From the NCBI GenBank assembly GCA_019828595.1, contig JAHQRK010000041.1, positions 124,001 through 188,000 on the forward strand: a stretch of DNA of 64,000 nucleotides. The letters are read 5' to 3'. The notes under the pieces were generated by a model, which worked only from the letters and a program-made list of their open reading frames with translations, made no database searches and was not told the origin of the DNA. Positions within the stretch are counted from its first letter, which is position 1; every line of letters starts with the position of its first letter. Both the position numbers and the translations under genes were made by a program. Shown piece after piece: positions 1-64,000 of the stretch. The stretch comes from Aphanomyces cochlioides (lineage: Eukaryota > Oomycota > Saprolegniomycetes > Saprolegniales > Verrucalvaceae).

Positions 1-1898
1 TTAAGCAGTCGAAGACGAACAAAGTATTCGAAGCTGTCACGATTGGAGACAAAAATTTGGTGCAGTTGCAGTCCAAATTCGATTGGCGCACGTTCTAGAT
101 GGATGCAGATCGTGTCAACACGCCCGTCCGTAATCAATTTCAATAAGTTGAAGGAATCGTGCGCTAACGCTTCCTTAACTTGGGCCGGGATATGTTGTGG
201 TGCGTTTTGAGCCTTGGTGTCAAGGTCGTTGAGCTCGGCAAGTATGGCATCGAGAGACTTCTCAAACCTTTGGATTGAGCCCTCGTGGGGTTTGATCCCG
301 CTAATGAACTCTTCAGCGGCAACGTGCACCTTGTCACCAGATTTGAGTGTCAGCTTTGGAACAATTACTTTGACAGTGGTGTTGCCAACTGTCGTTTCGT
401 GTTCCTCGGGCTCAACATTAGCGCGTTCGTCCAGAGCCGCAAACATGTTCGGGGAGATCCAGGGACGATCAGGAGCTGGGATTGAGCCAGCGGAGATTGG
501 GGTTTTCTTTCTTTTGCCTGTAGTTTGAACTTCAGTCCATTCCTTGTTGCTGTCTCGGGTCGTTTTCTGCCGTTTGGCAGTGGATGTCGAGACAGCGGCG
601 TCTCCCCGTGGGCGGTGAGGGGTTGCGTGAAGTCCATGTTGGGTGGCGATTACATCGAGGTCAAGGCGCGCGAGCTTCTTGTCACGGTAAAACCATCCTT
701 GACCAAACACGCGGAGGCACCGACCCTTGAAAATGAATTCTTCAATTGATCGACCGTCATTGTGCATAGATTCGGGTATAGCTGTCCCTTCAAAATACAA
801 GCGATAACGAGAGCTAGCCAAGCCAGTCGTCGAGGAAACTGTGGAGTATGAGCCCCACAAAAAGCGTGGCTCAAGCTTTGACATGATGCTGAACATGAGA
901 CGTTCTTCATCCTGTCCTTGGAGACCAGATGGGATATCGATGAAATATCCATCAAGTATATGGGGCTCAGTCATGACAAATCTCTGAGAGCTGCCATCCT
1001 TTGCCACTTGGATCTTGAGAGAGACTCCACGCAGCTTTTTAAGAGCATCTTCAGAGGCTATGCCCCACTTGAGAAGACGATTGGAGACATCTTTCTCGCA
1101 CTTGATGACATCGACAAATGCATCGTCCAAATCAAGCGCTTGGTTGTCAAACAATAGAGATGTCATTGCCTTGGAGATGTCGATGTATTTGGTGTATTGG
1201 CCAGTGGACATTTGTAGCCAGCCAACAACATCTCTGGGGGAATGTTTTTGGATGGGCAAAGTGTCGTCAAACGTGAGAGATCCTGTCGCGCGTTTTTGCA
1301 ACAAGGACGCCAGCTCGGCCATAGTTGGTCGATAATGGCCGACGTCACTGTTCCGCTGAGCCTTGGCAGATTTAGCTCTCTGCTTGGCTTGGAATTCCCA
1401 CACGCATTCGTTTGGCTTTTTGGTCGAGGTGTTCGACTCGGGTGGTATTGGCACGGAGCGTGTTGTAGCAGGAGGCGAGGCATCGATTTGAGCTTCAGGC
1501 TCCATTTCCACATCAACATTGGTGTCGCGAATCGATTGGTCTTCAGAGCGCGGCTCCAGCTCAGTGGCTTGAGTAATCGGTGGGGTATGTGGTTGGTTGT
1601 TGTTGGAGATATCCTCTATGTCTTCATCAGGCATCGGAGAAACATTATCCTTGTTGACAGTTTTGTCGCTGGTACGAGCGCTTGGTAATGGCACGCGACC
1701 ACCGAGTGTAGCAAGACGTATGGGCGGTTGAGCAGCAGGCGGAGTTTTGTCGATGATTGAGTCAGGTTCATCGTCATCATCATCGTCAACAATCACCTCC
1801 ATGATACTAGAAGCGTCCGAGGTATTGCGAAAGGGAGAGGCAGAAAAAGCTGAGGGCTTGTGTGCATGAGCACGGCTGGAAGAGCGGGTAGTCGCCAT
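1..1898 (-). CDS. Family A ORF1 protein, partial (C-terminus outside window)
   Basis: The ATG is at 1898 and the frame stays open to the window edge, covering roughly the first 632 of 821 residues of the A ORF1 described at 20142-22607. The N-terminus is Ser/Arg-rich and is followed by a run of six Asp at about residues 38-43, a low-complexity acidic/proline-rich stretch to about residue 160, then the conserved core that begins with a VWEFQAKQR-type motif and is shared with family B ORF1. The function is inferred to be retrotransposon RNP formation because it is the first ORF of a two-cistron LINE. I recognise no CCHC knuckle or RRM. Confidence 0.85.
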   Translation of the reverse strand, partial: MATTRSSSRAHAHKPSAFSASPFRNTSDASSIMEVIVDDDDDDEPDSIIDKTPPAAQPPIRLATLGGRVPLPSARTSDKTVNKDNVSPMPDEDIEDISNNNQPHTPPITQATELEPRSEDQSIRDTNVDVEMEPEAQIDASPPATTRSVPIPPESNTSTKKPNECVWEFQAKQRAKSAKAQRNSDVGHYRPTMAELASLLQKRATGSLTFDDTLPIQKHSPRDVVGWLQMSTGQYTKYIDISKAMTSLLFDNQALDLDDAFVDVIKCEKDVSNRLLKWGIASEDALKKLRGVSLKIQVAKDGSSQRFVMTEPHILDGYFIDIPSGLQGQDEERLMFSIMSKLEPRFLWGSYSTVSSTTGLASSRYRLYFEGTAIPESMHNDGRSIEEFIFKGRCLRVFGQGWFYRDKKLARLDLDVIATQHGLHATPHRPRGDAAVSTSTAKRQKTTRDSNKEWTEVQTTGKRKKTPISAGSIPAPDRPWISPNMFAALDERANVEPEEHETTVGNTTVKVIVPKLTLKSGDKVHVAAEEFISGIKPHEGSIQRFEKSLDAILAELNDLDTKAQNAPQHIPAQVKEALAHDSFNLLKLITDGRVDTICIHLERAPIEFGLQLHQIFVSNRDSFEYFVRLRLL

Positions 1899-1952
1899 GT
1901 TGTCAGTTTTGGACAGTGGTACTGCGGGGTAGCTGGCAAATTGGAAACTTCA
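1..1952 (-). mobile_element. Family A tRNA-Asn LINE, 5' portion (runs off left edge)
   Basis: This is the 5' end of a family A element: a 54-nt 5' UTR next to the tRNA stub at 1953-1966, followed by most of ORF1. The rest lies outside the window. It is near-identical to 20710-22661, so it is the first copy of the 20.7-kb tandem duplication. It sits farthest from the intact tRNA at 7805, behind two truncated B copies, which makes it the oldest insertion at that gene if new copies always enter the intact tRNA. Confidence 0.9.
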
Positions 1953-1966
1953 TCCTCTATAGCTCA
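1953..1966 (+). repeat. tRNA-Asn stub / 14-bp target-site duplication
   Basis: The sequence TCCTCTATAGCTCA equals nucleotides 1-14 of the tRNA-Asn gene. It separates the 3' end of a truncated B element (right) from the 5' end of an A element (left). The stub keeps only part of the A box and no B box, so it cannot act as a tRNA gene. Confidence 0.93.
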
Positions 1967-3770
1967 CTGCAATGGGGAGGTATATTAATAGACTTTCAAT
2001 ATCTACTAATACTAATATTGCCTACTAACGGCTCATCCCACTTCCAAATGCTTCAGCAGATTTTCTACTTTGGGCTTTGGAGTACAGCGATTTTTGACTT
2101 GTTGAATAAATACTTGGGGCTTGTTAATTTGGGGCTGAAGGTTGGAGCGCGAGCAAAGTCGGGTACTTGGCTACCAGTGGGCGATAGACAGGTTGTCTAT
2201 GCAAAGTATTGATTGCTGAAATTGCTTCCACTCGTTGAGGGCTGTCAACTTCTTGGAGGCGAAGCCATCTGCGGATCGATGCATGCCATCGGATGAAGCT
2301 GACTTCTTGCCAAATTTCTGGCGGAGGCGGCTCCTTCGATTCGAACTTGGCGGCGTTGTGCGTTGTCCAAATATAGTGAAGGTTGGAAGCACACAGAAGA
2401 GCCCAGAGCACAAACAGTATGTCTTGAAGCTGGCTACCGCGTTCGTTGACTTGAAAGCGGTCGATGTTGGTGATGGCAGTCCAATCGAAATTGACACCGA
2501 AGCATTGCCAAGCGGTCGCGTGAAAACGCCAAAGGGGATACACGCGAGAGCAGGTGTGGAAGGCGTGGTGTTGGTTCTCCGGTGCGTCGCAATTGGTATA
2601 GACACAGCAAATTACGTCTGGCTGCTGAGGTTGCAAGTAGAACAAGCGCGAGTTGACAGGCAGCATGTTGAACAACAGTCGAAACCAAACGTCGCCATGG
2701 AGGGGAGGCGGCCAACGGCATGTTTTGCGGATGAGTCGCACGTAGGTCGCAATATCTTGTTGCTCGACGCGGGACGATGTCGCCACTGGGTGCGGTTTTC
2801 CATCCGAAGGGGCGTGATGCGCCAAACGTGATACGAGTCGCTTGGGCCAACGCTCGAAGGATAGCAATTGATCTTTGAAAAGTGCCTTGAAAGGGTGACT
2901 TGTTGTATCGATATCGGTCAAAGCAGTTCCAGTTCGAACGCCAGACGTGCGGAGGACTTGGTCGAATATCTTGGTGAGGTGGCTATAAACTTGACCAGCA
3001 CGTTCGGGTGCTGCAAATCCCATCGCGCCGTTCGCTTGTAACGTCACTTGTGCCGCACGGTTGTTGGATGACAGTCGATCAATAAACGCAGCTCTTGTAG
3101 GCCATGTCCCTTGCCGTGTCAAGAAGTCTTTGAGGCAGTGGAAACCGTTTTGAGACGCATGTCTACACCATCGACGACACAGAGCAGTCTTCACGACATT
3201 TGATGTAGCACCCGCAGGACCAACTTGCAGAGCGGGGTAGGATGTCAGCCACACGGGGAGGTTCAAAAGTTCTTCGAGGCTTGGTGGCGAAGCGGTTCGC
3301 TTGGCCATAGGTGTGGCGGCCCATTGATGCCAAATGTCGTGCCAAAGAGGATGCAGCTCCCACAAAAACAACCACTTGGAGCTGTGGTTGGGGAAGTACG
3401 TGAGAAAGTCGAACGGGTGGGTGTCGCGATACAGCTTGTTCATGACACGGGAAAATTGTCTCTTGACAAGCAACTTCCATGGGGCAAATGTGTTGGGTGA
3501 ATTGGGCTGCATCAAGAGTTGGAGCCGCAGCAGTCGCTGAGTCCGAAGCTTCGAAGCCACATGCGGAATACCGAGGCCGAGTTTTTGATCGAACTGCCAC
3601 TTGCGGCAAATAGTTGAGCGATGATGGTCGGTGATTTGCGTCTTCCGACCAAGGATGTACTTGTTGACCATTCTTTGCCAAACGGCAACCATCGTTGGAG
3701 GCACATACACTGCAGCCGTGACATGCCATAACAACGACAACAACATGGTCGATACGATGAGTTTGCGGCA
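1967..3770 (-). mobile_element. Family B LINE, 5'-truncated (1.8 kb)
   Basis: The 3' end is complete (3' UTR hairpins at 1983-2032; terminal CCCCATTGCAG on the minus strand). The 5' end is cut inside ORF2 at about codon 837 and abuts the tRNA stub at 3771. Flanking stubs on both sides show this was a real target-primed insertion with incomplete reverse transcription, not a later deletion. An identical copy with the same truncation point lies at 22676-24479. Confidence 0.92.
2124..3770 (-). pseudogene. ORF2 C-terminal remnant, family B (dead on arrival)
   Basis: It encodes the last ~547 residues of B ORF2 (about 838-1384): the region after the RT core, including the C-terminal Cys/His zinc knuckle (CC-x4-C-x7-H-x4-C). 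The endonuclease and all catalytic RT motifs are absent. The frame continues open into the neighbouring tRNA stub, giving a fortuitous GTG start; I do not regard that as a real start. Confidence 0.9.
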
Positions 3771-3784
3771 TCCTCTATAGCTCA
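3771..3784 (+). repeat. tRNA-Asn stub / 14-bp target-site duplication
   Basis: The same tRNA nucleotides 1-14, between the 3' end of the B copy at 3785-7804 and the truncated 5' end of the B copy at 1967-3770. Two B elements therefore entered the same tRNA gene in succession. Confidence 0.93.
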
Positions 3785-6700
3785 CTGCAATGGGGAGGTA
3801 TATTAATAGACTTTCAATATCTACTAATACTAATATTGCCTACTAACGGCTCATCCCACTTCCAAATGCTTCAGCAGATTTTCTACTTTGGGCTTTGGAG
3901 TACAGCGATTTTTGACTTGTTGAATAAATACTTGGGGCTTGTTAATTTGGGGCTGAAGGTTGGAGCGCGAGCAAAGTCGGGTACTTGGCTACCAGTGGGC
4001 GATAGACAGGTTGTCTATGCAAAGTATTGATTGCTGAAATTGCTTCCACTCGTTGAGGGCTGTCAACTTCTTGGAGGCGAAGCCATCTGCGGATCGATGC
4101 ATGCCATCGGATGAAGCTGACTTCTTGCCAAATTTCTGGCGGAGGCGGCTTCTTCGATTCGAACTTGGCGGCGTTGTGCGTTGTCCAAATATAGTGAAGG
4201 TTGGAAGCACACAGAAGAGCCCAGAGCACAAACAGTATGTCTTGAAGCTGGCTACCGCGTTCGTTGACTTGAAAGCGGTCGATGTTGGTGATGGCAGTCC
4301 AATCGAAATTGACACCGAAGCATCGCCAAGCGGTCGCGTGAAAACGCCAAAGGGGATACACGCGAGAGCAGGTGTGGAAGGCGTGGTGTTGGTTCTCCGG
4401 TGCGTCGCAATTGGTATAGACACAGCAAATTACGTCTGGCTGCTGAGGTTGCAAGTAGAACAAGCGCGAGTTGACAGGCAGCATGTTGAACAACAGTCGA
4501 AACCAAACGTCGCCATGGAGGGGAGGCGGCCAACGGCATGTTTTGCGGATGAGTCGCACGTAGGTCGCAATATCTTGTTGCTCGACGCGGGACGATGTCG
4601 CCACTGGGTGCGGTTTTCCATCCGAAGGGGCGTGATGCGCCAAACGTGATACGAGTCGCTTGGGCCAACGCTCGAAGGATAGCAATTGATCTTTGAAAAG
4701 TGCCTTGAAAGGGTGACTTGTTGTATCGATATCGGTCAAAGCAGTTCCAGTTCGAACGCCAGACGTGCGGAGGACTTGGTCGAATATCTTGGTGAGGTGG
4801 CTATAAACTTGACCAGCACGTTCGGGTGCTGCAAATCCCATCGCGCCGTTCGCTTGTAACGTCACTTGTGCCGCACGGTTGTTGGATGACAGTCGATCAA
4901 TAAACGCAGCTCTTGTAGGCCATGTCCCTTGCCGTGTCAAGAAGTCTTTGAGGCAGTGGAAACCGTTTTGAGACGCATGTCTACACCATCGACGACACAG
5001 AGCAGTCTTCACGACATTTGATGTAGCACCCGCAGGACCAACTTGCAGAGCGGGGTAGGATGTCAGCCACACGGGGAGGTTCAAAAGTTCTTCGAGGCTT
5101 GGTGGCGAAGCGGTTCGCTTGGCCATAGGTGTGGCGGCCCATTGATGCCAAATGTCGTGCCAAAGAGGATGCAGCTCCCACAAAAACAACCACTTGGAGC
5201 TGTGGTTGGGGAAGTACGTGAGAAAGTCGAACGGGTGGGTGTCGCGATACAGCTTGTTCATGACACGGGAAAATTGTCTCTTGACAAGCAACTTCCATGG
5301 GGCAAATGTGTTGGGTGAATTGGGCTGCATCAAGAGTTGGAGCCGCAGCAGTCGCTGAGTCCGAAGCTTCGAAGCCACATGCGGAATACCGAGGCCGAGT
5401 TTTTGATCGAACTGCCACTTGCGGCAAATAGTTGAGCGATGATGGTCGGTGATTTGCGTCTTCCGACCAAGGATGTACTTGTTGACCATTCTTTGCCAAA
5501 CGGCAACCATCGTTGGAGGCACATACACTGCAGCCGTGACATGCCATAACAACGACAACAACATGGTCGATACGATGAGTTTGCGGCCTTGGATGGTTCG
5601 CGCACGACTTCCCCACGTTTGAAACGCAGCCAGAAACTTGTCGTTCAGTTGCTGGACTTGAAAATCGCGCGGCAGTCGGTGGCCAAAGAGAATACCAAGG
5701 TATTTCACTGGCTTCTCGCTCGGCAAGACGTTCAAGAGGCCACCATCGTCGATGTCTTCGATATCGAGATTGTTGTTGAGCGCCAAAGTCATGCACTTGG
5801 CAACGTTGAGACGAGCTCCAGACACAGAGCAAAAGTCTTCGACAATTGCCATTTGCTCGACCGCCGCTTGGAGGGATGACGAGAGTAGAGTCGTGTCGTC
5901 GGCAAAGTAGATGCTCGTCAGTGAGTCTCCATTTGGAAGGGGAATACCAAAATCAGGAGATCCGCGTAGCATTTCGCCGAGTGGCTCGAGGTAAAGTACG
6001 AAGAGCATGCACGATAGGGGGCAACCTTGCTTGACTCCGCGGGTAGGCCGTATGGTAGGGCCAAGACCGTCGTTGAAAATGATCTGGACCAGAGGCGTAT
6101 TGTAAAGCAACTGAACCCAAGACACAAATGTGGGACCGATGTTCATCTCCTTGAGTACGTCGAAGAGAAAGCCTTGGTCAACCATATCGTATGCCTTGGA
6201 AAAGTCGAGAAACGTCGCGTAGTAGTCGTGGTCTTCATTGGTACAGAAAGTCTGCAATGCTTGTACCAGCATCACGTGGTCGTGCAAGCGACGGCCAGGG
6301 ACAAAACCAGCTTGGCTTGGGTGAGCGAGGTATGGGGCAACTTGTGCAAGACGGTAGGCCAGCGCCCGCGATAGAATCTTGACTTCAACCGACATGAGAG
6401 TAATCGGCCGATAGTTGCCAGGGTCGCCTCTGTCTCCAGCCTTGAACAAGAGCGCCACTGCACTTCGGCGTTGTTGGAGCAGGAGGTGACCGTGATGGGT
6501 GAGTTGGTAGTTGAACACCTTGAGCAGGATTTGGGCGAATACGTCCGGGGAGACTTGAAAGAAAGCTGCAGGCCAGCCGTCTGAACCAGGAGACTTGTTC
6601 GGGTTCAGAGACTTGAGCGCGCCGCACAGGTCTTCCGCCGTGAGAGGACTTTCCAGAGCGTCGCGCTGTTCTTGAGTGAGACGTCGAGTAATGGCTCGAA

Positions 6701-7804
6701 TGATAGCTCGGCGACGGGCCCGATTCAACGGTGGTTGGTCTCTTGGAGTGACCATGATGTTTTTCCAATGAGACGTAAAACCAGCCTTGACTTCAGACGG
6801 GTCAGTCGACGTTACACCGTTGATTGTCACGGACGAGAGCGGCACTTTGATCCCCTTGGGTCGACGAAAAAAGTGACTGGTACCTCGCTCGTTGACGTTG
6901 GCGTGAAAGTCGAATTGCTGATCCAGGTTGAACTGTCGGTACTCGCTGCGGGCAGTGTCAAGGGCTTGACGGGCGGTATTAACAATGGATGTCTCAACGA
7001 GTCCCATGTCGAATGCTCGGCGGGAAGTAAGCCACTTCATCTTGAGGCTGTTGAGTGTGTACTTCATCGAGTCAATGTACTGGCGATGACTGACTTGGAG
7101 ACGCTTCTTCATTCTCTTCAACCAGCCGTACCACTTTGCGCCAAAGTTTTGAGTGTCGTCTGCGCGCATCTCGTCCAAAAGTTGATTGGCTTCGGCCTTG
7201 ATCGCTGCGACTACTTGAGGGTTCTTTAAGAGCTCACGGGGGAGGCGCCAGTAACTTCGGTCGGGAGCTCGCTGCTCGCAGGAGAGGACCACTTTGTGTT
7301 CCATGTGGTCGCCTGCAAAGCTGCTTGGGGAATAGCTTGAACGTGCGTACGTTTGAGCGACGATATCTTGGTCCACAAACAGGTAGTCGAGGCGGTTGCT
7401 TCGACCAGGGCCGCTGTAAACGCGCTCGTTGGGGTGGTGCATCCTCCACGCATCGATAACACCAAGTGCTGAAAGCCAGGCAATGCATTCCGCCTTACCA
7501 GCGTTGTGGTCTTGGCGAGGTCGAGTCGCGTCCAGATGCTCTTCCAGGGGTAAGTTGAAATCGCCTCCGACAAAGTGAATGCTGTCGTCTTCAAAGTCGC
7601 GAGGCAGATCGTCGAAAAACGGTGCTCGAGAGTGAGCGATAACCGGGGCATAGACGTTGTGAAAGTACACAGGAACGCCGTCCCACTGAGTTCGAACAAC
7701 CATGTATCTTCCAGGTCGGTCATGGGTGGTCAAGTGTTGCAGGTCGAGGAATCCAGGCATGGATCCATGGAAATACGATGCCACACCGCAGCGCCGATTG
7801 TTGA
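3785..7804 (-). mobile_element. Family B LINE, 5'-truncated (4.0 kb)
   Basis: Complete 3' end (hairpins 3801-3850), truncated 5' end at ORF2 codon ~98. The truncated end directly touches nucleotide 1 of the intact tRNA-Asn at 7805, so even a truncated insertion restored a whole tRNA. ORF1, the 5' UTR and the N-terminal part of the endonuclease are missing. This should be the youngest insertion at this tRNA. A copy with the same truncation is at 24494-28512. Confidence 0.92.
3942..7804 (-). pseudogene. ORF2 of family B lacking the first ~97 residues
   Basis: The frame is intact from residue ~98 to the normal stop. It retains GGDFN, RLDYLFVD and GDH endonuclease motifs, the RT motifs (LDFSKAYD, RGVKQGCPLS, FADD) and the zinc knuckle, but it has lost the endonuclease Asn and Glu of the NLNG and FQET motifs. 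The first internal ATG gives 1280 aa. Without the metal-binding Glu, autonomous target nicking is unlikely. The motif before the fingers reads KSPGSDG rather than the usual KSPGPDG, as in the B element at 39736. Confidence 0.88.
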
Positions 7805-7877
7805 TCCTCTATAGCTCAGTTGGTAGAGCGTACGGCTGTTAACCGTAAGGTCGCAGGTTCGAACCCTGCTGGAGGAG
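7805..7877 (+). tRNA. tRNA-Asn-GTT: tRNA-Asn (anticodon GTT)
   Basis: A full cloverleaf of 73 nt: acceptor TCCTCTA/TGGAGGA (one G-U pair), D stem GCTC/GAGC, anticodon stem TACGG/CCGTA, loop CTGTTAA with anticodon GTT at 7838-7840, T arm GCAGG-TTCGAAC-CCTGC and discriminator G73. The A box (TAGCTCAGTTGG) and B box (GGTTCGAACCC) match Pol III promoters. There is no intron and no encoded CCA. The 5' flank is replaced by a truncated LINE, so the leader differs from the empty-site genes, while the mature sequence is intact. Confidence 0.98.
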
Positions 7878-7880
7878 TTC

Positions 7881-7884
7881 TTTT
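7881..7884 (+). terminator. Pol III terminator of tRNA-Asn
   Basis: TTTT starts four nucleotides after the discriminator base, with a second TTTT at 7890-7893 as backup. The same arrangement follows the + genes at 28589, 38714 and 63524. Confidence 0.85.
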
Positions 7885-8821
7885 CTCTCTTTTGCATATC
7901 CATAACTGATCACCAATACAAATACTGACGTGTAGATTCTCGGCATGTCTTCTTCGAGTCAACATATGCGTAAATAAGAAGACTATGTCACGCCAATCCA
8001 ATACCAGTCCTTTATCTCCAATATGATGTGGAATGGCCTCAAAATTGCTGCTCATCAACTAGTGCGCAAGTCATTGCAGAATACATAAGAGAAACTCCAA
8101 TGAGCGATTCTCTGACAGCAACAGATGTGCGCCACGCTAACTTGGCTTGTATTGGACTTGAGGAGAGATCACTCATATGGTGTCTTTTAGACTTTGTCAA
8201 CTGATATCTTAGACAACGGATCACGGTCGTCAAGAGCGACCTAGAGACAAGTATTCCATTGACTTGGTTTGAAATATCATAGCACATGGATGTACTCACT
8301 CCATTACCTTGTTCTTTGCATAGAATGTGATCGTCTCCAATGTGGACTGTGTCAAATTTCGGTGGTATACATGGACATATTTTCACGACGTTAACATCGA
8401 TCGAAATCAATCCATATACCGCATCTCAAGACCACAATCGTAACATTCCTACCATTTTATGCAGCTTGCTGCCAAACATATTCTGGAGAAAGTTCTGTCG
8501 CATATGTGTGTGATATTGCTGTTATGCATCTGTGTGAATCGTTTCTTGGCTTGTCGACTGACAGCGCCAACAAAGCAGAAATGACACAGACTTGAAATAG
8601 TTGTGAAGATAGTCTCAATTACAGTATTGAGATATTTACAAACACGACAAATGATATCATTAAAAGGTGCACAGCAGAATAAAACGTGTCCATTCTTTCC
8701 TCGCGTCTTAATCAAAGATGTCAGAAGCTACTCATTCTATAGACTTGATGTGAAAGCTATTGCGAGTTGGATGTGTTTGTTGCGATCACGTCGATAAGTT
8801 GGAAGGGATATGCAAAAAGAG

Positions 8822-8825
8822 AAAA
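8822..8825 (-). terminator. Pol III terminator of tRNA-Asn (minus gene)
   Basis: AAAA on the plus strand (TTTT in transcript sense), four nucleotides beyond the discriminator. Equivalent sites are at 29531-29534 and 39656-39659. In this copy the backup T-run reads TTTTT, while the other two minus genes have CTCTTTT, a one-nucleotide length difference. Confidence 0.83.
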
Positions 8826-8828
8826 GAA

Positions 8829-8901
8829 CTCCTCCAGCAGGGTTCGAACCTGCGACCTTACGGTTAACAGCCGTACGCTCTACCAACTGAGCTATAGAGG
8901 A
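8829..8901 (-). tRNA. tRNA-Asn-GTT: tRNA-Asn (anticodon GTT), uninterrupted 5' flank
   Basis: Identical in sequence to the plus-strand genes; anticodon complement at 8866-8868. Its 5' flank runs straight into spacer 2 (TTCCATACTATAC...), so this is an empty insertion site. Comparison with 54406-54440, where the same flank follows a LINE 3' end plus the 14-bp stub, defines the target-site duplication directly. Confidence 0.98.
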
Positions 8902-9784
8902 TTCCATACTATACTTCCCTCACCGTTTCAAACATACACTCATACAATACCTACAATGACAATCCATATCACACCCGTGCATCATGTCACCGTCGTAGTC
9001 ACCACTCGCTTCTCCGAATATCGACACATTTATACAGAGAAACTACGTCACCAGGCACACCGACGCTTCTCTCAGATAAAACATTGTTGATAAACTCGAG
9101 ACCTTCACTTCGACAATCTACACCAGCACATGGAACAAGAATTATACACTTTCATGACTGTCAAAAACATCCTATTCAGAAAGCCTCGAAAACACTACCA
9201 CCATTTCTGTAGAATGTGAAACAAAATCAAGTCCAATCAAGATGATATGAACTGTTTGAAACAAGTTGAGCGATGTTGCTTGATGGATTGAGTACGATAA
9301 ACAGTTGGTGTAGCTTTGCTGTTGTTTAGTGAAAAGAATTTAATGTTGTGCCGAATGGAAATATGATTGATATTCTGATTGAACATGTGTTTACCAGGTA
9401 TATTTTTGTTTCATGGAAACCTATGAATTTGTTCTGCGGAGTATTGAGGATATACCCTCCCATTCCTTGCGCGAGCAGGAGACTGATATGCTCTCAATAA
9501 GTCGATGTACCGCACGAAACTTTGTTTCGGACAAGATTTCGATCCGAAGAAGAGTCAAAATCGGAACTGCTCGCGTATTTTAGACGGGTATCATGTCCAT
9601 GTGAAATTTTGATGTCCATTGGTCGAATCGTGTTTTTGTGGAGAGATTGGAGTGTAAAGTGTTTGTTTTGATTGACGTGTGTTTGGTTACGATGTGCATA
9701 ATGTCTGTGTCCGTGGTGGTTGTTTGCAGTGGAAAGGATTGTATGAGTGTATGTGTGGCACGGTGGGTATACGATAGTATGGAA
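8902..9784. other. Spacer 2 between divergent tRNA-Asn genes
   Basis: 883 bp with no recognisable gene. The two ends form an imperfect inverted repeat of about 50 bp (TTCCATACTAT... with CATACACTCATACAAT inside), the shared 5' flank of the two divergent tRNAs and possibly a conserved upstream tRNA promoter region. Near 9515-9529 there is a small CGAAAC-TTT-GTTTCG hairpin of unknown meaning. Repeated at 29611-30493 and 54420-55302. Confidence 0.83.
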
Positions 9785-9798
9785 TCCTCTATAGCTCA
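9785..9798 (+). repeat. tRNA-Asn stub at 3' end of A element
   Basis: tRNA nucleotides 1-14 preceded by the original upstream flank (GATAGTATGGAA). The remainder of this tRNA is found intact about 18.7 kb away at 28513, beyond all inserted elements. Confidence 0.93.
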
Positions 9799-9816
9799 AT
9801 GTCAATGGGGAGTCTA

Positions 9817-9858
9817 TTTGTAGTTAATGTAAACTACAAACTAATATTGCCCGAAGGC
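9817..9858 (-). promoter_or_regulatory. 3' UTR double hairpin, family A
   Basis: In transcript order: GCC-UUCG-GGC (9849-9858, a UUCG-capped stem) and then a 9-bp stem TTTGTAGTT/AACTACAAA with a 6-nt loop (9817-9840), followed by CTCCCCATTGACAT to the end of the element. There is no poly(A) tail. Family B has stems at equivalent places, which suggests an RNA structure recognised by the element's own RT. Other A copies: 30526-30567 and 55335-55376. Confidence 0.7.
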
Positions 9859-9876
9859 TCATCCCATTTCCAACTG

Positions 9877-11091
9877 CTAGGCTGAATTGGAAATCAATTT
9901 GGCTTTTCGTTTTCTTGATTCGCTTCGACGTTGGGACTTCGATTTCTTCGGTGTTTGTAAGCTAACACGGCGAATATGTCGGATAAAACTGACTCTTGGC
10001 ATCTGACCCAGGGGGTATACATTTTCATTGTCTTGGATCATACATAGACTTCGGTCTATGCAGCGCTTGTATCGCTTGGCGAGGACCCAGCAATGGGATG
10101 TTGAATCAGTGACAGAAACAACCAAGAATTCTCCGTCAGGCTCATCCAATATCGCTCTACAGATATCACGAATTGAATCACCCACCGATTGCTTGAGCAG
10201 TTGACGGGAGAATATGGCGTCGTTGTAGTGGAATCCATGTGTGTATGCCAGCTTGAGAAAATCATGCATCTTGGAAGGGGGAATGCCCGCGTCTTGAGGA
10301 ACTCCATGGGCCTCTTTGAAACCCGAAATGACTTCTTCGCTGAGCTCAAAATTGGAGACATTCAAATTGGTAGCAACGATTCGGATTGCAGCCGCAAGAC
10401 AAGATTTGTCACTGTTGTTGCCAATTTCTAGCCACAGAGGATCCATCGCTCGAAATTCAGCAAGCGTTGGGGCGAGACCAGTGTTCGTGAGGAAGTGGGC
10501 TCCAGCTTGTCGCCATCGTTGGTACATCGCCACGGCTTCTTGACACCCGCTGAGGTCTTTTTCGTCGAACCAGTCTTTGTCGAGTCCATCCGGGCGTTGA
10601 AACTTCCAGTTGACTTGGTATTGAATAGTTGAAATTCGATTTCGCATTGATGCCACTTCGCGGTGGTCATCGATAAACAACACTTCATCGATGTCATCAT
10701 CGTCGGTTGGAATTCGCAGAGTGCGTGGGCGGTTGGTTGGGGCATCAGCCGTTGTCGCATTCGTTTGTGGCCTGGCTGGAACAGAAACATCGTCCAATAG
10801 ATCCATGAGGGATGGTAGCGGAGATCCATTGTCATTGCCCAAGGGGTCAAATTCGCGGGTGCTCGAGTTCAAAATGGACATATCAGGAGTAAATTGGTGT
10901 TCTTCAGTTGTAACTGGACTTGAAGGACGAGTGTCGGATGATTGCGTCATAGGTACAGAAATCTCAACTCCATCCACTCCCTCAAGAGTAATCCCTGGAG
11001 ACATCGAGCTCCCCACACCTCGTGTAGTTATGGGTCTCGACGTCTGCGCGGGGAGTACGCTATCGGCAGTGAAAATCGTTGAAGCTTCCAT
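9877..11091 (-). CDS. Family A ORF3: chromodomain-like + OTU-like cysteine protease
   Basis: 404 aa from the first ATG in frame; the frame is open 54 codons further upstream (TTG at 11253) after an in-frame stop. Residues ~1-130 are low-complexity Ser/Thr/Pro/Asp. Residues ~136-194 resemble a chromodomain: EVLFIDDHR start, YQVNWK (Trp162), W174 and a C-terminal helix GCQEAVAMYQRW. Residues ~225-360 look like an OTU-type cysteine protease: DKSCLAAAI (Asp228, Cys231), TSHCW (His333; 102 residues later) and IQDNE (Asp354). The C-terminus is highly basic (KKSKSQRRSESRKRKAK), consistent with a nuclear localisation signal. Chromodomains bind methylated histones and OTU proteases cleave ubiquitin chains; roles in targeting or stabilising the integration complex are inference. 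Family B lacks this gene. Confidence 0.62.
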   Translation of the reverse strand: MEASTIFTADSVLPAQTSRPITTRGVGSSMSPGITLEGVDGVEISVPMTQSSDTRPSSPVTTEEHQFTPDMSILNSSTREFDPLGNDNGSPLPSLMDLLDDVSVPARPQTNATTADAPTNRPRTLRIPTDDDDIDEVLFIDDHREVASMRNRISTIQYQVNWKFQRPDGLDKDWFDEKDLSGCQEAVAMYQRWRQAGAHFLTNTGLAPTLAEFRAMDPLWLEIGNNSDKSCLAAAIRIVATNLNVSNFELSEEVISGFKEAHGVPQDAGIPPSKMHDFLKLAYTHGFHYNDAIFSRQLLKQSVGDSIRDICRAILDEPDGEFLVVSVTDSTSHCWVLAKRYKRCIDRSLCMIQDNENVYPLGQMPRVSFIRHIRRVSLQTPKKSKSQRRSESRKRKAKLISNSA

Positions 11092-11304
11092 TGTTGTTGT
11101 CTTGGGTAAAATCAAAAGTGAGTCTTGGAGAATTGTTTTGAGATTCTCACTGAACTTATTCTCAGTTGCGACACTTGAGTCAGGCACGATTTGATTGGGC
11201 AGTGAAATGTTTTGCGCGGATCGTGAGTGATGGTCGCCAGGATTCCCAATCAAAAATTCAGCTGGGATACCAAGTCAAGAATACAGCTGGGGCTTGTAAT
11301 CAAA

Positions 11305-14300
11305 TTACTGGTGTTCAACTCGAAAAGACATGGGATATTTTTCGAATAGCTCGTTGTATCCAGCTTGAGAGAAAAGGACTGAGACCGCTTCGATGATGTT
11401 TCGATAGTCGAAGTCGTCAGGCGAGAGCAAACGAATTGTTCGCCTGATGGAAGCTGTCCAACTGACAAATATAATCTCGTTCCATAGTAAAATCGGTAGA
11501 GGCCTTTTGCCATCGAACTTGGTTGCATTTCTTTGAGTCCATAAGGAGTACGTGATGGAAGCACAAAGGAGGGACCATAATTTGAATAATGCGTCATGCA
11601 GGTGTTTTCCTCGCGTATTGGTCTTGAAGCGACTGATATTCGTGGTGGTTGCCCAATCAAACTTAACACCATAAGCTCTCCATGCTCGCTCTTGGAACAT
11701 CCAAACTTGATGTACATGATGACATGTATGGAAGGCATGATGAAAAGTCTCAACATCCGAGCAATCTTCATAGACACAACAAATAGCGTCAGGGTTTTGG
11801 ATCTGCATATAGGAAAACCTCGAGTTGACGGGTAACATCTTCATGTGCAATCGAAACCATACATCGCCTTGAACAGGTGGAGGTAGATTACACACAGTAC
11901 GAATGAGACGGATATACTTTGCTATGTCTTTGTCAGTTCTTGTCGTAGTCTTCATAGGATGTATAGCTTCAGTCTGGGGGGCGTGGTAAGCTAAATGCAC
12001 CACGTTTTTCTTGGGCCACGACTCGAAAGGTAAATCAGCATCCTTGATTCTGGCTGTAAACGGATGTTGACAAGTCGGGACATTAGGCAGTGGCGACCCT
12101 TGCCGAATGTCAAACGATCGAACAACTTTGTCGAAGATTCGTGTGAGTTGATTGTAAATGTCGGTTGTGCGGGGCAATGTGGCAAAGTCCATGACTCCGT
12201 CCTGGTTTAGACAAACTTGGGCAGCTGGATTGTTCGACGACATTCGGTTCACGAACATGGTCTCTGTTGGCCAAGCACCATGTGGGGTCAGGAAATCCTT
12301 CAGGCATCTGAGACCATTTTTGGCCCCGTGGCGGCACCAGAGACGCATGTCTTCATCTTTCACGACATTTGCTAACATCTTAGCAGAGCCGAAGTGCATT
12401 GCGTCGTAGGCTGTGAGCCATACCGGGAGGTTCAGTACCGTGTCGAGATTTGGAGGCACGCCGATTCGCTTACTCATGTCTGTGGCTGACCAATGTTTCC
12501 AAGTATCAAGCCACAGTGGATGGAGCTCGCGAAGCAAAAGCCACTTGGAGCTTGCATTTGGGTAGTATGAAAGAAAATCGAATGGGTGACTGTCTCGGAA
12601 TAACTGATGTATTGTGCGGCTAAATTGTCGCTGTACAAGTTTCTTCCACACCAGGATTTCACCAGGAGAATCGGCAGACATAAAGAGCTGTAAACGAAGA
12701 AGGCGTTGTGTTCGCAGCCTCGATGCAATGTGGGGGATTCCCAAGCCTAAAGGCTTGTCGTACTGCCACCTTCTATGGATTGAGGGACGGTAACTCTCAT
12801 CGAGCTGGGTCTTGCGGCAAAGTATGAACTTGTTTAACATTTGTTGCCACGTAACGACCATAGCAGGAGGCACAGGTACAACGGCTGTTACATGCCACAA
12901 CATAGATAGCAACATCGTGGAGGCAATAAGCTTTCGGCCCTGCAATGTCCTTGCTCGTTTACCCCATAGTTGAAAGGACGAGATGAATTTGTCGTTGAGT
13001 TTTTGAAGTTGGGAGTCAGCCGAAAGTCGATGGCCAAAGAGAATACCAAGATATTTCGTACACTGACCAGTTGGTACGATATTGAGCAAACCATCTGCTT
13101 CGATGTCTTCTTGATCGAGATGGTCGTTGAGAACCAAGGTCATGCACTTGGAACGATTCAGACGGGCCCCTGAAGCCGTGCAAAACTCTTCCACAATTGC
13201 CATTTGCTCCACAGCAGATTGCAGCGAGTTTGATAACAACGTCGAGTCGTCGGCAAAGAATATACTCGTAATAACTGAGTCGTGGGGGAGAGCGATTCCA
13301 AGATGTGGGGACGCTCGGAGCATCTCACCAAGAGGTTCGAGGTATAGGACGAACAGTAGGCATGATAAAGGACAGCCTTGTTTGACGCCTCGGGTAGGTC
13401 GGATCTTAGGGCCAAGCTCGCCATTGAAGATGATCTGGACCAAAGGTGAGTCGTACAAAAGAGCTACCCACGCAATGAAACCTTCACCAGTGTTGACTGC
13501 TCTCAGCACATCAAGCATGAATTCTCGATCCACCATGTCGTACGCTTTCGAAAAGTCAAGGAATGTTGCATAGTAGTCGTGATCTTCGTTGGTGCAAAAC
13601 GTTTGCAAAGTTTGCACAAGCAGGACGTGGTCATGCAGCCGTCGTCCTGGGACAAAGCCAGCTTGACTTGGGTGAATGAGATGAGGAGCTACTGTAGCCA
13701 GGCGATAAGCGAGGGCACGGGATAGTATCTTCACCTCCACTGACATGAGTGCAATAGGTCGGTAGTTTCCAGGATCGCCTCGATCACCAGCTTTGAAGAG
13801 CAGAGCCACAGCACTACGCCTTTGTTGAAGGAGTAGTTTACCGTGGTGGTGAAGTTGGTAGTTGAAGACCCTGACCAGGATTTCGGAGAAAGCCTCGGGT
13901 GCTACTTGGAAGAAGGCCGCTGGCCATCCATCAGGACCAGGAGACTTGTTTGGACTCATTGTCTTGAGAGCACTACACAGCTCGGCTGCTGTGATAGGTC
14001 TGTCTAGCTCCTCGCGTTGCTCATCATTGAGTTTGCGGGAGATAAACCGTATGACAGCCCTCCGCCTCGCCCGGTTTAGCCGAGGTTGTTCGCCACGAGT
14101 GGTAGTCATTATTGCCTTCCAATGGGCAGTGAATCTCTCTTTGATAGTGGTAGGATCAGACACGGGAATGCCATCGACGTTGACCGTCGTGATAGGAACC
14201 TTGAGTCCTTGTGGCCTTCGAAAGAAGTGGCTCGTACCGCGTTCGTTGACATTTGCATGAAAATCGAATTGCTGATCCATGCGGTATTGGCGATATTCGA

Positions 14301-15420
14301 TTCGTGCGTTTTCCAGCGCCAACCGAGTAGCATCAACGGCAGCCTCGTCGAGCAAGCCAGCTTCGTATGATCGTTGTGCAGATATATGTCTCAGTTTTAG
14401 GCTTTTGAGCTCGTGTTGCATGGATTGGAGGTGGTGGCGATGACATTGTTGTAAACGTCGTTTGATTCGCTTAAGCCACCCATACCAGACGGCTCCCATG
14501 TTTGTCGATTCGTCCGCACGCATCTCAGAGAGGAGGTGTGATGCCTCTTCTCGTATGGCTTTGATGACGAGCGGGTCTTTGAGTAGCTCTCTCGGCAGCC
14601 TCCAGTAGCCACGGGTCGTGGGTGTATGACTTGTAGAGAGAACGACAGTGTGCTCCAAGTGATCTCCGGCAAAGCTGTTAGTGGCATATTTTGAGCTTTG
14701 GTAGGATTGGGCAACTAAATCTTGGTCAATGAACCAGTAGTCCAGACGATTGCTTCGTCCTGGACCGCTTGCCAGTCTTTCGTGAGGGTGGTGTAGGCGC
14801 CACGCGTCGATGACTCCTAGTTGTGACAGCCAGGCAAGACATTCGACTTTTCCAAAGGTGTGATCTTGCCGTGGTTTGGAAGCATCGAGGTGTTCGTTGA
14901 CAGGAAGGTTAAAATCTCCCCCAACCAGGTGTACACTGTTAGCTTCAAAAGCGCGAGGGAGACTGTCAAAGAAACTAGCCCGATGTTGAGGGGTAACTGG
15001 CGCGTAAATGTTGTGGATGTAGACTGGGGTTTCATCCCAGTACGTTTTGATCACAATATAACGGCCAGGGATATCGTGTTGTGATAAGTGCACCAGGCTT
15101 GAGAATCCAGGCATCGATTCGTGAAAGTATGATGCAACGCCACATCGACGGTTGTTCAAATTGTCCGTGCGGGTTGTTCGTAAGTCGTTGGTAAAAAGTT
15201 TGTACTTGCTAACACCCACTTCGTTGTCGAGGTGAGTGTGGAAAGTGTCAAGATGTTTTGCGTTGTTGAGTTTCGTTTCTTGAAAGAGAACAGCTTGTGT
15301 CGGTTTCCGAAGACGCCGTGCAACAAGATGTCCGTTTTCTTTCAGCCCATTGAGGTTGCTCGTCGTCACTTCAAGTATGGGGAGCTTGACAAAATGACCA
15401 GCCGCGACCACTTTAGCCAC
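11305..15420 (-). CDS. Family A ORF2: APE endonuclease-reverse transcriptase
   Basis: 1371 aa counted from a GTG that overlaps the ORF1 stop; there is no ATG until about residue 104, inside the endonuclease. The N-terminus carries SNLNG, FQET, HNIYAPV, GGDFN, SNRLDYWFID and AGDH, the order of an apurinic-type (EEP) endonuclease that would nick the tRNA gene. The central RT has KSPGPDGWP, NYRPIALMS, FLDFSKAYD (motif A Asp), RGVKQGCPLS and FADD (motif C). The C-terminus has a Cys/His knuckle (CC-x4-C...H-x4-C) like that of L1/Tx1-type LINEs. It would prime cDNA on nicked target DNA. Translation must be coupled to ORF1 by re-initiation or +1 frameshifting. It is intact here and apparently identical to 32014-36129. 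Confidence 0.93.
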   Translation of the reverse strand: MAKVVAAGHFVKLPILEVTTSNLNGLKENGHLVARRLRKPTQAVLFQETKLNNAKHLDTFHTHLDNEVGVSKYKLFTNDLRTTRTDNLNNRRCGVASYFHESMPGFSSLVHLSQHDIPGRYIVIKTYWDETPVYIHNIYAPVTPQHRASFFDSLPRAFEANSVHLVGGDFNLPVNEHLDASKPRQDHTFGKVECLAWLSQLGVIDAWRLHHPHERLASGPGRSNRLDYWFIDQDLVAQSYQSSKYATNSFAGDHLEHTVVLSTSHTPTTRGYWRLPRELLKDPLVIKAIREEASHLLSEMRADESTNMGAVWYGWLKRIKRRLQQCHRHHLQSMQHELKSLKLRHISAQRSYEAGLLDEAAVDATRLALENARIEYRQYRMDQQFDFHANVNERGTSHFFRRPQGLKVPITTVNVDGIPVSDPTTIKERFTAHWKAIMTTTRGEQPRLNRARRRAVIRFISRKLNDEQREELDRPITAAELCSALKTMSPNKSPGPDGWPAAFFQVAPEAFSEILVRVFNYQLHHHGKLLLQQRRSAVALLFKAGDRGDPGNYRPIALMSVEVKILSRALAYRLATVAPHLIHPSQAGFVPGRRLHDHVLLVQTLQTFCTNEDHDYYATFLDFSKAYDMVDREFMLDVLRAVNTGEGFIAWVALLYDSPLVQIIFNGELGPKIRPTRGVKQGCPLSCLLFVLYLEPLGEMLRASPHLGIALPHDSVITSIFFADDSTLLSNSLQSAVEQMAIVEEFCTASGARLNRSKCMTLVLNDHLDQEDIEADGLLNIVPTGQCTKYLGILFGHRLSADSQLQKLNDKFISSFQLWGKRARTLQGRKLIASTMLLSMLWHVTAVVPVPPAMVVTWQQMLNKFILCRKTQLDESYRPSIHRRWQYDKPLGLGIPHIASRLRTQRLLRLQLFMSADSPGEILVWKKLVQRQFSRTIHQLFRDSHPFDFLSYYPNASSKWLLLRELHPLWLDTWKHWSATDMSKRIGVPPNLDTVLNLPVWLTAYDAMHFGSAKMLANVVKDEDMRLWCRHGAKNGLRCLKDFLTPHGAWPTETMFVNRMSSNNPAAQVCLNQDGVMDFATLPRTTDIYNQLTRIFDKVVRSFDIRQGSPLPNVPTCQHPFTARIKDADLPFESWPKKNVVHLAYHAPQTEAIHPMKTTTRTDKDIAKYIRLIRTVCNLPPPVQGDVWFRLHMKMLPVNSRFSYMQIQNPDAICCVYEDCSDVETFHHAFHTCHHVHQVWMFQERAWRAYGVKFDWATTTNISRFKTNTRGKHLHDALFKLWSLLCASITYSLWTQRNATKFDGKRPLPILLWNEIIFVSWTASIRRTIRLLSPDDFDYRNIIEAVSVLFSQAGYNELFEKYPMSFRVEHQ

Positions 15421-15797
15421 GGGAAGCGATCGTTGTGAGATCCGCTAGGTCGCCGTGAATTAAAGTAGGTTCGCTTGGGTGAAACATGACTTGATTGTGG
15501 AGAGTGATATCCAAATCGTTGCTTTCGTGTAGTTGAAGGATTTTTGTCATGATGTGACACATCGATTCTCCGTCGCCAGTGTACATGAATTCCATTCTGT
15601 TCCATATGTGGAGGCCAAGGTCGGTGTACATCAGGAGTGACATGAGCGTTTCGGAGGATAGACTGCGTTTACCAAGGCGAGAGGGTAACGCTGTCACTGG
15701 ACTTTTTGTTGAGGCCAAAATTGCCGCATCGCTATTGAAATATAGTGGAGCATGAACTGCCATCAATACTTCTGCAATGGCCAGCACTTCTTCGACT
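15413..15797 (-). pseudogene. Family A ORF1, C-terminal fragment at breakpoint
   Basis: Encodes only the last ~125 residues of A ORF1 before the sequence switches at 15797/15798. The last codons (CGT GGC TAA) overlap the ORF2 GTG as in complete copies. The missing N-terminal region is present in the second copy at 36507-38585. Confidence 0.88.
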
Positions 15798-15821
15798 TGT
15801 GAAAATCGTTGAAGCTTCCAT
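15798..15821 (-). pseudogene. Family A ORF3 stump (8 codons) at breakpoint
   Basis: From the ATG at 15821 only MEASTIFT remains before the sequence changes into ORF1 of another A element. The upstream TTG-initiated extension (to 15983) is also present. No chromodomain-like or protease segment remains. Confidence 0.85.
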
Positions 15822-16034
15822 TGTTGTTGTCTTGGGTAAAATCAAAAGTGAGTCTTGGAGAATTGTTTTGAGATTCTCACTGAACTTATTCTCAGTTGCG
15901 ACACTTGAGTCAGGCACGATTTGATTGGGCAGTGAAATGTTTTGCGCGGATCGTGAGTGATGGTCGCCAGGATTCCCAATCAAAAATTCAGCTGGGATAC
16001 CAAGTCAAGAATACAGCTGGGGCTTGTAATCAAA

Positions 16035-19000
16035 TTACTGGTGTTCAACTCGAAAAGACATGGGATATTTTTCGAATAGCTCGTTGTATCCAGCTTGAGA
16101 GAAAAGGACTGAGACCGCTTCGATGATGTTTCGATAGTCGAAGTCGTCAGGCGAGAGCAAACGAATTGTTCGCCTGATGGAAGCTGTCCAACTGACAAAT
16201 ATAATCTCGTTCCATAGTAAAATCGGTAGAGGCCTTTTGCCATCGAACTTGGTTGCATTTCTTTGAGTCCATAAGGAGTACGTGATGGAAGCACAAAGGA
16301 GGGACCATAATTTGAATAATGCGTCATGCAGGTGTTTTCCTCGCGTATTGGTCTTGAAGCGACTGATATTCGTGGTGGTTGCCCAATCAAACTTAACACC
16401 ATAAGCTCTCCATGCTCGCTCTTGGAACATCCAAACTTGATGTACATGATGACATGTATGGAAGGCATGATGAAAAGTCTCAACATCCGAGCAATCTTCA
16501 TAGACACAACAAATAGCGTCAGGGTTTTGGATCTGCATATAGGAAAACCTCGAGTTGACGGGTAACATCTTCATGTGCAATCGAAACCATACATCGCCTT
16601 GAACAGGTGGAGGTAGATTACACACAGTACGAATGAGACGGATATACTTTGCTATGTCTTTGTCAGTTCTTGTCGTAGTCTTCATAGGATGTATAGCTTC
16701 AGTCTGGGGGGCGTGGTAAGCTAAATTCACCACGTTTTTCTTGGGCCACGACTCGAAAGGTAAATCAGCATCCTTGATTCTGGCTGTAAACGGATGTTGA
16801 CAAGTCGGGACATTAGGCAGTGGCGACCCTTGCCGAATGTCAAACGATCGAACAACTTTGTCGAAGATTCGTGTGAGTTGATTGTAAATGTCGGTTGTGC
16901 GGGGCAATGTGGCAAAGTCCATGACTCCGTCCTGGTTTAGACAAACTTGGGCAGCTGGATTGTTCGACGACATTCGGTTCACGAACATGGTCTCTGTTGG
17001 CCAAGCGCCATGTGGGGTCAGGAAATCCTTCAGGCATCTGAGACCATTTTTGGCCCCGTGGCGGCACCAGAGACGCATGTCTTCATCTTTCACGACATTT
17101 GCTAACATCTTAGCAGAGCCGAAGTGCATTGCGTCGTAGGCTGTGAGCCATACCGGGAGGTTCAGTACCGTGTCGAGATTTGGAGGCACGCCGATTCGCT
17201 TACTCATGTCTGTGGCTGACCAATGTTTCCAAGTATCAAGCCACAGTGGATGGAGCTCGCGAAGCAAAAGCCACTTGGAGCTTGCATTTGGGTAGTATGA
17301 AAGAAAATCGAATGGGTGACTGTCTCGGAATAACTGATGTATTGTGCGGCTAAATTGTCGCTGTACAAGTTTCTTCCACACCAGGATTTCACCAGGAGAA
17401 TCGGCAGACATAAAGAGCTGTAAACGAAGAAGGCGTTGTGTTCGCAGCCTCGATGCAATGTGGGGGATTCCCAAGCCTAAAGGCTTGTCGTACTGCCACC
17501 TTCTATGGATTGAGGGACGGTAACTCTCATCGAGCTGGGTCTTGCGGCAAAGTATGAACTTGTTTAACATTTGTTGCCACGTAACGACCATAGCAGGAGG
17601 CACAGGTACAACGGCTGTTACATGCCACAACATAGATAGCAACATCGTGGAGGCAATAAGCTTTCGGCCCTGCAATGTCCTTGCTCGTTTACCCCATAGT
17701 TGAAAGGACGAGATGAATTTGTCGTTGAGTTTTTGAAGTTGGGAGTCAGCCGAAAGTCGATGGCCAAAGAGAATACCAAGATATTTCGTACACTGACCAG
17801 TTGGTACGATATTGAGCAAACCATCTGCTTCGATGTCTTCTTGATCGAGATGGTCGTTGAGAACCAAGGTCATGCACTTGGAACGATTCAGACGGGCCCC
17901 TGAAGCCGTGCAAAACTCTTCCACAATTGCCATTTGCTCCACAGCAGATTGCAGCGAGTTTGATAACAACGTCGAGTCGTCGGCAAAGAATATACTCGTA
18001 ATAACTGAGTCGTGGGGAGAGCGATTCCAAGATGTGGGGACGCTCGGAGCATCTCACCAAGAGGTTCTAGGTATAGGACGAACAGTAGGCATGATAAAGG
18101 ACAGCCTTGTTTGACGCCTCGGGTAGGTCGGATCTTAGGGCCAAGCTCGCCATTGAAGATGATCTGGACCAAAGGTGAGTCGTACAAAAGAGCTACCCAC
18201 GCAATGAAACCATCACCAGTGTTGACTTCTCTCAGCACATCAAGCATGAATTCTCGATCCACCATGTCGTACGCTTTCGAAAAGTCAAGGAATGTTGCAT
18301 AGTAGTCGTGATCTTCGTTGGTGCAAAACGTTTGCAAAGTTTGCACAAGCAGGACGTGGTCATGCAGCCGTCGTCCTGGGACAAAGCCAGCTTGACTTGG
18401 GTGAATGAGATGAGGAGCTACTGTAGCCAGGCGATAAGCGAGGGCACGGGATAGTATCTTCACCTCCACTGACATGAGTGCAATAGGTCGGTAGTTTCCA
18501 GGATCGCCTCGATCACCAGCTTTGAAGAGCAGAGCCACAGCACTACGCCTTTGTTGAAGGAGTAGTTTACCGTGGTGGTGAAGTTGGTAGTTGAAGACCC
18601 TGACCAGGATTTCGGAGAAAGCCTCGGGTGCTACTTGGAAGAAGGCCGCTGGCCATCCATCAGGACCAGGAGACTTGTTTGGACTCATTGTCTTGAGAGC
18701 ACTACACAGCTCGGCTGCTGTGATAGGTCTGTCTAGCTCCTCGCGTTGCTCATCATTGAGTTTGCGGGAGATAAACCGTATGACAGCCCTCCGCCTCGCC
18801 CGGTTTAGCCGAGGTTGTTCGCCACGAGTGGTAGTCATTATTGCCTTCCAATGGGCAGTGAATCTCTCTTTGATAGTGGTAGGATCAGACACGGGAATGC
18901 CATCGACGTTGACCGTCGTGATAGGAACCTTGAGTCCTTGTGGCCTTCGAAAGAAGTGGCTCGTACCGCGTTCGTTGACATTTGCATGAAAATCGAATTG

Positions 19001-20149
19001 CTGATCCATGCGGTATTGGCGATATTCGATTCGTGCGTTTTCCAGCGCCAACCGAGTAGCATCAACGGCAGCCTCGTCGAGCAAGCCAGCTTCGTATGAT
19101 CGTTGTGCAGATATATGTCTCAGTTTTAGGCTTTTGAGCTCGTGTTGCATGGATTGGAGGTGGTGGCGATGACATTGTTGTAAACGTCGTTTGATTCGCT
19201 TAAGCCACCCATACCAGACGGCTCCCATGTTTGTCGATTCGTCCGCACGCATCTCAGAGAGGAGGTGTGATGCCTCTTCTCGTATGGCTTTGATGACGAG
19301 CGGGTCTTTGAGTAGCTCTCTCGGCAGCCTCCAGTAGCCACGGGTCGTGGGTGTATGACTTGTAGAGAGAACGACAGTGTGCTCCAAGTGATCTCCGGCA
19401 AAGCTGTTAGTGGCATATTTTGAGCTTTGGTAGGATTGGGCAACTAAATCTTGGTCAATGAACCAGTAGTCCAGACGATTGCTTCGTCCTGGACCGCTTG
19501 CCAGTCTTTCGTGAGGGTGGTGTAGGCGCCACGCGTCGATGACTCCTAGTTGTGACAGCCAGGCAAGACATTCGACTTTTCCAAAGGTGTGATCTTGCCG
19601 TGGTTTGGAAGCATCGAGGTGTTCGTTGACAGGAAGGTTAAAATCTCCCCCAACCAGGTGTACACTGTTAGCTTCAAAAGCGCGAGGGAGACTGTCAAAG
19701 AAACTAGCCCGATGTTGAGGGGTAACTGGCGCGTAGATGTTGTGGATGTAGACTGGGGTTTCATCCCAGTACGTTTTGATCACAATATAACGGCCAGGGA
19801 TATCGTGTTGTGATAAGTGCACCAGGCTTGAGAATCCAGGCATCGATTCGTGAAAGTATGATGCAACGCCACATCGACGGTTGTTCAAATTGTCCGTGCG
19901 GGTTGTTCGTAAGTCGTTGGTAAAAAGTTTGTACTTGCTAACACCCACTTCGTTGTCGAGGTGAGTGTGGAAAGTGTCAAGATGTTTTGCGTTGTTGAGT
20001 TTCGTTTCTTGAAAGAGAACAGCTTGTGTCGGTTTCCGAAGACGCCGTGCAACAAGATGTCCGTTTTCTTTCAGCCCATTGAGGTTGCTCGTCGTCACTT
20101 CAAGTATGGGGAGCTTGACAAAATGACCAGCCGCGACCACTTTAGCCAC
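16035..20149 (-). pseudogene. Family A ORF2 with a frameshift in a G-run
   Basis: Same product as 11305-15420, but a run of five G is reduced to four at 18014-18017, just before RT motif C. This splits the frame into an N-terminal 753-codon part (to 17888, ending in unrelated residues) and a C-terminal part of about 644 codons that retains the LLSNSL sequence after the FADD region. The single-base change is in a homopolymer, so a sequencing or assembly error is a real alternative to decay. At nearby polymorphic codons it matches the copy at 56821 (LREVNTGDG) rather than those at 11305 and 32014 (LRAVNTGEG). Confidence 0.85.
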
Positions 20150-22607
20150 GGGAAGCGATCGTTGTGAGATCCGCTAGGTCGCCGTGAATTAAAGTAGGTT
20201 CGCTTGGGTGAAACATGACTTGATTGTGGAGAGTGATATCCAAATCGTTGCTTTCGTGTAGTTGAAGGATTTTTGTCATGATGTGACACATCGATTCTCC
20301 GTCGCCAGTGTACATGAATTCCATTCTGTTCCATATGTGGAGGCCAAGGTCGGTGTACATCAGGAGTGACATGAGCGTTTCGGAGGATAGACTGCGTTTA
20401 CCAAGGCGAGAGGGTAACGCTGTCACTGGACTTTTTGTTGAGGCCAAAATTGCCGCATCGCTATTGAAATATAGTGGAGCATGAACTGCCATCAATACTT
20501 CTGCAATGGCCAGCACTTCTTCGACTTCAACTCTGTTGAGGACGATGTCATCATCGGTGATGATTGCCTCGATGAGTGGGAGGTTGTTGACCATCTTCTG
20601 GTCACTGAACACCGAGATCACGTGGTCGTGAGTGATTGGAGTGCCGAATGTTGCCTCGTAGAGCTGACCAAAAGATTTTGTGCCACCACCAGACGCTCTT
20701 AGCCAACGATTAAGCAGTCGAAGACGAACAAAGTATTCGAAGCTGTCACGATTGGAGACAAAAATTTGGTGCAGTTGCAGTCCAAATTCGATTGGCGCAC
20801 GTTCTAGATGGATGCAGATCGTGTCAACACGCCCGTCCGTAATCAATTTCAATAAGTTGAAGGAATCGTGCGCTAACGCTTCCTTAACTTGGGCCGGGAT
20901 ATGTTGTGGTGCGTTTTGAGCCTTGGTGTCAAGGTCGTTGAGCTCGGCAAGTATGGCATCGAGAGACTTCTCAAACCTTTGGATTGAGCCCTCGTGGGGT
21001 TTGATCCCGCTAATGAACTCTTCAGCGGCAACGTGCACCTTGTCACCAGATTTGAGTGTCAGCTTTGGAACAATTACTTTGACAGTGGTGTTGCCAACTG
21101 TCGTTTCGTGTTCCTCGGGCTCAACATTAGCGCGTTCGTCCAGAGCCGCAAACATGTTCGGGGAGATCCAGGGACGATCAGGAGCTGGGATTGAGCCAGC
21201 GGAGATTGGGGTTTTCTTTCTTTTGCCTGTAGTTTGAACTTCAGTCCATTCCTTGTTGCTGTCTCGGGTCGTTTTCTGCCGTTTGGCAGTGGATGTCGAG
21301 ACAGCGGCGTCTCCCCGTGGGCGGTGAGGGGTTGCGTGAAGTCCATGTTGGGTGGCGATTACATCGAGGTCAAGGCGCGCGAGCTTCTTGTCACGGTAAA
21401 ACCATCCTTGACCAAACACGCGGAGGCACCGACCCTTGAAAATGAATTCTTCAATTGATCGACCGTCATTGTGCATAGATTCGGGTATAGCTGTCCCTTC
21501 AAAATACAAGCGATAACGAGAGCTAGCCAAGCCAGTCGTCGAGGAAACTGTGGAGTATGAGCCCCACAAAAAGCGTGGCTCAAGCTTTGACATGATGCTG
21601 AACATGAGACGTTCTTCATCCTGTCCTTGGAGACCAGATGGGATATCGATGAAATATCCATCAAGTATATGGGGCTCAGTCATGACAAATCTCTGAGAGC
21701 TGCCATCCTTTGCCACTTGGATCTTGAGAGAGACTCCACGCAGCTTTTTAAGAGCATCTTCAGAGGCTATGCCCCACTTGAGAAGACGATTGGAGACATC
21801 TTTCTCGCACTTGATGACATCGACAAATGCATCGTCCAAATCAAGCGCTTGGTTGTCAAACAATAGAGATGTCATTGCCTTGGAGATGTCGATGTATTTG
21901 GTGTATTGGCCAGTGGACATTTGTAGCCAGCCAACAACATCTCTGGGGGAATGTTTTTGGATGGGCAAAGTGTCGTCAAACGTGAGAGATCCTGTCGCGC
22001 GTTTTTGCAACAAGGACGCCAGCTCGGCCATAGTTGGTCGATAATGGCCGACGTCACTGTTCCGCTGAGCCTTGGCAGATTTAGCTCTCTGCTTGGCTTG
22101 GAATTCCCACACGCATTCGTTTGGCTTTTTGGTCGAGGTGTTCGACTCGGGTGGTATTGGCACGGAGCGTGTTGTAGCAGGAGGCGAGGCATCGATTTGA
22201 GCTTCAGGCTCCATTTCCACATCAACATTGGTGTCGCGAATCGATTGGTCTTCAGAGCGCGGCTCCAGCTCAGTGGCTTGAGTAATCGGTGGGGTATGTG
22301 GTTGGTTGTTGTTGGAGATATCCTCTATGTCTTCATCAGGCATCGGAGAAACATTATCCTTGTTGACAGTTTTGTCGCTGGTACGAGCGCTTGGTAATGG
22401 CACGCGACCACCGAGTGTAGCAAGACGTATGGGCGGTTGAGCAGCAGGCGGAGTTTTGTCGATGATTGAGTCAGGTTCATCGTCATCATCATCGTCAACA
22501 ATCACCTCCATGATACTAGAAGCGTCCGAGGTATTGCGAAAGGGAGAGGCAGAAAAAGCTGAGGGCTTGTGTGCATGAGCACGGCTGGAAGAGCGGGTAG
22601 TCGCCAT
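20142..22607 (-). CDS. Family A ORF1 protein (821 aa)
   Basis: Starts at the ATG 54 nt from the element 5' end and ends in CGT GGC TAA, overlapping ORF2 by 8 nt. Residues 1-160 are low-complexity, with a D6 acidic run at 38-43 and many S/T/P. Residues ~165-440 form a conserved core also found in family B ORF1 (VWEFQAKQR, TFDDTLPIQKHS, VVGWLQM, LEPRFLWGSYS, SSRYRLYFEGT, FKGRCLRVFGQGW). A Lys/Arg patch (GKRKKT) and an RPWISPNMFAALDERANVEPEEHE block follow, then a C-terminal helical region (~540-821) that is also shared with B. I recognise no named domain; an RNA-binding/RNP role is inferred from position only. Confidence 0.85.
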   Translation of the reverse strand: MATTRSSSRAHAHKPSAFSASPFRNTSDASSIMEVIVDDDDDDEPDSIIDKTPPAAQPPIRLATLGGRVPLPSARTSDKTVNKDNVSPMPDEDIEDISNNNQPHTPPITQATELEPRSEDQSIRDTNVDVEMEPEAQIDASPPATTRSVPIPPESNTSTKKPNECVWEFQAKQRAKSAKAQRNSDVGHYRPTMAELASLLQKRATGSLTFDDTLPIQKHSPRDVVGWLQMSTGQYTKYIDISKAMTSLLFDNQALDLDDAFVDVIKCEKDVSNRLLKWGIASEDALKKLRGVSLKIQVAKDGSSQRFVMTEPHILDGYFIDIPSGLQGQDEERLMFSIMSKLEPRFLWGSYSTVSSTTGLASSRYRLYFEGTAIPESMHNDGRSIEEFIFKGRCLRVFGQGWFYRDKKLARLDLDVIATQHGLHATPHRPRGDAAVSTSTAKRQKTTRDSNKEWTEVQTTGKRKKTPISAGSIPAPDRPWISPNMFAALDERANVEPEEHETTVGNTTVKVIVPKLTLKSGDKVHVAAEEFISGIKPHEGSIQRFEKSLDAILAELNDLDTKAQNAPQHIPAQVKEALAHDSFNLLKLITDGRVDTICIHLERAPIEFGLQLHQIFVSNRDSFEYFVRLRLLNRWLRASGGGTKSFGQLYEATFGTPITHDHVISVFSDQKMVNNLPLIEAIITDDDIVLNRVEVEEVLAIAEVLMAVHAPLYFNSDAAILASTKSPVTALPSRLGKRSLSSETLMSLLMYTDLGLHIWNRMEFMYTGDGESMCHIMTKILQLHESNDLDITLHNQVMFHPSEPTLIHGDLADLTTIASRG

Positions 22608-22661
22608 GTTGTCAGTTTTGGACAGTGGTACTGCGGGGTAGCTGGCAAATTGGAAACTTCA
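22608..22661 (-). promoter_or_regulatory. 5' UTR / putative promoter, family A
   Basis: Short leader between the tRNA stub and the ORF1 ATG. Its first 35 nt (beginning AGTTTCCAATTTGCC, then AGCTACCCCGCAGTACCACT) are identical in families A and B although the proteins have diverged widely. Duplicate at 1899-1952. It may contain the start site or promoter, or be read from activity at the adjacent tRNA; the sequence does not decide. Confidence 0.55.
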
Positions 22662-22675
22662 TCCTCTATAGCTCA
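22662..22675 (+). repeat. tRNA-Asn stub / target-site duplication
   Basis: Second-copy equivalent of 1953-1966, between the A element 5' end and the 3' end of a truncated B copy. Confidence 0.93.
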
Positions 22676-24479
22676 CTGCAATGGGGAGGTATATTAATAG
22701 ACTTTCAATATCTACTAATACTAATATTGCCTACTAACGGCTCATCCCACTTCCAAATGCTTCAGCAGATTTTCTACTTTGGGCTTTGGAGTACAGCGAT
22801 TTTTGACTTGTTGAATAAATACTTGGGGCTTGTTAATTTGGGGCTGAAGGTTGGAGCGCGAGCAAAGTCGGGTACTTGGCTACCAGTGGGCGATAGACAG
22901 GTTGTCTATGCAAAGTATTGATTGCTGAAATTGCTTCCACTCGTTGAGGGCTGTCAACTTCTTGGAGGCGAAGCCATCTGCGGATCGATGCATGCCATCG
23001 GATGAAGCTGACTTCTTGCCAAATTTCTGGCGGAGGCGGCTCCTTCGATTCGAACTTGGCGGCGTTGTGCGTTGTCCAAATATAGTGAAGGTTGGAAGCA
23101 CACAGAAGAGCCCAGAGCACAAACAGTATGTCTTGAAGCTGGCTACCGCGTTCGTTGACTTGAAAGCGGTCGATGTTGGTGATGGCAGTCCAATCGAAAT
23201 TGACACCGAAGCATTGCCAAGCGGTCGCGTGAAAACGCCAAAGGGGATACACGCGAGAGCAGGTGTGGAAGGCGTGGTGTTGGTTCTCCGGTGCGTCGCA
23301 ATTGGTATAGACACAGCAAATTACGTCTGGCTGCTGAGGTTGCAAGTAGAACAAGCGCGAGTTGACAGGCAGCATGTTGAACAACAGTCGAAACCAAACG
23401 TCGCCATGGAGGGGAGGCGGCCAACGGCATGTTTTGCGGATGAGTCGCACGTAGGTCGCAATATCTTGTTGCTCGACGCGGGACGATGTCGCCACTGGGT
23501 GCGGTTTTCCATCCGAAGGGGCGTGATGCGCCAAACGTGATACGAGTCGCTTGGGCCAACGCTCGAAGGATAGCAATTGATCTTTGAAAAGTGCCTTGAA
23601 AGGGTGACTTGTTGTATCGATATCGGTCAAAGCAGTTCCAGTTCGAACGCCAGACGTGCGGAGGACTTGGTCGAATATCTTGGTGAGGTGGCTATAAACT
23701 TGACCAGCACGTTCGGGTGCTGCAAATCCCATCGCGCCGTTCGCTTGTAACGTCACTTGTGCCGCACGGTTGTTGGATGACAGTCGATCAATAAACGCAG
23801 CTCTTGTAGGCCATGTCCCTTGCCGTGTCAAGAAGTCTTTGAGGCAGTGGAAACCGTTTTGAGACGCATGTCTACACCATCGACGACACAGAGCAGTCTT
23901 CACGACATTTGATGTAGCACCCGCAGGACCAACTTGCAGAGCGGGGTAGGATGTCAGCCACACGGGGAGGTTCAAAAGTTCTTCGAGGCTTGGTGGCGAA
24001 GCGGTTCGCTTGGCCATAGGTGTGGCGGCCCATTGATGCCAAATGTCGTGCCAAAGAGGATGCAGCTCCCACAAAAACAACCACTTGGAGCTGTGGTTGG
24101 GGAAGTACGTGAGAAAGTCGAACGGGTGGGTGTCGCGATACAGCTTGTTCATGACACGGGAAAATTGTCTCTTGACAAGCAACTTCCATGGGGCAAATGT
24201 GTTGGGTGAATTGGGCTGCATCAAGAGTTGGAGCCGCAGCAGTCGCTGAGTCCGAAGCTTCGAAGCCACATGCGGAATACCGAGGCCGAGTTTTTGATCG
24301 AACTGCCACTTGCGGCAAATAGTTGAGCGATGATGGTCGGTGATTTGCGTCTTCCGACCAAGGATGTACTTGTTGACCATTCTTTGCCAAACGGCAACCA
24401 TCGTTGGAGGCACATACACTGCAGCCGTGACATGCCATAACAACGACAACAACATGGTCGATACGATGAGTTTGCGGCA
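22676..24479 (-). mobile_element. Family B LINE, 5'-truncated (1.8 kb), duplicate copy
   Basis: Same truncation point and flanks as 1967-3770; duplicated with its surroundings. 3' hairpins at 22692-22741. Confidence 0.92.
22833..24479 (-). pseudogene. ORF2 C-terminal remnant, family B (duplicate)
   Basis: Retains about residues 838-1384 with the zinc knuckle and lacks the endonuclease and RT core. It carries the glutamate variant KEPPPPEIW near the C-terminus, as in 2124-3770 and the B element at 47081, whereas the neighbouring 24494-28512 copy has KKPPPPEIW. The two truncated B copies therefore come from different source elements. Confidence 0.88.
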
Positions 24480-24493
24480 TCCTCTATAGCTCA
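24480..24493 (+). repeat. tRNA-Asn stub / target-site duplication
   Basis: Separates the two truncated B copies; equivalent to 3771-3784. Confidence 0.93.
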
Positions 24494-27400
24494 CTGCAAT
24501 GGGGAGGTATATTAATAGACTTTCAATATCTACTAATACTAATATTGCCTACTAACGGCTCATCCCACTTCCAAATGCTTCAGCAGATTTTCTACTTTGG
24601 GCTTTGGAGTACAGCGATTTTTGACTTGTTGAATAAATACTTGGGGCTTGTTAATTTGGGGCTGAAGGTTGGAGCGCGAGCAAAGTCGGGTACTTGGCTA
24701 CCAGTGGGCGATAGACAGGTTGTCTATGCAAAGTATTGATTGCTGAAATTGCTTCCACTCGTTGAGGGCTGTCAACTTCTTGGAGGCGAAGCCATCTGCG
24801 GATCGATGCATGCCATCGGATGAAGCTGACTTCTTGCCAAATTTCTGGCGGAGGCGGCTTCTTCGATTCGAACTTGGCGGCGTTGTGCGTTGTCCAAATA
24901 TAGTGAAGGTTGGAAGCACACAGAAGAGCCCAGAGCACAAACAGTATGTCTTGAAGCTGGCTACCGCGTTCGTTGACTTGAAAGCGGTCGATGTTGGTGA
25001 TGGCAGTCCAATCGAAATTGACACCGAAGCATCGCCAAGCGGTCGCGTGAAAACGCCAAAGGGGATACACGCGAGAGCAGGTGTGGAAGGCGTGGTGTTG
25101 GTTCTCCGGTGCGTCGCAATTGGTATAGACACAGCAAATTACGTCTGGCTGCTGAGGTTGCAAGTAGAACAAGCGCGAGTTGACAGGCAGCATGTTGAAC
25201 AACAGTCGAAACCAAACGTCGCCATGGAGGGGAGGCGGCCAACGGCATGTTTTGCGGATGAGTCGCACGTAGGTCGCAATATCTTGTTGCTCGACGCGGG
25301 ACGATGTCGCCACTGGGTGCGGTTTTCCATCCGAAGGGGCGTGATGCGCCAAACGTGATACGAGTCGCTTGGGCCAACGCTCGAAGGATAGCAATTGATC
25401 TTTGAAAAGTGCCTTGAAAGGGTGACTTGTTGTATCGATATCGGTCAAAGCAGTTCCAGTTCGAACGCCAGACGTGCGGAGGACTTGGTCGAATATCTTG
25501 GTGAGGTGGCTATAAACTTGACCAGCACGTTCGGGTGCTGCAAATCCCATCGCGCCGTTCGCTTGTAACGTCACTTGTGCCGCACGGTTGTTGGATGACA
25601 GTCGATCAATAAACGCAGCTCTTGTAGGCCATGTCCCTTGCCGTGTCAAGAAGTCTTTGAGGCAGTGGAAACCGTTTTGAGACGCATGTCTACACCATCG
25701 ACGACACAGAGCAGTCTTCACGACATTTGATGTAGCACCCGCAGGACCAACTTGCAGAGCGGGGTAGGATGTCAGCCACACGGGGAGGTTCAAAAGTTCT
25801 TCGAGGCTTGGTGGCGAAGCGGTTCGCTTGGCCATAGGTGTGGCGGCCCATTGATGCCAAATGTCGTGCCAAAGAGGATGCAGCTCCCACAAAAACAACC
25901 ACTTGGAGCTGTGGTTGGGGAAGTACGTGAGAAAGTCGAACGGGTGGGTGTCGCGATACAGCTTGTTCATGACACGGGAAAATTGTCTCTTGACAAGCAA
26001 CTTCCATGGGGCAAATGTGTTGGGTGAATTGGGCTGCATCAAGAGTTGGAGCCGCAGCAGTCGCTGAGTCCGAAGCTTCGAAGCCACATGCGGAATACCG
26101 AGGCCGAGTTTTTGATCGAACTGCCACTTGCGGCAAATAGTTGAGCGATGATGGTCGGTGATTTGCGTCTTCCGACCAAGGATGTACTTGTTGACCATTC
26201 TTTGCCAAACGGCAACCATCGTTGGAGGCACATACACTGCAGCCGTGACATGCCATAACAACGACAACAACATGGTCGATACGATGAGTTTGCGGCCTTG
26301 GATGGTTCGCGCACGACTTCCCCACGTTTGAAACGCAGCCAGAAACTTGTCGTTCAGTTGCTGGACTTGAAAATCGCGCGGCAGTCGGTGGCCAAAGAGA
26401 ATACCAAGGTATTTCACTGGCTTCTCGCTCGGCAAGACGTTCAAGAGGCCACCATCGTCGATGTCTTCGATATCGAGATTGTTGTTGAGCGCCAAAGTCA
26501 TGCACTTGGCAACGTTGAGACGAGCTCCAGACACAGAGCAAAAGTCTTCGACAATTGCCATTTGCTCGACCGCCGCTTGGAGGGATGACGAGAGTAGAGT
26601 CGTGTCGTCGGCAAAGTAGATGCTCGTCAGTGAGTCTCCATTTGGAAGGGGAATACCAAAATCAGGAGATCCGCGTAGCATTTCGCCGAGTGGCTCGAGG
26701 TAAAGTACGAAGAGCATGCACGATAGGGGGCAACCTTGCTTGACTCCGCGGGTAGGCCGTATGGTAGGGCCAAGACCGTCGTTGAAAATGATCTGGACCA
26801 GAGGCGTATTGTAAAGCAACTGAACCCAAGACACAAATGTGGGACCGATGTTCATCTCCTTGAGTACGTCGAAGAGAAAGCCTTGGTCAACCATATCGTA
26901 TGCCTTGGAAAAGTCGAGAAACGTCGCGTAGTAGTCGTGGTCTTCATTGGTACAGAAAGTCTGCAATGCTTGTACCAGCATCACGTGGTCGTGCAAGCGA
27001 CGGCCAGGGACAAAACCAGCTTGGCTTGGGTGAGCGAGGTATGGGGCAACTTGTGCAAGACGGTAGGCCAGCGCCCGCGATAGAATCTTGACTTCAACCG
27101 ACATGAGAGTAATCGGCCGATAGTTGCCAGGGTCGCCTCTGTCTCCAGCCTTGAACAAGAGCGCCACTGCACTTCGGCGTTGTTGGAGCAGGAGGTGACC
27201 GTGATGGGTGAGTTGGTAGTTGAACACCTTGAGCAGGATTTGGGCGAATACGTCCGGGAGACTTGAAAGAAAGCTGCAGGCCAGCCGTCTGAACCAGGAG
27301 ACTTGTTCGGGTTCAGAGACTTGAGCGCGCCGCACAGGTCTTCCGCCGTGAGAGGACTTTCCAGAGCGTCGCGCTGTTCTTGAGTGAGACGTCGAGTAAT

Positions 27401-28512
27401 GGCTCGAATGATAGCTCGGCGACGGGCCCGATTCAACGGTGGTTGGTCTCTTGGAGTGACCATGATGTTTTTCCAATGAGACGTAAAACCAGCCTTGACT
27501 TCAGACGGGTCAGTCGACGTTACACCGTTGATTGTCACGGACGAGAGCGGCACTTTGATCCCCTTGGGTCGACGAAAAAAGTGACTGGTACCTCGCTCGT
27601 TGACGTTGGCGTGAAAGTCGAATTGCTGATCCAGGTTGAACTGTCGGTACTCGCTGCGGGCAGTGTCAAGGGCTTGACGGGCGGTATTAACAATGGATGT
27701 CTCAACGAGTCCCATGTCGAATGCTCGGCGGGAAGTAAGCCACTTCATCTTGAGGCTGTTGAGTGTGTACTTCATCGAGTCAATGTACTGGCGATGACTG
27801 ACTTGGAGACGCTTCTTCATTCTCTTCAACCAGCCGTACCACTTTGCGCCAAAGTTTTGAGTGTCGTCTGCGCGCATCTCGTCCAAAAGTTGATTGGCTT
27901 CGGCCTTGATCGCTGCGACTACTTGAGGGTTCTTTAAGAGCTCACGGGGGAGGCGCCAGTAACTTCGGTCGGGAGCTCGCTGCTCGCAGGAGAGGACCAC
28001 TTTGTGTTCCATGTGGTCGCCTGCAAAGCTGCTTGGGGAATAGCTTGAACGTGCGTACGTTTGAGCGACGATATCTTGGTCCACAAACAGGTAGTCGAGG
28101 CGGTTGCTTCGACCAGGGCCGCTGTAAACGCGCTCGTTGGGGTGGTGCATCCTCCACGCATCGATAACACCAAGTGCTGAAAGCCAGGCAATGCATTCCG
28201 CCTTACCAGCGTTGTGGTCTTGGCGAGGTCGAGTCGCGTCCAGATGCTCTTCCAGGGGTAAGTTGAAATCGCCTCCGACAAAGTGAATGCTGTCGTCTTC
28301 AAAGTCGCGAGGCAGATCGTCGAAAAACGGTGCTCGAGAGTGAGCGATAACCGGGGCATAGACGTTGTGAAAGTACACAGGAACGCCGTCCCACTGAGTT
28401 CGAACAACCATGTATCTTCCAGGTCGGTCATGGGTGGTCAAGTGTTGCAGGTCGAGGAATCCAGGCATGGATCCATGGAAATACGATGCCACACCGCAGC
28501 GCCGATTGTTGA
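24494..28512 (-). mobile_element. Family B LINE, 5'-truncated (4.0 kb), duplicate copy
   Basis: Same truncation as 3785-7804, adjoining the intact tRNA at 28513. One base shorter because of a G-run deletion. 3' hairpins at 24510-24559. Confidence 0.92.
24651..28512 (-). pseudogene. ORF2 of family B, 5'-truncated and frameshifted
   Basis: Like 3942-7804 but with GGG instead of GGGG at 27256-27258, just after the KSPGSDGWPAAFFQVS segment. This breaks the frame between the endonuclease half (to about 26981) and the RT half (from about 27245 downward). Its partner copy has the intact G-run, so the change came after the duplication or is a consensus error. Confidence 0.87.
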
Positions 28513-28585
28513 TCCTCTATAGCTCAGTTGGTAGAGCGTACGGCTGTTAACCGTAAGGTCGCAGGTTCGAACCCTGCTGGAGGAG
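28513..28585 (+). tRNA. tRNA-Asn-GTT: tRNA-Asn (anticodon GTT)
   Basis: Identical to 7805-7877, anticodon at 28546-28548. About 18.7 kb of LINE sequence (9799-28512) lies between this gene and its original 5' flank at 9784; the 5' 14 nt survive as four copies (one in the gene, three stubs). Confidence 0.98.
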
Positions 28586-29537
28586 TTCTTTTCTCTCTTT
28601 TGCATATCCATAACTGATCACCAATACAAATACTGACGTGTAGATTCTCGGCATGTCTTCTTCGAGTCAACATATGCGTAAATAAGAAGACTATGTCACG
28701 CCAATCCAATACCAGTCCTTTATCTCCAATATGATGTGGAATGGCCTCAAAATTGCTGCTCATCAACTAGTGCGCAAGTCATTGCAGAATACATAAGAGA
28801 AACTCCAATGAGCGATTCTCTGACAGCAACAGATGTGCGCCACGCTAACTTGGCTTGTATTGGACTTGAGGAGAGATCACTCATATGGTGTCTTTTAGAC
28901 TTTGTCAACTGATATCTTAGACAACGGATCACGGTCGTCAAGAGCGACCTAGAGACAAGTATTCCATTGACTTGGTTTGAAATATCATAGCACATGGATG
29001 TACTCACTCCATTACCTTGTTCTTTGCATAGAATGTGATCGTCTCCAATGTGGACTGTGTCAAATTTCGGTGGTATACATGGACATATTTTCACGACGTT
29101 AACATCGATCGAAATCAATCCATATACCGCATCTCAAGACCACAATCGTAACATTCCTACCATTTTATGCAGCTTGCTGCCAAACATATTCTGGAGAAAG
29201 TTCTGTCGCATATGTGTGTGATATTGCTGTTATGCATCTGTGTGAATCGTTTCTTGGCTTGTCGACTGACAGCGCCAACAAAGCAGAAATGACACAGACT
29301 TGAAATAGTTGTGAAGATAGTCTCAATTACAGTATTGAGATATTTACAAACACGACAAATGATATCATTAAAAGGTGCACAGCAGAATAAAACGTGTCCA
29401 TTCTTTCCTCGCGTCTTAATCAAAGATGTCAGAAGCTACTCATTCTATAGACTTGATGTGAAAGCTATTGCGAGTTGGATGTGTTTGTTGCGATCACGTC
29501 GATAAGTTGGAAGGGATATGCAAAAGAGAGAAAAGAA
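28586..29537. other. Spacer 1, second copy
   Basis: 952 bp, the same as 7878-8828 apart from one base in the trailer T-run, which here gives a perfect 24-bp terminal inverted repeat. No gene recognised. Confidence 0.85.
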
Positions 29538-29610
29538 CTCCTCCAGCAGGGTTCGAACCTGCGACCTTACGGTTAACAGCCGTACGCTCTACCAACTGAG
29601 CTATAGAGGA
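29538..29610 (-). tRNA. tRNA-Asn-GTT: tRNA-Asn (anticodon GTT), uninterrupted 5' flank
   Basis: Identical gene; TTTT terminator at 29531-29534 in transcript sense; 5' flank continues directly into spacer 2, so it is a second empty site. Confidence 0.98.
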
Positions 29611-30493
29611 TTCCATACTATACTTCCCTCACCGTTTCAAACATACACTCATACAATACCTACAATGACAATCCATATCACACCCGTGCATCATGTCACC
29701 GTCGTAGTCACCACTCGCTTCTCCGAATATCGACACATTTATACAGAGAAACTACGTCACCAGGCACACCGACGCTTCTCTCAGATAAAACATTGTTGAT
29801 AAACTCGAGACCTTCACTTCGACAATCTACACCAGCACATGGAACAAGAATTATACACTTTCATGACTGTCAAAAACATCCTATTCAGAAAGCCTCGAAA
29901 ACACTACCACCATTTCTGTAGAATGTGAAACAAAATCAAGTCCAATCAAGATGATATGAACTGTTTGAAACAAGTTGAGCGATGTTGCTTGATGGATTGA
30001 GTACGATAAACAGTTGGTGTAGCTTTGCTGTTGTTTAGTGAAAAGAATTTAATGTTGTGCCGAATGGAAATATGATTGATATTCTGATTGAACATGTGTT
30101 TACCAGGTATATTTTTGTTTCATGGAAACCTATGAATTTGTTCTGCGGAGTATTGAGGATATACCCTCCCATTCCTTGCGCGAGCAGGAGACTGATATGC
30201 TCTCAATAAGTCGATGTACCGCACGAAACTTTGTTTCGGACAAGATTTCGATCCGAAGAAGAGTCAAAATCGGAACTGCTCGCGTATTTTAGACGGGTAT
30301 CATGTCCATGTGAAATTTTGATGTCCATTGGTCGAATCGTGTTTTTGTGGAGAGATTGGAGTGTAAAGTGTTTGTTTTGATTGACGTGTGTTTGGTTACG
30401 ATGTGCATAATGTCTGTGTCCGTGGTGGTTGTTTGCAGTGGAAAGGATTGTATGAGTGTATGTGTGGCACGGTGGGTATACGATAGTATGGAA
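29611..30493. other. Spacer 2, second copy
   Basis: 883 bp, as 8902-9784. It ends at the tRNA stub 30494 that follows the 3' end of the A element at 30508. No gene recognised. Confidence 0.85.
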
Positions 30494-30507
30494 TCCTCTA
30501 TAGCTCA
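30494..30507 (+). repeat. tRNA-Asn stub at 3' end of A element
   Basis: tRNA nucleotides 1-14 with original 5' flank on the left; the intact gene is at 38638 beyond a single A insertion, the simplest one-element example in the window. Confidence 0.94.
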
Positions 30508-30585
30508 ATGTCAATGGGGAGTCTATTTGTAGTTAATGTAAACTACAAACTAATATTGCCCGAAGGCTCATCCCATTTCCAACTG

Positions 30586-31800
30586 CTAGGCTGAATTGGA
30601 AATCAATTTGGCTTTTCGTTTTCTTGATTCGCTTCGACGTTGGGACTTCGATTTCTTCGGTGTTTGTAAGCTAACACGGCGAATATGTCGGATAAAACTG
30701 ACTCTTGGCATCTGACCCAGGGGGTATACATTTTCATTGTCTTGGATCATACATAGACTTCGGTCTATGCAGCGCTTGTATCGCTTGGCGAGGACCCAGC
30801 AATGGGATGTTGAATCAGTGACAGAAACAACCAAGAATTCTCCGTCAGGCTCATCCAATATCGCTCTACAGATATCACGAATTGAATCACCCACCGATTG
30901 CTTGAGCAGTTGACGGGAGAATATGGCGTCGTTGTAGTGGAATCCATGTGTGTATGCCAGCTTGAGAAAATCATGCATCTTGGAAGGGGGAATGCCCGCG
31001 TCTTGAGGAACTCCATGGGCCTCTTTGAAACCCGAAATGACTTCTTCGCTGAGCTCAAAATTGGAGACATTCAAATTGGTAGCAACGATTCGGATTGCAG
31101 CCGCAAGACAAGATTTGTCACTGTTGTTGCCAATTTCTAGCCACAGAGGATCCATCGCTCGAAATTCAGCAAGCGTTGGGGCGAGACCAGTGTTCGTGAG
31201 GAAGTGGGCTCCAGCTTGTCGCCATCGTTGGTACATCGCCACGGCTTCTTGACACCCGCTGAGGTCTTTTTCGTCGAACCAGTCTTTGTCGAGTCCATCC
31301 GGGCGTTGAAACTTCCAGTTGACTTGGTATTGAATAGTTGAAATTCGATTTCGCATTGATGCCACTTCGCGGTGGTCATCGATAAACAACACTTCATCGA
31401 TGTCATCATCGTCGGTTGGAATTCGCAGAGTGCGTGGGCGGTTGGTTGGGGCATCAGCCGTTGTCGCATTCGTTTGTGGCCTGGCTGGAACAGAAACATC
31501 GTCCAATAGATCCATGAGGGATGGTAGCGGAGATCCATTGTCATTGCCCAAGGGGTCAAATTCGCGGGTGCTCGAGTTCAAAATGGACATATCAGGAGTA
31601 AATTGGTGTTCTTCAGTTGTAACTGGACTTGAAGGACGAGTGTCGGATGATTGCGTCATAGGTACAGAAATCTCAACTCCATCCACTCCCTCAAGAGTAA
31701 TCCCTGGAGACATCGAGCTCCCCACACCTCGTGTAGTTATGGGTCTCGACGTCTGCGCGGGGAGTACGCTATCGGCAGTGAAAATCGTTGAAGCTTCCAT
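30586..31800 (-). CDS. Family A ORF3: chromodomain-like + OTU-like protease
   Basis: 404 aa, same as 9877-11091, with Trp162/Trp174 of the chromodomain-like block and the Asp228-Cys231/His333/Asp354 protease set intact. It starts 213 nt after the ORF2 stop, so it needs its own initiation or a separate mRNA; no obvious promoter is visible. Confidence 0.62.
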   Translation of the reverse strand: MEASTIFTADSVLPAQTSRPITTRGVGSSMSPGITLEGVDGVEISVPMTQSSDTRPSSPVTTEEHQFTPDMSILNSSTREFDPLGNDNGSPLPSLMDLLDDVSVPARPQTNATTADAPTNRPRTLRIPTDDDDIDEVLFIDDHREVASMRNRISTIQYQVNWKFQRPDGLDKDWFDEKDLSGCQEAVAMYQRWRQAGAHFLTNTGLAPTLAEFRAMDPLWLEIGNNSDKSCLAAAIRIVATNLNVSNFELSEEVISGFKEAHGVPQDAGIPPSKMHDFLKLAYTHGFHYNDAIFSRQLLKQSVGDSIRDICRAILDEPDGEFLVVSVTDSTSHCWVLAKRYKRCIDRSLCMIQDNENVYPLGQMPRVSFIRHIRRVSLQTPKKSKSQRRSESRKRKAKLISNSA

Positions 31801-32013
31801 TGTTGTTGTCTTGGGTAAAATCAAAAGTGAGTCTTGGAGAATTGTTTTGAGATTCTCACTGAACTTATTCTCAGTTGCGACACTTGAGTCAGGCACGATT
31901 TGATTGGGCAGTGAAATGTTTTGCGCGGATCGTGAGTGATGGTCGCCAGGATTCCCAATCAAAAATTCAGCTGGGATACCAAGTCAAGAATACAGCTGGG
32001 GCTTGTAATCAAA

Positions 32014-35000
32014 TTACTGGTGTTCAACTCGAAAAGACATGGGATATTTTTCGAATAGCTCGTTGTATCCAGCTTGAGAGAAAAGGACTGAGACCGCTTC
32101 GATGATGTTTCGATAGTCGAAGTCGTCAGGCGAGAGCAAACGAATTGTTCGCCTGATGGAAGCTGTCCAACTGACAAATATAATCTCGTTCCATAGTAAA
32201 ATCGGTAGAGGCCTTTTGCCATCGAACTTGGTTGCATTTCTTTGAGTCCATAAGGAGTACGTGATGGAAGCACAAAGGAGGGACCATAATTTGAATAATG
32301 CGTCATGCAGGTGTTTTCCTCGCGTATTGGTCTTGAAGCGACTGATATTCGTGGTGGTTGCCCAATCAAACTTAACACCATAAGCTCTCCATGCTCGCTC
32401 TTGGAACATCCAAACTTGATGTACATGATGACATGTATGGAAGGCATGATGAAAAGTCTCAACATCCGAGCAATCTTCATAGACACAACAAATAGCGTCA
32501 GGGTTTTGGATCTGCATATAGGAAAACCTCGAGTTGACGGGTAACATCTTCATGTGCAATCGAAACCATACATCGCCTTGAACAGGTGGAGGTAGATTAC
32601 ACACAGTACGAATGAGACGGATATACTTTGCTATGTCTTTGTCAGTTCTTGTCGTAGTCTTCATAGGATGTATAGCTTCAGTCTGGGGGGCGTGGTAAGC
32701 TAAATGCACCACGTTTTTCTTGGGCCACGACTCGAAAGGTAAATCAGCATCCTTGATTCTGGCTGTAAACGGATGTTGACAAGTCGGGACATTAGGCAGT
32801 GGCGACCCTTGCCGAATGTCAAACGATCGAACAACTTTGTCGAAGATTCGTGTGAGTTGATTGTAAATGTCGGTTGTGCGGGGCAATGTGGCAAAGTCCA
32901 TGACTCCGTCCTGGTTTAGACAAACTTGGGCAGCTGGATTGTTCGACGACATTCGGTTCACGAACATGGTCTCTGTTGGCCAAGCACCATGTGGGGTCAG
33001 GAAATCCTTCAGGCATCTGAGACCATTTTTGGCCCCGTGGCGGCACCAGAGACGCATGTCTTCATCTTTCACGACATTTGCTAACATCTTAGCAGAGCCG
33101 AAGTGCATTGCGTCGTAGGCTGTGAGCCATACCGGGAGGTTCAGTACCGTGTCGAGATTTGGAGGCACGCCGATTCGCTTACTCATGTCTGTGGCTGACC
33201 AATGTTTCCAAGTATCAAGCCACAGTGGATGGAGCTCGCGAAGCAAAAGCCACTTGGAGCTTGCATTTGGGTAGTATGAAAGAAAATCGAATGGGTGACT
33301 GTCTCGGAATAACTGATGTATTGTGCGGCTAAATTGTCGCTGTACAAGTTTCTTCCACACCAGGATTTCACCAGGAGAATCGGCAGACATAAAGAGCTGT
33401 AAACGAAGAAGGCGTTGTGTTCGCAGCCTCGATGCAATGTGGGGGATTCCCAAGCCTAAAGGCTTGTCGTACTGCCACCTTCTATGGATTGAGGGACGGT
33501 AACTCTCATCGAGCTGGGTCTTGCGGCAAAGTATGAACTTGTTTAACATTTGTTGCCACGTAACGACCATAGCAGGAGGCACAGGTACAACGGCTGTTAC
33601 ATGCCACAACATAGATAGCAACATCGTGGAGGCAATAAGCTTTCGGCCCTGCAATGTCCTTGCTCGTTTACCCCATAGTTGAAAGGACGAGATGAATTTG
33701 TCGTTGAGTTTTTGAAGTTGGGAGTCAGCCGAAAGTCGATGGCCAAAGAGAATACCAAGATATTTCGTACACTGACCAGTTGGTACGATATTGAGCAAAC
33801 CATCTGCTTCGATGTCTTCTTGATCGAGATGGTCGTTGAGAACCAAGGTCATGCACTTGGAACGATTCAGACGGGCCCCTGAAGCCGTGCAAAACTCTTC
33901 CACAATTGCCATTTGCTCCACAGCAGATTGCAGCGAGTTTGATAACAACGTCGAGTCGTCGGCAAAGAATATACTCGTAATAACTGAGTCGTGGGGGAGA
34001 GCGATTCCAAGATGTGGGGACGCTCGGAGCATCTCACCAAGAGGTTCGAGGTATAGGACGAACAGTAGGCATGATAAAGGACAGCCTTGTTTGACGCCTC
34101 GGGTAGGTCGGATCTTAGGGCCAAGCTCGCCATTGAAGATGATCTGGACCAAAGGTGAGTCGTACAAAAGAGCTACCCACGCAATGAAACCTTCACCAGT
34201 GTTGACTGCTCTCAGCACATCAAGCATGAATTCTCGATCCACCATGTCGTACGCTTTCGAAAAGTCAAGGAATGTTGCATAGTAGTCGTGATCTTCGTTG
34301 GTGCAAAACGTTTGCAAAGTTTGCACAAGCAGGACGTGGTCATGCAGCCGTCGTCCTGGGACAAAGCCAGCTTGACTTGGGTGAATGAGATGAGGAGCTA
34401 CTGTAGCCAGGCGATAAGCGAGGGCACGGGATAGTATCTTCACCTCCACTGACATGAGTGCAATAGGTCGGTAGTTTCCAGGATCGCCTCGATCACCAGC
34501 TTTGAAGAGCAGAGCCACAGCACTACGCCTTTGTTGAAGGAGTAGTTTACCGTGGTGGTGAAGTTGGTAGTTGAAGACCCTGACCAGGATTTCGGAGAAA
34601 GCCTCGGGTGCTACTTGGAAGAAGGCCGCTGGCCATCCATCAGGACCAGGAGACTTGTTTGGACTCATTGTCTTGAGAGCACTACACAGCTCGGCTGCTG
34701 TGATAGGTCTGTCTAGCTCCTCGCGTTGCTCATCATTGAGTTTGCGGGAGATAAACCGTATGACAGCCCTCCGCCTCGCCCGGTTTAGCCGAGGTTGTTC
34801 GCCACGAGTGGTAGTCATTATTGCCTTCCAATGGGCAGTGAATCTCTCTTTGATAGTGGTAGGATCAGACACGGGAATGCCATCGACGTTGACCGTCGTG
34901 ATAGGAACCTTGAGTCCTTGTGGCCTTCGAAAGAAGTGGCTCGTACCGCGTTCGTTGACATTTGCATGAAAATCGAATTGCTGATCCATGCGGTATTGGC

Positions 35001-36129
35001 GATATTCGATTCGTGCGTTTTCCAGCGCCAACCGAGTAGCATCAACGGCAGCCTCGTCGAGCAAGCCAGCTTCGTATGATCGTTGTGCAGATATATGTCT
35101 CAGTTTTAGGCTTTTGAGCTCGTGTTGCATGGATTGGAGGTGGTGGCGATGACATTGTTGTAAACGTCGTTTGATTCGCTTAAGCCACCCATACCAGACG
35201 GCTCCCATGTTTGTCGATTCGTCCGCACGCATCTCAGAGAGGAGGTGTGATGCCTCTTCTCGTATGGCTTTGATGACGAGCGGGTCTTTGAGTAGCTCTC
35301 TCGGCAGCCTCCAGTAGCCACGGGTCGTGGGTGTATGACTTGTAGAGAGAACGACAGTGTGCTCCAAGTGATCTCCGGCAAAGCTGTTAGTGGCATATTT
35401 TGAGCTTTGGTAGGATTGGGCAACTAAATCTTGGTCAATGAACCAGTAGTCCAGACGATTGCTTCGTCCTGGACCGCTTGCCAGTCTTTCGTGAGGGTGG
35501 TGTAGGCGCCACGCGTCGATGACTCCTAGTTGTGACAGCCAGGCAAGACATTCGACTTTTCCAAAGGTGTGATCTTGCCGTGGTTTGGAAGCATCGAGGT
35601 GTTCGTTGACAGGAAGGTTAAAATCTCCCCCAACCAGGTGTACACTGTTAGCTTCAAAAGCGCGAGGGAGACTGTCAAAGAAACTAGCCCGATGTTGAGG
35701 GGTAACTGGCGCGTAAATGTTGTGGATGTAGACTGGGGTTTCATCCCAGTACGTTTTGATCACAATATAACGGCCAGGGATATCGTGTTGTGATAAGTGC
35801 ACCAGGCTTGAGAATCCAGGCATCGATTCGTGAAAGTATGATGCAACGCCACATCGACGGTTGTTCAAATTGTCCGTGCGGGTTGTTCGTAAGTCGTTGG
35901 TAAAAAGTTTGTACTTGCTAACACCCACTTCGTTGTCGAGGTGAGTGTGGAAAGTGTCAAGATGTTTTGCGTTGTTGAGTTTCGTTTCTTGAAAGAGAAC
36001 AGCTTGTGTCGGTTTCCGAAGACGCCGTGCAACAAGATGTCCGTTTTCTTTCAGCCCATTGAGGTTGCTCGTCGTCACTTCAAGTATGGGGAGCTTGACA
36101 AAATGACCAGCCGCGACCACTTTAGCCAC
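32014..36129 (-). CDS. Family A ORF2: APE endonuclease-reverse transcriptase
   Basis: 1371 aa, open throughout, counted from the GTG in the ORF1/ORF2 overlap (CGTGGCTAA). It is the tandem-duplication partner of 11305-15420 and retains all endonuclease, RT and zinc-knuckle motifs listed there. Confidence 0.93.
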   Translation of the reverse strand: MAKVVAAGHFVKLPILEVTTSNLNGLKENGHLVARRLRKPTQAVLFQETKLNNAKHLDTFHTHLDNEVGVSKYKLFTNDLRTTRTDNLNNRRCGVASYFHESMPGFSSLVHLSQHDIPGRYIVIKTYWDETPVYIHNIYAPVTPQHRASFFDSLPRAFEANSVHLVGGDFNLPVNEHLDASKPRQDHTFGKVECLAWLSQLGVIDAWRLHHPHERLASGPGRSNRLDYWFIDQDLVAQSYQSSKYATNSFAGDHLEHTVVLSTSHTPTTRGYWRLPRELLKDPLVIKAIREEASHLLSEMRADESTNMGAVWYGWLKRIKRRLQQCHRHHLQSMQHELKSLKLRHISAQRSYEAGLLDEAAVDATRLALENARIEYRQYRMDQQFDFHANVNERGTSHFFRRPQGLKVPITTVNVDGIPVSDPTTIKERFTAHWKAIMTTTRGEQPRLNRARRRAVIRFISRKLNDEQREELDRPITAAELCSALKTMSPNKSPGPDGWPAAFFQVAPEAFSEILVRVFNYQLHHHGKLLLQQRRSAVALLFKAGDRGDPGNYRPIALMSVEVKILSRALAYRLATVAPHLIHPSQAGFVPGRRLHDHVLLVQTLQTFCTNEDHDYYATFLDFSKAYDMVDREFMLDVLRAVNTGEGFIAWVALLYDSPLVQIIFNGELGPKIRPTRGVKQGCPLSCLLFVLYLEPLGEMLRASPHLGIALPHDSVITSIFFADDSTLLSNSLQSAVEQMAIVEEFCTASGARLNRSKCMTLVLNDHLDQEDIEADGLLNIVPTGQCTKYLGILFGHRLSADSQLQKLNDKFISSFQLWGKRARTLQGRKLIASTMLLSMLWHVTAVVPVPPAMVVTWQQMLNKFILCRKTQLDESYRPSIHRRWQYDKPLGLGIPHIASRLRTQRLLRLQLFMSADSPGEILVWKKLVQRQFSRTIHQLFRDSHPFDFLSYYPNASSKWLLLRELHPLWLDTWKHWSATDMSKRIGVPPNLDTVLNLPVWLTAYDAMHFGSAKMLANVVKDEDMRLWCRHGAKNGLRCLKDFLTPHGAWPTETMFVNRMSSNNPAAQVCLNQDGVMDFATLPRTTDIYNQLTRIFDKVVRSFDIRQGSPLPNVPTCQHPFTARIKDADLPFESWPKKNVVHLAYHAPQTEAIHPMKTTTRTDKDIAKYIRLIRTVCNLPPPVQGDVWFRLHMKMLPVNSRFSYMQIQNPDAICCVYEDCSDVETFHHAFHTCHHVHQVWMFQERAWRAYGVKFDWATTTNISRFKTNTRGKHLHDALFKLWSLLCASITYSLWTQRNATKFDGKRPLPILLWNEIIFVSWTASIRRTIRLLSPDDFDYRNIIEAVSVLFSQAGYNELFEKYPMSFRVEHQ

Positions 36130-38585
36130 GGGAAGCGATCGTTGTGAGATCCGCTAGGTCGCCGTGAATTAAAGTAGGTTCGCTTGGGTGAAACATGACT
36201 TGATTGTGGAGAGTGATATCCAAATCGTTGCTTTCGTGTAGTTGAAGGATTTTTGTCATGATGTGACACATCGATTCTCCGTCGCCAGTGTACATGAATT
36301 CCATTCTGTTCCATATGTGGAGGCCAAGGTCGGTGTACATCAGGAGTGACATGAGCGTTTCGGAGGATAGACTGCGTTTACCAAGGCGAGAGGGTAACGC
36401 TGTCACTGGACTTTTTGTTGAGGCCAAAATTGCCGCATCGCTATTGAAATATAGTGGAGCATGAACTGCCATCAATACTTCTGCAATGGCCAGCACTTCT
36501 TCGACTTCAACTCTGTTGAGGACGATGTCATCATCGGTGATGATTGCCTCGATGAGTGGGAGGTTGTTGACCATCTTCTGGTCACTGAACACCGAGATCA
36601 CGTGGTCGTGAGTGATTGGAGTGCCGAATGTTGCCTCGTAGAGCTGACCAAAAGATTTTGTGCCACCACCAGACGCTCTTAGCCAACGATTAAGCAGTCG
36701 AAGACGAACAAAGTATTCGAAGCTGTCACGATTGGAGACAAAAATTTGGTGCAGTTGCAGTCCAAATTCGATTGGCGCACGTTCTAGATGGATGCAGATC
36801 GTGTCAACACGCCCGTCCGTAATCAATTTCAATAAGTTGAAGGAATCGTGCGCTAACGCTTCCTTAACTTGGGCCGGGATATGTTGTGGTGCGTTTTGAG
36901 CCTTGGTGTCAAGGTCGTTGAGCTCGGCAAGTATGGCATCGAGAGACTTCTCAAACCTTTGGATTGAGCCCTCGTGGGGTTTGATCCCGCTAATGAACTC
37001 TTCAGCGGCAACGTGCACCTTGTCACCAGATTTGAGTGTCAGCTTTGGAACAATTACTTTGACAGTGGTGTTGCCAACTGTCGTTTCGTGTTCCTCGGGC
37101 TCAACATTAGCGCGTTCGTCCAGAGCCGCAAACATGTTCGGGGAGATCCAGGGACGATCAGGAGCTGGGATTGAGCCAGCGGAGATTGGGGTTTTCTTTC
37201 TTTTGCCTGTAGTTTGAACTTCAGTCCATTCCTTGTTGCTGTCTCGGGTCGTTTTCTGCCGTTTGGCAGTGGATGTCGAGACAGCGGCGTCTCCCCGTGG
37301 GCGGTGAGGGGTTGCGTGAAGTCCATGTTGGGTGGCGATTACATCGAGGTCAAGGCGCGCGAGCTTCTTGTCACGGTAAAACCATCCTTGACCAAACACG
37401 GAGGCACCGACCCTTGAAAATGAATTCTTCAATTGATCGACCGTCATTGTGCATAGATTCGGGTATAGCTGTCCCTTCAAAATACAAGCGATAACGAGAG
37501 CTAGCCAAGCCAGTCGTCGAGGAAACTGTGGAGTATGAGCCCCACAAAAAGCGTGGCTCAAGCTTTGACATGATGCTGAACATGAGACGTTCTTCATCCT
37601 GTCCTTGGAGACCAGATGGGATATCGATGAAATATCCATCAAGTATATGGGGCTCAGTCATGACAAATCTCTGAGAGCTGCCATCCTTTGCCACTTGGAT
37701 CTTGAGAGAGACTCCACGCAGCTTTTTAAGAGCATCTTCAGAGGCTATGCCCCACTTGAGAAGACGATTGGAGACATCTTTCTCGCACTTGATGACATCG
37801 ACAAATGCATCGTCCAAATCAAGCGCTTGGTTGTCAAACAATAGAGATGTCATTGCCTTGGAGATGTCGATGTATTTGGTGTATTGGCCAGTGGACATTT
37901 GTAGCCAGCCAACAACATCTCTGGGGGAATGTTTTTGGATGGGCAAAGTGTCGTCAAACGTGAGAGATCCTGTCGCGCGTTTTTGCAACAAGGACGCCAG
38001 CTCGGCCATAGTTGGTCGATAATGGCCGACGTCACTGTTCCGCTGAGCCTTGGCAGATTTAGCTCTCTGCTTGGCTTGGAATTCCCACACGCATTCGTTT
38101 GGCTTTTTGGTCGAGGTGTTCGACTCGGGTGGTATTGGCACGGAGCGTGTTGTAGCAGGAGGCGAGGCATCGATTTGAGCTTCAGGCTCCATTTCCACAT
38201 CAACATTGGTGTCGCGAATCGATTGGTCTTCAGAGCGCGGCTCCAGCTCAGTGGCTTGAGTAATCGGTGGGGTATGTGGTTGGTTGTTGTTGGAGATATC
38301 CTCTATGTCTTCATCAGGCATCGGAGAAACATTATCCTTGTTGACAGTTTTGTCGCTGGTACGAGCGCTTGGTAATGGCACGCGACCACCGAGTGTAGCA
38401 AGACGTATGGGCGGTTGAGCAGCAGGCGGAGTTTTGTCGATGATTGAGTCAGGTTCATCGTCATCATCATCGTCAACAATCACCTCCATGATACTAGAAG
38501 CGTCCGAGGTATTGCGAAAGGGAGAGGCAGAAAAAGCTGAGGGCTTGTGTGCATGAGCACGGCTGGAAGAGCGGGTAGTCGCCAT
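36122..38585 (-). pseudogene. Family A ORF1 with 2-nt deletion
   Basis: The ATG at 38585 and first ~400 codons are normal. At about 37399 two bases are missing (ACACGGAGG where the other copies read ACACGCGGAGG), giving a 404-codon truncated product that ends shortly after the FKGRCLRV motif. The remaining frame resumes to the normal stop. The change is not in a homopolymer, so it looks more like true decay than the G-run cases. Confidence 0.87.
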
Positions 38586-38637
38586 GTTGTCAGTTTTGGA
38601 CAGTGGTACTGCGGGGTAGCTGGCAAATTGGAAACTA
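38586..38637 (-). promoter_or_regulatory. 5' UTR / putative promoter, family A
   Basis: 52 nt including one extra T after the tRNA end, then the 35-nt block shared with family B. The element start is head-to-head with the tRNA at 38638, so transcription of both would diverge from the same point. Confidence 0.55.
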
Positions 38638-38710
38638 TCCTCTATAGCTCAGTTGGTAGAGCGTACGGCTGTTAACCGTAAGGTCGCAGGTTCGAACCCT
38701 GCTGGAGGAG
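38638..38710 (+). tRNA. tRNA-Asn-GTT: tRNA-Asn (anticodon GTT)
   Basis: Identical gene, anticodon 38671-38673, TTTT at 38714. The 5' flank is the start of the A element. Confidence 0.98.
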
Positions 38711-39662
38711 TTCTTTTCTCTCTTTTGCATATCCATAACTGATCACCAATACAAATACTGACGTGTAGATTCTCGGCATGTCTTCTTCGAGTCAACATAT
38801 GCGTAAATAAGAAGACTATGTCACGCCAATCCAATACCAGTCCTTTATCTCCAATATGATGTGGAATGGCCTCAAAATTGCTGCTCATCAACTAGTGCGC
38901 AAGTCATTGCAGAATACATAAGAGAAACTCCAATGAGCGATTCTCTGACAGCAACAGATGTGCGCCACGCTAACTTGGCTTGTATTGGACTTGAGGAGAG
39001 ATCACTCATATGGTGTCTTTTAGACTTTGTCAACTGATATCTTAGACAACGGATCACGGTCGTCAAGAGCGACCTAGAGACAAGTATTCCATTGACTTGG
39101 TTTGAAATATCATAGCACATGGATGTACTCACTCCATTACCTTGTTCTTTGCATAGAATGTGATCGTCTCCAATGTGGACTGTGTCAAATTTCGGTGGTA
39201 TACATGGACATATTTTCACGACGTTAACATCGATCGAAATCAATCCATATACCGCATCTCAAGACCACAATCGTAACATTCCTACCATTTTATGCAGCTT
39301 GCTGCCAAACATATTCTGGAGAAAGTTCTGTCGCATATGTGTGTGATATTGCTGTTATGCATCTGTGTGAATCGTTTCTTGGCTTGTCGACTGACAGCGC
39401 CAACAAAGCAGAAATGACACAGACTTGAAATAGTTGTGAAGATAGTCTCAATTACAGTATTGAGATATTTACAAACACGACAAATGATATCATTAAAAGG
39501 TGCACAGCAGAATAAAACGTGTCCATTCTTTCCTCGCGTCTTAATCAAAGATGTCAGAAGCTACTCATTCTATAGACTTGATGTGAAAGCTATTGCGAGT
39601 TGGATGTGTTTGTTGCGATCACGTCGATAAGTTGGAAGGGATATGCAAAAGAGAGAAAAGAA
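38711..39662. other. Spacer 1, third copy
   Basis: 952 bp with the perfect 24-bp terminal inverted repeat. No gene recognised. It lies outside the 20.7-kb duplication, so its identity to the other copies reflects the older tRNA array. Confidence 0.85.
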
Positions 39663-39735
39663 CTCCTCCAGCAGGGTTCGAACCTGCGACCTTACGGTTA
39701 ACAGCCGTACGCTCTACCAACTGAGCTATAGAGGA
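39663..39735 (-). tRNA. tRNA-Asn-GTT: tRNA-Asn (anticodon GTT)
   Basis: Identical gene on the minus strand; TTTT in transcript sense at 39656-39659. Its nucleotide 1 (39735) is followed at once by the 5' end of a full-length B element, with no extra base. Confidence 0.98.
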
Positions 39736-39787
39736 AGTTTCCAATTTGCCAGCTACCCCGCAGTACCACTCTACGCTATCTGACAAT
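39736..39787 (+). promoter_or_regulatory. 5' UTR / putative promoter, family B
   Basis: 52 nt; the first 35 are identical to the family A leader and the last bases before the ATG (TGACAAT) are also similar. Such a conserved non-coding start in two otherwise diverged elements implies selection for transcription start, RNA structure or template jumping. Second B copy: 47081-47133. Confidence 0.55.
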
Positions 39788-42787
39788 ATGGTTGCTACCC
39801 GCTCGACCAACCCTCGTGCCCCATCTTGCTCCTCCGCGTTCTCTCCCTCGGCGTCCAGCCCCAGCGATATGGACGTCATCGTCGTTGCTGACCCATCCCC
39901 AAGCGATACCGACATGGCGTCGTCGTTGGAAGAGGACGTCGACGATGCTTCCAACGCTTCGCATCATGACGCGTCTACGAATCCGCTCCCTACTCCAACG
40001 CGCGTTCCGTTTCCACGTCAACGTGCAACCCCTTCGAAACCGCGCCGTTTTGAACCCTTGCCTGTGACTCGCTCGACGAAGGCTTGCGATCCCGCGAATG
40101 ATCCAACGACCTCTGACACTTGCGACGAAGCCTGGCAAGACGGCGTTCCAACCTCGGAAGATGTGCTCATGACGTCAACGACCTTGCCCGAAGAATCTCC
40201 ATCAACCACGTCCATCGTGAGTGATGGTGGCTTGCCTGGCAAGACTCCGTTGGGTTCTGTTCCTTTCGAGAATGTTCTCTCGACGAGTGATAGTGGCTTC
40301 TCGAAGACTCGCTCAAGCACCGACGTCAACATGACGACATGTCAAGGAAGATTCGAGAACAGTCCATCCCTGAGTGAAGGTCCCTTCTCGAAGAATCCCC
40401 CGAGCGACAAGTCCACTCTGGCGACAGGTCAAGATCCCATCGAGACTAGTCGCTCCATGAGTGATGGTCTCTTCTCGAAGAATCATCGGGCAAGATCTGG
40501 AACAATCGCGAACAACCCTGTGGCCAGTGTTGGTCATGGGAATACTCAAGACCAAGTCACCCATGGAAGCTTCTCGAAGTCCAACGCGAGTGAAGGTCAA
40601 ACGTGTGACTCTGTCCACCATGGGACAGGGTCCGGACAAGACCAAGCCTCTGACGCACGCTTGAGTGTTGGTCTGACGCACGACTCGGACTCTCACTCAG
40701 TCCGCCAGCCATCGTCTCAGGCTTCACCCGGATCGCATTTGGAAAACATTTCTCAATCTGGCGGAGCCCAGACACCTGGCCGTGGCCAACCCAACAACCG
40801 CCAGGCCCCCAACGACGTATGGGCCTTCCAAGCGCAACAGCGGTCTCAGTCTCCCAAGGCCATCAAGACCAAGGACGTTGCTCCTTACCAGCCCACGATG
40901 GAGGAACTCGAACCCCTCCTTCGCAAGCGTGCTGCTGGAACCCTCACGTTTGAAGACACCCTCCCGATCCAGAAGCACTCGGCGCGCGGCATCGTCGGCT
41001 GGTTGCAGATGCCCACGGGTGCACACACGAAGACCATCGATGTTTCAGCTGCCATGGCATCGATCCTTTTCGACAACCAAGCCCTCGGCCTCGACACTGC
41101 GATTGCTGACATTGTGAGATGCGAGAAGGACATCCCGAACCGCATGCTCAAGTGGGGTGTTGCCTCTCACGAAGCGATGACGAAGCTGCGAGGCATCGCG
41201 TTTAAGATTCAAGTCGCTCGAGATGGCTCGTCCCAACACTTCACGATGAACGTTCCGCACGTCCTCGGCGGATTTTTCATGGACATCCCTCAAGGCCTTC
41301 AAGATCAAGACGAAGAGCGCCTGATCTTCGACGTCATGACCAAGTTGGAGCCACGCTTCCTGTGGGGCTCCTACCCCAACGTTTCCTCTTCAAGCGGTAT
41401 GGCGAGCTCTCGGTACCGCCTTTACTTTGAAGGAACCTCCGTACCAACGACCATACAGCGCGACGGCCGTCTCGTCGAAGAAATTCTTTTCAAGGGCCGT
41501 TGTCTCCGCGTGTACGGTCAAGGGTGGTATTTTCGTGACAAGAACTTGGTTCGTTTGGACCTTGATGCAACGTCCCGCCAATATGGATTGAACAAGCCAG
41601 CTCCCAGCCCAACCAACCCGCCTTCTTCGACTCCCAAGGCGCCAAAACGTCGGAAAACTGCGCAAGCCAACCCTCCGCAGTGGACTGGCGTCAAGGCGTC
41701 GAGAGGCAAGCGCAAGAAGACGCAACAGCAAGTGGATTCCCCCGAGCATGGCCGCTCTTGGATTTCGCCCAACATGTTTGAAGCCCTCGACGAACGTGTG
41801 TGTGTCAACCCCGAGGAACACGTTGCTCAGTTTGGCGATTACAAGATCTCAACGATTGTACCCAAGCTGGACGTCTCGGATGACCCTCCCCACCTCCCTA
41901 CGTCCGGTCAATTTGTCGGCGGCACCAAGATCCAAGATGGCGTTCCCAAGCGCATAGAAATGTCTCTTGACGAAATTCTCGCCGAACTACAAGACCTCGA
42001 CACCAAGACAGCCAAAGTTCCATTGCATCTCTCAACCCAAGTCGAAGATGCAGTGACCAACAGCTCGTTCAACCTTGCCCAACTCATCAACGACGGCCGC
42101 GTCGATATGCTGTGTAGCCATCTCGAGCGTTCCCCGATTGAATTTGGCTTGCAACTGCACCGACTTTTTGATGAAGACCGTGCATGCTTTGAGTACTTTG
42201 TGAGACAACGCCTCCTCCATCGGTGGCTTCGAGCGACTTGGGGTGGAGACAAACCGTTCTCCCAGCTGTACTCATTGACGTGGGGTGTGCGTATGACCCG
42301 CGAGCACGTTCAAGCCATCTTCAGCAACATCGAGCTATTCAAGAACATCGACTTCATCGATACTACCATTGACGGCGACGAGATTTCCCTCCACCGCGGC
42401 GACCTGGAAGAAGTGTTGGCTGTGGCAGAAGTTCTCTTGGCCATTCATGCTCCAACGTACTACAACAGTGATGCTGCGATCGTGGCCTCTACCAAGTACC
42501 CGGTCACTGCACTGGCTTCTCATTTGGGCTCCCGCTGTTTGTCGGGCGTATCGCTATCTGCCATATTGCTTGACACGAGCTTCGGCCTCTTGATTTGGAA
42601 TATCATGGAAACGTTGTATGCCGGCGAAGACGAGAAGTCGCGATACGTCTTGACCACGATCCTGGAATTCCATGAGGCTGGCTCCCTGGACCCCACCTTC
42701 GACAACCAAGTGATGTTCCAACCCGACACTCAGACACTCATGCTGGGAGATGTTGCGAACGCAACGTCTGTCGCGTTCCGTGGCTAA
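39788..42787 (+). CDS. Family B ORF1 protein (999 aa)
   Basis: Start chosen at the first ATG (MVATRSTN), which aligns with the A ORF1 start; an upstream TTG in the leader is ignored. Residues ~1-340 are low-complexity and contain a degenerate ~29-residue repeat marked by S(D/E)G-x-FSK. The core from NDVWAFQAQQR to FKGRCLRVYGQGWYF, the basic GKRKKT patch, the SWISPNMFEALDERV block and the C-terminal region all match A ORF1. It ends CGT GGC TAA. The first-cistron position implies an RNP protein; no known domain recognised. Confidence 0.88.
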   Translation: MVATRSTNPRAPSCSSAFSPSASSPSDMDVIVVADPSPSDTDMASSLEEDVDDASNASHHDASTNPLPTPTRVPFPRQRATPSKPRRFEPLPVTRSTKACDPANDPTTSDTCDEAWQDGVPTSEDVLMTSTTLPEESPSTTSIVSDGGLPGKTPLGSVPFENVLSTSDSGFSKTRSSTDVNMTTCQGRFENSPSLSEGPFSKNPPSDKSTLATGQDPIETSRSMSDGLFSKNHRARSGTIANNPVASVGHGNTQDQVTHGSFSKSNASEGQTCDSVHHGTGSGQDQASDARLSVGLTHDSDSHSVRQPSSQASPGSHLENISQSGGAQTPGRGQPNNRQAPNDVWAFQAQQRSQSPKAIKTKDVAPYQPTMEELEPLLRKRAAGTLTFEDTLPIQKHSARGIVGWLQMPTGAHTKTIDVSAAMASILFDNQALGLDTAIADIVRCEKDIPNRMLKWGVASHEAMTKLRGIAFKIQVARDGSSQHFTMNVPHVLGGFFMDIPQGLQDQDEERLIFDVMTKLEPRFLWGSYPNVSSSSGMASSRYRLYFEGTSVPTTIQRDGRLVEEILFKGRCLRVYGQGWYFRDKNLVRLDLDATSRQYGLNKPAPSPTNPPSSTPKAPKRRKTAQANPPQWTGVKASRGKRKKTQQQVDSPEHGRSWISPNMFEALDERVCVNPEEHVAQFGDYKISTIVPKLDVSDDPPHLPTSGQFVGGTKIQDGVPKRIEMSLDEILAELQDLDTKTAKVPLHLSTQVEDAVTNSSFNLAQLINDGRVDMLCSHLERSPIEFGLQLHRLFDEDRACFEYFVRQRLLHRWLRATWGGDKPFSQLYSLTWGVRMTREHVQAIFSNIELFKNIDFIDTTIDGDEISLHRGDLEEVLAVAEVLLAIHAPTYYNSDAAIVASTKYPVTALASHLGSRCLSGVSLSAILLDTSFGLLIWNIMETLYAGEDEKSRYVLTTILEFHEAGSLDPTFDNQVMFQPDTQTLMLGDVANATSVAFRG

Positions 42788-45700
42788 GGTGGTCGCGGCC
42801 GGTCTCTTCACCAAGTTCCCCATACTCGAACTGACCACTGCCAACCTCAATGGGCTGAAAGACAACGGACATCTTGTGGCGCGGCGACTCCAAATTCCGA
42901 CCCAAGCCGTTTTCTTTCAAGAAACCAAAATCAATAACATCAAACATCTCGAAACCTTCCAACTCCACCTCAACAACGAAGTAGGCGTTGGCAAATACAA
43001 GCTCTTCACCAACGATCTCCGCACTGATCGCGTCGACTCACTCAACAATCGGCGCTGCGGTGTGGCATCGTATTTCCATGGATCCATGCCTGGATTCCTC
43101 GACCTGCAACACTTGACCACCCATGACCGACCTGGAAGATACATGGTTGTTCGAACTCAGTGGGACGGCGTTCCTGTGTACTTTCACAACGTCTATGCCC
43201 CGGTTATCGCTCACTCTCGAGCACCGTTTTTCGACGATCTGCCTCGCGACTTTGAAGACGACAGCATTCACTTTGTCGGAGGCGATTTCAACTTACCCCT
43301 GGAAGAGCATCTGGACGCGACTCGACCTCGCCAAGACCACAACGCTGGTAAGGCGGAATGCATTGCCTGGCTTTCAGCACTTGGTGTTATCGATGCGTGG
43401 AGGATGCACCACCCCAACGAGCGCGTTTACAGCGGCCCTGGTCGAAGCAACCGCCTCGACTACCTGTTTGTGGACCAAGATATCGTCGCTCAAACGTACG
43501 CACGTTCAAGCTATTCCCCAAGCAGCTTTGCAGGCGACCACATGGAACACAAAGTGGTCCTCTCCTGCGAGCAGCGAGCTCCCGACCGAAGTTACTGGCG
43601 CCTCCCCCGTGAGCTCTTAAAGAACCCTCAAGTAGTCGCAGCGATCAAGGCCGAAGCCAATCAACTTTTGGACGAGATGCGCGCAGACGACACTCAAAAC
43701 TTTGGCGCAAAGTGGTACGGCTGGTTGAAGAGAATGAAGAAGCGTCTCCAAGTCAGTCATCGCCAGTACATTGACTCGATGAAGTACACACTCAACAGCC
43801 TCAAGATGAAGTGGCTTACTTCCCGCCGAGCATTCGACATGGGACTCGTTGAGACATCCATTGTTAATACCGCCCGTCAAGCCCTTGACACTGCCCGCAG
43901 CGAGTACCGACAGTTCAACCTGGATCAGCAATTCGACTTTCACGCCAACGTCAACGAGCGAGGTACCAGTCACTTTTTTCGTCGACCCAAGGGGATCAAA
44001 GTGCCGCTCTCGTCCGTGACAATCAACGGTGTAACGTCGACTGACCCGTCTGAAGTCAAGGCTGGTTTTACGTCTCATTGGAAAAACATCATGGTCACTC
44101 CAAGAGACCAACCACCGTTGAATCGGGCCCGTCGCCGAGCTATCATTCGAGCCATTACTCGACGTCTCACTCAAGAACAGCGCGACGCTCTGGAAAGTCC
44201 TCTCACGGCGGAAGACCTGTGCGGCGCGCTCAAGTCTATGAACCCGAACAAGTCTCCTGGTTCAGACGGCTGGCCTGCAGCTTTCTTTCAAGTCTCCCCG
44301 GACGTATTCGCCCAAATCCTGCTCAAGGTGTTCAACTACCAACTCACCCATCACGGTCACCTCCTGCTCCAACAACGCCGAAGTGCAGTGGCGCTCTTGT
44401 TCAAGGCTGGAGACAGAGGCGACCCTGGCAACTATCGGCCGATTACTCTCATGTCGGTTGAAGTCAAGATTCTATCGCGGGCGCTGGCCTACCGTCTTGC
44501 ACAAGTTGCCCCATACCTCGCTCACCCAAGCCAAGCTGGTTTTGTCCCTGGCCGTCGCTTGCACGACCACGTGATGCTGGTACAAGCATTGCAGACTTTC
44601 TGTACCAATGAAGACCACGACTACTACGCGACGTTTCTCGACTTTTCCAAGGCATACGATATGGTTGACCAAGGCTTTCTCTTCGACGTACTCAAGGAGA
44701 TGAACATCGGTCCCACATTTGTGTCTTGGGTTCAGTTGCTTTACAATACGCCTCTGGTCCAGATCATTTTCAACGACGGTCTTGGCCCTACCATACGGCC
44801 TACCCGCGGAGTCAAGCAAGGTTGCCCCCTATCGTGCATGCTCTTCGTACTTTACCTCGAGCCACTCGGCGAAATGCTACGCGGATCTCCTGATTTTGGT
44901 ATTCCCCTTCCAAATGGAGACTCACTGACGAGCATCTACTTTGCCGACGACACGACTCTACTCTCGTCATCCCTCCAAGCGGCGGTCGAGCAAATGGCAA
45001 TTGTCGAAGACTTTTGCTCTGTGTCTGGAGCTCGTCTCAACGTTGCCAAGTGCATGACTTTGGCGCTCAACAACAATCTCGATATCGAAGACATCGACGA
45101 TGGTGGCCTCTTGAACGTCTTGCCGAGCGAGAAGCCAGTGAAATACCTTGGTATTCTCTTTGGCCACCGACTGCCGCGCGATTTTCAAGTCCAGCAACTG
45201 AACGACAAGTTTCTGGCTGCGTTTCAAACGTGGGGAAGTCGTGCGCGAACCATCCAAGGCCGCAAACTCATCGTATCGACCATGTTGTTGTCGTTGTTAT
45301 GGCATGTCACGGCTGCAGTGTATGTGCCTCCAACGATGGTTGCCGTTTGGCAAAGAATGGTCAACAAGTACATCCTTGGTCGGAAGACGCAAATCACCGA
45401 CCATCATCGCTCAACTATTTGCCGCAAGTGGCAGTTCGATCAAAAACTCGGCCTCGGTATTCCGCATGTGGCTTCGAAGCTTCGGACTCAGCGACTGCTG
45501 CGGCTCCAACTCTTGATGCAGCCCAATTCACCCAACACATTTGCCCCATGGAAGTTGCTTGTCAAGAGACAATTTTCCCGTGTCATGAACAAGCTGTATC
45601 GCGACACCCACCCGTTCGACTTTCTCACGTACTTCCCCAACCACAGCTCCAAGTGGTTGTTTTTGTGGGAGCTGCATCCTCTTTGGCACGACATTTGGCA

Positions 45701-46904
45701 TCAATGGGCCGCCACACCTATGGCCAAGCGAACCGCTTCGCCACCAAGCCTCGAAGAACTTTTGAACCTCCCCGTGTGGCTGACATCCTACCCCGCTCTG
45801 CAAGTTGGTCCTGCGGGTGCTACATCAAATGTCGTGAAGACTGCTCTGTGTCGTCGATGGTGTAGACATGCGTCTCAAAACGGTTTCCACTGCCTCAAAG
45901 ACTTCTTGACACGGCAAGGGACATGGCCTACAAGAGCTGCGTTTATTGATCGACTGTCATCCAACAACCGTGCGGCACAAGTGACGTTACAAGCGAACGG
46001 CGCGATGGGATTTGCAGCACCCGAACGTGCTGGTCAAGTTTATAGCCACCTCACCAAGATATTCGACCAAGTCCTCCGCACGTCTGGCGTTCGAACTGGA
46101 ACTGCTTTGACCGATATCGATACAACAAGTCACCCTTTCAAGGCACTTTTCAAAGATCAATTGCTATCCTTCGAGCGTTGGCCCAAGCGACTCGTATCAC
46201 GTTTGGCGCATCACGCCCCTTCGGATGGAAAACCGCACCCAGTGGCGACATCGTCCCGCGTCGAGCAACAAGATATTGCGACCTACGTGCGACTCATCCG
46301 CAAAACATGCCGTTGGCCGCCTCCCCTCCATGGCGACGTTTGGTTTCGACTGTTGTTCAACATGCTGCCTGTCAACTCGCGCTTGTTCTACTTGCAACCT
46401 CAGCAGCCAGACGTAATTTGCTGTGTCTATACCAATTGCGACGCACCGGAGAACCAACACCACGCCTTCCACACCTGCTCTCGCGTGTATCCCCTTTGGC
46501 GTTTTCACGCGACCGCTTGGCGATGCTTCGGTGTCAATTTCGATTGGACTGCCATCACCAACATCGACCGCTTTCAAGTCAACGAACGCGGTAGCCAGCT
46601 TCAAGACATACTGTTTGTGCTCTGGGCTCTTCTGTGTGCTTCCAACCTTCACTATATTTGGACAACGCACAACGCCGCCAAGTTCGAATCGAAGAAGCCG
46701 CCTCCGCCAGAAATTTGGCAAGAAGTCAGCTTCATCCGATGGCATGCATCGATCCGCAGATGGCTTCGCCTCCAAGAAGTTGACAGCCCTCAACGAGTGG
46801 AAGCAATATCAGCAATCAATACTTTGCATAGACAACCTGTCTATCGCCCACTGGTAGCCAAGTACCCGACTTTGCTCGCGCTCCAACCTTCAGCCCCAAA
46901 TTAA
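42750..46904 (+). CDS. Family B ORF2: APE endonuclease-reverse transcriptase
   Basis: 1384 aa from an ATG 38 nt before the ORF1 stop, in the +1 frame. Endonuclease: Asn34 (NLNG), Glu58 (FQET), HNVYAPV ~146-152, Asp179/Asn181 (GGDFN), RLDYLFVD 235-242, Asp263-His264. RT: KSPGSDG ~501-507, NYRPITLMS, motif A Asp631 (LDFSKAYD), RGVKQGCPLS ~686-695, FADD 731-734. C-terminal knuckle C1225-x4-C1230-x7-H1238-x4-C1243, like the zf-RVT type. This layout fits the L1/Tx1-like branch, which is known for site-specific members; exact clade is not established here. It would nick the tRNA gene between nt 14 and 15 and prime cDNA there. Confidence 0.95.
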   Translation: MLRTQRLSRSVAKVVAAGLFTKFPILELTTANLNGLKDNGHLVARRLQIPTQAVFFQETKINNIKHLETFQLHLNNEVGVGKYKLFTNDLRTDRVDSLNNRRCGVASYFHGSMPGFLDLQHLTTHDRPGRYMVVRTQWDGVPVYFHNVYAPVIAHSRAPFFDDLPRDFEDDSIHFVGGDFNLPLEEHLDATRPRQDHNAGKAECIAWLSALGVIDAWRMHHPNERVYSGPGRSNRLDYLFVDQDIVAQTYARSSYSPSSFAGDHMEHKVVLSCEQRAPDRSYWRLPRELLKNPQVVAAIKAEANQLLDEMRADDTQNFGAKWYGWLKRMKKRLQVSHRQYIDSMKYTLNSLKMKWLTSRRAFDMGLVETSIVNTARQALDTARSEYRQFNLDQQFDFHANVNERGTSHFFRRPKGIKVPLSSVTINGVTSTDPSEVKAGFTSHWKNIMVTPRDQPPLNRARRRAIIRAITRRLTQEQRDALESPLTAEDLCGALKSMNPNKSPGSDGWPAAFFQVSPDVFAQILLKVFNYQLTHHGHLLLQQRRSAVALLFKAGDRGDPGNYRPITLMSVEVKILSRALAYRLAQVAPYLAHPSQAGFVPGRRLHDHVMLVQALQTFCTNEDHDYYATFLDFSKAYDMVDQGFLFDVLKEMNIGPTFVSWVQLLYNTPLVQIIFNDGLGPTIRPTRGVKQGCPLSCMLFVLYLEPLGEMLRGSPDFGIPLPNGDSLTSIYFADDTTLLSSSLQAAVEQMAIVEDFCSVSGARLNVAKCMTLALNNNLDIEDIDDGGLLNVLPSEKPVKYLGILFGHRLPRDFQVQQLNDKFLAAFQTWGSRARTIQGRKLIVSTMLLSLLWHVTAAVYVPPTMVAVWQRMVNKYILGRKTQITDHHRSTICRKWQFDQKLGLGIPHVASKLRTQRLLRLQLLMQPNSPNTFAPWKLLVKRQFSRVMNKLYRDTHPFDFLTYFPNHSSKWLFLWELHPLWHDIWHQWAATPMAKRTASPPSLEELLNLPVWLTSYPALQVGPAGATSNVVKTALCRRWCRHASQNGFHCLKDFLTRQGTWPTRAAFIDRLSSNNRAAQVTLQANGAMGFAAPERAGQVYSHLTKIFDQVLRTSGVRTGTALTDIDTTSHPFKALFKDQLLSFERWPKRLVSRLAHHAPSDGKPHPVATSSRVEQQDIATYVRLIRKTCRWPPPLHGDVWFRLLFNMLPVNSRLFYLQPQQPDVICCVYTNCDAPENQHHAFHTCSRVYPLWRFHATAWRCFGVNFDWTAITNIDRFQVNERGSQLQDILFVLWALLCASNLHYIWTTHNAAKFESKKPPPPEIWQEVSFIRWHASIRRWLRLQEVDSPQRVEAISAINTLHRQPVYRPLVAKYPTLLALQPSAPN

Positions 46905-46995
46905 CAAGCCCCAAGTATTTATTCAACAAGTCAAAAATCGCTGTACTCCAAAGCCCAAAGTAGAAAATCTGCTGAAGCATTTGGAAGTGGGATGA

Positions 46996-47045
46996 GCCGT
47001 TAGTAGGCAATATTAGTATTAGTAGATATTGAAAGTCTATTAATA
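46996..47045 (+). promoter_or_regulatory. 3' UTR double hairpin, family B
   Basis: Stem 1 GCC/GGC with a 7-nt loop (46996-47008) and stem 2 TATTAGTAGA/TCTATTAATA, ten pairs including one G-U, with a 9-nt loop (47017-47045). Both occupy the positions of the family A stems, and both families share GGGATGAGCC before stem 1, AATATTAGT between the stems and CCCCATTG at the end. Other copies: 54341-54390, 3801-3850 and equivalents in the remaining truncated B elements. Confidence 0.7.
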
Positions 47046-47066
47046 TACCTCCCCATTGCAGTGCAG

Positions 47067-47080
47067 TGAGCTATAGAGGA
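47067..47080 (-). repeat. tRNA-Asn stub between two tandem B elements
   Basis: TGAGCTATAGAGGA on the plus strand. It is the 3' duplication of the first B element and the 5' border of the second, proof of two independent insertions in one tRNA gene. Confidence 0.95.
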
Positions 47081-47133
47081 TAGTTTCCAATTTGCCAGCT
47101 ACCCCGCAGTACCACTCTACGCTATCTGACAAT

Positions 47134-50133
47134 ATGGTTGCTACCCGCTCGACCAACCCTCGTGCCCCATCTTGCTCCTCCGCGTTCTCTCCCTCGGCGT
47201 CCAGCCCCAGCGATATGGACGTCATCGTCGTTGCTGACCCATCCCCAAGCGATACCGACATGGCGTCGTCGTTGGAAGAGGACGTCGACGATGCTTCCAA
47301 CGCTTCGCATCATGACGCGTCTACGAATCCGCTCCCTACTCCAACGCGCGTTCCGTTTCCACGTCAACGTGCAACCCCTTCGAAACCGCGCCGTTTTGAA
47401 CCCTTGCCTGTGACTCGCTCGACGAAGGCTTGCGATCCCGCGAATGATCCAACGACCTCTGACACTTGCGACGAAGCCTGGCAAGACGGCGTTCCAACCT
47501 CGGAAGATGTGCTCATGACGTCAACGACCTTGCCCGAAGAATCTCCATCAACCACGTCCATCGTGAGTGATGGTGGCTTGCCTGGCAAGACTCCGTTGGG
47601 TTCTGTTCCTTTCGAGAATGTTCTCTCGACGAGTGATAGTGGCTTCTCGAAGACTCGCTCAAGCACCGACGTCAACATGACGACAGGTCAAGGAAGATTC
47701 GAGAACAGTCCATCCCTGAGTGAAGGTCCCTTCTCGAAGAATCCCCCGAGCGACAAGTCCACTCTGGCGACAGGTCAAGATCCCATCGAGACTAGTCGCT
47801 CCATGAGTGATGGTCTCTTCTCGAAGAATCATCGGGCAAGATCTGGAACAATCGCGAACAACCCTGTGGCCAGTGTTGGTCATGGGAATACTCAAGACCA
47901 AGTCACCCATGGAAGCTTCTCGAAGTCCAACGCGAGTGAAGGTCAAACGTGTGACTCTGTCCACCATGGGACAGGGTCCGGACAAGACCAAGCCTCTGAC
48001 GCACGCTTGAGTGTTGGTCTGACGCACGACTCGGACTCTCACTCAGTCCGCCAGCCATCGTCTCAGGCTTCACCCGGATCGCATTTGGAAAACATTTCTC
48101 AATCTGGCGGAGCCCAGACACCTGGCCGTGGCCAACCCAACAACCGCCAGGCCCCCAACGACGTATGGGCCTTCCAAGCGCAACAGCGGTCTCAGTCTGC
48201 CAAGGCCATCAAGACCAAGGACGTTGCTCCTTACCAGCCCACGATGGAGGAACTCGAACCCCTCCTTCGCAAGCGTGCTGCTGGAACCCTCACGTTTGAA
48301 GACACCCTCCCGATCCAGAAGCACTCGGCGCGCGGCATCGTCGGCTGGTTGCAGATGCCCACGGGTGCACACACGAAGACCATCGATGTTTCAGCTGCCA
48401 TGGCATCGATCCTTTTCGACAACCAAGCCCTCGGCCTCGACACTGCGATTGCTGACATTGTGAGATGCGAGAAGGACATCCCGAACCGCATGCTCAAGTG
48501 GGGTGTTGCCTCTCACGAAGCGATGACGAAGCTGCGAGGCATCGCGTTTAAGATTCAAGTCGCTCGAGATGGCTCGTCCCAACACTTCACGATGAACGTT
48601 CCGCACGTCCTCGGCGGATTTTTCATGGACATCCCTCAAGGCCTTCAAGATCAAGACGAAGAGCGCCTGATCTTCGACGTCATGACCAAGTTGGAGCCAC
48701 GCTTCCTGTGGGGCTCCTACCCCAACGTTTCCTCTTCAAGCGGTATGGCGAGCTCTCGGTACCGCCTTTACTTTGAAGGAACCTCCGTACCAACGACCAT
48801 GCAGCGCGACGGCCGTCTCGTCGAAGAAATTCTTTTCAAGGGCCGTTGTCTCCGCGTGTACGGTCAAGGGTGGTATTTTCGTGACAAGAACTTGGTTCGT
48901 TTGGACCTTGATGCAACGTCCCGCCAATATGGATTGAACAAGCCAGCTCCCAGCCCAACCAACCCGCCTTCTTCGACTCCCAAGGCGCCAAAACGTCGGA
49001 AAACTGCGCAAGCCAACCCTCCGCAGTGGACTGGCGTCAAGGCGTCGAGAGGCAAGCGCAAGAAGACGCAACAGCAAGTGGATTCCCCCGAGCATGGCCG
49101 CTCTTGGATTTCGCCCAACATGTTTGAAGCCCTCGACGAACGTGTGTGTGTCAACCCCGAGGAACACGTTGCTCAGTTTGGCGATTACAAGATCTCAACG
49201 ATTGTACCCAAGCTGGACGTCTCGGATGACCCTCCCCACCTCCCTACGTCCGGTCAATTTGTCGGCGGCACCAAGATCCAAGATGGCGTTCCCAAGCGCA
49301 TAGAAATGTCTCTTGACGAAATTCTCGCCGAACTACAAGACCTCGACACCAAGACAGCCAAAGTTCCATTGCATCTCTCAACCCAAGTCGAAGATGCAGT
49401 GACCAACAGCTCGTTCAACCTTGCCCAACTCATCAACGACGGCCGCGTCGACATGCTGTGTAGCCATCTCGAGCGTTCCCCGATTGAATTTGGCTTGCAA
49501 CTGCACCGACTTTTTGATGAAGACCGTGCATGCTTTGAGTACTTTGTGAGACAACGCCTCCTCCATCGGTGGCTTCGAGCGACTTGGGGTGGAGACAAAC
49601 CGTTCTCCCAGCTGTACTCATTGACGTGGGGTGTGCGTATGACCCGCGAGCACGTTCAAGCCATCTTCAGCAACATCGAGCTATTCAAGAACATCGACTT
49701 CATCGATACTACCATTGACGGCGACGAGATTTCCCTCCACCGCGGCGACCTGGAAGAAGTGTTGGCTGTGGCAGAAGTTCTCTTGGCCATTCATGCTCCA
49801 ACGTACTACAACAGTGATGCTGCGATCGTGGCCTCTACCAAGTACCCGGTCACTGCACTGGCTTCTCATTTGGGCTCCCGCTGTTTGTCGGGCGTATCGC
49901 TATCTGCCATATTGCTTGACACGAGCTTCGGCCTCTTGATTTGGAATATCATGGAAACGTTGTATGCCGGCGAAGACGAGAAGTCGCGATACGTCTTGAC
50001 CACGATCCTGGAATTCCATGAGGCTAGCTCCCTGGACCCCACCTTCGACAACCAAGTGATGTTCCAACCCGACACTCAGACACTCATGCTGGGAGATGTT
50101 GCGAACGCAACGTCTGTCGCGTTCCGTGGCTAA
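47134..50133 (+). CDS. Family B ORF1 protein (999 aa), second copy
   Basis: Nearly identical to 39788-42787. Seen differences: Cys to Gly in the repeat region (MTTGQGRF), Pro to Ala (QSAKAIK), Ile to Met (PTTMQRD) and Gly to Ser near the C-terminus (HEASSL). No disabling change. Same 29-residue FSK repeats. Confidence 0.88.
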   Translation: MVATRSTNPRAPSCSSAFSPSASSPSDMDVIVVADPSPSDTDMASSLEEDVDDASNASHHDASTNPLPTPTRVPFPRQRATPSKPRRFEPLPVTRSTKACDPANDPTTSDTCDEAWQDGVPTSEDVLMTSTTLPEESPSTTSIVSDGGLPGKTPLGSVPFENVLSTSDSGFSKTRSSTDVNMTTGQGRFENSPSLSEGPFSKNPPSDKSTLATGQDPIETSRSMSDGLFSKNHRARSGTIANNPVASVGHGNTQDQVTHGSFSKSNASEGQTCDSVHHGTGSGQDQASDARLSVGLTHDSDSHSVRQPSSQASPGSHLENISQSGGAQTPGRGQPNNRQAPNDVWAFQAQQRSQSAKAIKTKDVAPYQPTMEELEPLLRKRAAGTLTFEDTLPIQKHSARGIVGWLQMPTGAHTKTIDVSAAMASILFDNQALGLDTAIADIVRCEKDIPNRMLKWGVASHEAMTKLRGIAFKIQVARDGSSQHFTMNVPHVLGGFFMDIPQGLQDQDEERLIFDVMTKLEPRFLWGSYPNVSSSSGMASSRYRLYFEGTSVPTTMQRDGRLVEEILFKGRCLRVYGQGWYFRDKNLVRLDLDATSRQYGLNKPAPSPTNPPSSTPKAPKRRKTAQANPPQWTGVKASRGKRKKTQQQVDSPEHGRSWISPNMFEALDERVCVNPEEHVAQFGDYKISTIVPKLDVSDDPPHLPTSGQFVGGTKIQDGVPKRIEMSLDEILAELQDLDTKTAKVPLHLSTQVEDAVTNSSFNLAQLINDGRVDMLCSHLERSPIEFGLQLHRLFDEDRACFEYFVRQRLLHRWLRATWGGDKPFSQLYSLTWGVRMTREHVQAIFSNIELFKNIDFIDTTIDGDEISLHRGDLEEVLAVAEVLLAIHAPTYYNSDAAIVASTKYPVTALASHLGSRCLSGVSLSAILLDTSFGLLIWNIMETLYAGEDEKSRYVLTTILEFHEASSLDPTFDNQVMFQPDTQTLMLGDVANATSVAFRG

Positions 50134-53100
50134 GGTGGTCGCGGCCGGTCTCTTCACCAAGTTCCCCATACTCGAACTGACCACTGCCAACCTCAATGGG
50201 CTGAAAGACAACGGACATCTTGTGGCGCGGCGACTCCAAATTCCGACCCAAGCCGTTTTCTTTCAAGAAACCAAAATCAATAACATCAAACATCTCGAAA
50301 CCTTCCAACTCCACCTCAACAACGAAGTAGGCGTTGGCAAATACAAGCTCTTCACCAACGATCTCCGCACTGATCGCGTCGACTCACTCAACAATCGGCG
50401 CTGCGGTGTGGCATCGTATTTCCATGGATCCATGCCTGGATTCCTCGACCTGCAACACTTGACCACCCATGACCGACCTGGAAGATACATGGTTGTTCGA
50501 ACTCAGTGGGACGGCGTTCCTGTGTACTTTCACAACGTCTATGCCCCGGTTATCGCTCACTCTCGAGCACCGTTTTTCGACGACCTGCCTCGCGACTTTG
50601 AAGACGACAGCATTCACTTTGTCGGAGGCGATTTCAACTTACCCCTGGAGGAGCATCTGGACGCGACTCGACCTCGCCAAGACCACAACGCTGGTAAGGC
50701 GGAATGCATTGCCTGGCTTTCAGCACTTGGTGTTATCGATGCGTGGAGGATGCACCACCCCAACGAGCGCGTTTACAGCGGCCCTGGTCGAAGCAACCGC
50801 CTCGACTACCTGTTTGTGGACCAAGATATCGTCGCTCAAACGTACGCACGTTCAAGCTATTCCCCAAGCAGCTTTGCAGGCGACCACATGGAACACAAAG
50901 TGGTCCTCTCCTGCGAGCAGCGAGCTCCCGACCGAAGTTACTGGCGCCTCCCCCGTGAGCTCTTAAACAACCCTCAAGTAGTCGCAGCGATCAAGGCCGA
51001 AGCCAATCAACTTTTGGACGAGATGCGCGCAGACGACACTCAAAACTTTGGCGCAAAGTGGTACGGCTGGTTGAAGAGAATGAAGAAGCGTCTCCAAGTC
51101 AGTCATCGCCAGTACATTGACTCGATGAAGTACACACTCAACAGCCTCAAGATGAAGTGGCTTACTTCCCGCCGAGCATTCGACATGGGACTCGTTGAGA
51201 CATCCATTGTTAATACCGCCCGTCAAGCCCTTGACACTGCCCGCAGCGAGTACCGACAGTTCAACCTGGATCAGCAATTCGACTTTCACGCCAACGTCAA
51301 CGAGCGAGGTACCAGTCACTTTTTTCGTCGACCCAAGGGGATCAAAGTGCCGCTCTCGTCCGTGACAATCAACGGTGTAACGTCGACTGACCCGTCTGAA
51401 GTCAAGGCTGGTTTTACGTCTCATTGGAAAAACATCATGGTCACTCCAAGAGACCAACCACCGTTGAATCGGGCCCGTCGCCGAGCTATCATTCGAGCCA
51501 TTACTCGACGTCTCACTCAAGAACAGCGCGACGCTCTGGAAAGTCCTCTCACGGCGGAAGACCTGTGCGGCGCGCTCAAGTCTATGAACCCGAACAAGTC
51601 TCCTGGTCCAGACGGCTGGCCTGCAGCTTTCTTTCAAGTCTCCCCGGACGTATTCGCCCAAATCCTGCTCAAGGTGTTCAACTACCAACTCACCCATCAC
51701 GGTCACCTCCTGCTCCAACAACGCCGAAGTGCAGTGGCGCTCTTGTTCAAGGCTGGAGACAGAGGCGACCCTGGCAACTATCGGCCGATTACTCTCATGT
51801 CGGTTGAAGTCAAGATTCTATCGCGGGCGCTGGCCTACCGTCTTGCACAAGTTGCCCCATACCTCGCTCACCCAAGCCAAGCTGGTTTTGTCCCTGGCCG
51901 TCGCTTGCACGACCACGTGATGCTGGTACAAGCATTGCAGACTTTCTGTACCAATGAAGACCACGACTACTACGCGACGCTTCTCGACTTTTCCAAGGCA
52001 TACGATATGGTTGACCAAGGCTTTCTCTTCGACGTACTCAAGGAGATGAACATCGGTCCCACATTTGTGTCTTGGGTTCAGTTGCTTTACAATACGCCTC
52101 TGGTCCAGATCATTTTCAACGACGGTCTTGGCCCAACCATACGGCCTACCCGCGGAGTCAAGCAAGGTTGCCCCCTATCGTGCATGCTCTTCGTACTTTA
52201 CCTCGAGCCACTCGGCGAAATGCTACGCGGATCTCCTGATTTTGGTATTCCCCTTCCAAATGGAGACTCACTGACGAGCATCTACTTTGCCGACGACACG
52301 ACTCTACTCTCGTCATCCCTCCAAGCGGCGGTCGAGCAAATGGCAATTGTCGAAGACTTTTGCTCTGTGTCTGGAGCTCGTCTCAACGTTGCCAAGTGCA
52401 TGACTTTGGCGCTCAACAACAATCTCGATATCGAAGACATCGACGATGGTGGCCTCTTGAACGTCTTGCCGAGCGAGAAGCCAGTGAAATACCTTGGTAT
52501 TCTCTTTGGCCACCGACTGCCGCGCGATTTTCAAGTCCAGCAACTGAACGACAAGTTTCTGGCTGCGTTTCAAACGTGGGGAAGTCGTGCGCGAACCCTC
52601 CAAGGCCGCAAACTCATCGTATCGACCATGTTGTTGTCGTTGTTATGGCATGTCACGGCTGCAGTGTATGTGCCTCCAACGATGGTTGCCGTTTGGCAAA
52701 GAATGGTCAACAAGTACATCCTTGGTCGGAAGACGCAAATCACCGACCATCATCGCTCAACTATTTGCCGCAAGTGGCAGTTCGATCAAAAACTCGGCCT
52801 CGGTATTCCGCATGTGGCTTCGAAGCTTCGGACTCAGCGACTGCTGCGGCTCCAACTCTTGATGCAGCCCAATTCACCCAACACATTTGCCCCATGGAAG
52901 TTGCTTGTCAAGAGACAATTTTCCCGTGTCATGAACAAGCTGTATCGCGACACCCACCCGTTCGACTTTCTCACGTACTTCCCCAACCACAGCTCCAAGT
53001 GGTTGTTTTTGTGGGAGCTGCATCCTCTTTGGCACGACATTTGGCATCAATGGGCCGCCACACCTATGGCCAAGCGAACCGCTTCGCCACCAAGCCTCGA

Positions 53101-54250
53101 AGAACTTTTGAACCTCCCCGTGTGGCTGACATCCTACCCCGCTCTGCAAGTTGGTCCTGCGGGTGCTACATCAAATGTCGTGAAGACTGCTCTGTGTCGT
53201 CGATGGTGTAGACATGCGTCTCAAAACGGTTTCCACTGCCTCAAAGACTTCTTGACACGGCAAGGGACATGGCCTACAAGAGCTGCGTTTATTGATCGAC
53301 TGTCATCCAACAACCGTGCGGCACAAGTGACGTTACAAGCGAACGGCGCGATGGGATTTGCAGCACCCGAACGTGCTGGTCAAGTTTATAGCCACCTCAC
53401 CAAGATATTCGACCAAGTCCTCCGCACGTCTGGCGTTCGAACTGGAACTGCTTTGACCGATATCGATACAACAAGTCACCCTTTCAAGGCACTTTTCAAA
53501 GATCAATTGCTATCCTTCGAGCGTTGGCCCAAGCGACTCGTATCACGTTTGGCGCATCACGCCCCTTCGGATGGAAAACCGCACCCAGTGGCGACATCGT
53601 CCCGCGTCGAGCAACAAGATATTGCGACCTACGTGCGACTCATCCGCAAAACATGCCGTTGGCCGCCTCCCCTCCATGGCGACGTTTGGTTTCGACTGTT
53701 GTTCAACATGCTGCCTGTCAACTCGCGCTTGTTCTACTTGCAACCTCAGCAGCCAGACGTAATTTGCTGTGTCTATACCAATTGCGACGCACCGGAGAAC
53801 CAACACCACGCCTTCCACACCTGCTCTCGCGTGTATCCCCTTTGGCGTTTTCACGCGACCGCTTGGCGATGCTTCGGTGTCAATTTCGATTGGACTGCCA
53901 TCACCAACATCGACCGCTTTCAAGTCAACGAACGCGGTAGCCAGCTTCAAGACATACTGTTTGTGCTCTGGGCTCTTCTGTGTGCTTCCAACCTTCACTA
54001 TATTTGGACAACGCACAACGCCGCCAAGTTCGAATCGAAGGAGCCGCCTCCGCCAGAAATTTGGCAAGAAGTCAGCTTCATCCGATGGCATGCATCGATC
54101 CGCAGATGGCTTCGCCTCCAAGAAGTTGACAGCCCTCAACGAGTGGAAGCAATTTCAGCAATCAATACTTTGCATAGACAACCTGTCTATCGCCCACTGG
54201 TAGCCAAGTACCCGACTTTGCTCGCGCTCCAACCTTCAACCCCAAATTAA
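50096..54250 (+). CDS. Family B ORF2: APE endonuclease-reverse transcriptase, second copy
   Basis: 1384 aa with all motifs listed for 42750-46904. It differs at a few sites: KSPGPDG (the canonical RT-0/1 motif) where the other B copies have KSPGSDG, LLDFSKAYD for FLDFSKAYD in motif A, LNNPQ for LKNPQ, KEPPPP for KKPPPP and a terminal STPN. All catalytic residues are present, so both tandem B copies look coding-competent. Confidence 0.95.
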   Translation: MLRTQRLSRSVAKVVAAGLFTKFPILELTTANLNGLKDNGHLVARRLQIPTQAVFFQETKINNIKHLETFQLHLNNEVGVGKYKLFTNDLRTDRVDSLNNRRCGVASYFHGSMPGFLDLQHLTTHDRPGRYMVVRTQWDGVPVYFHNVYAPVIAHSRAPFFDDLPRDFEDDSIHFVGGDFNLPLEEHLDATRPRQDHNAGKAECIAWLSALGVIDAWRMHHPNERVYSGPGRSNRLDYLFVDQDIVAQTYARSSYSPSSFAGDHMEHKVVLSCEQRAPDRSYWRLPRELLNNPQVVAAIKAEANQLLDEMRADDTQNFGAKWYGWLKRMKKRLQVSHRQYIDSMKYTLNSLKMKWLTSRRAFDMGLVETSIVNTARQALDTARSEYRQFNLDQQFDFHANVNERGTSHFFRRPKGIKVPLSSVTINGVTSTDPSEVKAGFTSHWKNIMVTPRDQPPLNRARRRAIIRAITRRLTQEQRDALESPLTAEDLCGALKSMNPNKSPGPDGWPAAFFQVSPDVFAQILLKVFNYQLTHHGHLLLQQRRSAVALLFKAGDRGDPGNYRPITLMSVEVKILSRALAYRLAQVAPYLAHPSQAGFVPGRRLHDHVMLVQALQTFCTNEDHDYYATLLDFSKAYDMVDQGFLFDVLKEMNIGPTFVSWVQLLYNTPLVQIIFNDGLGPTIRPTRGVKQGCPLSCMLFVLYLEPLGEMLRGSPDFGIPLPNGDSLTSIYFADDTTLLSSSLQAAVEQMAIVEDFCSVSGARLNVAKCMTLALNNNLDIEDIDDGGLLNVLPSEKPVKYLGILFGHRLPRDFQVQQLNDKFLAAFQTWGSRARTLQGRKLIVSTMLLSLLWHVTAAVYVPPTMVAVWQRMVNKYILGRKTQITDHHRSTICRKWQFDQKLGLGIPHVASKLRTQRLLRLQLLMQPNSPNTFAPWKLLVKRQFSRVMNKLYRDTHPFDFLTYFPNHSSKWLFLWELHPLWHDIWHQWAATPMAKRTASPPSLEELLNLPVWLTSYPALQVGPAGATSNVVKTALCRRWCRHASQNGFHCLKDFLTRQGTWPTRAAFIDRLSSNNRAAQVTLQANGAMGFAAPERAGQVYSHLTKIFDQVLRTSGVRTGTALTDIDTTSHPFKALFKDQLLSFERWPKRLVSRLAHHAPSDGKPHPVATSSRVEQQDIATYVRLIRKTCRWPPPLHGDVWFRLLFNMLPVNSRLFYLQPQQPDVICCVYTNCDAPENQHHAFHTCSRVYPLWRFHATAWRCFGVNFDWTAITNIDRFQVNERGSQLQDILFVLWALLCASNLHYIWTTHNAAKFESKEPPPPEIWQEVSFIRWHASIRRWLRLQEVDSPQRVEAISAINTLHRQPVYRPLVAKYPTLLALQPSTPN

Positions 54251-54405
54251 CAAGCCCCAAGTATTTATTCAAAAGTCAAAAATCGCTGTACTCCAAAGCC
54301 CAAGGTAGAAAATCTGCTGAAGCATTTGGAAGTGGGATGAGCCGTTAGTAGGCAATATTAGTATTAGTAGATATTGAAAGTCTATTAATATACCTCCCCT
54401 TGCAG

Positions 54406-54419
54406 TGAGCTATAGAGGA
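54406..54419 (-). repeat. tRNA-Asn stub followed by original 5' flank
   Basis: The 14-bp duplication after the distal B element, followed by TTCCATACTATAC, exactly the flank of the empty sites at 8901/8902 and 29610/29611. It marks the right end of the insertion cluster in tRNA 39663. Confidence 0.96.
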
Positions 54420-55302
54420 TTCCATACTATACTTCCCTCACCGTTTCAAACATACACTCATACAATACCTACAATGACAATCCATATCACACCCGTGCAT
54501 CATGTCACCGTCGTAGTCACCACTCGCTTCTCCGAATATCGACACATTTATACAGAGAAACTACGTCACCAGGCACACCGACGCTTCTCTCAGATAAAAC
54601 ATTGTTGATAAACTCGAGACCTTCACTTCGACAATCTACACCAGCACATGGAACAAGAATTATACACTTTCATGACTGTCAAAAACATCCTATTCAGAAA
54701 GCCTCGAAAACACTACCACCATTTCTGTAGAATGTGAAACAAAATCAAGTCCAATCAAGATGATATGAACTGTTTGAAACAAGTTGAGCGATGTTGCTTG
54801 ATGGATTGAGTACGATAAACAGTTGGTGTAGCTTTGCTGTTGTTTAGTGAAAAGAATTTAATGTTGTGCCGAATGGAAATATGATTGATATTCTGATTGA
54901 ACATGTGTTTACCAGGTATATTTTTGTTTCATGGAAACCTATGAATTTGTTCTGCGGAGTATTGAGGATATACCCTCCCATTCCTTGCGCGAGCAGGAGA
55001 CTGATATGCTCTCAATAAGTCGATGTACCGCACGAAACTTTGTTTCGGACAAGATTTCGATCCGAAGAAGAGTCAAAATCGGAACTGCTCGCGTATTTTA
55101 GACGGGTATCATGTCCATGTGAAATTTTGATGTCCATTGGTCGAATCGTGTTTTTGTGGAGAGATTGGAGTGTAAAGTGTTTGTTTTGATTGACGTGTGT
55201 TTGGTTACGATGTGCATAATGTCTGTGTCCGTGGTGGTTGTTTGCAGTGGAAAGGATTGTATGAGTGTATGTGTGGCACGGTGGGTATACGATAGTATGG
55301 AA
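54420..55302. other. Spacer 2, third copy
   Basis: 883 bp, the interval that once separated tRNA 39663 and tRNA 63448, now flanked by LINE 3' ends on both sides. No gene recognised. It lies outside the 20.7-kb duplication. Confidence 0.85.
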
Positions 55303-55316
55303 TCCTCTATAGCTCA
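55303..55316 (+). repeat. tRNA-Asn stub at 3' end of A element
   Basis: tRNA nucleotides 1-14 after the flank GATAGTATGGAA; partner intact gene at 63448. Confidence 0.95.
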
Positions 55317-55394
55317 ATGTCAATGGGGAGTCTATTTGTAGTTAATGTAAACTACAAACTAATATTGCCCGAAGGCTCATCCCATTTCCAACTG

Positions 55395-56603
55395 CTAGGC
55401 TGAATTGGAAATCAATTTGGCTTTTCGTTTTCTTGATTCGCTTCGACGTTGGGACTTCGATTTCTTCGGTGTTTGTAAGCTAACACGGCGAATATGTCGG
55501 ATAAAACTGACTCTTGGCATCTGACCCAGGGGGTATACATTTTCATTGTCTTGGATCATACATAGACTTCGGTCTATGCAGCGCTTGTATCGCTTGGCGA
55601 GGACCCAGCAATGGGATGTTGAATCAGTGACAGAAACAACCAAGAATTCTCCGTCAGGCTCATCCAATATCGCTCTACAGATATCACGAATTGGATCACC
55701 CACCGATTGCTTGAGCAGTTGACGGGAGAATATGGCGTCGTTGTAGTGGAATCCATGTGTGTATGCCAGCTTGAGAAAATCATGCATCTTGGAAGGGGGA
55801 ATGCCCGCGTCGTGAGGAACTCCATGGGCCTCTTTGAAACCCGAAATGACTTCTTCGCTGAGCTCAAAATTGGAGACATTCAAATTGGTAGCAACGATTC
55901 GGATTGCAGCCGCAAGACAAGATTTGTCACTGTTGTTGCCAATTTCTAGCCACAGAGGATCCATCGCTCGAAATTCAGCAAGCGTTGGGGCGAGACCAGT
56001 GTTCGTGAGGAAGTGGGCTCCAGCTTGTCGCCATCGTTGGTACATCGCCACGGCTTCTTGACACCCGCTGAGGTCTTTTTCGTCGAACCAGTCTTTGTCG
56101 AGTCCATCCGGGCGTTGAAACTTCCAGTTGACTTGGTATTGAATAGTTGAAATTCGATTTCGCATTGATGCCACTTCGCGGTGGTCATCGATAAACAACA
56201 CTTCATCGATGTCATCATCGTCGGTTGGAATTCGCAGAGTGCGTGGGCGGTTGGTTGGGGCATCAGCCGTTGTCGCATTCGTTTGTGGCCTGGCTGGAAC
56301 AGAAACATCGTCCAATAGATCCATGAGGGATGGTAGCGGAGATCCATTGTCATTGCCCAAGGGGTCAAATTCGCGGGTGCTCGAGTTCAAAATGGACATA
56401 TCAGGAGTAAATTGGTGTTCTTCAGTTGTAACTGGACTTGAAGGACGAGTGTCTTGCGTCATAGGTACAGAAATCTCAACTCCATCCACTCCCTCAAGAG
56501 TAATCCCTGGAGACATCGAGCTCCCCACACCTCGTGTAGTTATGGGTCTCGACGTCTGCGCGGGGAGTACGCTATCGGCAGTGAAAATCGTTGAAGCTTC
56601 CAT
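55395..56603 (-). CDS. Family A ORF3: chromodomain-like + OTU-like protease, variant
   Basis: 402 aa from the ATG; two residues shorter than other copies because of a 6-nt deletion at about 56453 (MTQDTRP for MTQSSDTRP). Small changes include Gln to His (VPHDAG) and Ser to Pro (VGDPIRD). The Cys231/His333-equivalent residues are kept. Upstream, an A-run is nine instead of five bases (56766-56774), which joins this frame to a frame overlapping the end of ORF2 and produces a 632-codon ORF; I keep the ATG start shared by all copies. Confidence 0.62.
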   Translation of the reverse strand: MEASTIFTADSVLPAQTSRPITTRGVGSSMSPGITLEGVDGVEISVPMTQDTRPSSPVTTEEHQFTPDMSILNSSTREFDPLGNDNGSPLPSLMDLLDDVSVPARPQTNATTADAPTNRPRTLRIPTDDDDIDEVLFIDDHREVASMRNRISTIQYQVNWKFQRPDGLDKDWFDEKDLSGCQEAVAMYQRWRQAGAHFLTNTGLAPTLAEFRAMDPLWLEIGNNSDKSCLAAAIRIVATNLNVSNFELSEEVISGFKEAHGVPHDAGIPPSKMHDFLKLAYTHGFHYNDAIFSRQLLKQSVGDPIRDICRAILDEPDGEFLVVSVTDSTSHCWVLAKRYKRCIDRSLCMIQDNENVYPLGQMPRVSFIRHIRRVSLQTPKKSKSQRRSESRKRKAKLISNSA

Positions 56604-56820
56604 TGTTGTTGTCTTGGGTAAAATCAAAAGTGAGTCTTGGAGAATTGTTTTGAGATTCTCACTGAACTTATTCTCAGTTGCGACACTTGAGTCAGGCACG
56701 ATTTGATTGGGCAGTGAAATGTTTTGCGCGGATCGTGAGTGATGGTCGCCAGGATTCCCAATCAAAAAAAAATTCAGCTGGGATACCAAGTCAAGAATAC
56801 AGCTGGGGCTTGTAATCAAA

Positions 56821-59800
56821 TTACTGGTGTTCAACTCGAAAAGACATGGGATATTTTTCGAATAGCTCGTTGTATCCAGCTTGAGAGAAAAGGACTGAGA
56901 CCGCTTCGATGATGTTTCGATAGTCGAAGTCGTCAGGCGAGAGCAAACGAATTGTTCGCCTGATGGAAGCTGTCCAACTGACAAATATAATCTCGTTCCA
57001 TAGTAAAATCGGTAGAGGCTTTTTGCCATCGAACTTGGTTGCATTTCTTTGAGTCCATAAGGAGTACGTGATGGAAGCACAAAGGAGGGACCATAATTTG
57101 AATAATGCGTCATGCAGGTGTTTTCCTCGCGTATTGGTCTTGAAGCGACTGATATTCGTGGTGGTTGCCCAATCAAACTTAACACCATAAGCTCTCCATG
57201 CTCGCTCTTGGAACATCCAAACTTGATGTACATGATGACATGTATGGAAGGCATGATGAAAAGTCTCAACATCCGAGCAATCTTCATAGACACAACAAAT
57301 AGCGTCAGGGTTTTGGATCTGCATATAGGAAAACCTCGAGTTGACGGGTAACATCTTCATGTGCAATCGAAACCATACATCGCCTTGAACAGGTGGAGGT
57401 AGATTACACACAGTACGAATGAGACGGATATACTTTGCTATGTCTTTGTCAGTTCTTGTCGTAGTCTTCATAGGATGTATAGCTTCAGTCTGGGGGGCGT
57501 GGTAAGCTAAATGCACCACGTTTTTCTTGGGCCACGACTCGAAAGGTAAATCAGCATCCTTGATTCTGGCTGTAAACGGATGTTGACAAGTCGGGACATT
57601 AGGCAGTGGCGACCCTTGCCGAATGTCAAACGATCGAACAACTTTGTCGAAGATTCGTGTGAGTTGATTGTAAATGTCGGTTGTGCGGGGCAATGTGGCA
57701 AAGTCCATGACTCCGTCCTGGTTTAGACAAACTTGGGCAGCTGGATTGTTCGACGACATTCGGTTCACGAACATGGTCTCTGTTGGCCAAGCGCCATGTG
57801 GGGTCAGGAAATCCTTCAGGCATCTGAGACCATTTTTGGCCCCGTGGCGGCACCAGAGACGCATGTCTTCATCTTTCACGACATTTGCTAACATCTTAGC
57901 AGAGCCGAAGTGCATTGCGTCGTAGGCTGTGAGCCATACCGGGAGGTTCAGTACCGTGTCGAGATTTGGAGGCACGCCGATTCGCTTACTCATGTCTGTG
58001 GCTGACCAATGTTTCCAAGTATCAAGCCACAGTGGATGGAGCTCGCGAAGCAAAAGCCACTTGGAGCTTGCATTTGGGTAGTATGAAAGAAAATCGAATG
58101 GGTGACTGTCTCGGAATAACTGATGTATTGTGCGGCTAAATTGTCGCTGTACAAGTTTCTTCCACACCAGGATTTCACCAGGAGAATCGGCAGACATAAA
58201 GAGCTGTAAACGAAGAAGGCGTTGTGTTCGCAGCCTCGATGCAATGTGGGGGATTCCCAAGCCTAAAGGCTTGTCGTACTGCCACCTTCTATGGATTGAG
58301 GGACGGTAACTCTCATCGAGCTGGGTCTTGCGGCAAAGTATGAACTTGTTTAACATTTGTTGCCACGTAACGACCATAGCAGGAGGCACAGGTACAACGG
58401 CTGTTACATGCCACAACATAGATAGCAACATCGTGGAGGCAATAAGCTTTCGGCCCTGCAATGTCCTTGCTCGTTTACCCCATAGTTGAAAGGACGAGAT
58501 GAATTTGTCGTTGAGTTTTTGAAGTTGGGAGTCAGCCGAAAGTCGATGGCCAAAGAGAATACCAAGATATTTCGTACACTGACCAGTTGGTACGATATTG
58601 AGCAAACCATCTGCTTCGATGTCTTCTTGATCGAGATGGTCGTTGAGAACCAAGGTCATGCACTTGGAACGATTCAGACGGGCCCCTGAAGCCGTGCAAA
58701 ACTCTTCCACAATTGCCATTTGCTCCACAGCAGATTGCAGCGAGTTTGATAACAACGTCGAGTCGTCGGCAAAGAATATACTCGTAATAACTGAGTCGTG
58801 GGGGAGAGCGATTCCAAGATGTGGGGACGCTCGGAGCATCTCACCAAGAGGTTCTAGGTATAGGACGAACAGTAGGCATGATAAAGGACAGCCTTGTTTG
58901 ACGCCTCGGGTAGGTCGGATCTTAGGGCCAAGCTCGCCATTGAAGATGATCTGGACCAAAGGTGAGTCGTACAAAAGAGCTACCCACGCAATGAAACCAT
59001 CACCAGTGTTGACTTCTCTCAGCACATCAAGCATGAATTCTCGATCCACCATGTCGTACGCTTTCGAAAAGTCAAGGAATGTTGCATAGTAGTCGTGATC
59101 TTCGTTGGTGCAAAACGTTTGCAAAGTTTGCACAAGCAGGACGTGGTCATGCAGCCGTCGTCCTGGGACAAAGCCAGCTTGACTTGGGTGAATGAGATGA
59201 GGAGCTACTGTAGCCAGGCGATAAGCGAGGGCACGGGATAGTATCTTCACCTCCACTGACATGAGTGCAATAGGTCGGTAGTTTCCAGGATCGCCTCGAT
59301 CACCAGCTTTGAAGAGCAGAGCCACAGCACTACGCCTTTGTTGAAGGAGTAGTTTACCGTGGTGGTGAAGTTGGTAGTTGAAGACCCTGACCAGGATTTC
59401 GGAGAAAGCCTCGGGTGCTACTTGGAAGAAGGCTGCTGGCCATCCATCAGGACCAGGAGACTTGTTTGGACTCATTGTCTTGAGAGCACTACACAGCTCG
59501 GCTGCTGTGATAGGTCTGTCTAGCTCCTCGCGTTGCTCATCATTGAGTTTGCGGGAGATAAACCGTATGACAGCCCTCCGCCTCGCCCGGTTTAGCCGAG
59601 GTTGTTCGCCACGAGTGGTAGTCATTATTGCCTTCCAATGGGCAGTGAATCTCTCTTTGATAGTGGTAGGATCAGACACGGGAATGCCATCGACGTTGAC
59701 CGTCGTGATAGGAACCTTGAGTCCTTGTGGCCTTCGAAAGAAGTGGCTCGTACCGCGTTCGTTGACATTTGCATGAAAATCGAATTGCTGATCCATGCGG

Positions 59801-60936
59801 TATTGGCGATATTCGATTCTTGCGTTTTCCAGCGCCAACCGAGTAGCATCAACGGCAGCCTCGTCGAGCAAGCCAGCTTCGTATGATCGTTGTGCAGATA
59901 TATGTCTCAGTTTTAGGCTTTTGAGCTCGTGTTGCATGGATTGGAGGTGGTGGCGATGACATTGTTGTAAACGTCGTTTGATTCGCTTAAGCCACCCATA
60001 CCAGACGGCTCCCATGTTTGTCGATTCGTCCGCACGCATCTCAGAGAGGAGGTGTGATGCCTCTTCTCGTATGGCTTTGATGACGAGCGGGTCTTTGAGT
60101 AGCTCTCTCGGCAGCCTCCAGTAGCCACGGGTCGTGGGTGTATGACTTGTAGAGAGAACGACAGTGTGCTCCAAGTGATCTCCGGCAAAGCTGTTAGTGG
60201 CATATTTTGAGCTTTGGTAGGATTGGGCAACTAAATCTTGGTCAATGAACCAGTAGTCCAGACGATTGCTTCGTCCTGGACCGCTTGCCAGTCTTTCGTG
60301 AGGGTGGTGTAGGCGCCACGCGTCGATGACTCCTAGTTGTGACAGCCAGGCAAGACATTCGACTTTTCCAAAGGTGTGATCTTGCCGTGGTTTGGAAGCA
60401 TCGAGGTGTTCGTTGACAGGAAGGTTAAAATCTCCCCCAACCAGGTGTACACTGTTAGCTTCAAAAGCGCGAGGGAGACTGTCAAAGAAACTAGCCCGAT
60501 GTTGAGGGGTAACTGGCGCGTAAATGTTGTGGATGTAGACTGGGGTTTCATCCCAGTACGTTTTGATCACAATATAACGGCCAGGGATATCGTGTTGTGA
60601 TAAGTGCACCAGGCTTGAGAATCCAGGCATCGATTCGTGAAAGTATGATGCAACGCCACATCGACGGTTGTTCAAATTGTCCGTGCGGGTTGTTCGTAAG
60701 TCGTTGGTAAAAAGTTTGTACTTGCTAACACCCACTTCGTTGTCGAGGTGAGTGTGGAAAGTGTCAAGATGTTTTGCGTTGTTGAGTTTCGTTTCTTGAA
60801 AGAGAACAGCTTGTGTCGGTTTCCGAAGACGCCGTGCAACAAGATGTCCGTTTTCTTTCAGCCCATTGAGGTTGCTCGTCGTCACTTCAAGTATGGGGAG
60901 CTTGACAAAATGACAAGCCGCGACCACTTTAGCCAC
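56821..60936 (-). CDS. Family A ORF2: APE endonuclease-reverse transcriptase
   Basis: 1371 aa with every motif intact. It differs from 11305-15420 at scattered residues (Ala to Glu and Glu to Asp in LREVNTGDG, Gly to Cys in AACHFVK, Arg to Lys in DGKKPLP). The same GTG/ORF1-stop overlap is used. Confidence 0.94.
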   Translation of the reverse strand: MAKVVAACHFVKLPILEVTTSNLNGLKENGHLVARRLRKPTQAVLFQETKLNNAKHLDTFHTHLDNEVGVSKYKLFTNDLRTTRTDNLNNRRCGVASYFHESMPGFSSLVHLSQHDIPGRYIVIKTYWDETPVYIHNIYAPVTPQHRASFFDSLPRAFEANSVHLVGGDFNLPVNEHLDASKPRQDHTFGKVECLAWLSQLGVIDAWRLHHPHERLASGPGRSNRLDYWFIDQDLVAQSYQSSKYATNSFAGDHLEHTVVLSTSHTPTTRGYWRLPRELLKDPLVIKAIREEASHLLSEMRADESTNMGAVWYGWLKRIKRRLQQCHRHHLQSMQHELKSLKLRHISAQRSYEAGLLDEAAVDATRLALENARIEYRQYRMDQQFDFHANVNERGTSHFFRRPQGLKVPITTVNVDGIPVSDPTTIKERFTAHWKAIMTTTRGEQPRLNRARRRAVIRFISRKLNDEQREELDRPITAAELCSALKTMSPNKSPGPDGWPAAFFQVAPEAFSEILVRVFNYQLHHHGKLLLQQRRSAVALLFKAGDRGDPGNYRPIALMSVEVKILSRALAYRLATVAPHLIHPSQAGFVPGRRLHDHVLLVQTLQTFCTNEDHDYYATFLDFSKAYDMVDREFMLDVLREVNTGDGFIAWVALLYDSPLVQIIFNGELGPKIRPTRGVKQGCPLSCLLFVLYLEPLGEMLRASPHLGIALPHDSVITSIFFADDSTLLSNSLQSAVEQMAIVEEFCTASGARLNRSKCMTLVLNDHLDQEDIEADGLLNIVPTGQCTKYLGILFGHRLSADSQLQKLNDKFISSFQLWGKRARTLQGRKLIASTMLLSMLWHVTAVVPVPPAMVVTWQQMLNKFILCRKTQLDESYRPSIHRRWQYDKPLGLGIPHIASRLRTQRLLRLQLFMSADSPGEILVWKKLVQRQFSRTIHQLFRDSHPFDFLSYYPNASSKWLLLRELHPLWLDTWKHWSATDMSKRIGVPPNLDTVLNLPVWLTAYDAMHFGSAKMLANVVKDEDMRLWCRHGAKNGLRCLKDFLTPHGAWPTETMFVNRMSSNNPAAQVCLNQDGVMDFATLPRTTDIYNQLTRIFDKVVRSFDIRQGSPLPNVPTCQHPFTARIKDADLPFESWPKKNVVHLAYHAPQTEAIHPMKTTTRTDKDIAKYIRLIRTVCNLPPPVQGDVWFRLHMKMLPVNSRFSYMQIQNPDAICCVYEDCSDVETFHHAFHTCHHVHQVWMFQERAWRAYGVKFDWATTTNISRFKTNTRGKHLHDALFKLWSLLCASITYSLWTQRNATKFDGKKPLPILLWNEIIFVSWTASIRRTIRLLSPDDFDYRNIIEAVSVLFSQAGYNELFEKYPMSFRVEHQ

Positions 60937-63394
60937 GGGAAGCGATCGTTGTGAGATCCGCTAGGTCGCCGTGAATTAAAGTAGGTTCGCTTGGGTGAAA
61001 CATGACTTGATTGTGGAGAGTGATATCCAAATCGTTGCTTTCGTGTAGTTGAAGGATTTTTGTCATGATGTGACACATCGATTCTCCGTCGCCAGTGTAC
61101 ATGAATTCCATTCTGTTCCATATGTGGAGGCCAAGGTCGGTGTACATCAGGAGTGACATGAGCGTTTCGGAGGATAGACTGCGTTTACCAAGGCGAGAGG
61201 GTAACGCTGTCACTGGACTTTTTGTTGAGGCCAAAATTGCCGCATCGCTATTGAAATATAGTGGAGCATGAACTGCCATCAATACTTCTGCAATGGCCAG
61301 CACTTCTTCGACTTCAACTCTGTTGAGGACGATGTCATCATCGGTGATGATTGCCTCGATGAGTGGGAGGTTGTTGACCATCTTCTGGTCACTGAACACC
61401 GAGATCACGTGGTCGTGAGTGATTGGAGTGCCGAATGTTGCCTCGTAGAGCTGACCAAAAGATTTTGTGCCACCACCAGACGCTCTTAGCCAACGATTAA
61501 GCAGTCGAAGACGAACAAAGTATTCGAAGCTGTCACGATTGGAGACAAAAATTTGGTGCAGTTGCAGTCCAAATTCGATTGGCGCACGTTCTAGATGGAT
61601 GCAGATCGTGTCAACACGCCCGTCCGTAATCAATTTCAATAAGTTGAAGGAATCGTGCGCTAACGCTTCCTTAACTTGGGCCGGGATATGTTGTGGTGCG
61701 TTTTGAGCCTTGGTGTCAAGGTCGTTGAGCTCGGCAAGTATGGCATCGAGAGACTTCTCAAACCTTTGGATTGAGTCCTCGTGGGGTTTGATCCCGCTAA
61801 TGAACTCTTCAGCGGCAACGTGCACCTTGTCACCAGATTTGAGTGTCAGCTTTGGAACAATTACTTTGACAGTGGTGTTGCCAACTGTCGTTTCGTGTTC
61901 CTCGGGCTCAACATTAGCGCGTTCGTCCAGAGCCGCAAACATGTTCGGGGAGATCCAAGGACGATCAGGAGCTGGGATTGAGCCAGCGGAGATTGGGGTT
62001 TTCTTTCTTTTGCCTGTAGTTTGAACTTCAGTCCATTCCTTGTTGCTGTCTCGGGTCGTTTTCTGCCGTTTGGCAGTGGATGTCGAGACAGCGGCGTCTC
62101 CCCGTAGGCGGTGAGGGGTTGCGTGAAGTCCATGTTGGGTGGCGATTACATCGAGGTCAAGGCGCGCGAGCTTCTTGTCACGGTAAAACCATCCTTGACC
62201 AAACACGCGGAGGCACCGACCCTTGAAAATGAATTCTTCAATTGATCGACCGTCATTGTGCATAGATTCGGGTATAGCTGTCCCTTCAAAATACAAGCGA
62301 TAACGAGAGCTAGCCAAGCCAGTCGTCGAGGAAACTGTGGAGTATGAGCCCCACAAAAAGCGCGGCTCAAGCTTTGACATGATGCTGAACATGAGACGTT
62401 CTTCATCCTGTCCTTGGAGACCAGATGGGATATCGATGAAATATCCATCAAGTATATGGGGCTCAGTCATGACAAATCTCTGAGAGCTGCCATCCTTTGC
62501 CACTTGGATCTTGAGAGAGACTCCACGCAGCTTTTTAAGAGCATCTTCAGAGGCTATGCCCCACTTGAGAAGACGATTGGAGACATCTTTCTCGCACTTG
62601 ATGACATCGACAAATGCATCGTCCAAATCAAGCGCTTGGTTGTCAAACAATAGAGATGTCATTGCCTTGGAGATGTCGATGTATTTGGTGTATTGGCCAG
62701 TGGACATTTGTAGCCAGCCAACAACATCTCTGGGGGAATGTTTTTGGATGGGCAAAGTGTCGTCAAACGTGAGAGATCCTGTCGCGCGTTTTTGCAACAA
62801 GGACGCCAGCTCGGCCATAGTTGGTCGATAATGGCCGACGTCACTGTTCCGCTGAGCCTTGGCAGATTTAGCTCTCTGCTTGGCTTGGAATTCCCACACG
62901 CATTCGTTTGGCTTTTTGGTCGAGGTGTTCGACTCGGGTGGTATTGGCACGGAGCGTGTTGTAGCAGGAGGCGAGGCATCGATTTGAGCTTCAGGCTCCA
63001 TTTCCACATCAACATTGGTGTCGCGAATCGATTGGTCTTCAGAGCGCGGCTCCAGCTCAGTGGCTTGAGTAATCGGTGGGGTATGTGGTTGGTTGTTGTT
63101 GGAGATATCCTCTATGTCTTCATCAGGCATCGGAGAAACATTATCCTTGTTGACAGTTTTGTCGCTGGTACGAGCGCTTGGTAATGGCACGCGACCACCG
63201 AGTGTAGCAAGACGTATGGGCGGTTGAGCAGCAGGCGGAGTTTTGTCGATGATTGAGTCAGGTTCATCGTCATCATCATCGTCAACAATCACCTCCATGA
63301 TACTAGAAGCGTCCGAGGTATTGCGAAAGGGAGAGGCAGAAAAAGCTGAGGGCTTGTGTGCATGAGCACGGCTGGAAGAGCGGGTAGTCGCCAT
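60929..63394 (-). CDS. Family A ORF1 protein (821 aa)
   Basis: Intact, same architecture as 20142-22607, with substitutions such as Pro to Leu (RLRGDAAV) and Gly to Asp (KPHEDSIQ). The terminal CGT GGC TAA overlaps the ORF2 start by 8 nt. Confidence 0.87.
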   Translation of the reverse strand: MATTRSSSRAHAHKPSAFSASPFRNTSDASSIMEVIVDDDDDDEPDSIIDKTPPAAQPPIRLATLGGRVPLPSARTSDKTVNKDNVSPMPDEDIEDISNNNQPHTPPITQATELEPRSEDQSIRDTNVDVEMEPEAQIDASPPATTRSVPIPPESNTSTKKPNECVWEFQAKQRAKSAKAQRNSDVGHYRPTMAELASLLQKRATGSLTFDDTLPIQKHSPRDVVGWLQMSTGQYTKYIDISKAMTSLLFDNQALDLDDAFVDVIKCEKDVSNRLLKWGIASEDALKKLRGVSLKIQVAKDGSSQRFVMTEPHILDGYFIDIPSGLQGQDEERLMFSIMSKLEPRFLWGSYSTVSSTTGLASSRYRLYFEGTAIPESMHNDGRSIEEFIFKGRCLRVFGQGWFYRDKKLARLDLDVIATQHGLHATPHRLRGDAAVSTSTAKRQKTTRDSNKEWTEVQTTGKRKKTPISAGSIPAPDRPWISPNMFAALDERANVEPEEHETTVGNTTVKVIVPKLTLKSGDKVHVAAEEFISGIKPHEDSIQRFEKSLDAILAELNDLDTKAQNAPQHIPAQVKEALAHDSFNLLKLITDGRVDTICIHLERAPIEFGLQLHQIFVSNRDSFEYFVRLRLLNRWLRASGGGTKSFGQLYEATFGTPITHDHVISVFSDQKMVNNLPLIEAIITDDDIVLNRVEVEEVLAIAEVLMAVHAPLYFNSDAAILASTKSPVTALPSRLGKRSLSSETLMSLLMYTDLGLHIWNRMEFMYTGDGESMCHIMTKILQLHESNDLDITLHNQVMFHPSEPTLIHGDLADLTTIASRG

Positions 63395-63447
63395 GTTGTC
63401 AGTTTTGGACAGTGGTACTGCGGGGTAGCTGGCAAATTGGAAACTGA
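63395..63447 (-). promoter_or_regulatory. 5' UTR / putative promoter, family A
   Basis: 53 nt, with the 35-nt A/B-shared block preceded by two non-conserved bases at the tRNA junction. Confidence 0.55.
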
Positions 63448-63520
63448 TCCTCTATAGCTCAGTTGGTAGAGCGTACGGCTGTTAACCGTAAGGTCGCAGG
63501 TTCGAACCCTGCTGGAGGAG
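63448..63520 (+). tRNA. tRNA-Asn-GTT: tRNA-Asn (anticodon GTT)
   Basis: Identical to the other six genes; anticodon 63481-63483, TTTT at 63524. Its 5' side is the A element start. Confidence 0.98.
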
Positions 63521-64000
63521 TTCTTTTCTCTCTTTTGCATATCCATAACTGATCACCAATACAAATACTGACGTGTAGATTCTCGGCATGTCTTCTTCGA
63601 GTCAACATATGCGTAAATAAGAAGACTATGTCACGCCAATCCAATACCAGTCCTTTATCTCCAATATGATGTGGAATGGCCTCAAAATTGCTGCTCATCA
63701 ACTAGTGCGCAAGTCATTGCAGAATACATAAGAGAAACTCCAATGAGCGATTCTCTGACAGCAACAGATGTGCGCCACGCTAACTTGGCTTGTATTGGAC
63801 TTGAGGAGAGATCACTCATATGGTGTCTTTTAGACTTTGTCAACTGATATCTTAGACAACGGATCACGGTCGTCAAGAGCGACCTAGAGACAAGTATTCC
63901 ATTGACTTGGTTTGAAATATCATAGCACATGGATGTACTCACTCCATTACCTTGTTCTTTGCATAGAATGTGATCGTCTCCAATGTGGACTGTGTCAAAT
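63521..64000. other. Spacer 1, fourth copy (partial)
   Basis: First 480 bp of spacer 1, matching 38711 onward; cut by the window end. A minus-oriented tRNA-Asn is expected about 470 bp beyond the edge. No gene recognised. Confidence 0.83.

Follow-up and report, generated by a model that had tools for sequence, protein, structure and literature searches.

Does a LINE in the water mould Aphanomyces cochlioides insert at one exact position inside tRNA genes, or could a single insertion, copied along with its surroundings, give the same picture? The question is raised by a 64-kb stretch of its genome (hereafter the window), in which tRNA genes were located with ARAGORN. An earlier note on this DNA had placed nine element 3' ends, three of family A and six of family B, against one 14-nt segment of tRNA-Asn, and all nine were located (Table 1): in each, the 14 bp touching the element are tRNA-Asn nucleotides (nt) 1 to 14 as the reverse complement. 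This 14-mer (TCCTCTATAGCTCA / TGAGCTATAGAGGA) occurs 16 times in the window, at the nine 3' ends and in seven tRNA-Asn genes. The 5' ends of A and B are 83% alike over 76 nt. The window also has long exact direct and inverted repeats, and the nine 3' ends do not amount to nine events: most of the stretch at 1-9.8 kb recurs as a copy at 20.7-30.5 kb.

Table 1. Positions of LINE copies, tRNA-Asn genes and copies of tRNA-Asn nt 1-14 in the window.
Feature	Position	Strand	Remarks
LINE family B, full-length copy 1	39737..47066	+	7330 bp; extra TGCAG at end
B copy 1 ORF1	39788..42787	+	999 aa counted from first ATG; no Pfam match
B copy 1 ORF2	42750..46904	+	1384 aa; APE-type endonuclease and reverse transcriptase
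Whole tRNA-Asn(GTT) touching B copy 1 5' end	39662..39736	-	ARAGORN; nt 1-14 at 39722..39735, 5' duplication copy
tRNA-Asn nt 1-14, 3' duplication copy of B copy 1	47067..47080	-	B copy 2 begins immediately after
LINE family B, full-length copy 2	47081..54405	+	stacked behind B copy 1
tRNA-Asn nt 1-14, 3' duplication copy of B copy 2	54406..54419	-	next to it the native upstream flank of the tRNA, ttccatactatac
LINE family A, full-length copy	55317..63447	-	8131 bp
ORFs of this A copy	ORF1 63394-60929; ORF2 60936-56821; third ORF to 55395	-	third ORF overlaps ORF2 end
tRNA-Asn nt 1-14, 3' duplication copy of this A copy	55303..55316	+	
Whole tRNA-Asn(GTT) at 5' end of this A copy	63448..63520	+	ARAGORN
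Empty site, tRNA-Asn(GTT)	8829..8901	-	ARAGORN; 14-mer at 8888-8901
Empty site, tRNA-Asn(GTT)	29538..29610	-	ARAGORN; 14-mer at 29597-29610
Whole tRNA-Asn(GTT) touching 5' end of minus-strand element	38638..38710	+	ARAGORN
Whole tRNA-Asn(GTT) touching 5'-truncated B copy (from B nt 3306)	7805..7877	+	ARAGORN
Whole tRNA-Asn(GTT) touching 5'-truncated B copy	28513..28585	+	duplicate of 7805 locus
tRNA nt 1-14 at 3' end of A copy (9799 upward)	9785..9798	+	likewise 30494-30507
tRNA nt 1-14 at B copy 3' end	1953..1966	+	likewise 3771-3784, 22662-22675, 24480-24493

The outcome that the earlier note had set against its own claim, a large number of copies whose 3' flanks are unrelated, was looked for across the genome among exact 15-nt 3' ends of A and B, and no such copies were found. 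All 203 ends of family A and 221 of 224 of family B run directly into TGAGC (424/427), and the remaining three reach TGAGC after a short 3' repeat; the count covers exact ends only, and decayed copies could lie elsewhere. Across 76.2 Mb there are 171 occurrences of the tRNA-Asn 14-mer and none of its reversed control, which rules out chance. At one locus (L050, on contig C32) the 14-mer is present without a LINE.

The target had been taken to be specific to tRNA-Asn, and this part of the claim is rejected. Two hundred of the 427 ends were listed, 168 of them outside tRNA-Asn contigs, and from these a sample of 76 was drawn that excluded the 3' ends on contigs C23 and C36, which are tRNA-Asn arrays; all 76 carried a 14-mer of the form TGAGC[CT]A plus seven nucleotides, in eight kinds. 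With that of tRNA-Asn and two more, 11 different tRNA-type 14-mers were read, including those of Asn, Phe, Tyr, Lys, Thr, Met and Ala. Nucleotides 8-14 are constant as TRGCTCA (TAGCTCA in nine kinds, TGGCTCA in two) and nt 1-7 are variable. One of the 11 comes from a degenerate tRNA-Thr-like sequence, GGTCGTATAGCTCA (contig C47) had no tRNA gene read alongside, and GGGGATGTAGCTCA is Ala-like as judged by its letters only. Families A, B and the more distant C all use this site, and there is a single insertion boundary, which separates tRNA nt 14 from nt 15 within the A box. Nine B copies, located at six kinds of tRNA, do not differ in their final 150 nt (ten table rows, since L045 and L159 are one place), which points to recent spread.

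The two empty sites in the window had been said to display the uninterrupted target, and they do: they share their outer flank (ttccatactatac...) with the filled site at 54406, and the duplication is therefore tRNA nt 1-14. After insertion a whole tRNA gene adjoins the LINE 5' end, and 14 bp are left as a stub beyond the 3' end. The arrangement of tRNA body, 14-mer and LINE 5' end was also read for Phe-GAA, Lys-CTT, Thr-CGT, Met-CAT, Lys-TTT and an intron-containing Tyr-GTA (L141) as well as for Asn, and an empty and a filled site sharing one flank were found for Asn, Ala-CGC and a tRNA-Thr-like sequence whose empty twin lies 1.5 kb away. Of 22 5' junctions selected by hand at the loci read, a set smaller than the 78 kinds in our survey, nine fix the duplication length at exactly 14 and the other 13 are compatible with 14. 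The description of these LINEs as lying inside tRNA genes thus stands for the position and falls for any disruption, as the duplication leaves a whole gene. Because a complete tRNA gene remains, it can be hit again. Two hit genes in arrays, a Phe (L127) and a Tyr (L129), have damage on their 3' side, which shows that some hit genes do not remain whole. Clusters of LINE ends beside tRNA genes span ~90-260 kb.

The 5' ends carry the marks of reverse transcription. The survey, which skipped occurrences with fewer than 15 nt on the left or 40 nt on the right, gave ~16 distinct 5' truncation points, each beginning 0-2 nt past a 14-mer, and two further truncations were found at separate loci. At a tRNA-Lys gene, U6 snRNA is fused to a truncated B element. 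The hallmarks of target-primed reverse transcription (TPRT), namely 5' truncation, duplication and template switch, are thus all present, and the truncated and lone copies, the empty sites and the U6-LINE fusion fit this process. Some of the truncations within arrays may be later deletions.

That the elements are LINEs, as had been proposed, is borne out by ORF2, which has an N-terminal APE-type endonuclease followed by a reverse transcriptase and is L1-like, with a predicted LINE-1-type endonuclease fold. A profile search matched it to human L1 ORF2p across both domains (E 1.2e-93), and profile matches to L1 endonuclease chains reach 2.8e-11. A structure model of the endonuclease (mean pLDDT 85.5) has the LINE-1 endonuclease as its best PDB match (E 9.2e-16); residues D179, N181, D237, D263 and H264 are listed as invariant and E58 as nearly so. 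Pfam Exo_endo_phos scores 15.1 and 17.4 bits on this domain, under the cut-off of 24.5. In a PDB sequence search the reverse transcriptase matched L1 ORF2p at E 7.2e-57 and its best R2 protein at 5.8e-25; by such E values, rather than by a tree, it appears nearer to L1 than to R2. In families A and B, neither ORF1 nor the third ORF matched Pfam up to E 10, and an ORF1 piece of family C matched DUF6840 at 0.0036, below the family cut-off. The fold of the third ORF of A (mean pLDDT 36.9) was left unused. A scan of viral contigs with ORF2 gave no match. Protein relatives occur in A. astaci, Thraustotheca and Achlya, where they are known from proteins alone.

Taken together, the data suggest, with a probability of about 90%, that A, B and C are L1-group non-LTR retrotransposons whose ORF2 endonuclease targets the beginning of the A box in tRNA genes and which insert by TPRT with a 14-bp duplication. 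The nick, the strand order and the priming are read from the junctions. One observation that counts against this reading is a tRNA-Lys on contig C46, which may be mitochondrial: it bears TAGCTCA and has no LINE insertion. The tRNA-sense strand would be nicked after A14 (TRGCTCA^G); the earlier note had placed the first nick between nt 14 and 15, and the exact boundary is borne out. The free 3' end, ...GCTCA-OH, would then prime reverse transcription from the 3' end of the LINE RNA, and a second cut, in the opposite strand at the mature tRNA 5' end, 14 nt from the nick, would account for the observed duplication of nt 1-14. The product is seen as complete tRNA gene, LINE 5' end to 3' end, 14-bp stub and old upstream flank. 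The gene retains both its A and its B box, with a change only in the flank upstream, and can be hit again; repeated hits with unequal exchange may have built the one-directional LINE stacks behind each tRNA gene.

A single old insertion in a tRNA-Asn array, duplicated locally, would also explain a common 3' flank, and it draws support from the repeats of the window and from the tRNA arrays of another oomycete, Phytophthora infestans, which appear to expand by unequal exchange according to the available part of PMC9584435. As the sole cause it is refuted by separate copies away from the clusters, each with its own flanks, on contigs C1, C12, C15 (1.21 Mb) and C78 (1.22 Mb); the 11 different 14-mers, the many truncation points, the U6 fusion and the site common to three families also count against it. 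We consider it highly improbable, and the caveat of local duplication is lifted by copies that occupy tRNA genes of other kinds and independent loci elsewhere in the assembly; duplication still accounts for part of the copy number within arrays. DNA-mediated insertion of the Dada type has a probability close to nil. Dada also targets the A box, and excerpts of PMC3706591 give a putative duplication in Perkinsus of TAGCTC, within that box, but Dada duplicates 6-7 bp against 14 bp here, and the reverse transcriptase, APE-type endonuclease, 5' truncations and U6 fusion refute DNA transposition.

A more serious competitor, which we still hold to be unlikely, is that the position is determined mainly by Pol III factors, TFIIIC at the A box and TFIIIB upstream of it, which would recruit ORF1p/ORF2p, with the endonuclease itself reading little DNA. 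Almost every target can be recognised as a tRNA A box, and such placement has been proposed for TRE5-A, whose ORF1p binds TFIIIB and whose targeting requires the B box, in the portions seen of PMC5911963 and PMC5006619. However, the cut is exact to the base rather than spread over a window of tens of bases, the boundary stays after A14 although D-loop length differs between targets (shorter in Thr), and the degenerate tRNA-Thr-like sequence is also hit. A tRNA-His gene (TAGTATA, L134) and two tRNA-Val genes (TAGTGTA, L158), three gene copies only, have no LINE at their 5' ends while lying 0.7 to ~4 kb from hit genes. A tRNA-Val was also considered as the hit gene at L158 and rejected, the sequence being tRNA-Thr-like.

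Bacterial islands use att sites that restore tRNA genes. By analogy, a water-mould LINE lineage might have evolved cuts, at the A box and at nt 1, that rebuild their target, giving a near gene-neutral and reusable site; the LINE 5' end would become the new upstream region of the tRNA gene, which may in turn aid the start of LINE transcription. This proposal is tentative, and we put it at somewhat short of even odds. How an APE-type endonuclease reads a 7-nt motif common to many genes, how the position of the second cut is set and how the LINE-end clusters arose can now be tested, and a gene-preserving site is of interest for RNA-templated gene insertion.

Human LINE-1 resembles these elements in its endonuclease fold and endonuclease-reverse transcriptase profile, but L1 is not known to have a fixed genomic site. 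Its U6 fusions arise by template switching, according to the part of PMC4476161 available. As the earlier note had supposed, a search of the literature, covering papers rather than Repbase/Dfam, turned up no LINE that targets a site within a tRNA gene. The note's statement that TRE5 and TRE3 of Dictyostelium insert outside the gene agrees with excerpts of PMC5006619 and PMC5911963, in which these elements likewise have two ORFs, APE, reverse transcriptase and zinc finger domains and use tRNA genes for landing, but do so in a window ~50 bp upstream or ~100 bp downstream; here there is no spread of distances outside the gene, only the nt 14/15 boundary. Dp_NLTR-A of Dictyostelium purpureum, which lies 2-6 bp ahead of the first tRNA nucleotide, resembles the LINE 5' end described here, but has an RNase H domain, unlike A, B and C, and the sections seen of PMC5006619 mention no duplication of nt 1-14. 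Dada transposons share one exact in-gene tRNA site, with the same A-box letters TAGCTC in Perkinsus, but they encode a DDE transposase, duplicate 6-7 bp and in Perkinsus use one tRNA type per family (PMC3706591, in part); our elements have reverse transcriptase and APE ORFs and a 14-bp duplication. They do show the Tx1-type trait of an exact multicopy target, all 427 exact ends being at the target. Keno, Mutsu and Dewa are members of Tx1. LINEs known to target a site within a gene, 28S or U2 for instance, interrupt each copy that they enter. Keno (U2), Mutsu (5S rRNA) and Dewa (tRNA-Leu spacer) are APE-type LINEs with exact multicopy targets, but Keno and Mutsu lie in other genes and Dewa adjoins a tRNA gene while sitting in the spacer (PMC3706591 and PMC4640811, as far as available). 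In the published papers, as far as their text was available, tRNA-linked LINEs land outside the gene; A, B and C strike within the internal promoter of tRNA genes of many types, yet a whole gene is left.

The window (C36:124001-188000) belongs to a genome of 76.2 Mb in 94 contigs and holds seven tRNA-Asn(GTT) genes. The 14-mer TGAGCTATAGAGGA occurs in it 16 times, at the 5' ends of these seven genes and at nine 3' ends of LINE families A and B, which were found where the earlier note had placed them. As the tRNA reads TCCTCTATAGCTCA followed by GTTGG, the 14-mer corresponds to its nucleotides 1-14 and the insertion boundary falls inside the A box. Two empty tRNA-Asn sites described in that note were likewise located, at 8888 and 29597, and the same native flank is present in filled form at 54406. 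All features described here are mobile elements or RNA genes. The tRNA-Asn genes also form tail-to-tail pairs about 950 bp apart, a repeated unit of the array. Long exact duplications, both direct and inverted, are present in the window (1-9800 versus 20709-30500; 3783-7804 versus 43042-47063 and 50388-54272), which suggests that the array has also grown by recombination.

Genome-wide, exact 3' ends numbered 224 for B and 203 for A, with 0 in reversed controls. The next five letters were TGAGC at 221 B and 203 A ends. The three B ends without a direct TGAGC, two forward and one reverse in the tallies, are accounted for by loci L001 (window 47066) and L007, forward, and L048, reverse; these insert TGCAG, TGAGTTGCAG or TGTTGCAG ahead of TGAGC, so that none of the 427 exact ends misses the target. 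Many copies with unrelated 3' flanks, which according to the earlier note would reduce the site to a product of local duplication, were thus not found among the exact ends. From the 200 of 427 ends listed, 168 lay outside the tRNA-Asn arrays on contigs C23 and C36, and 76 of the 168 were read. All 76 continue with TGAGC[CT]A and seven further letters, in eight kinds; with the Asn 14-mer and two others, the target 14-mers comprise 11 kinds. In tRNA sense, nucleotides 8-14 are TAGCTCA in nine kinds and TGGCTCA in two, and nucleotides 1-7 have nothing in common. The target rule is real, exact and genome-wide. The assignment of tRNA-Asn as the target stood in part: Asn genes are hit, but so are other tRNA types.

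On the 5' side of hit genes, the tRNA body is followed by the 14-mer and the LINE 5' end. At Ala-CGC (L133), two empty sites with the same flank lie beside a filled 3' junction. A tRNA-His gene (TAGTATA, L134) and two tRNA-Val genes (TAGTGTA, L158), which lie 0.7 to about 4 kb away from genes that are hit, are spared at their 5' ends, a control of three gene copies only. A tRNA-Lys gene on C46 carries TAGCTCA and no LINE, which counts against a pure motif rule. C46 (L142-L144) is AT-rich and carries Lys, Ala and Met tRNA genes; it may be mitochondrial. The Asn 14-mer at C32:29839 (L050) has neither an A/B 3' end nor a tRNA body alongside.

Locations of LINE copies, hit tRNA genes and related features
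Feature	Location	Details
tRNA-Asn tail-to-tail pairs	window 7805-8901, 28513-29610, 38638-39736	
Third ORF of family A (follows ORF2)	window 55395-57293 (-), also 9877-11253 (-)	
Family C copy	C23:3916318-3925388	9.07 kb; 3' end unlike A/B
Separate copy of A at tRNA-Lys-TTT	C12 (L139, L055)	full-length judged from end spacing; ends alone read
Separate copy of A at tRNA-Thr-like sequence	C15 (L158)	739 nt; empty twin 1.5 kb away
Separate copy of B at tRNA-Asn	C78 (L159)	1778 nt
U6-B fusion	L155:131-233 (C1:3.434 Mb)	tRNA-Lys, then 103 nt U6 snRNA (Rfam, 101.6 bits)
Hit tRNA genes	Phe-GAA L128, Lys-CTT L131, Thr-CGT L135, Met-CAT L136, Lys-TTT L139	5' side read
Hit tRNA gene Tyr-GTA	L141	35-nt intron
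Hit tRNA gene Asn		5' side with tRNA body, 14-mer and LINE read

The duplication is exactly nucleotides 1-14 in nine of 22 tabulated 5' junctions, and the other 13, in which one to four further letters are shared, are compatible with this. About 16 different truncation points of A and B each lie 0-2 nt past a 14-mer; A 5394 and A 5397 may be a single point. Copying of nucleotides 1-14 leaves the gene at the LINE 5' end whole and once more available as a target. Such a preserved, re-usable gene explains why A, B and C are arranged head to tail with a 14-bp stub alone between them, and why, among the ends listed, the stacks on C13, C15, C30 and C34 run in one direction throughout. On C23, C24 and C36, A/B ends occur in both directions, and the tRNA-Asn genes of the window themselves occur in both orientations. 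Within each of C13, C15 below 0.27 Mb, C30 and the two C34 stacks, a single kind of stub was read, in keeping with growth of every stack at one type of tRNA. Nine copies of B at six tRNA kinds do not differ in their last 150 nt, indicating recent spread. Hit genes do not stay whole in every case, as 3' parts are lost or changed at L127 (Phe) and L129 (Tyr). At L127 on C15, around 3441 of its reverse strand, the 5' half of a tRNA-Phe runs into unrelated sequence where its 3' half should be; another element or a deletion within the tRNA is a possible cause.

The four copies seen apart from clusters, on C12, C15, C78 and C1, exclude local duplication as the sole cause. The truncated B joined to U6 at L155 terminates in a normal B 3' end and a second TGAGCTAAACGGGA. 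This fusion is a template-switch fossil in an oomycete; U6-LINE fusions through template switching have been described for mammalian L1 (PMC4476161).

B is 7.3 kb long, with ORF1 of 999 aa counted from the first ATG and ORF2 of 1384 aa, and A is 8.1 kb, with ORF1 of 821 aa, ORF2 of 1371 aa and a third ORF. The two are 64% identical in ORF2 and 56% in ORF1 over 664 residues; at the element ends, identity is 83% across the first 76 nt and 76% across the last 84 columns. By eye, the third ORF of A contains a stretch resembling a chromodomain, and a Cys...His pair; it has no Pfam match, phmmer reached Swi6 at E 1.4 only, and its predicted structure was of too low quality to interpret. The ORF2 of C, broken in the copy read, is 37-39% identical to that of B, and this copy (within L154, C23:3916280-3925420) has tandem repeats at 57-nt spacing in its long 3' region. 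All three C 3' ends read (L013, L018, L027) adjoin the Asn 14-mer, and 14-mers of the Asn, Ala and Lys kinds precede C 5' ends; family C has the same target as A and B. For A, C and two forms of B, the 3' ends fold better than shuffled sequences do (z -2.6 to -2.9). The folds of A and B copy 2 have in common a long hairpin rich in AT and a GCC/GGC hairpin, which are absent from the best fold of B copy 1. The closest named relatives of ORF2 come from the oomycetes Aphanomyces astaci, A. cochlioides, Thraustotheca and Achlya, with a date-palm protein as a far relative. A. cochlioides is an agent of root rot in sugar beet (PMC11653986).

The endonuclease (EN) domain is modelled with good confidence (mean pLDDT 85.5), and among solved structures it matches the LINE-1 endonuclease best (E 9.2e-16). 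Its candidate Asp, Asn and His, which we take to be catalytic, are invariant in the alignment. The first nick would fall on the tRNA-sense strand after A14; ...GCTCA-OH would serve as the primer, and the mature tRNA 5' end would be the place of the second cut. The short 3' repeats contain TG or TGAG, from which the LINE RNA end may carry a few target letters. We favor direct reading of TRGCTCA by EN over reading with the help of Pol III factors, given the exactness of the cut, the absence of insertions at motif-less neighbors and the insertion at a degenerate tRNA.

A literature search, its scope short of Repbase, Dfam and most subscription papers, found no LINE with an in-gene tRNA site, and we provisionally regard such an element as undescribed so far. 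tRNA genes are named among LINE targets, without detail, in the introduction of PMC4640811, which also gives U2 as the target of Utopia and Keno. In oomycetes, tRNA genes are arranged in tandem arrays (PMC9584435). The insertion sites of TRE5, TRE3, NLTR-A and NLTR-B lie outside the tRNA genes themselves (PMC5006619; PMC5911963), Dewa is located in a tRNA-Leu spacer, and Dada elements, which are DNA transposons, lie inside tRNA genes, with a putative duplication TAGCTC in Perkinsus (PMC3706591; PMC8869645). The elements described here are unusual for site-specific LINEs in that they rebuild the gene they enter, and do so at many tRNA types.
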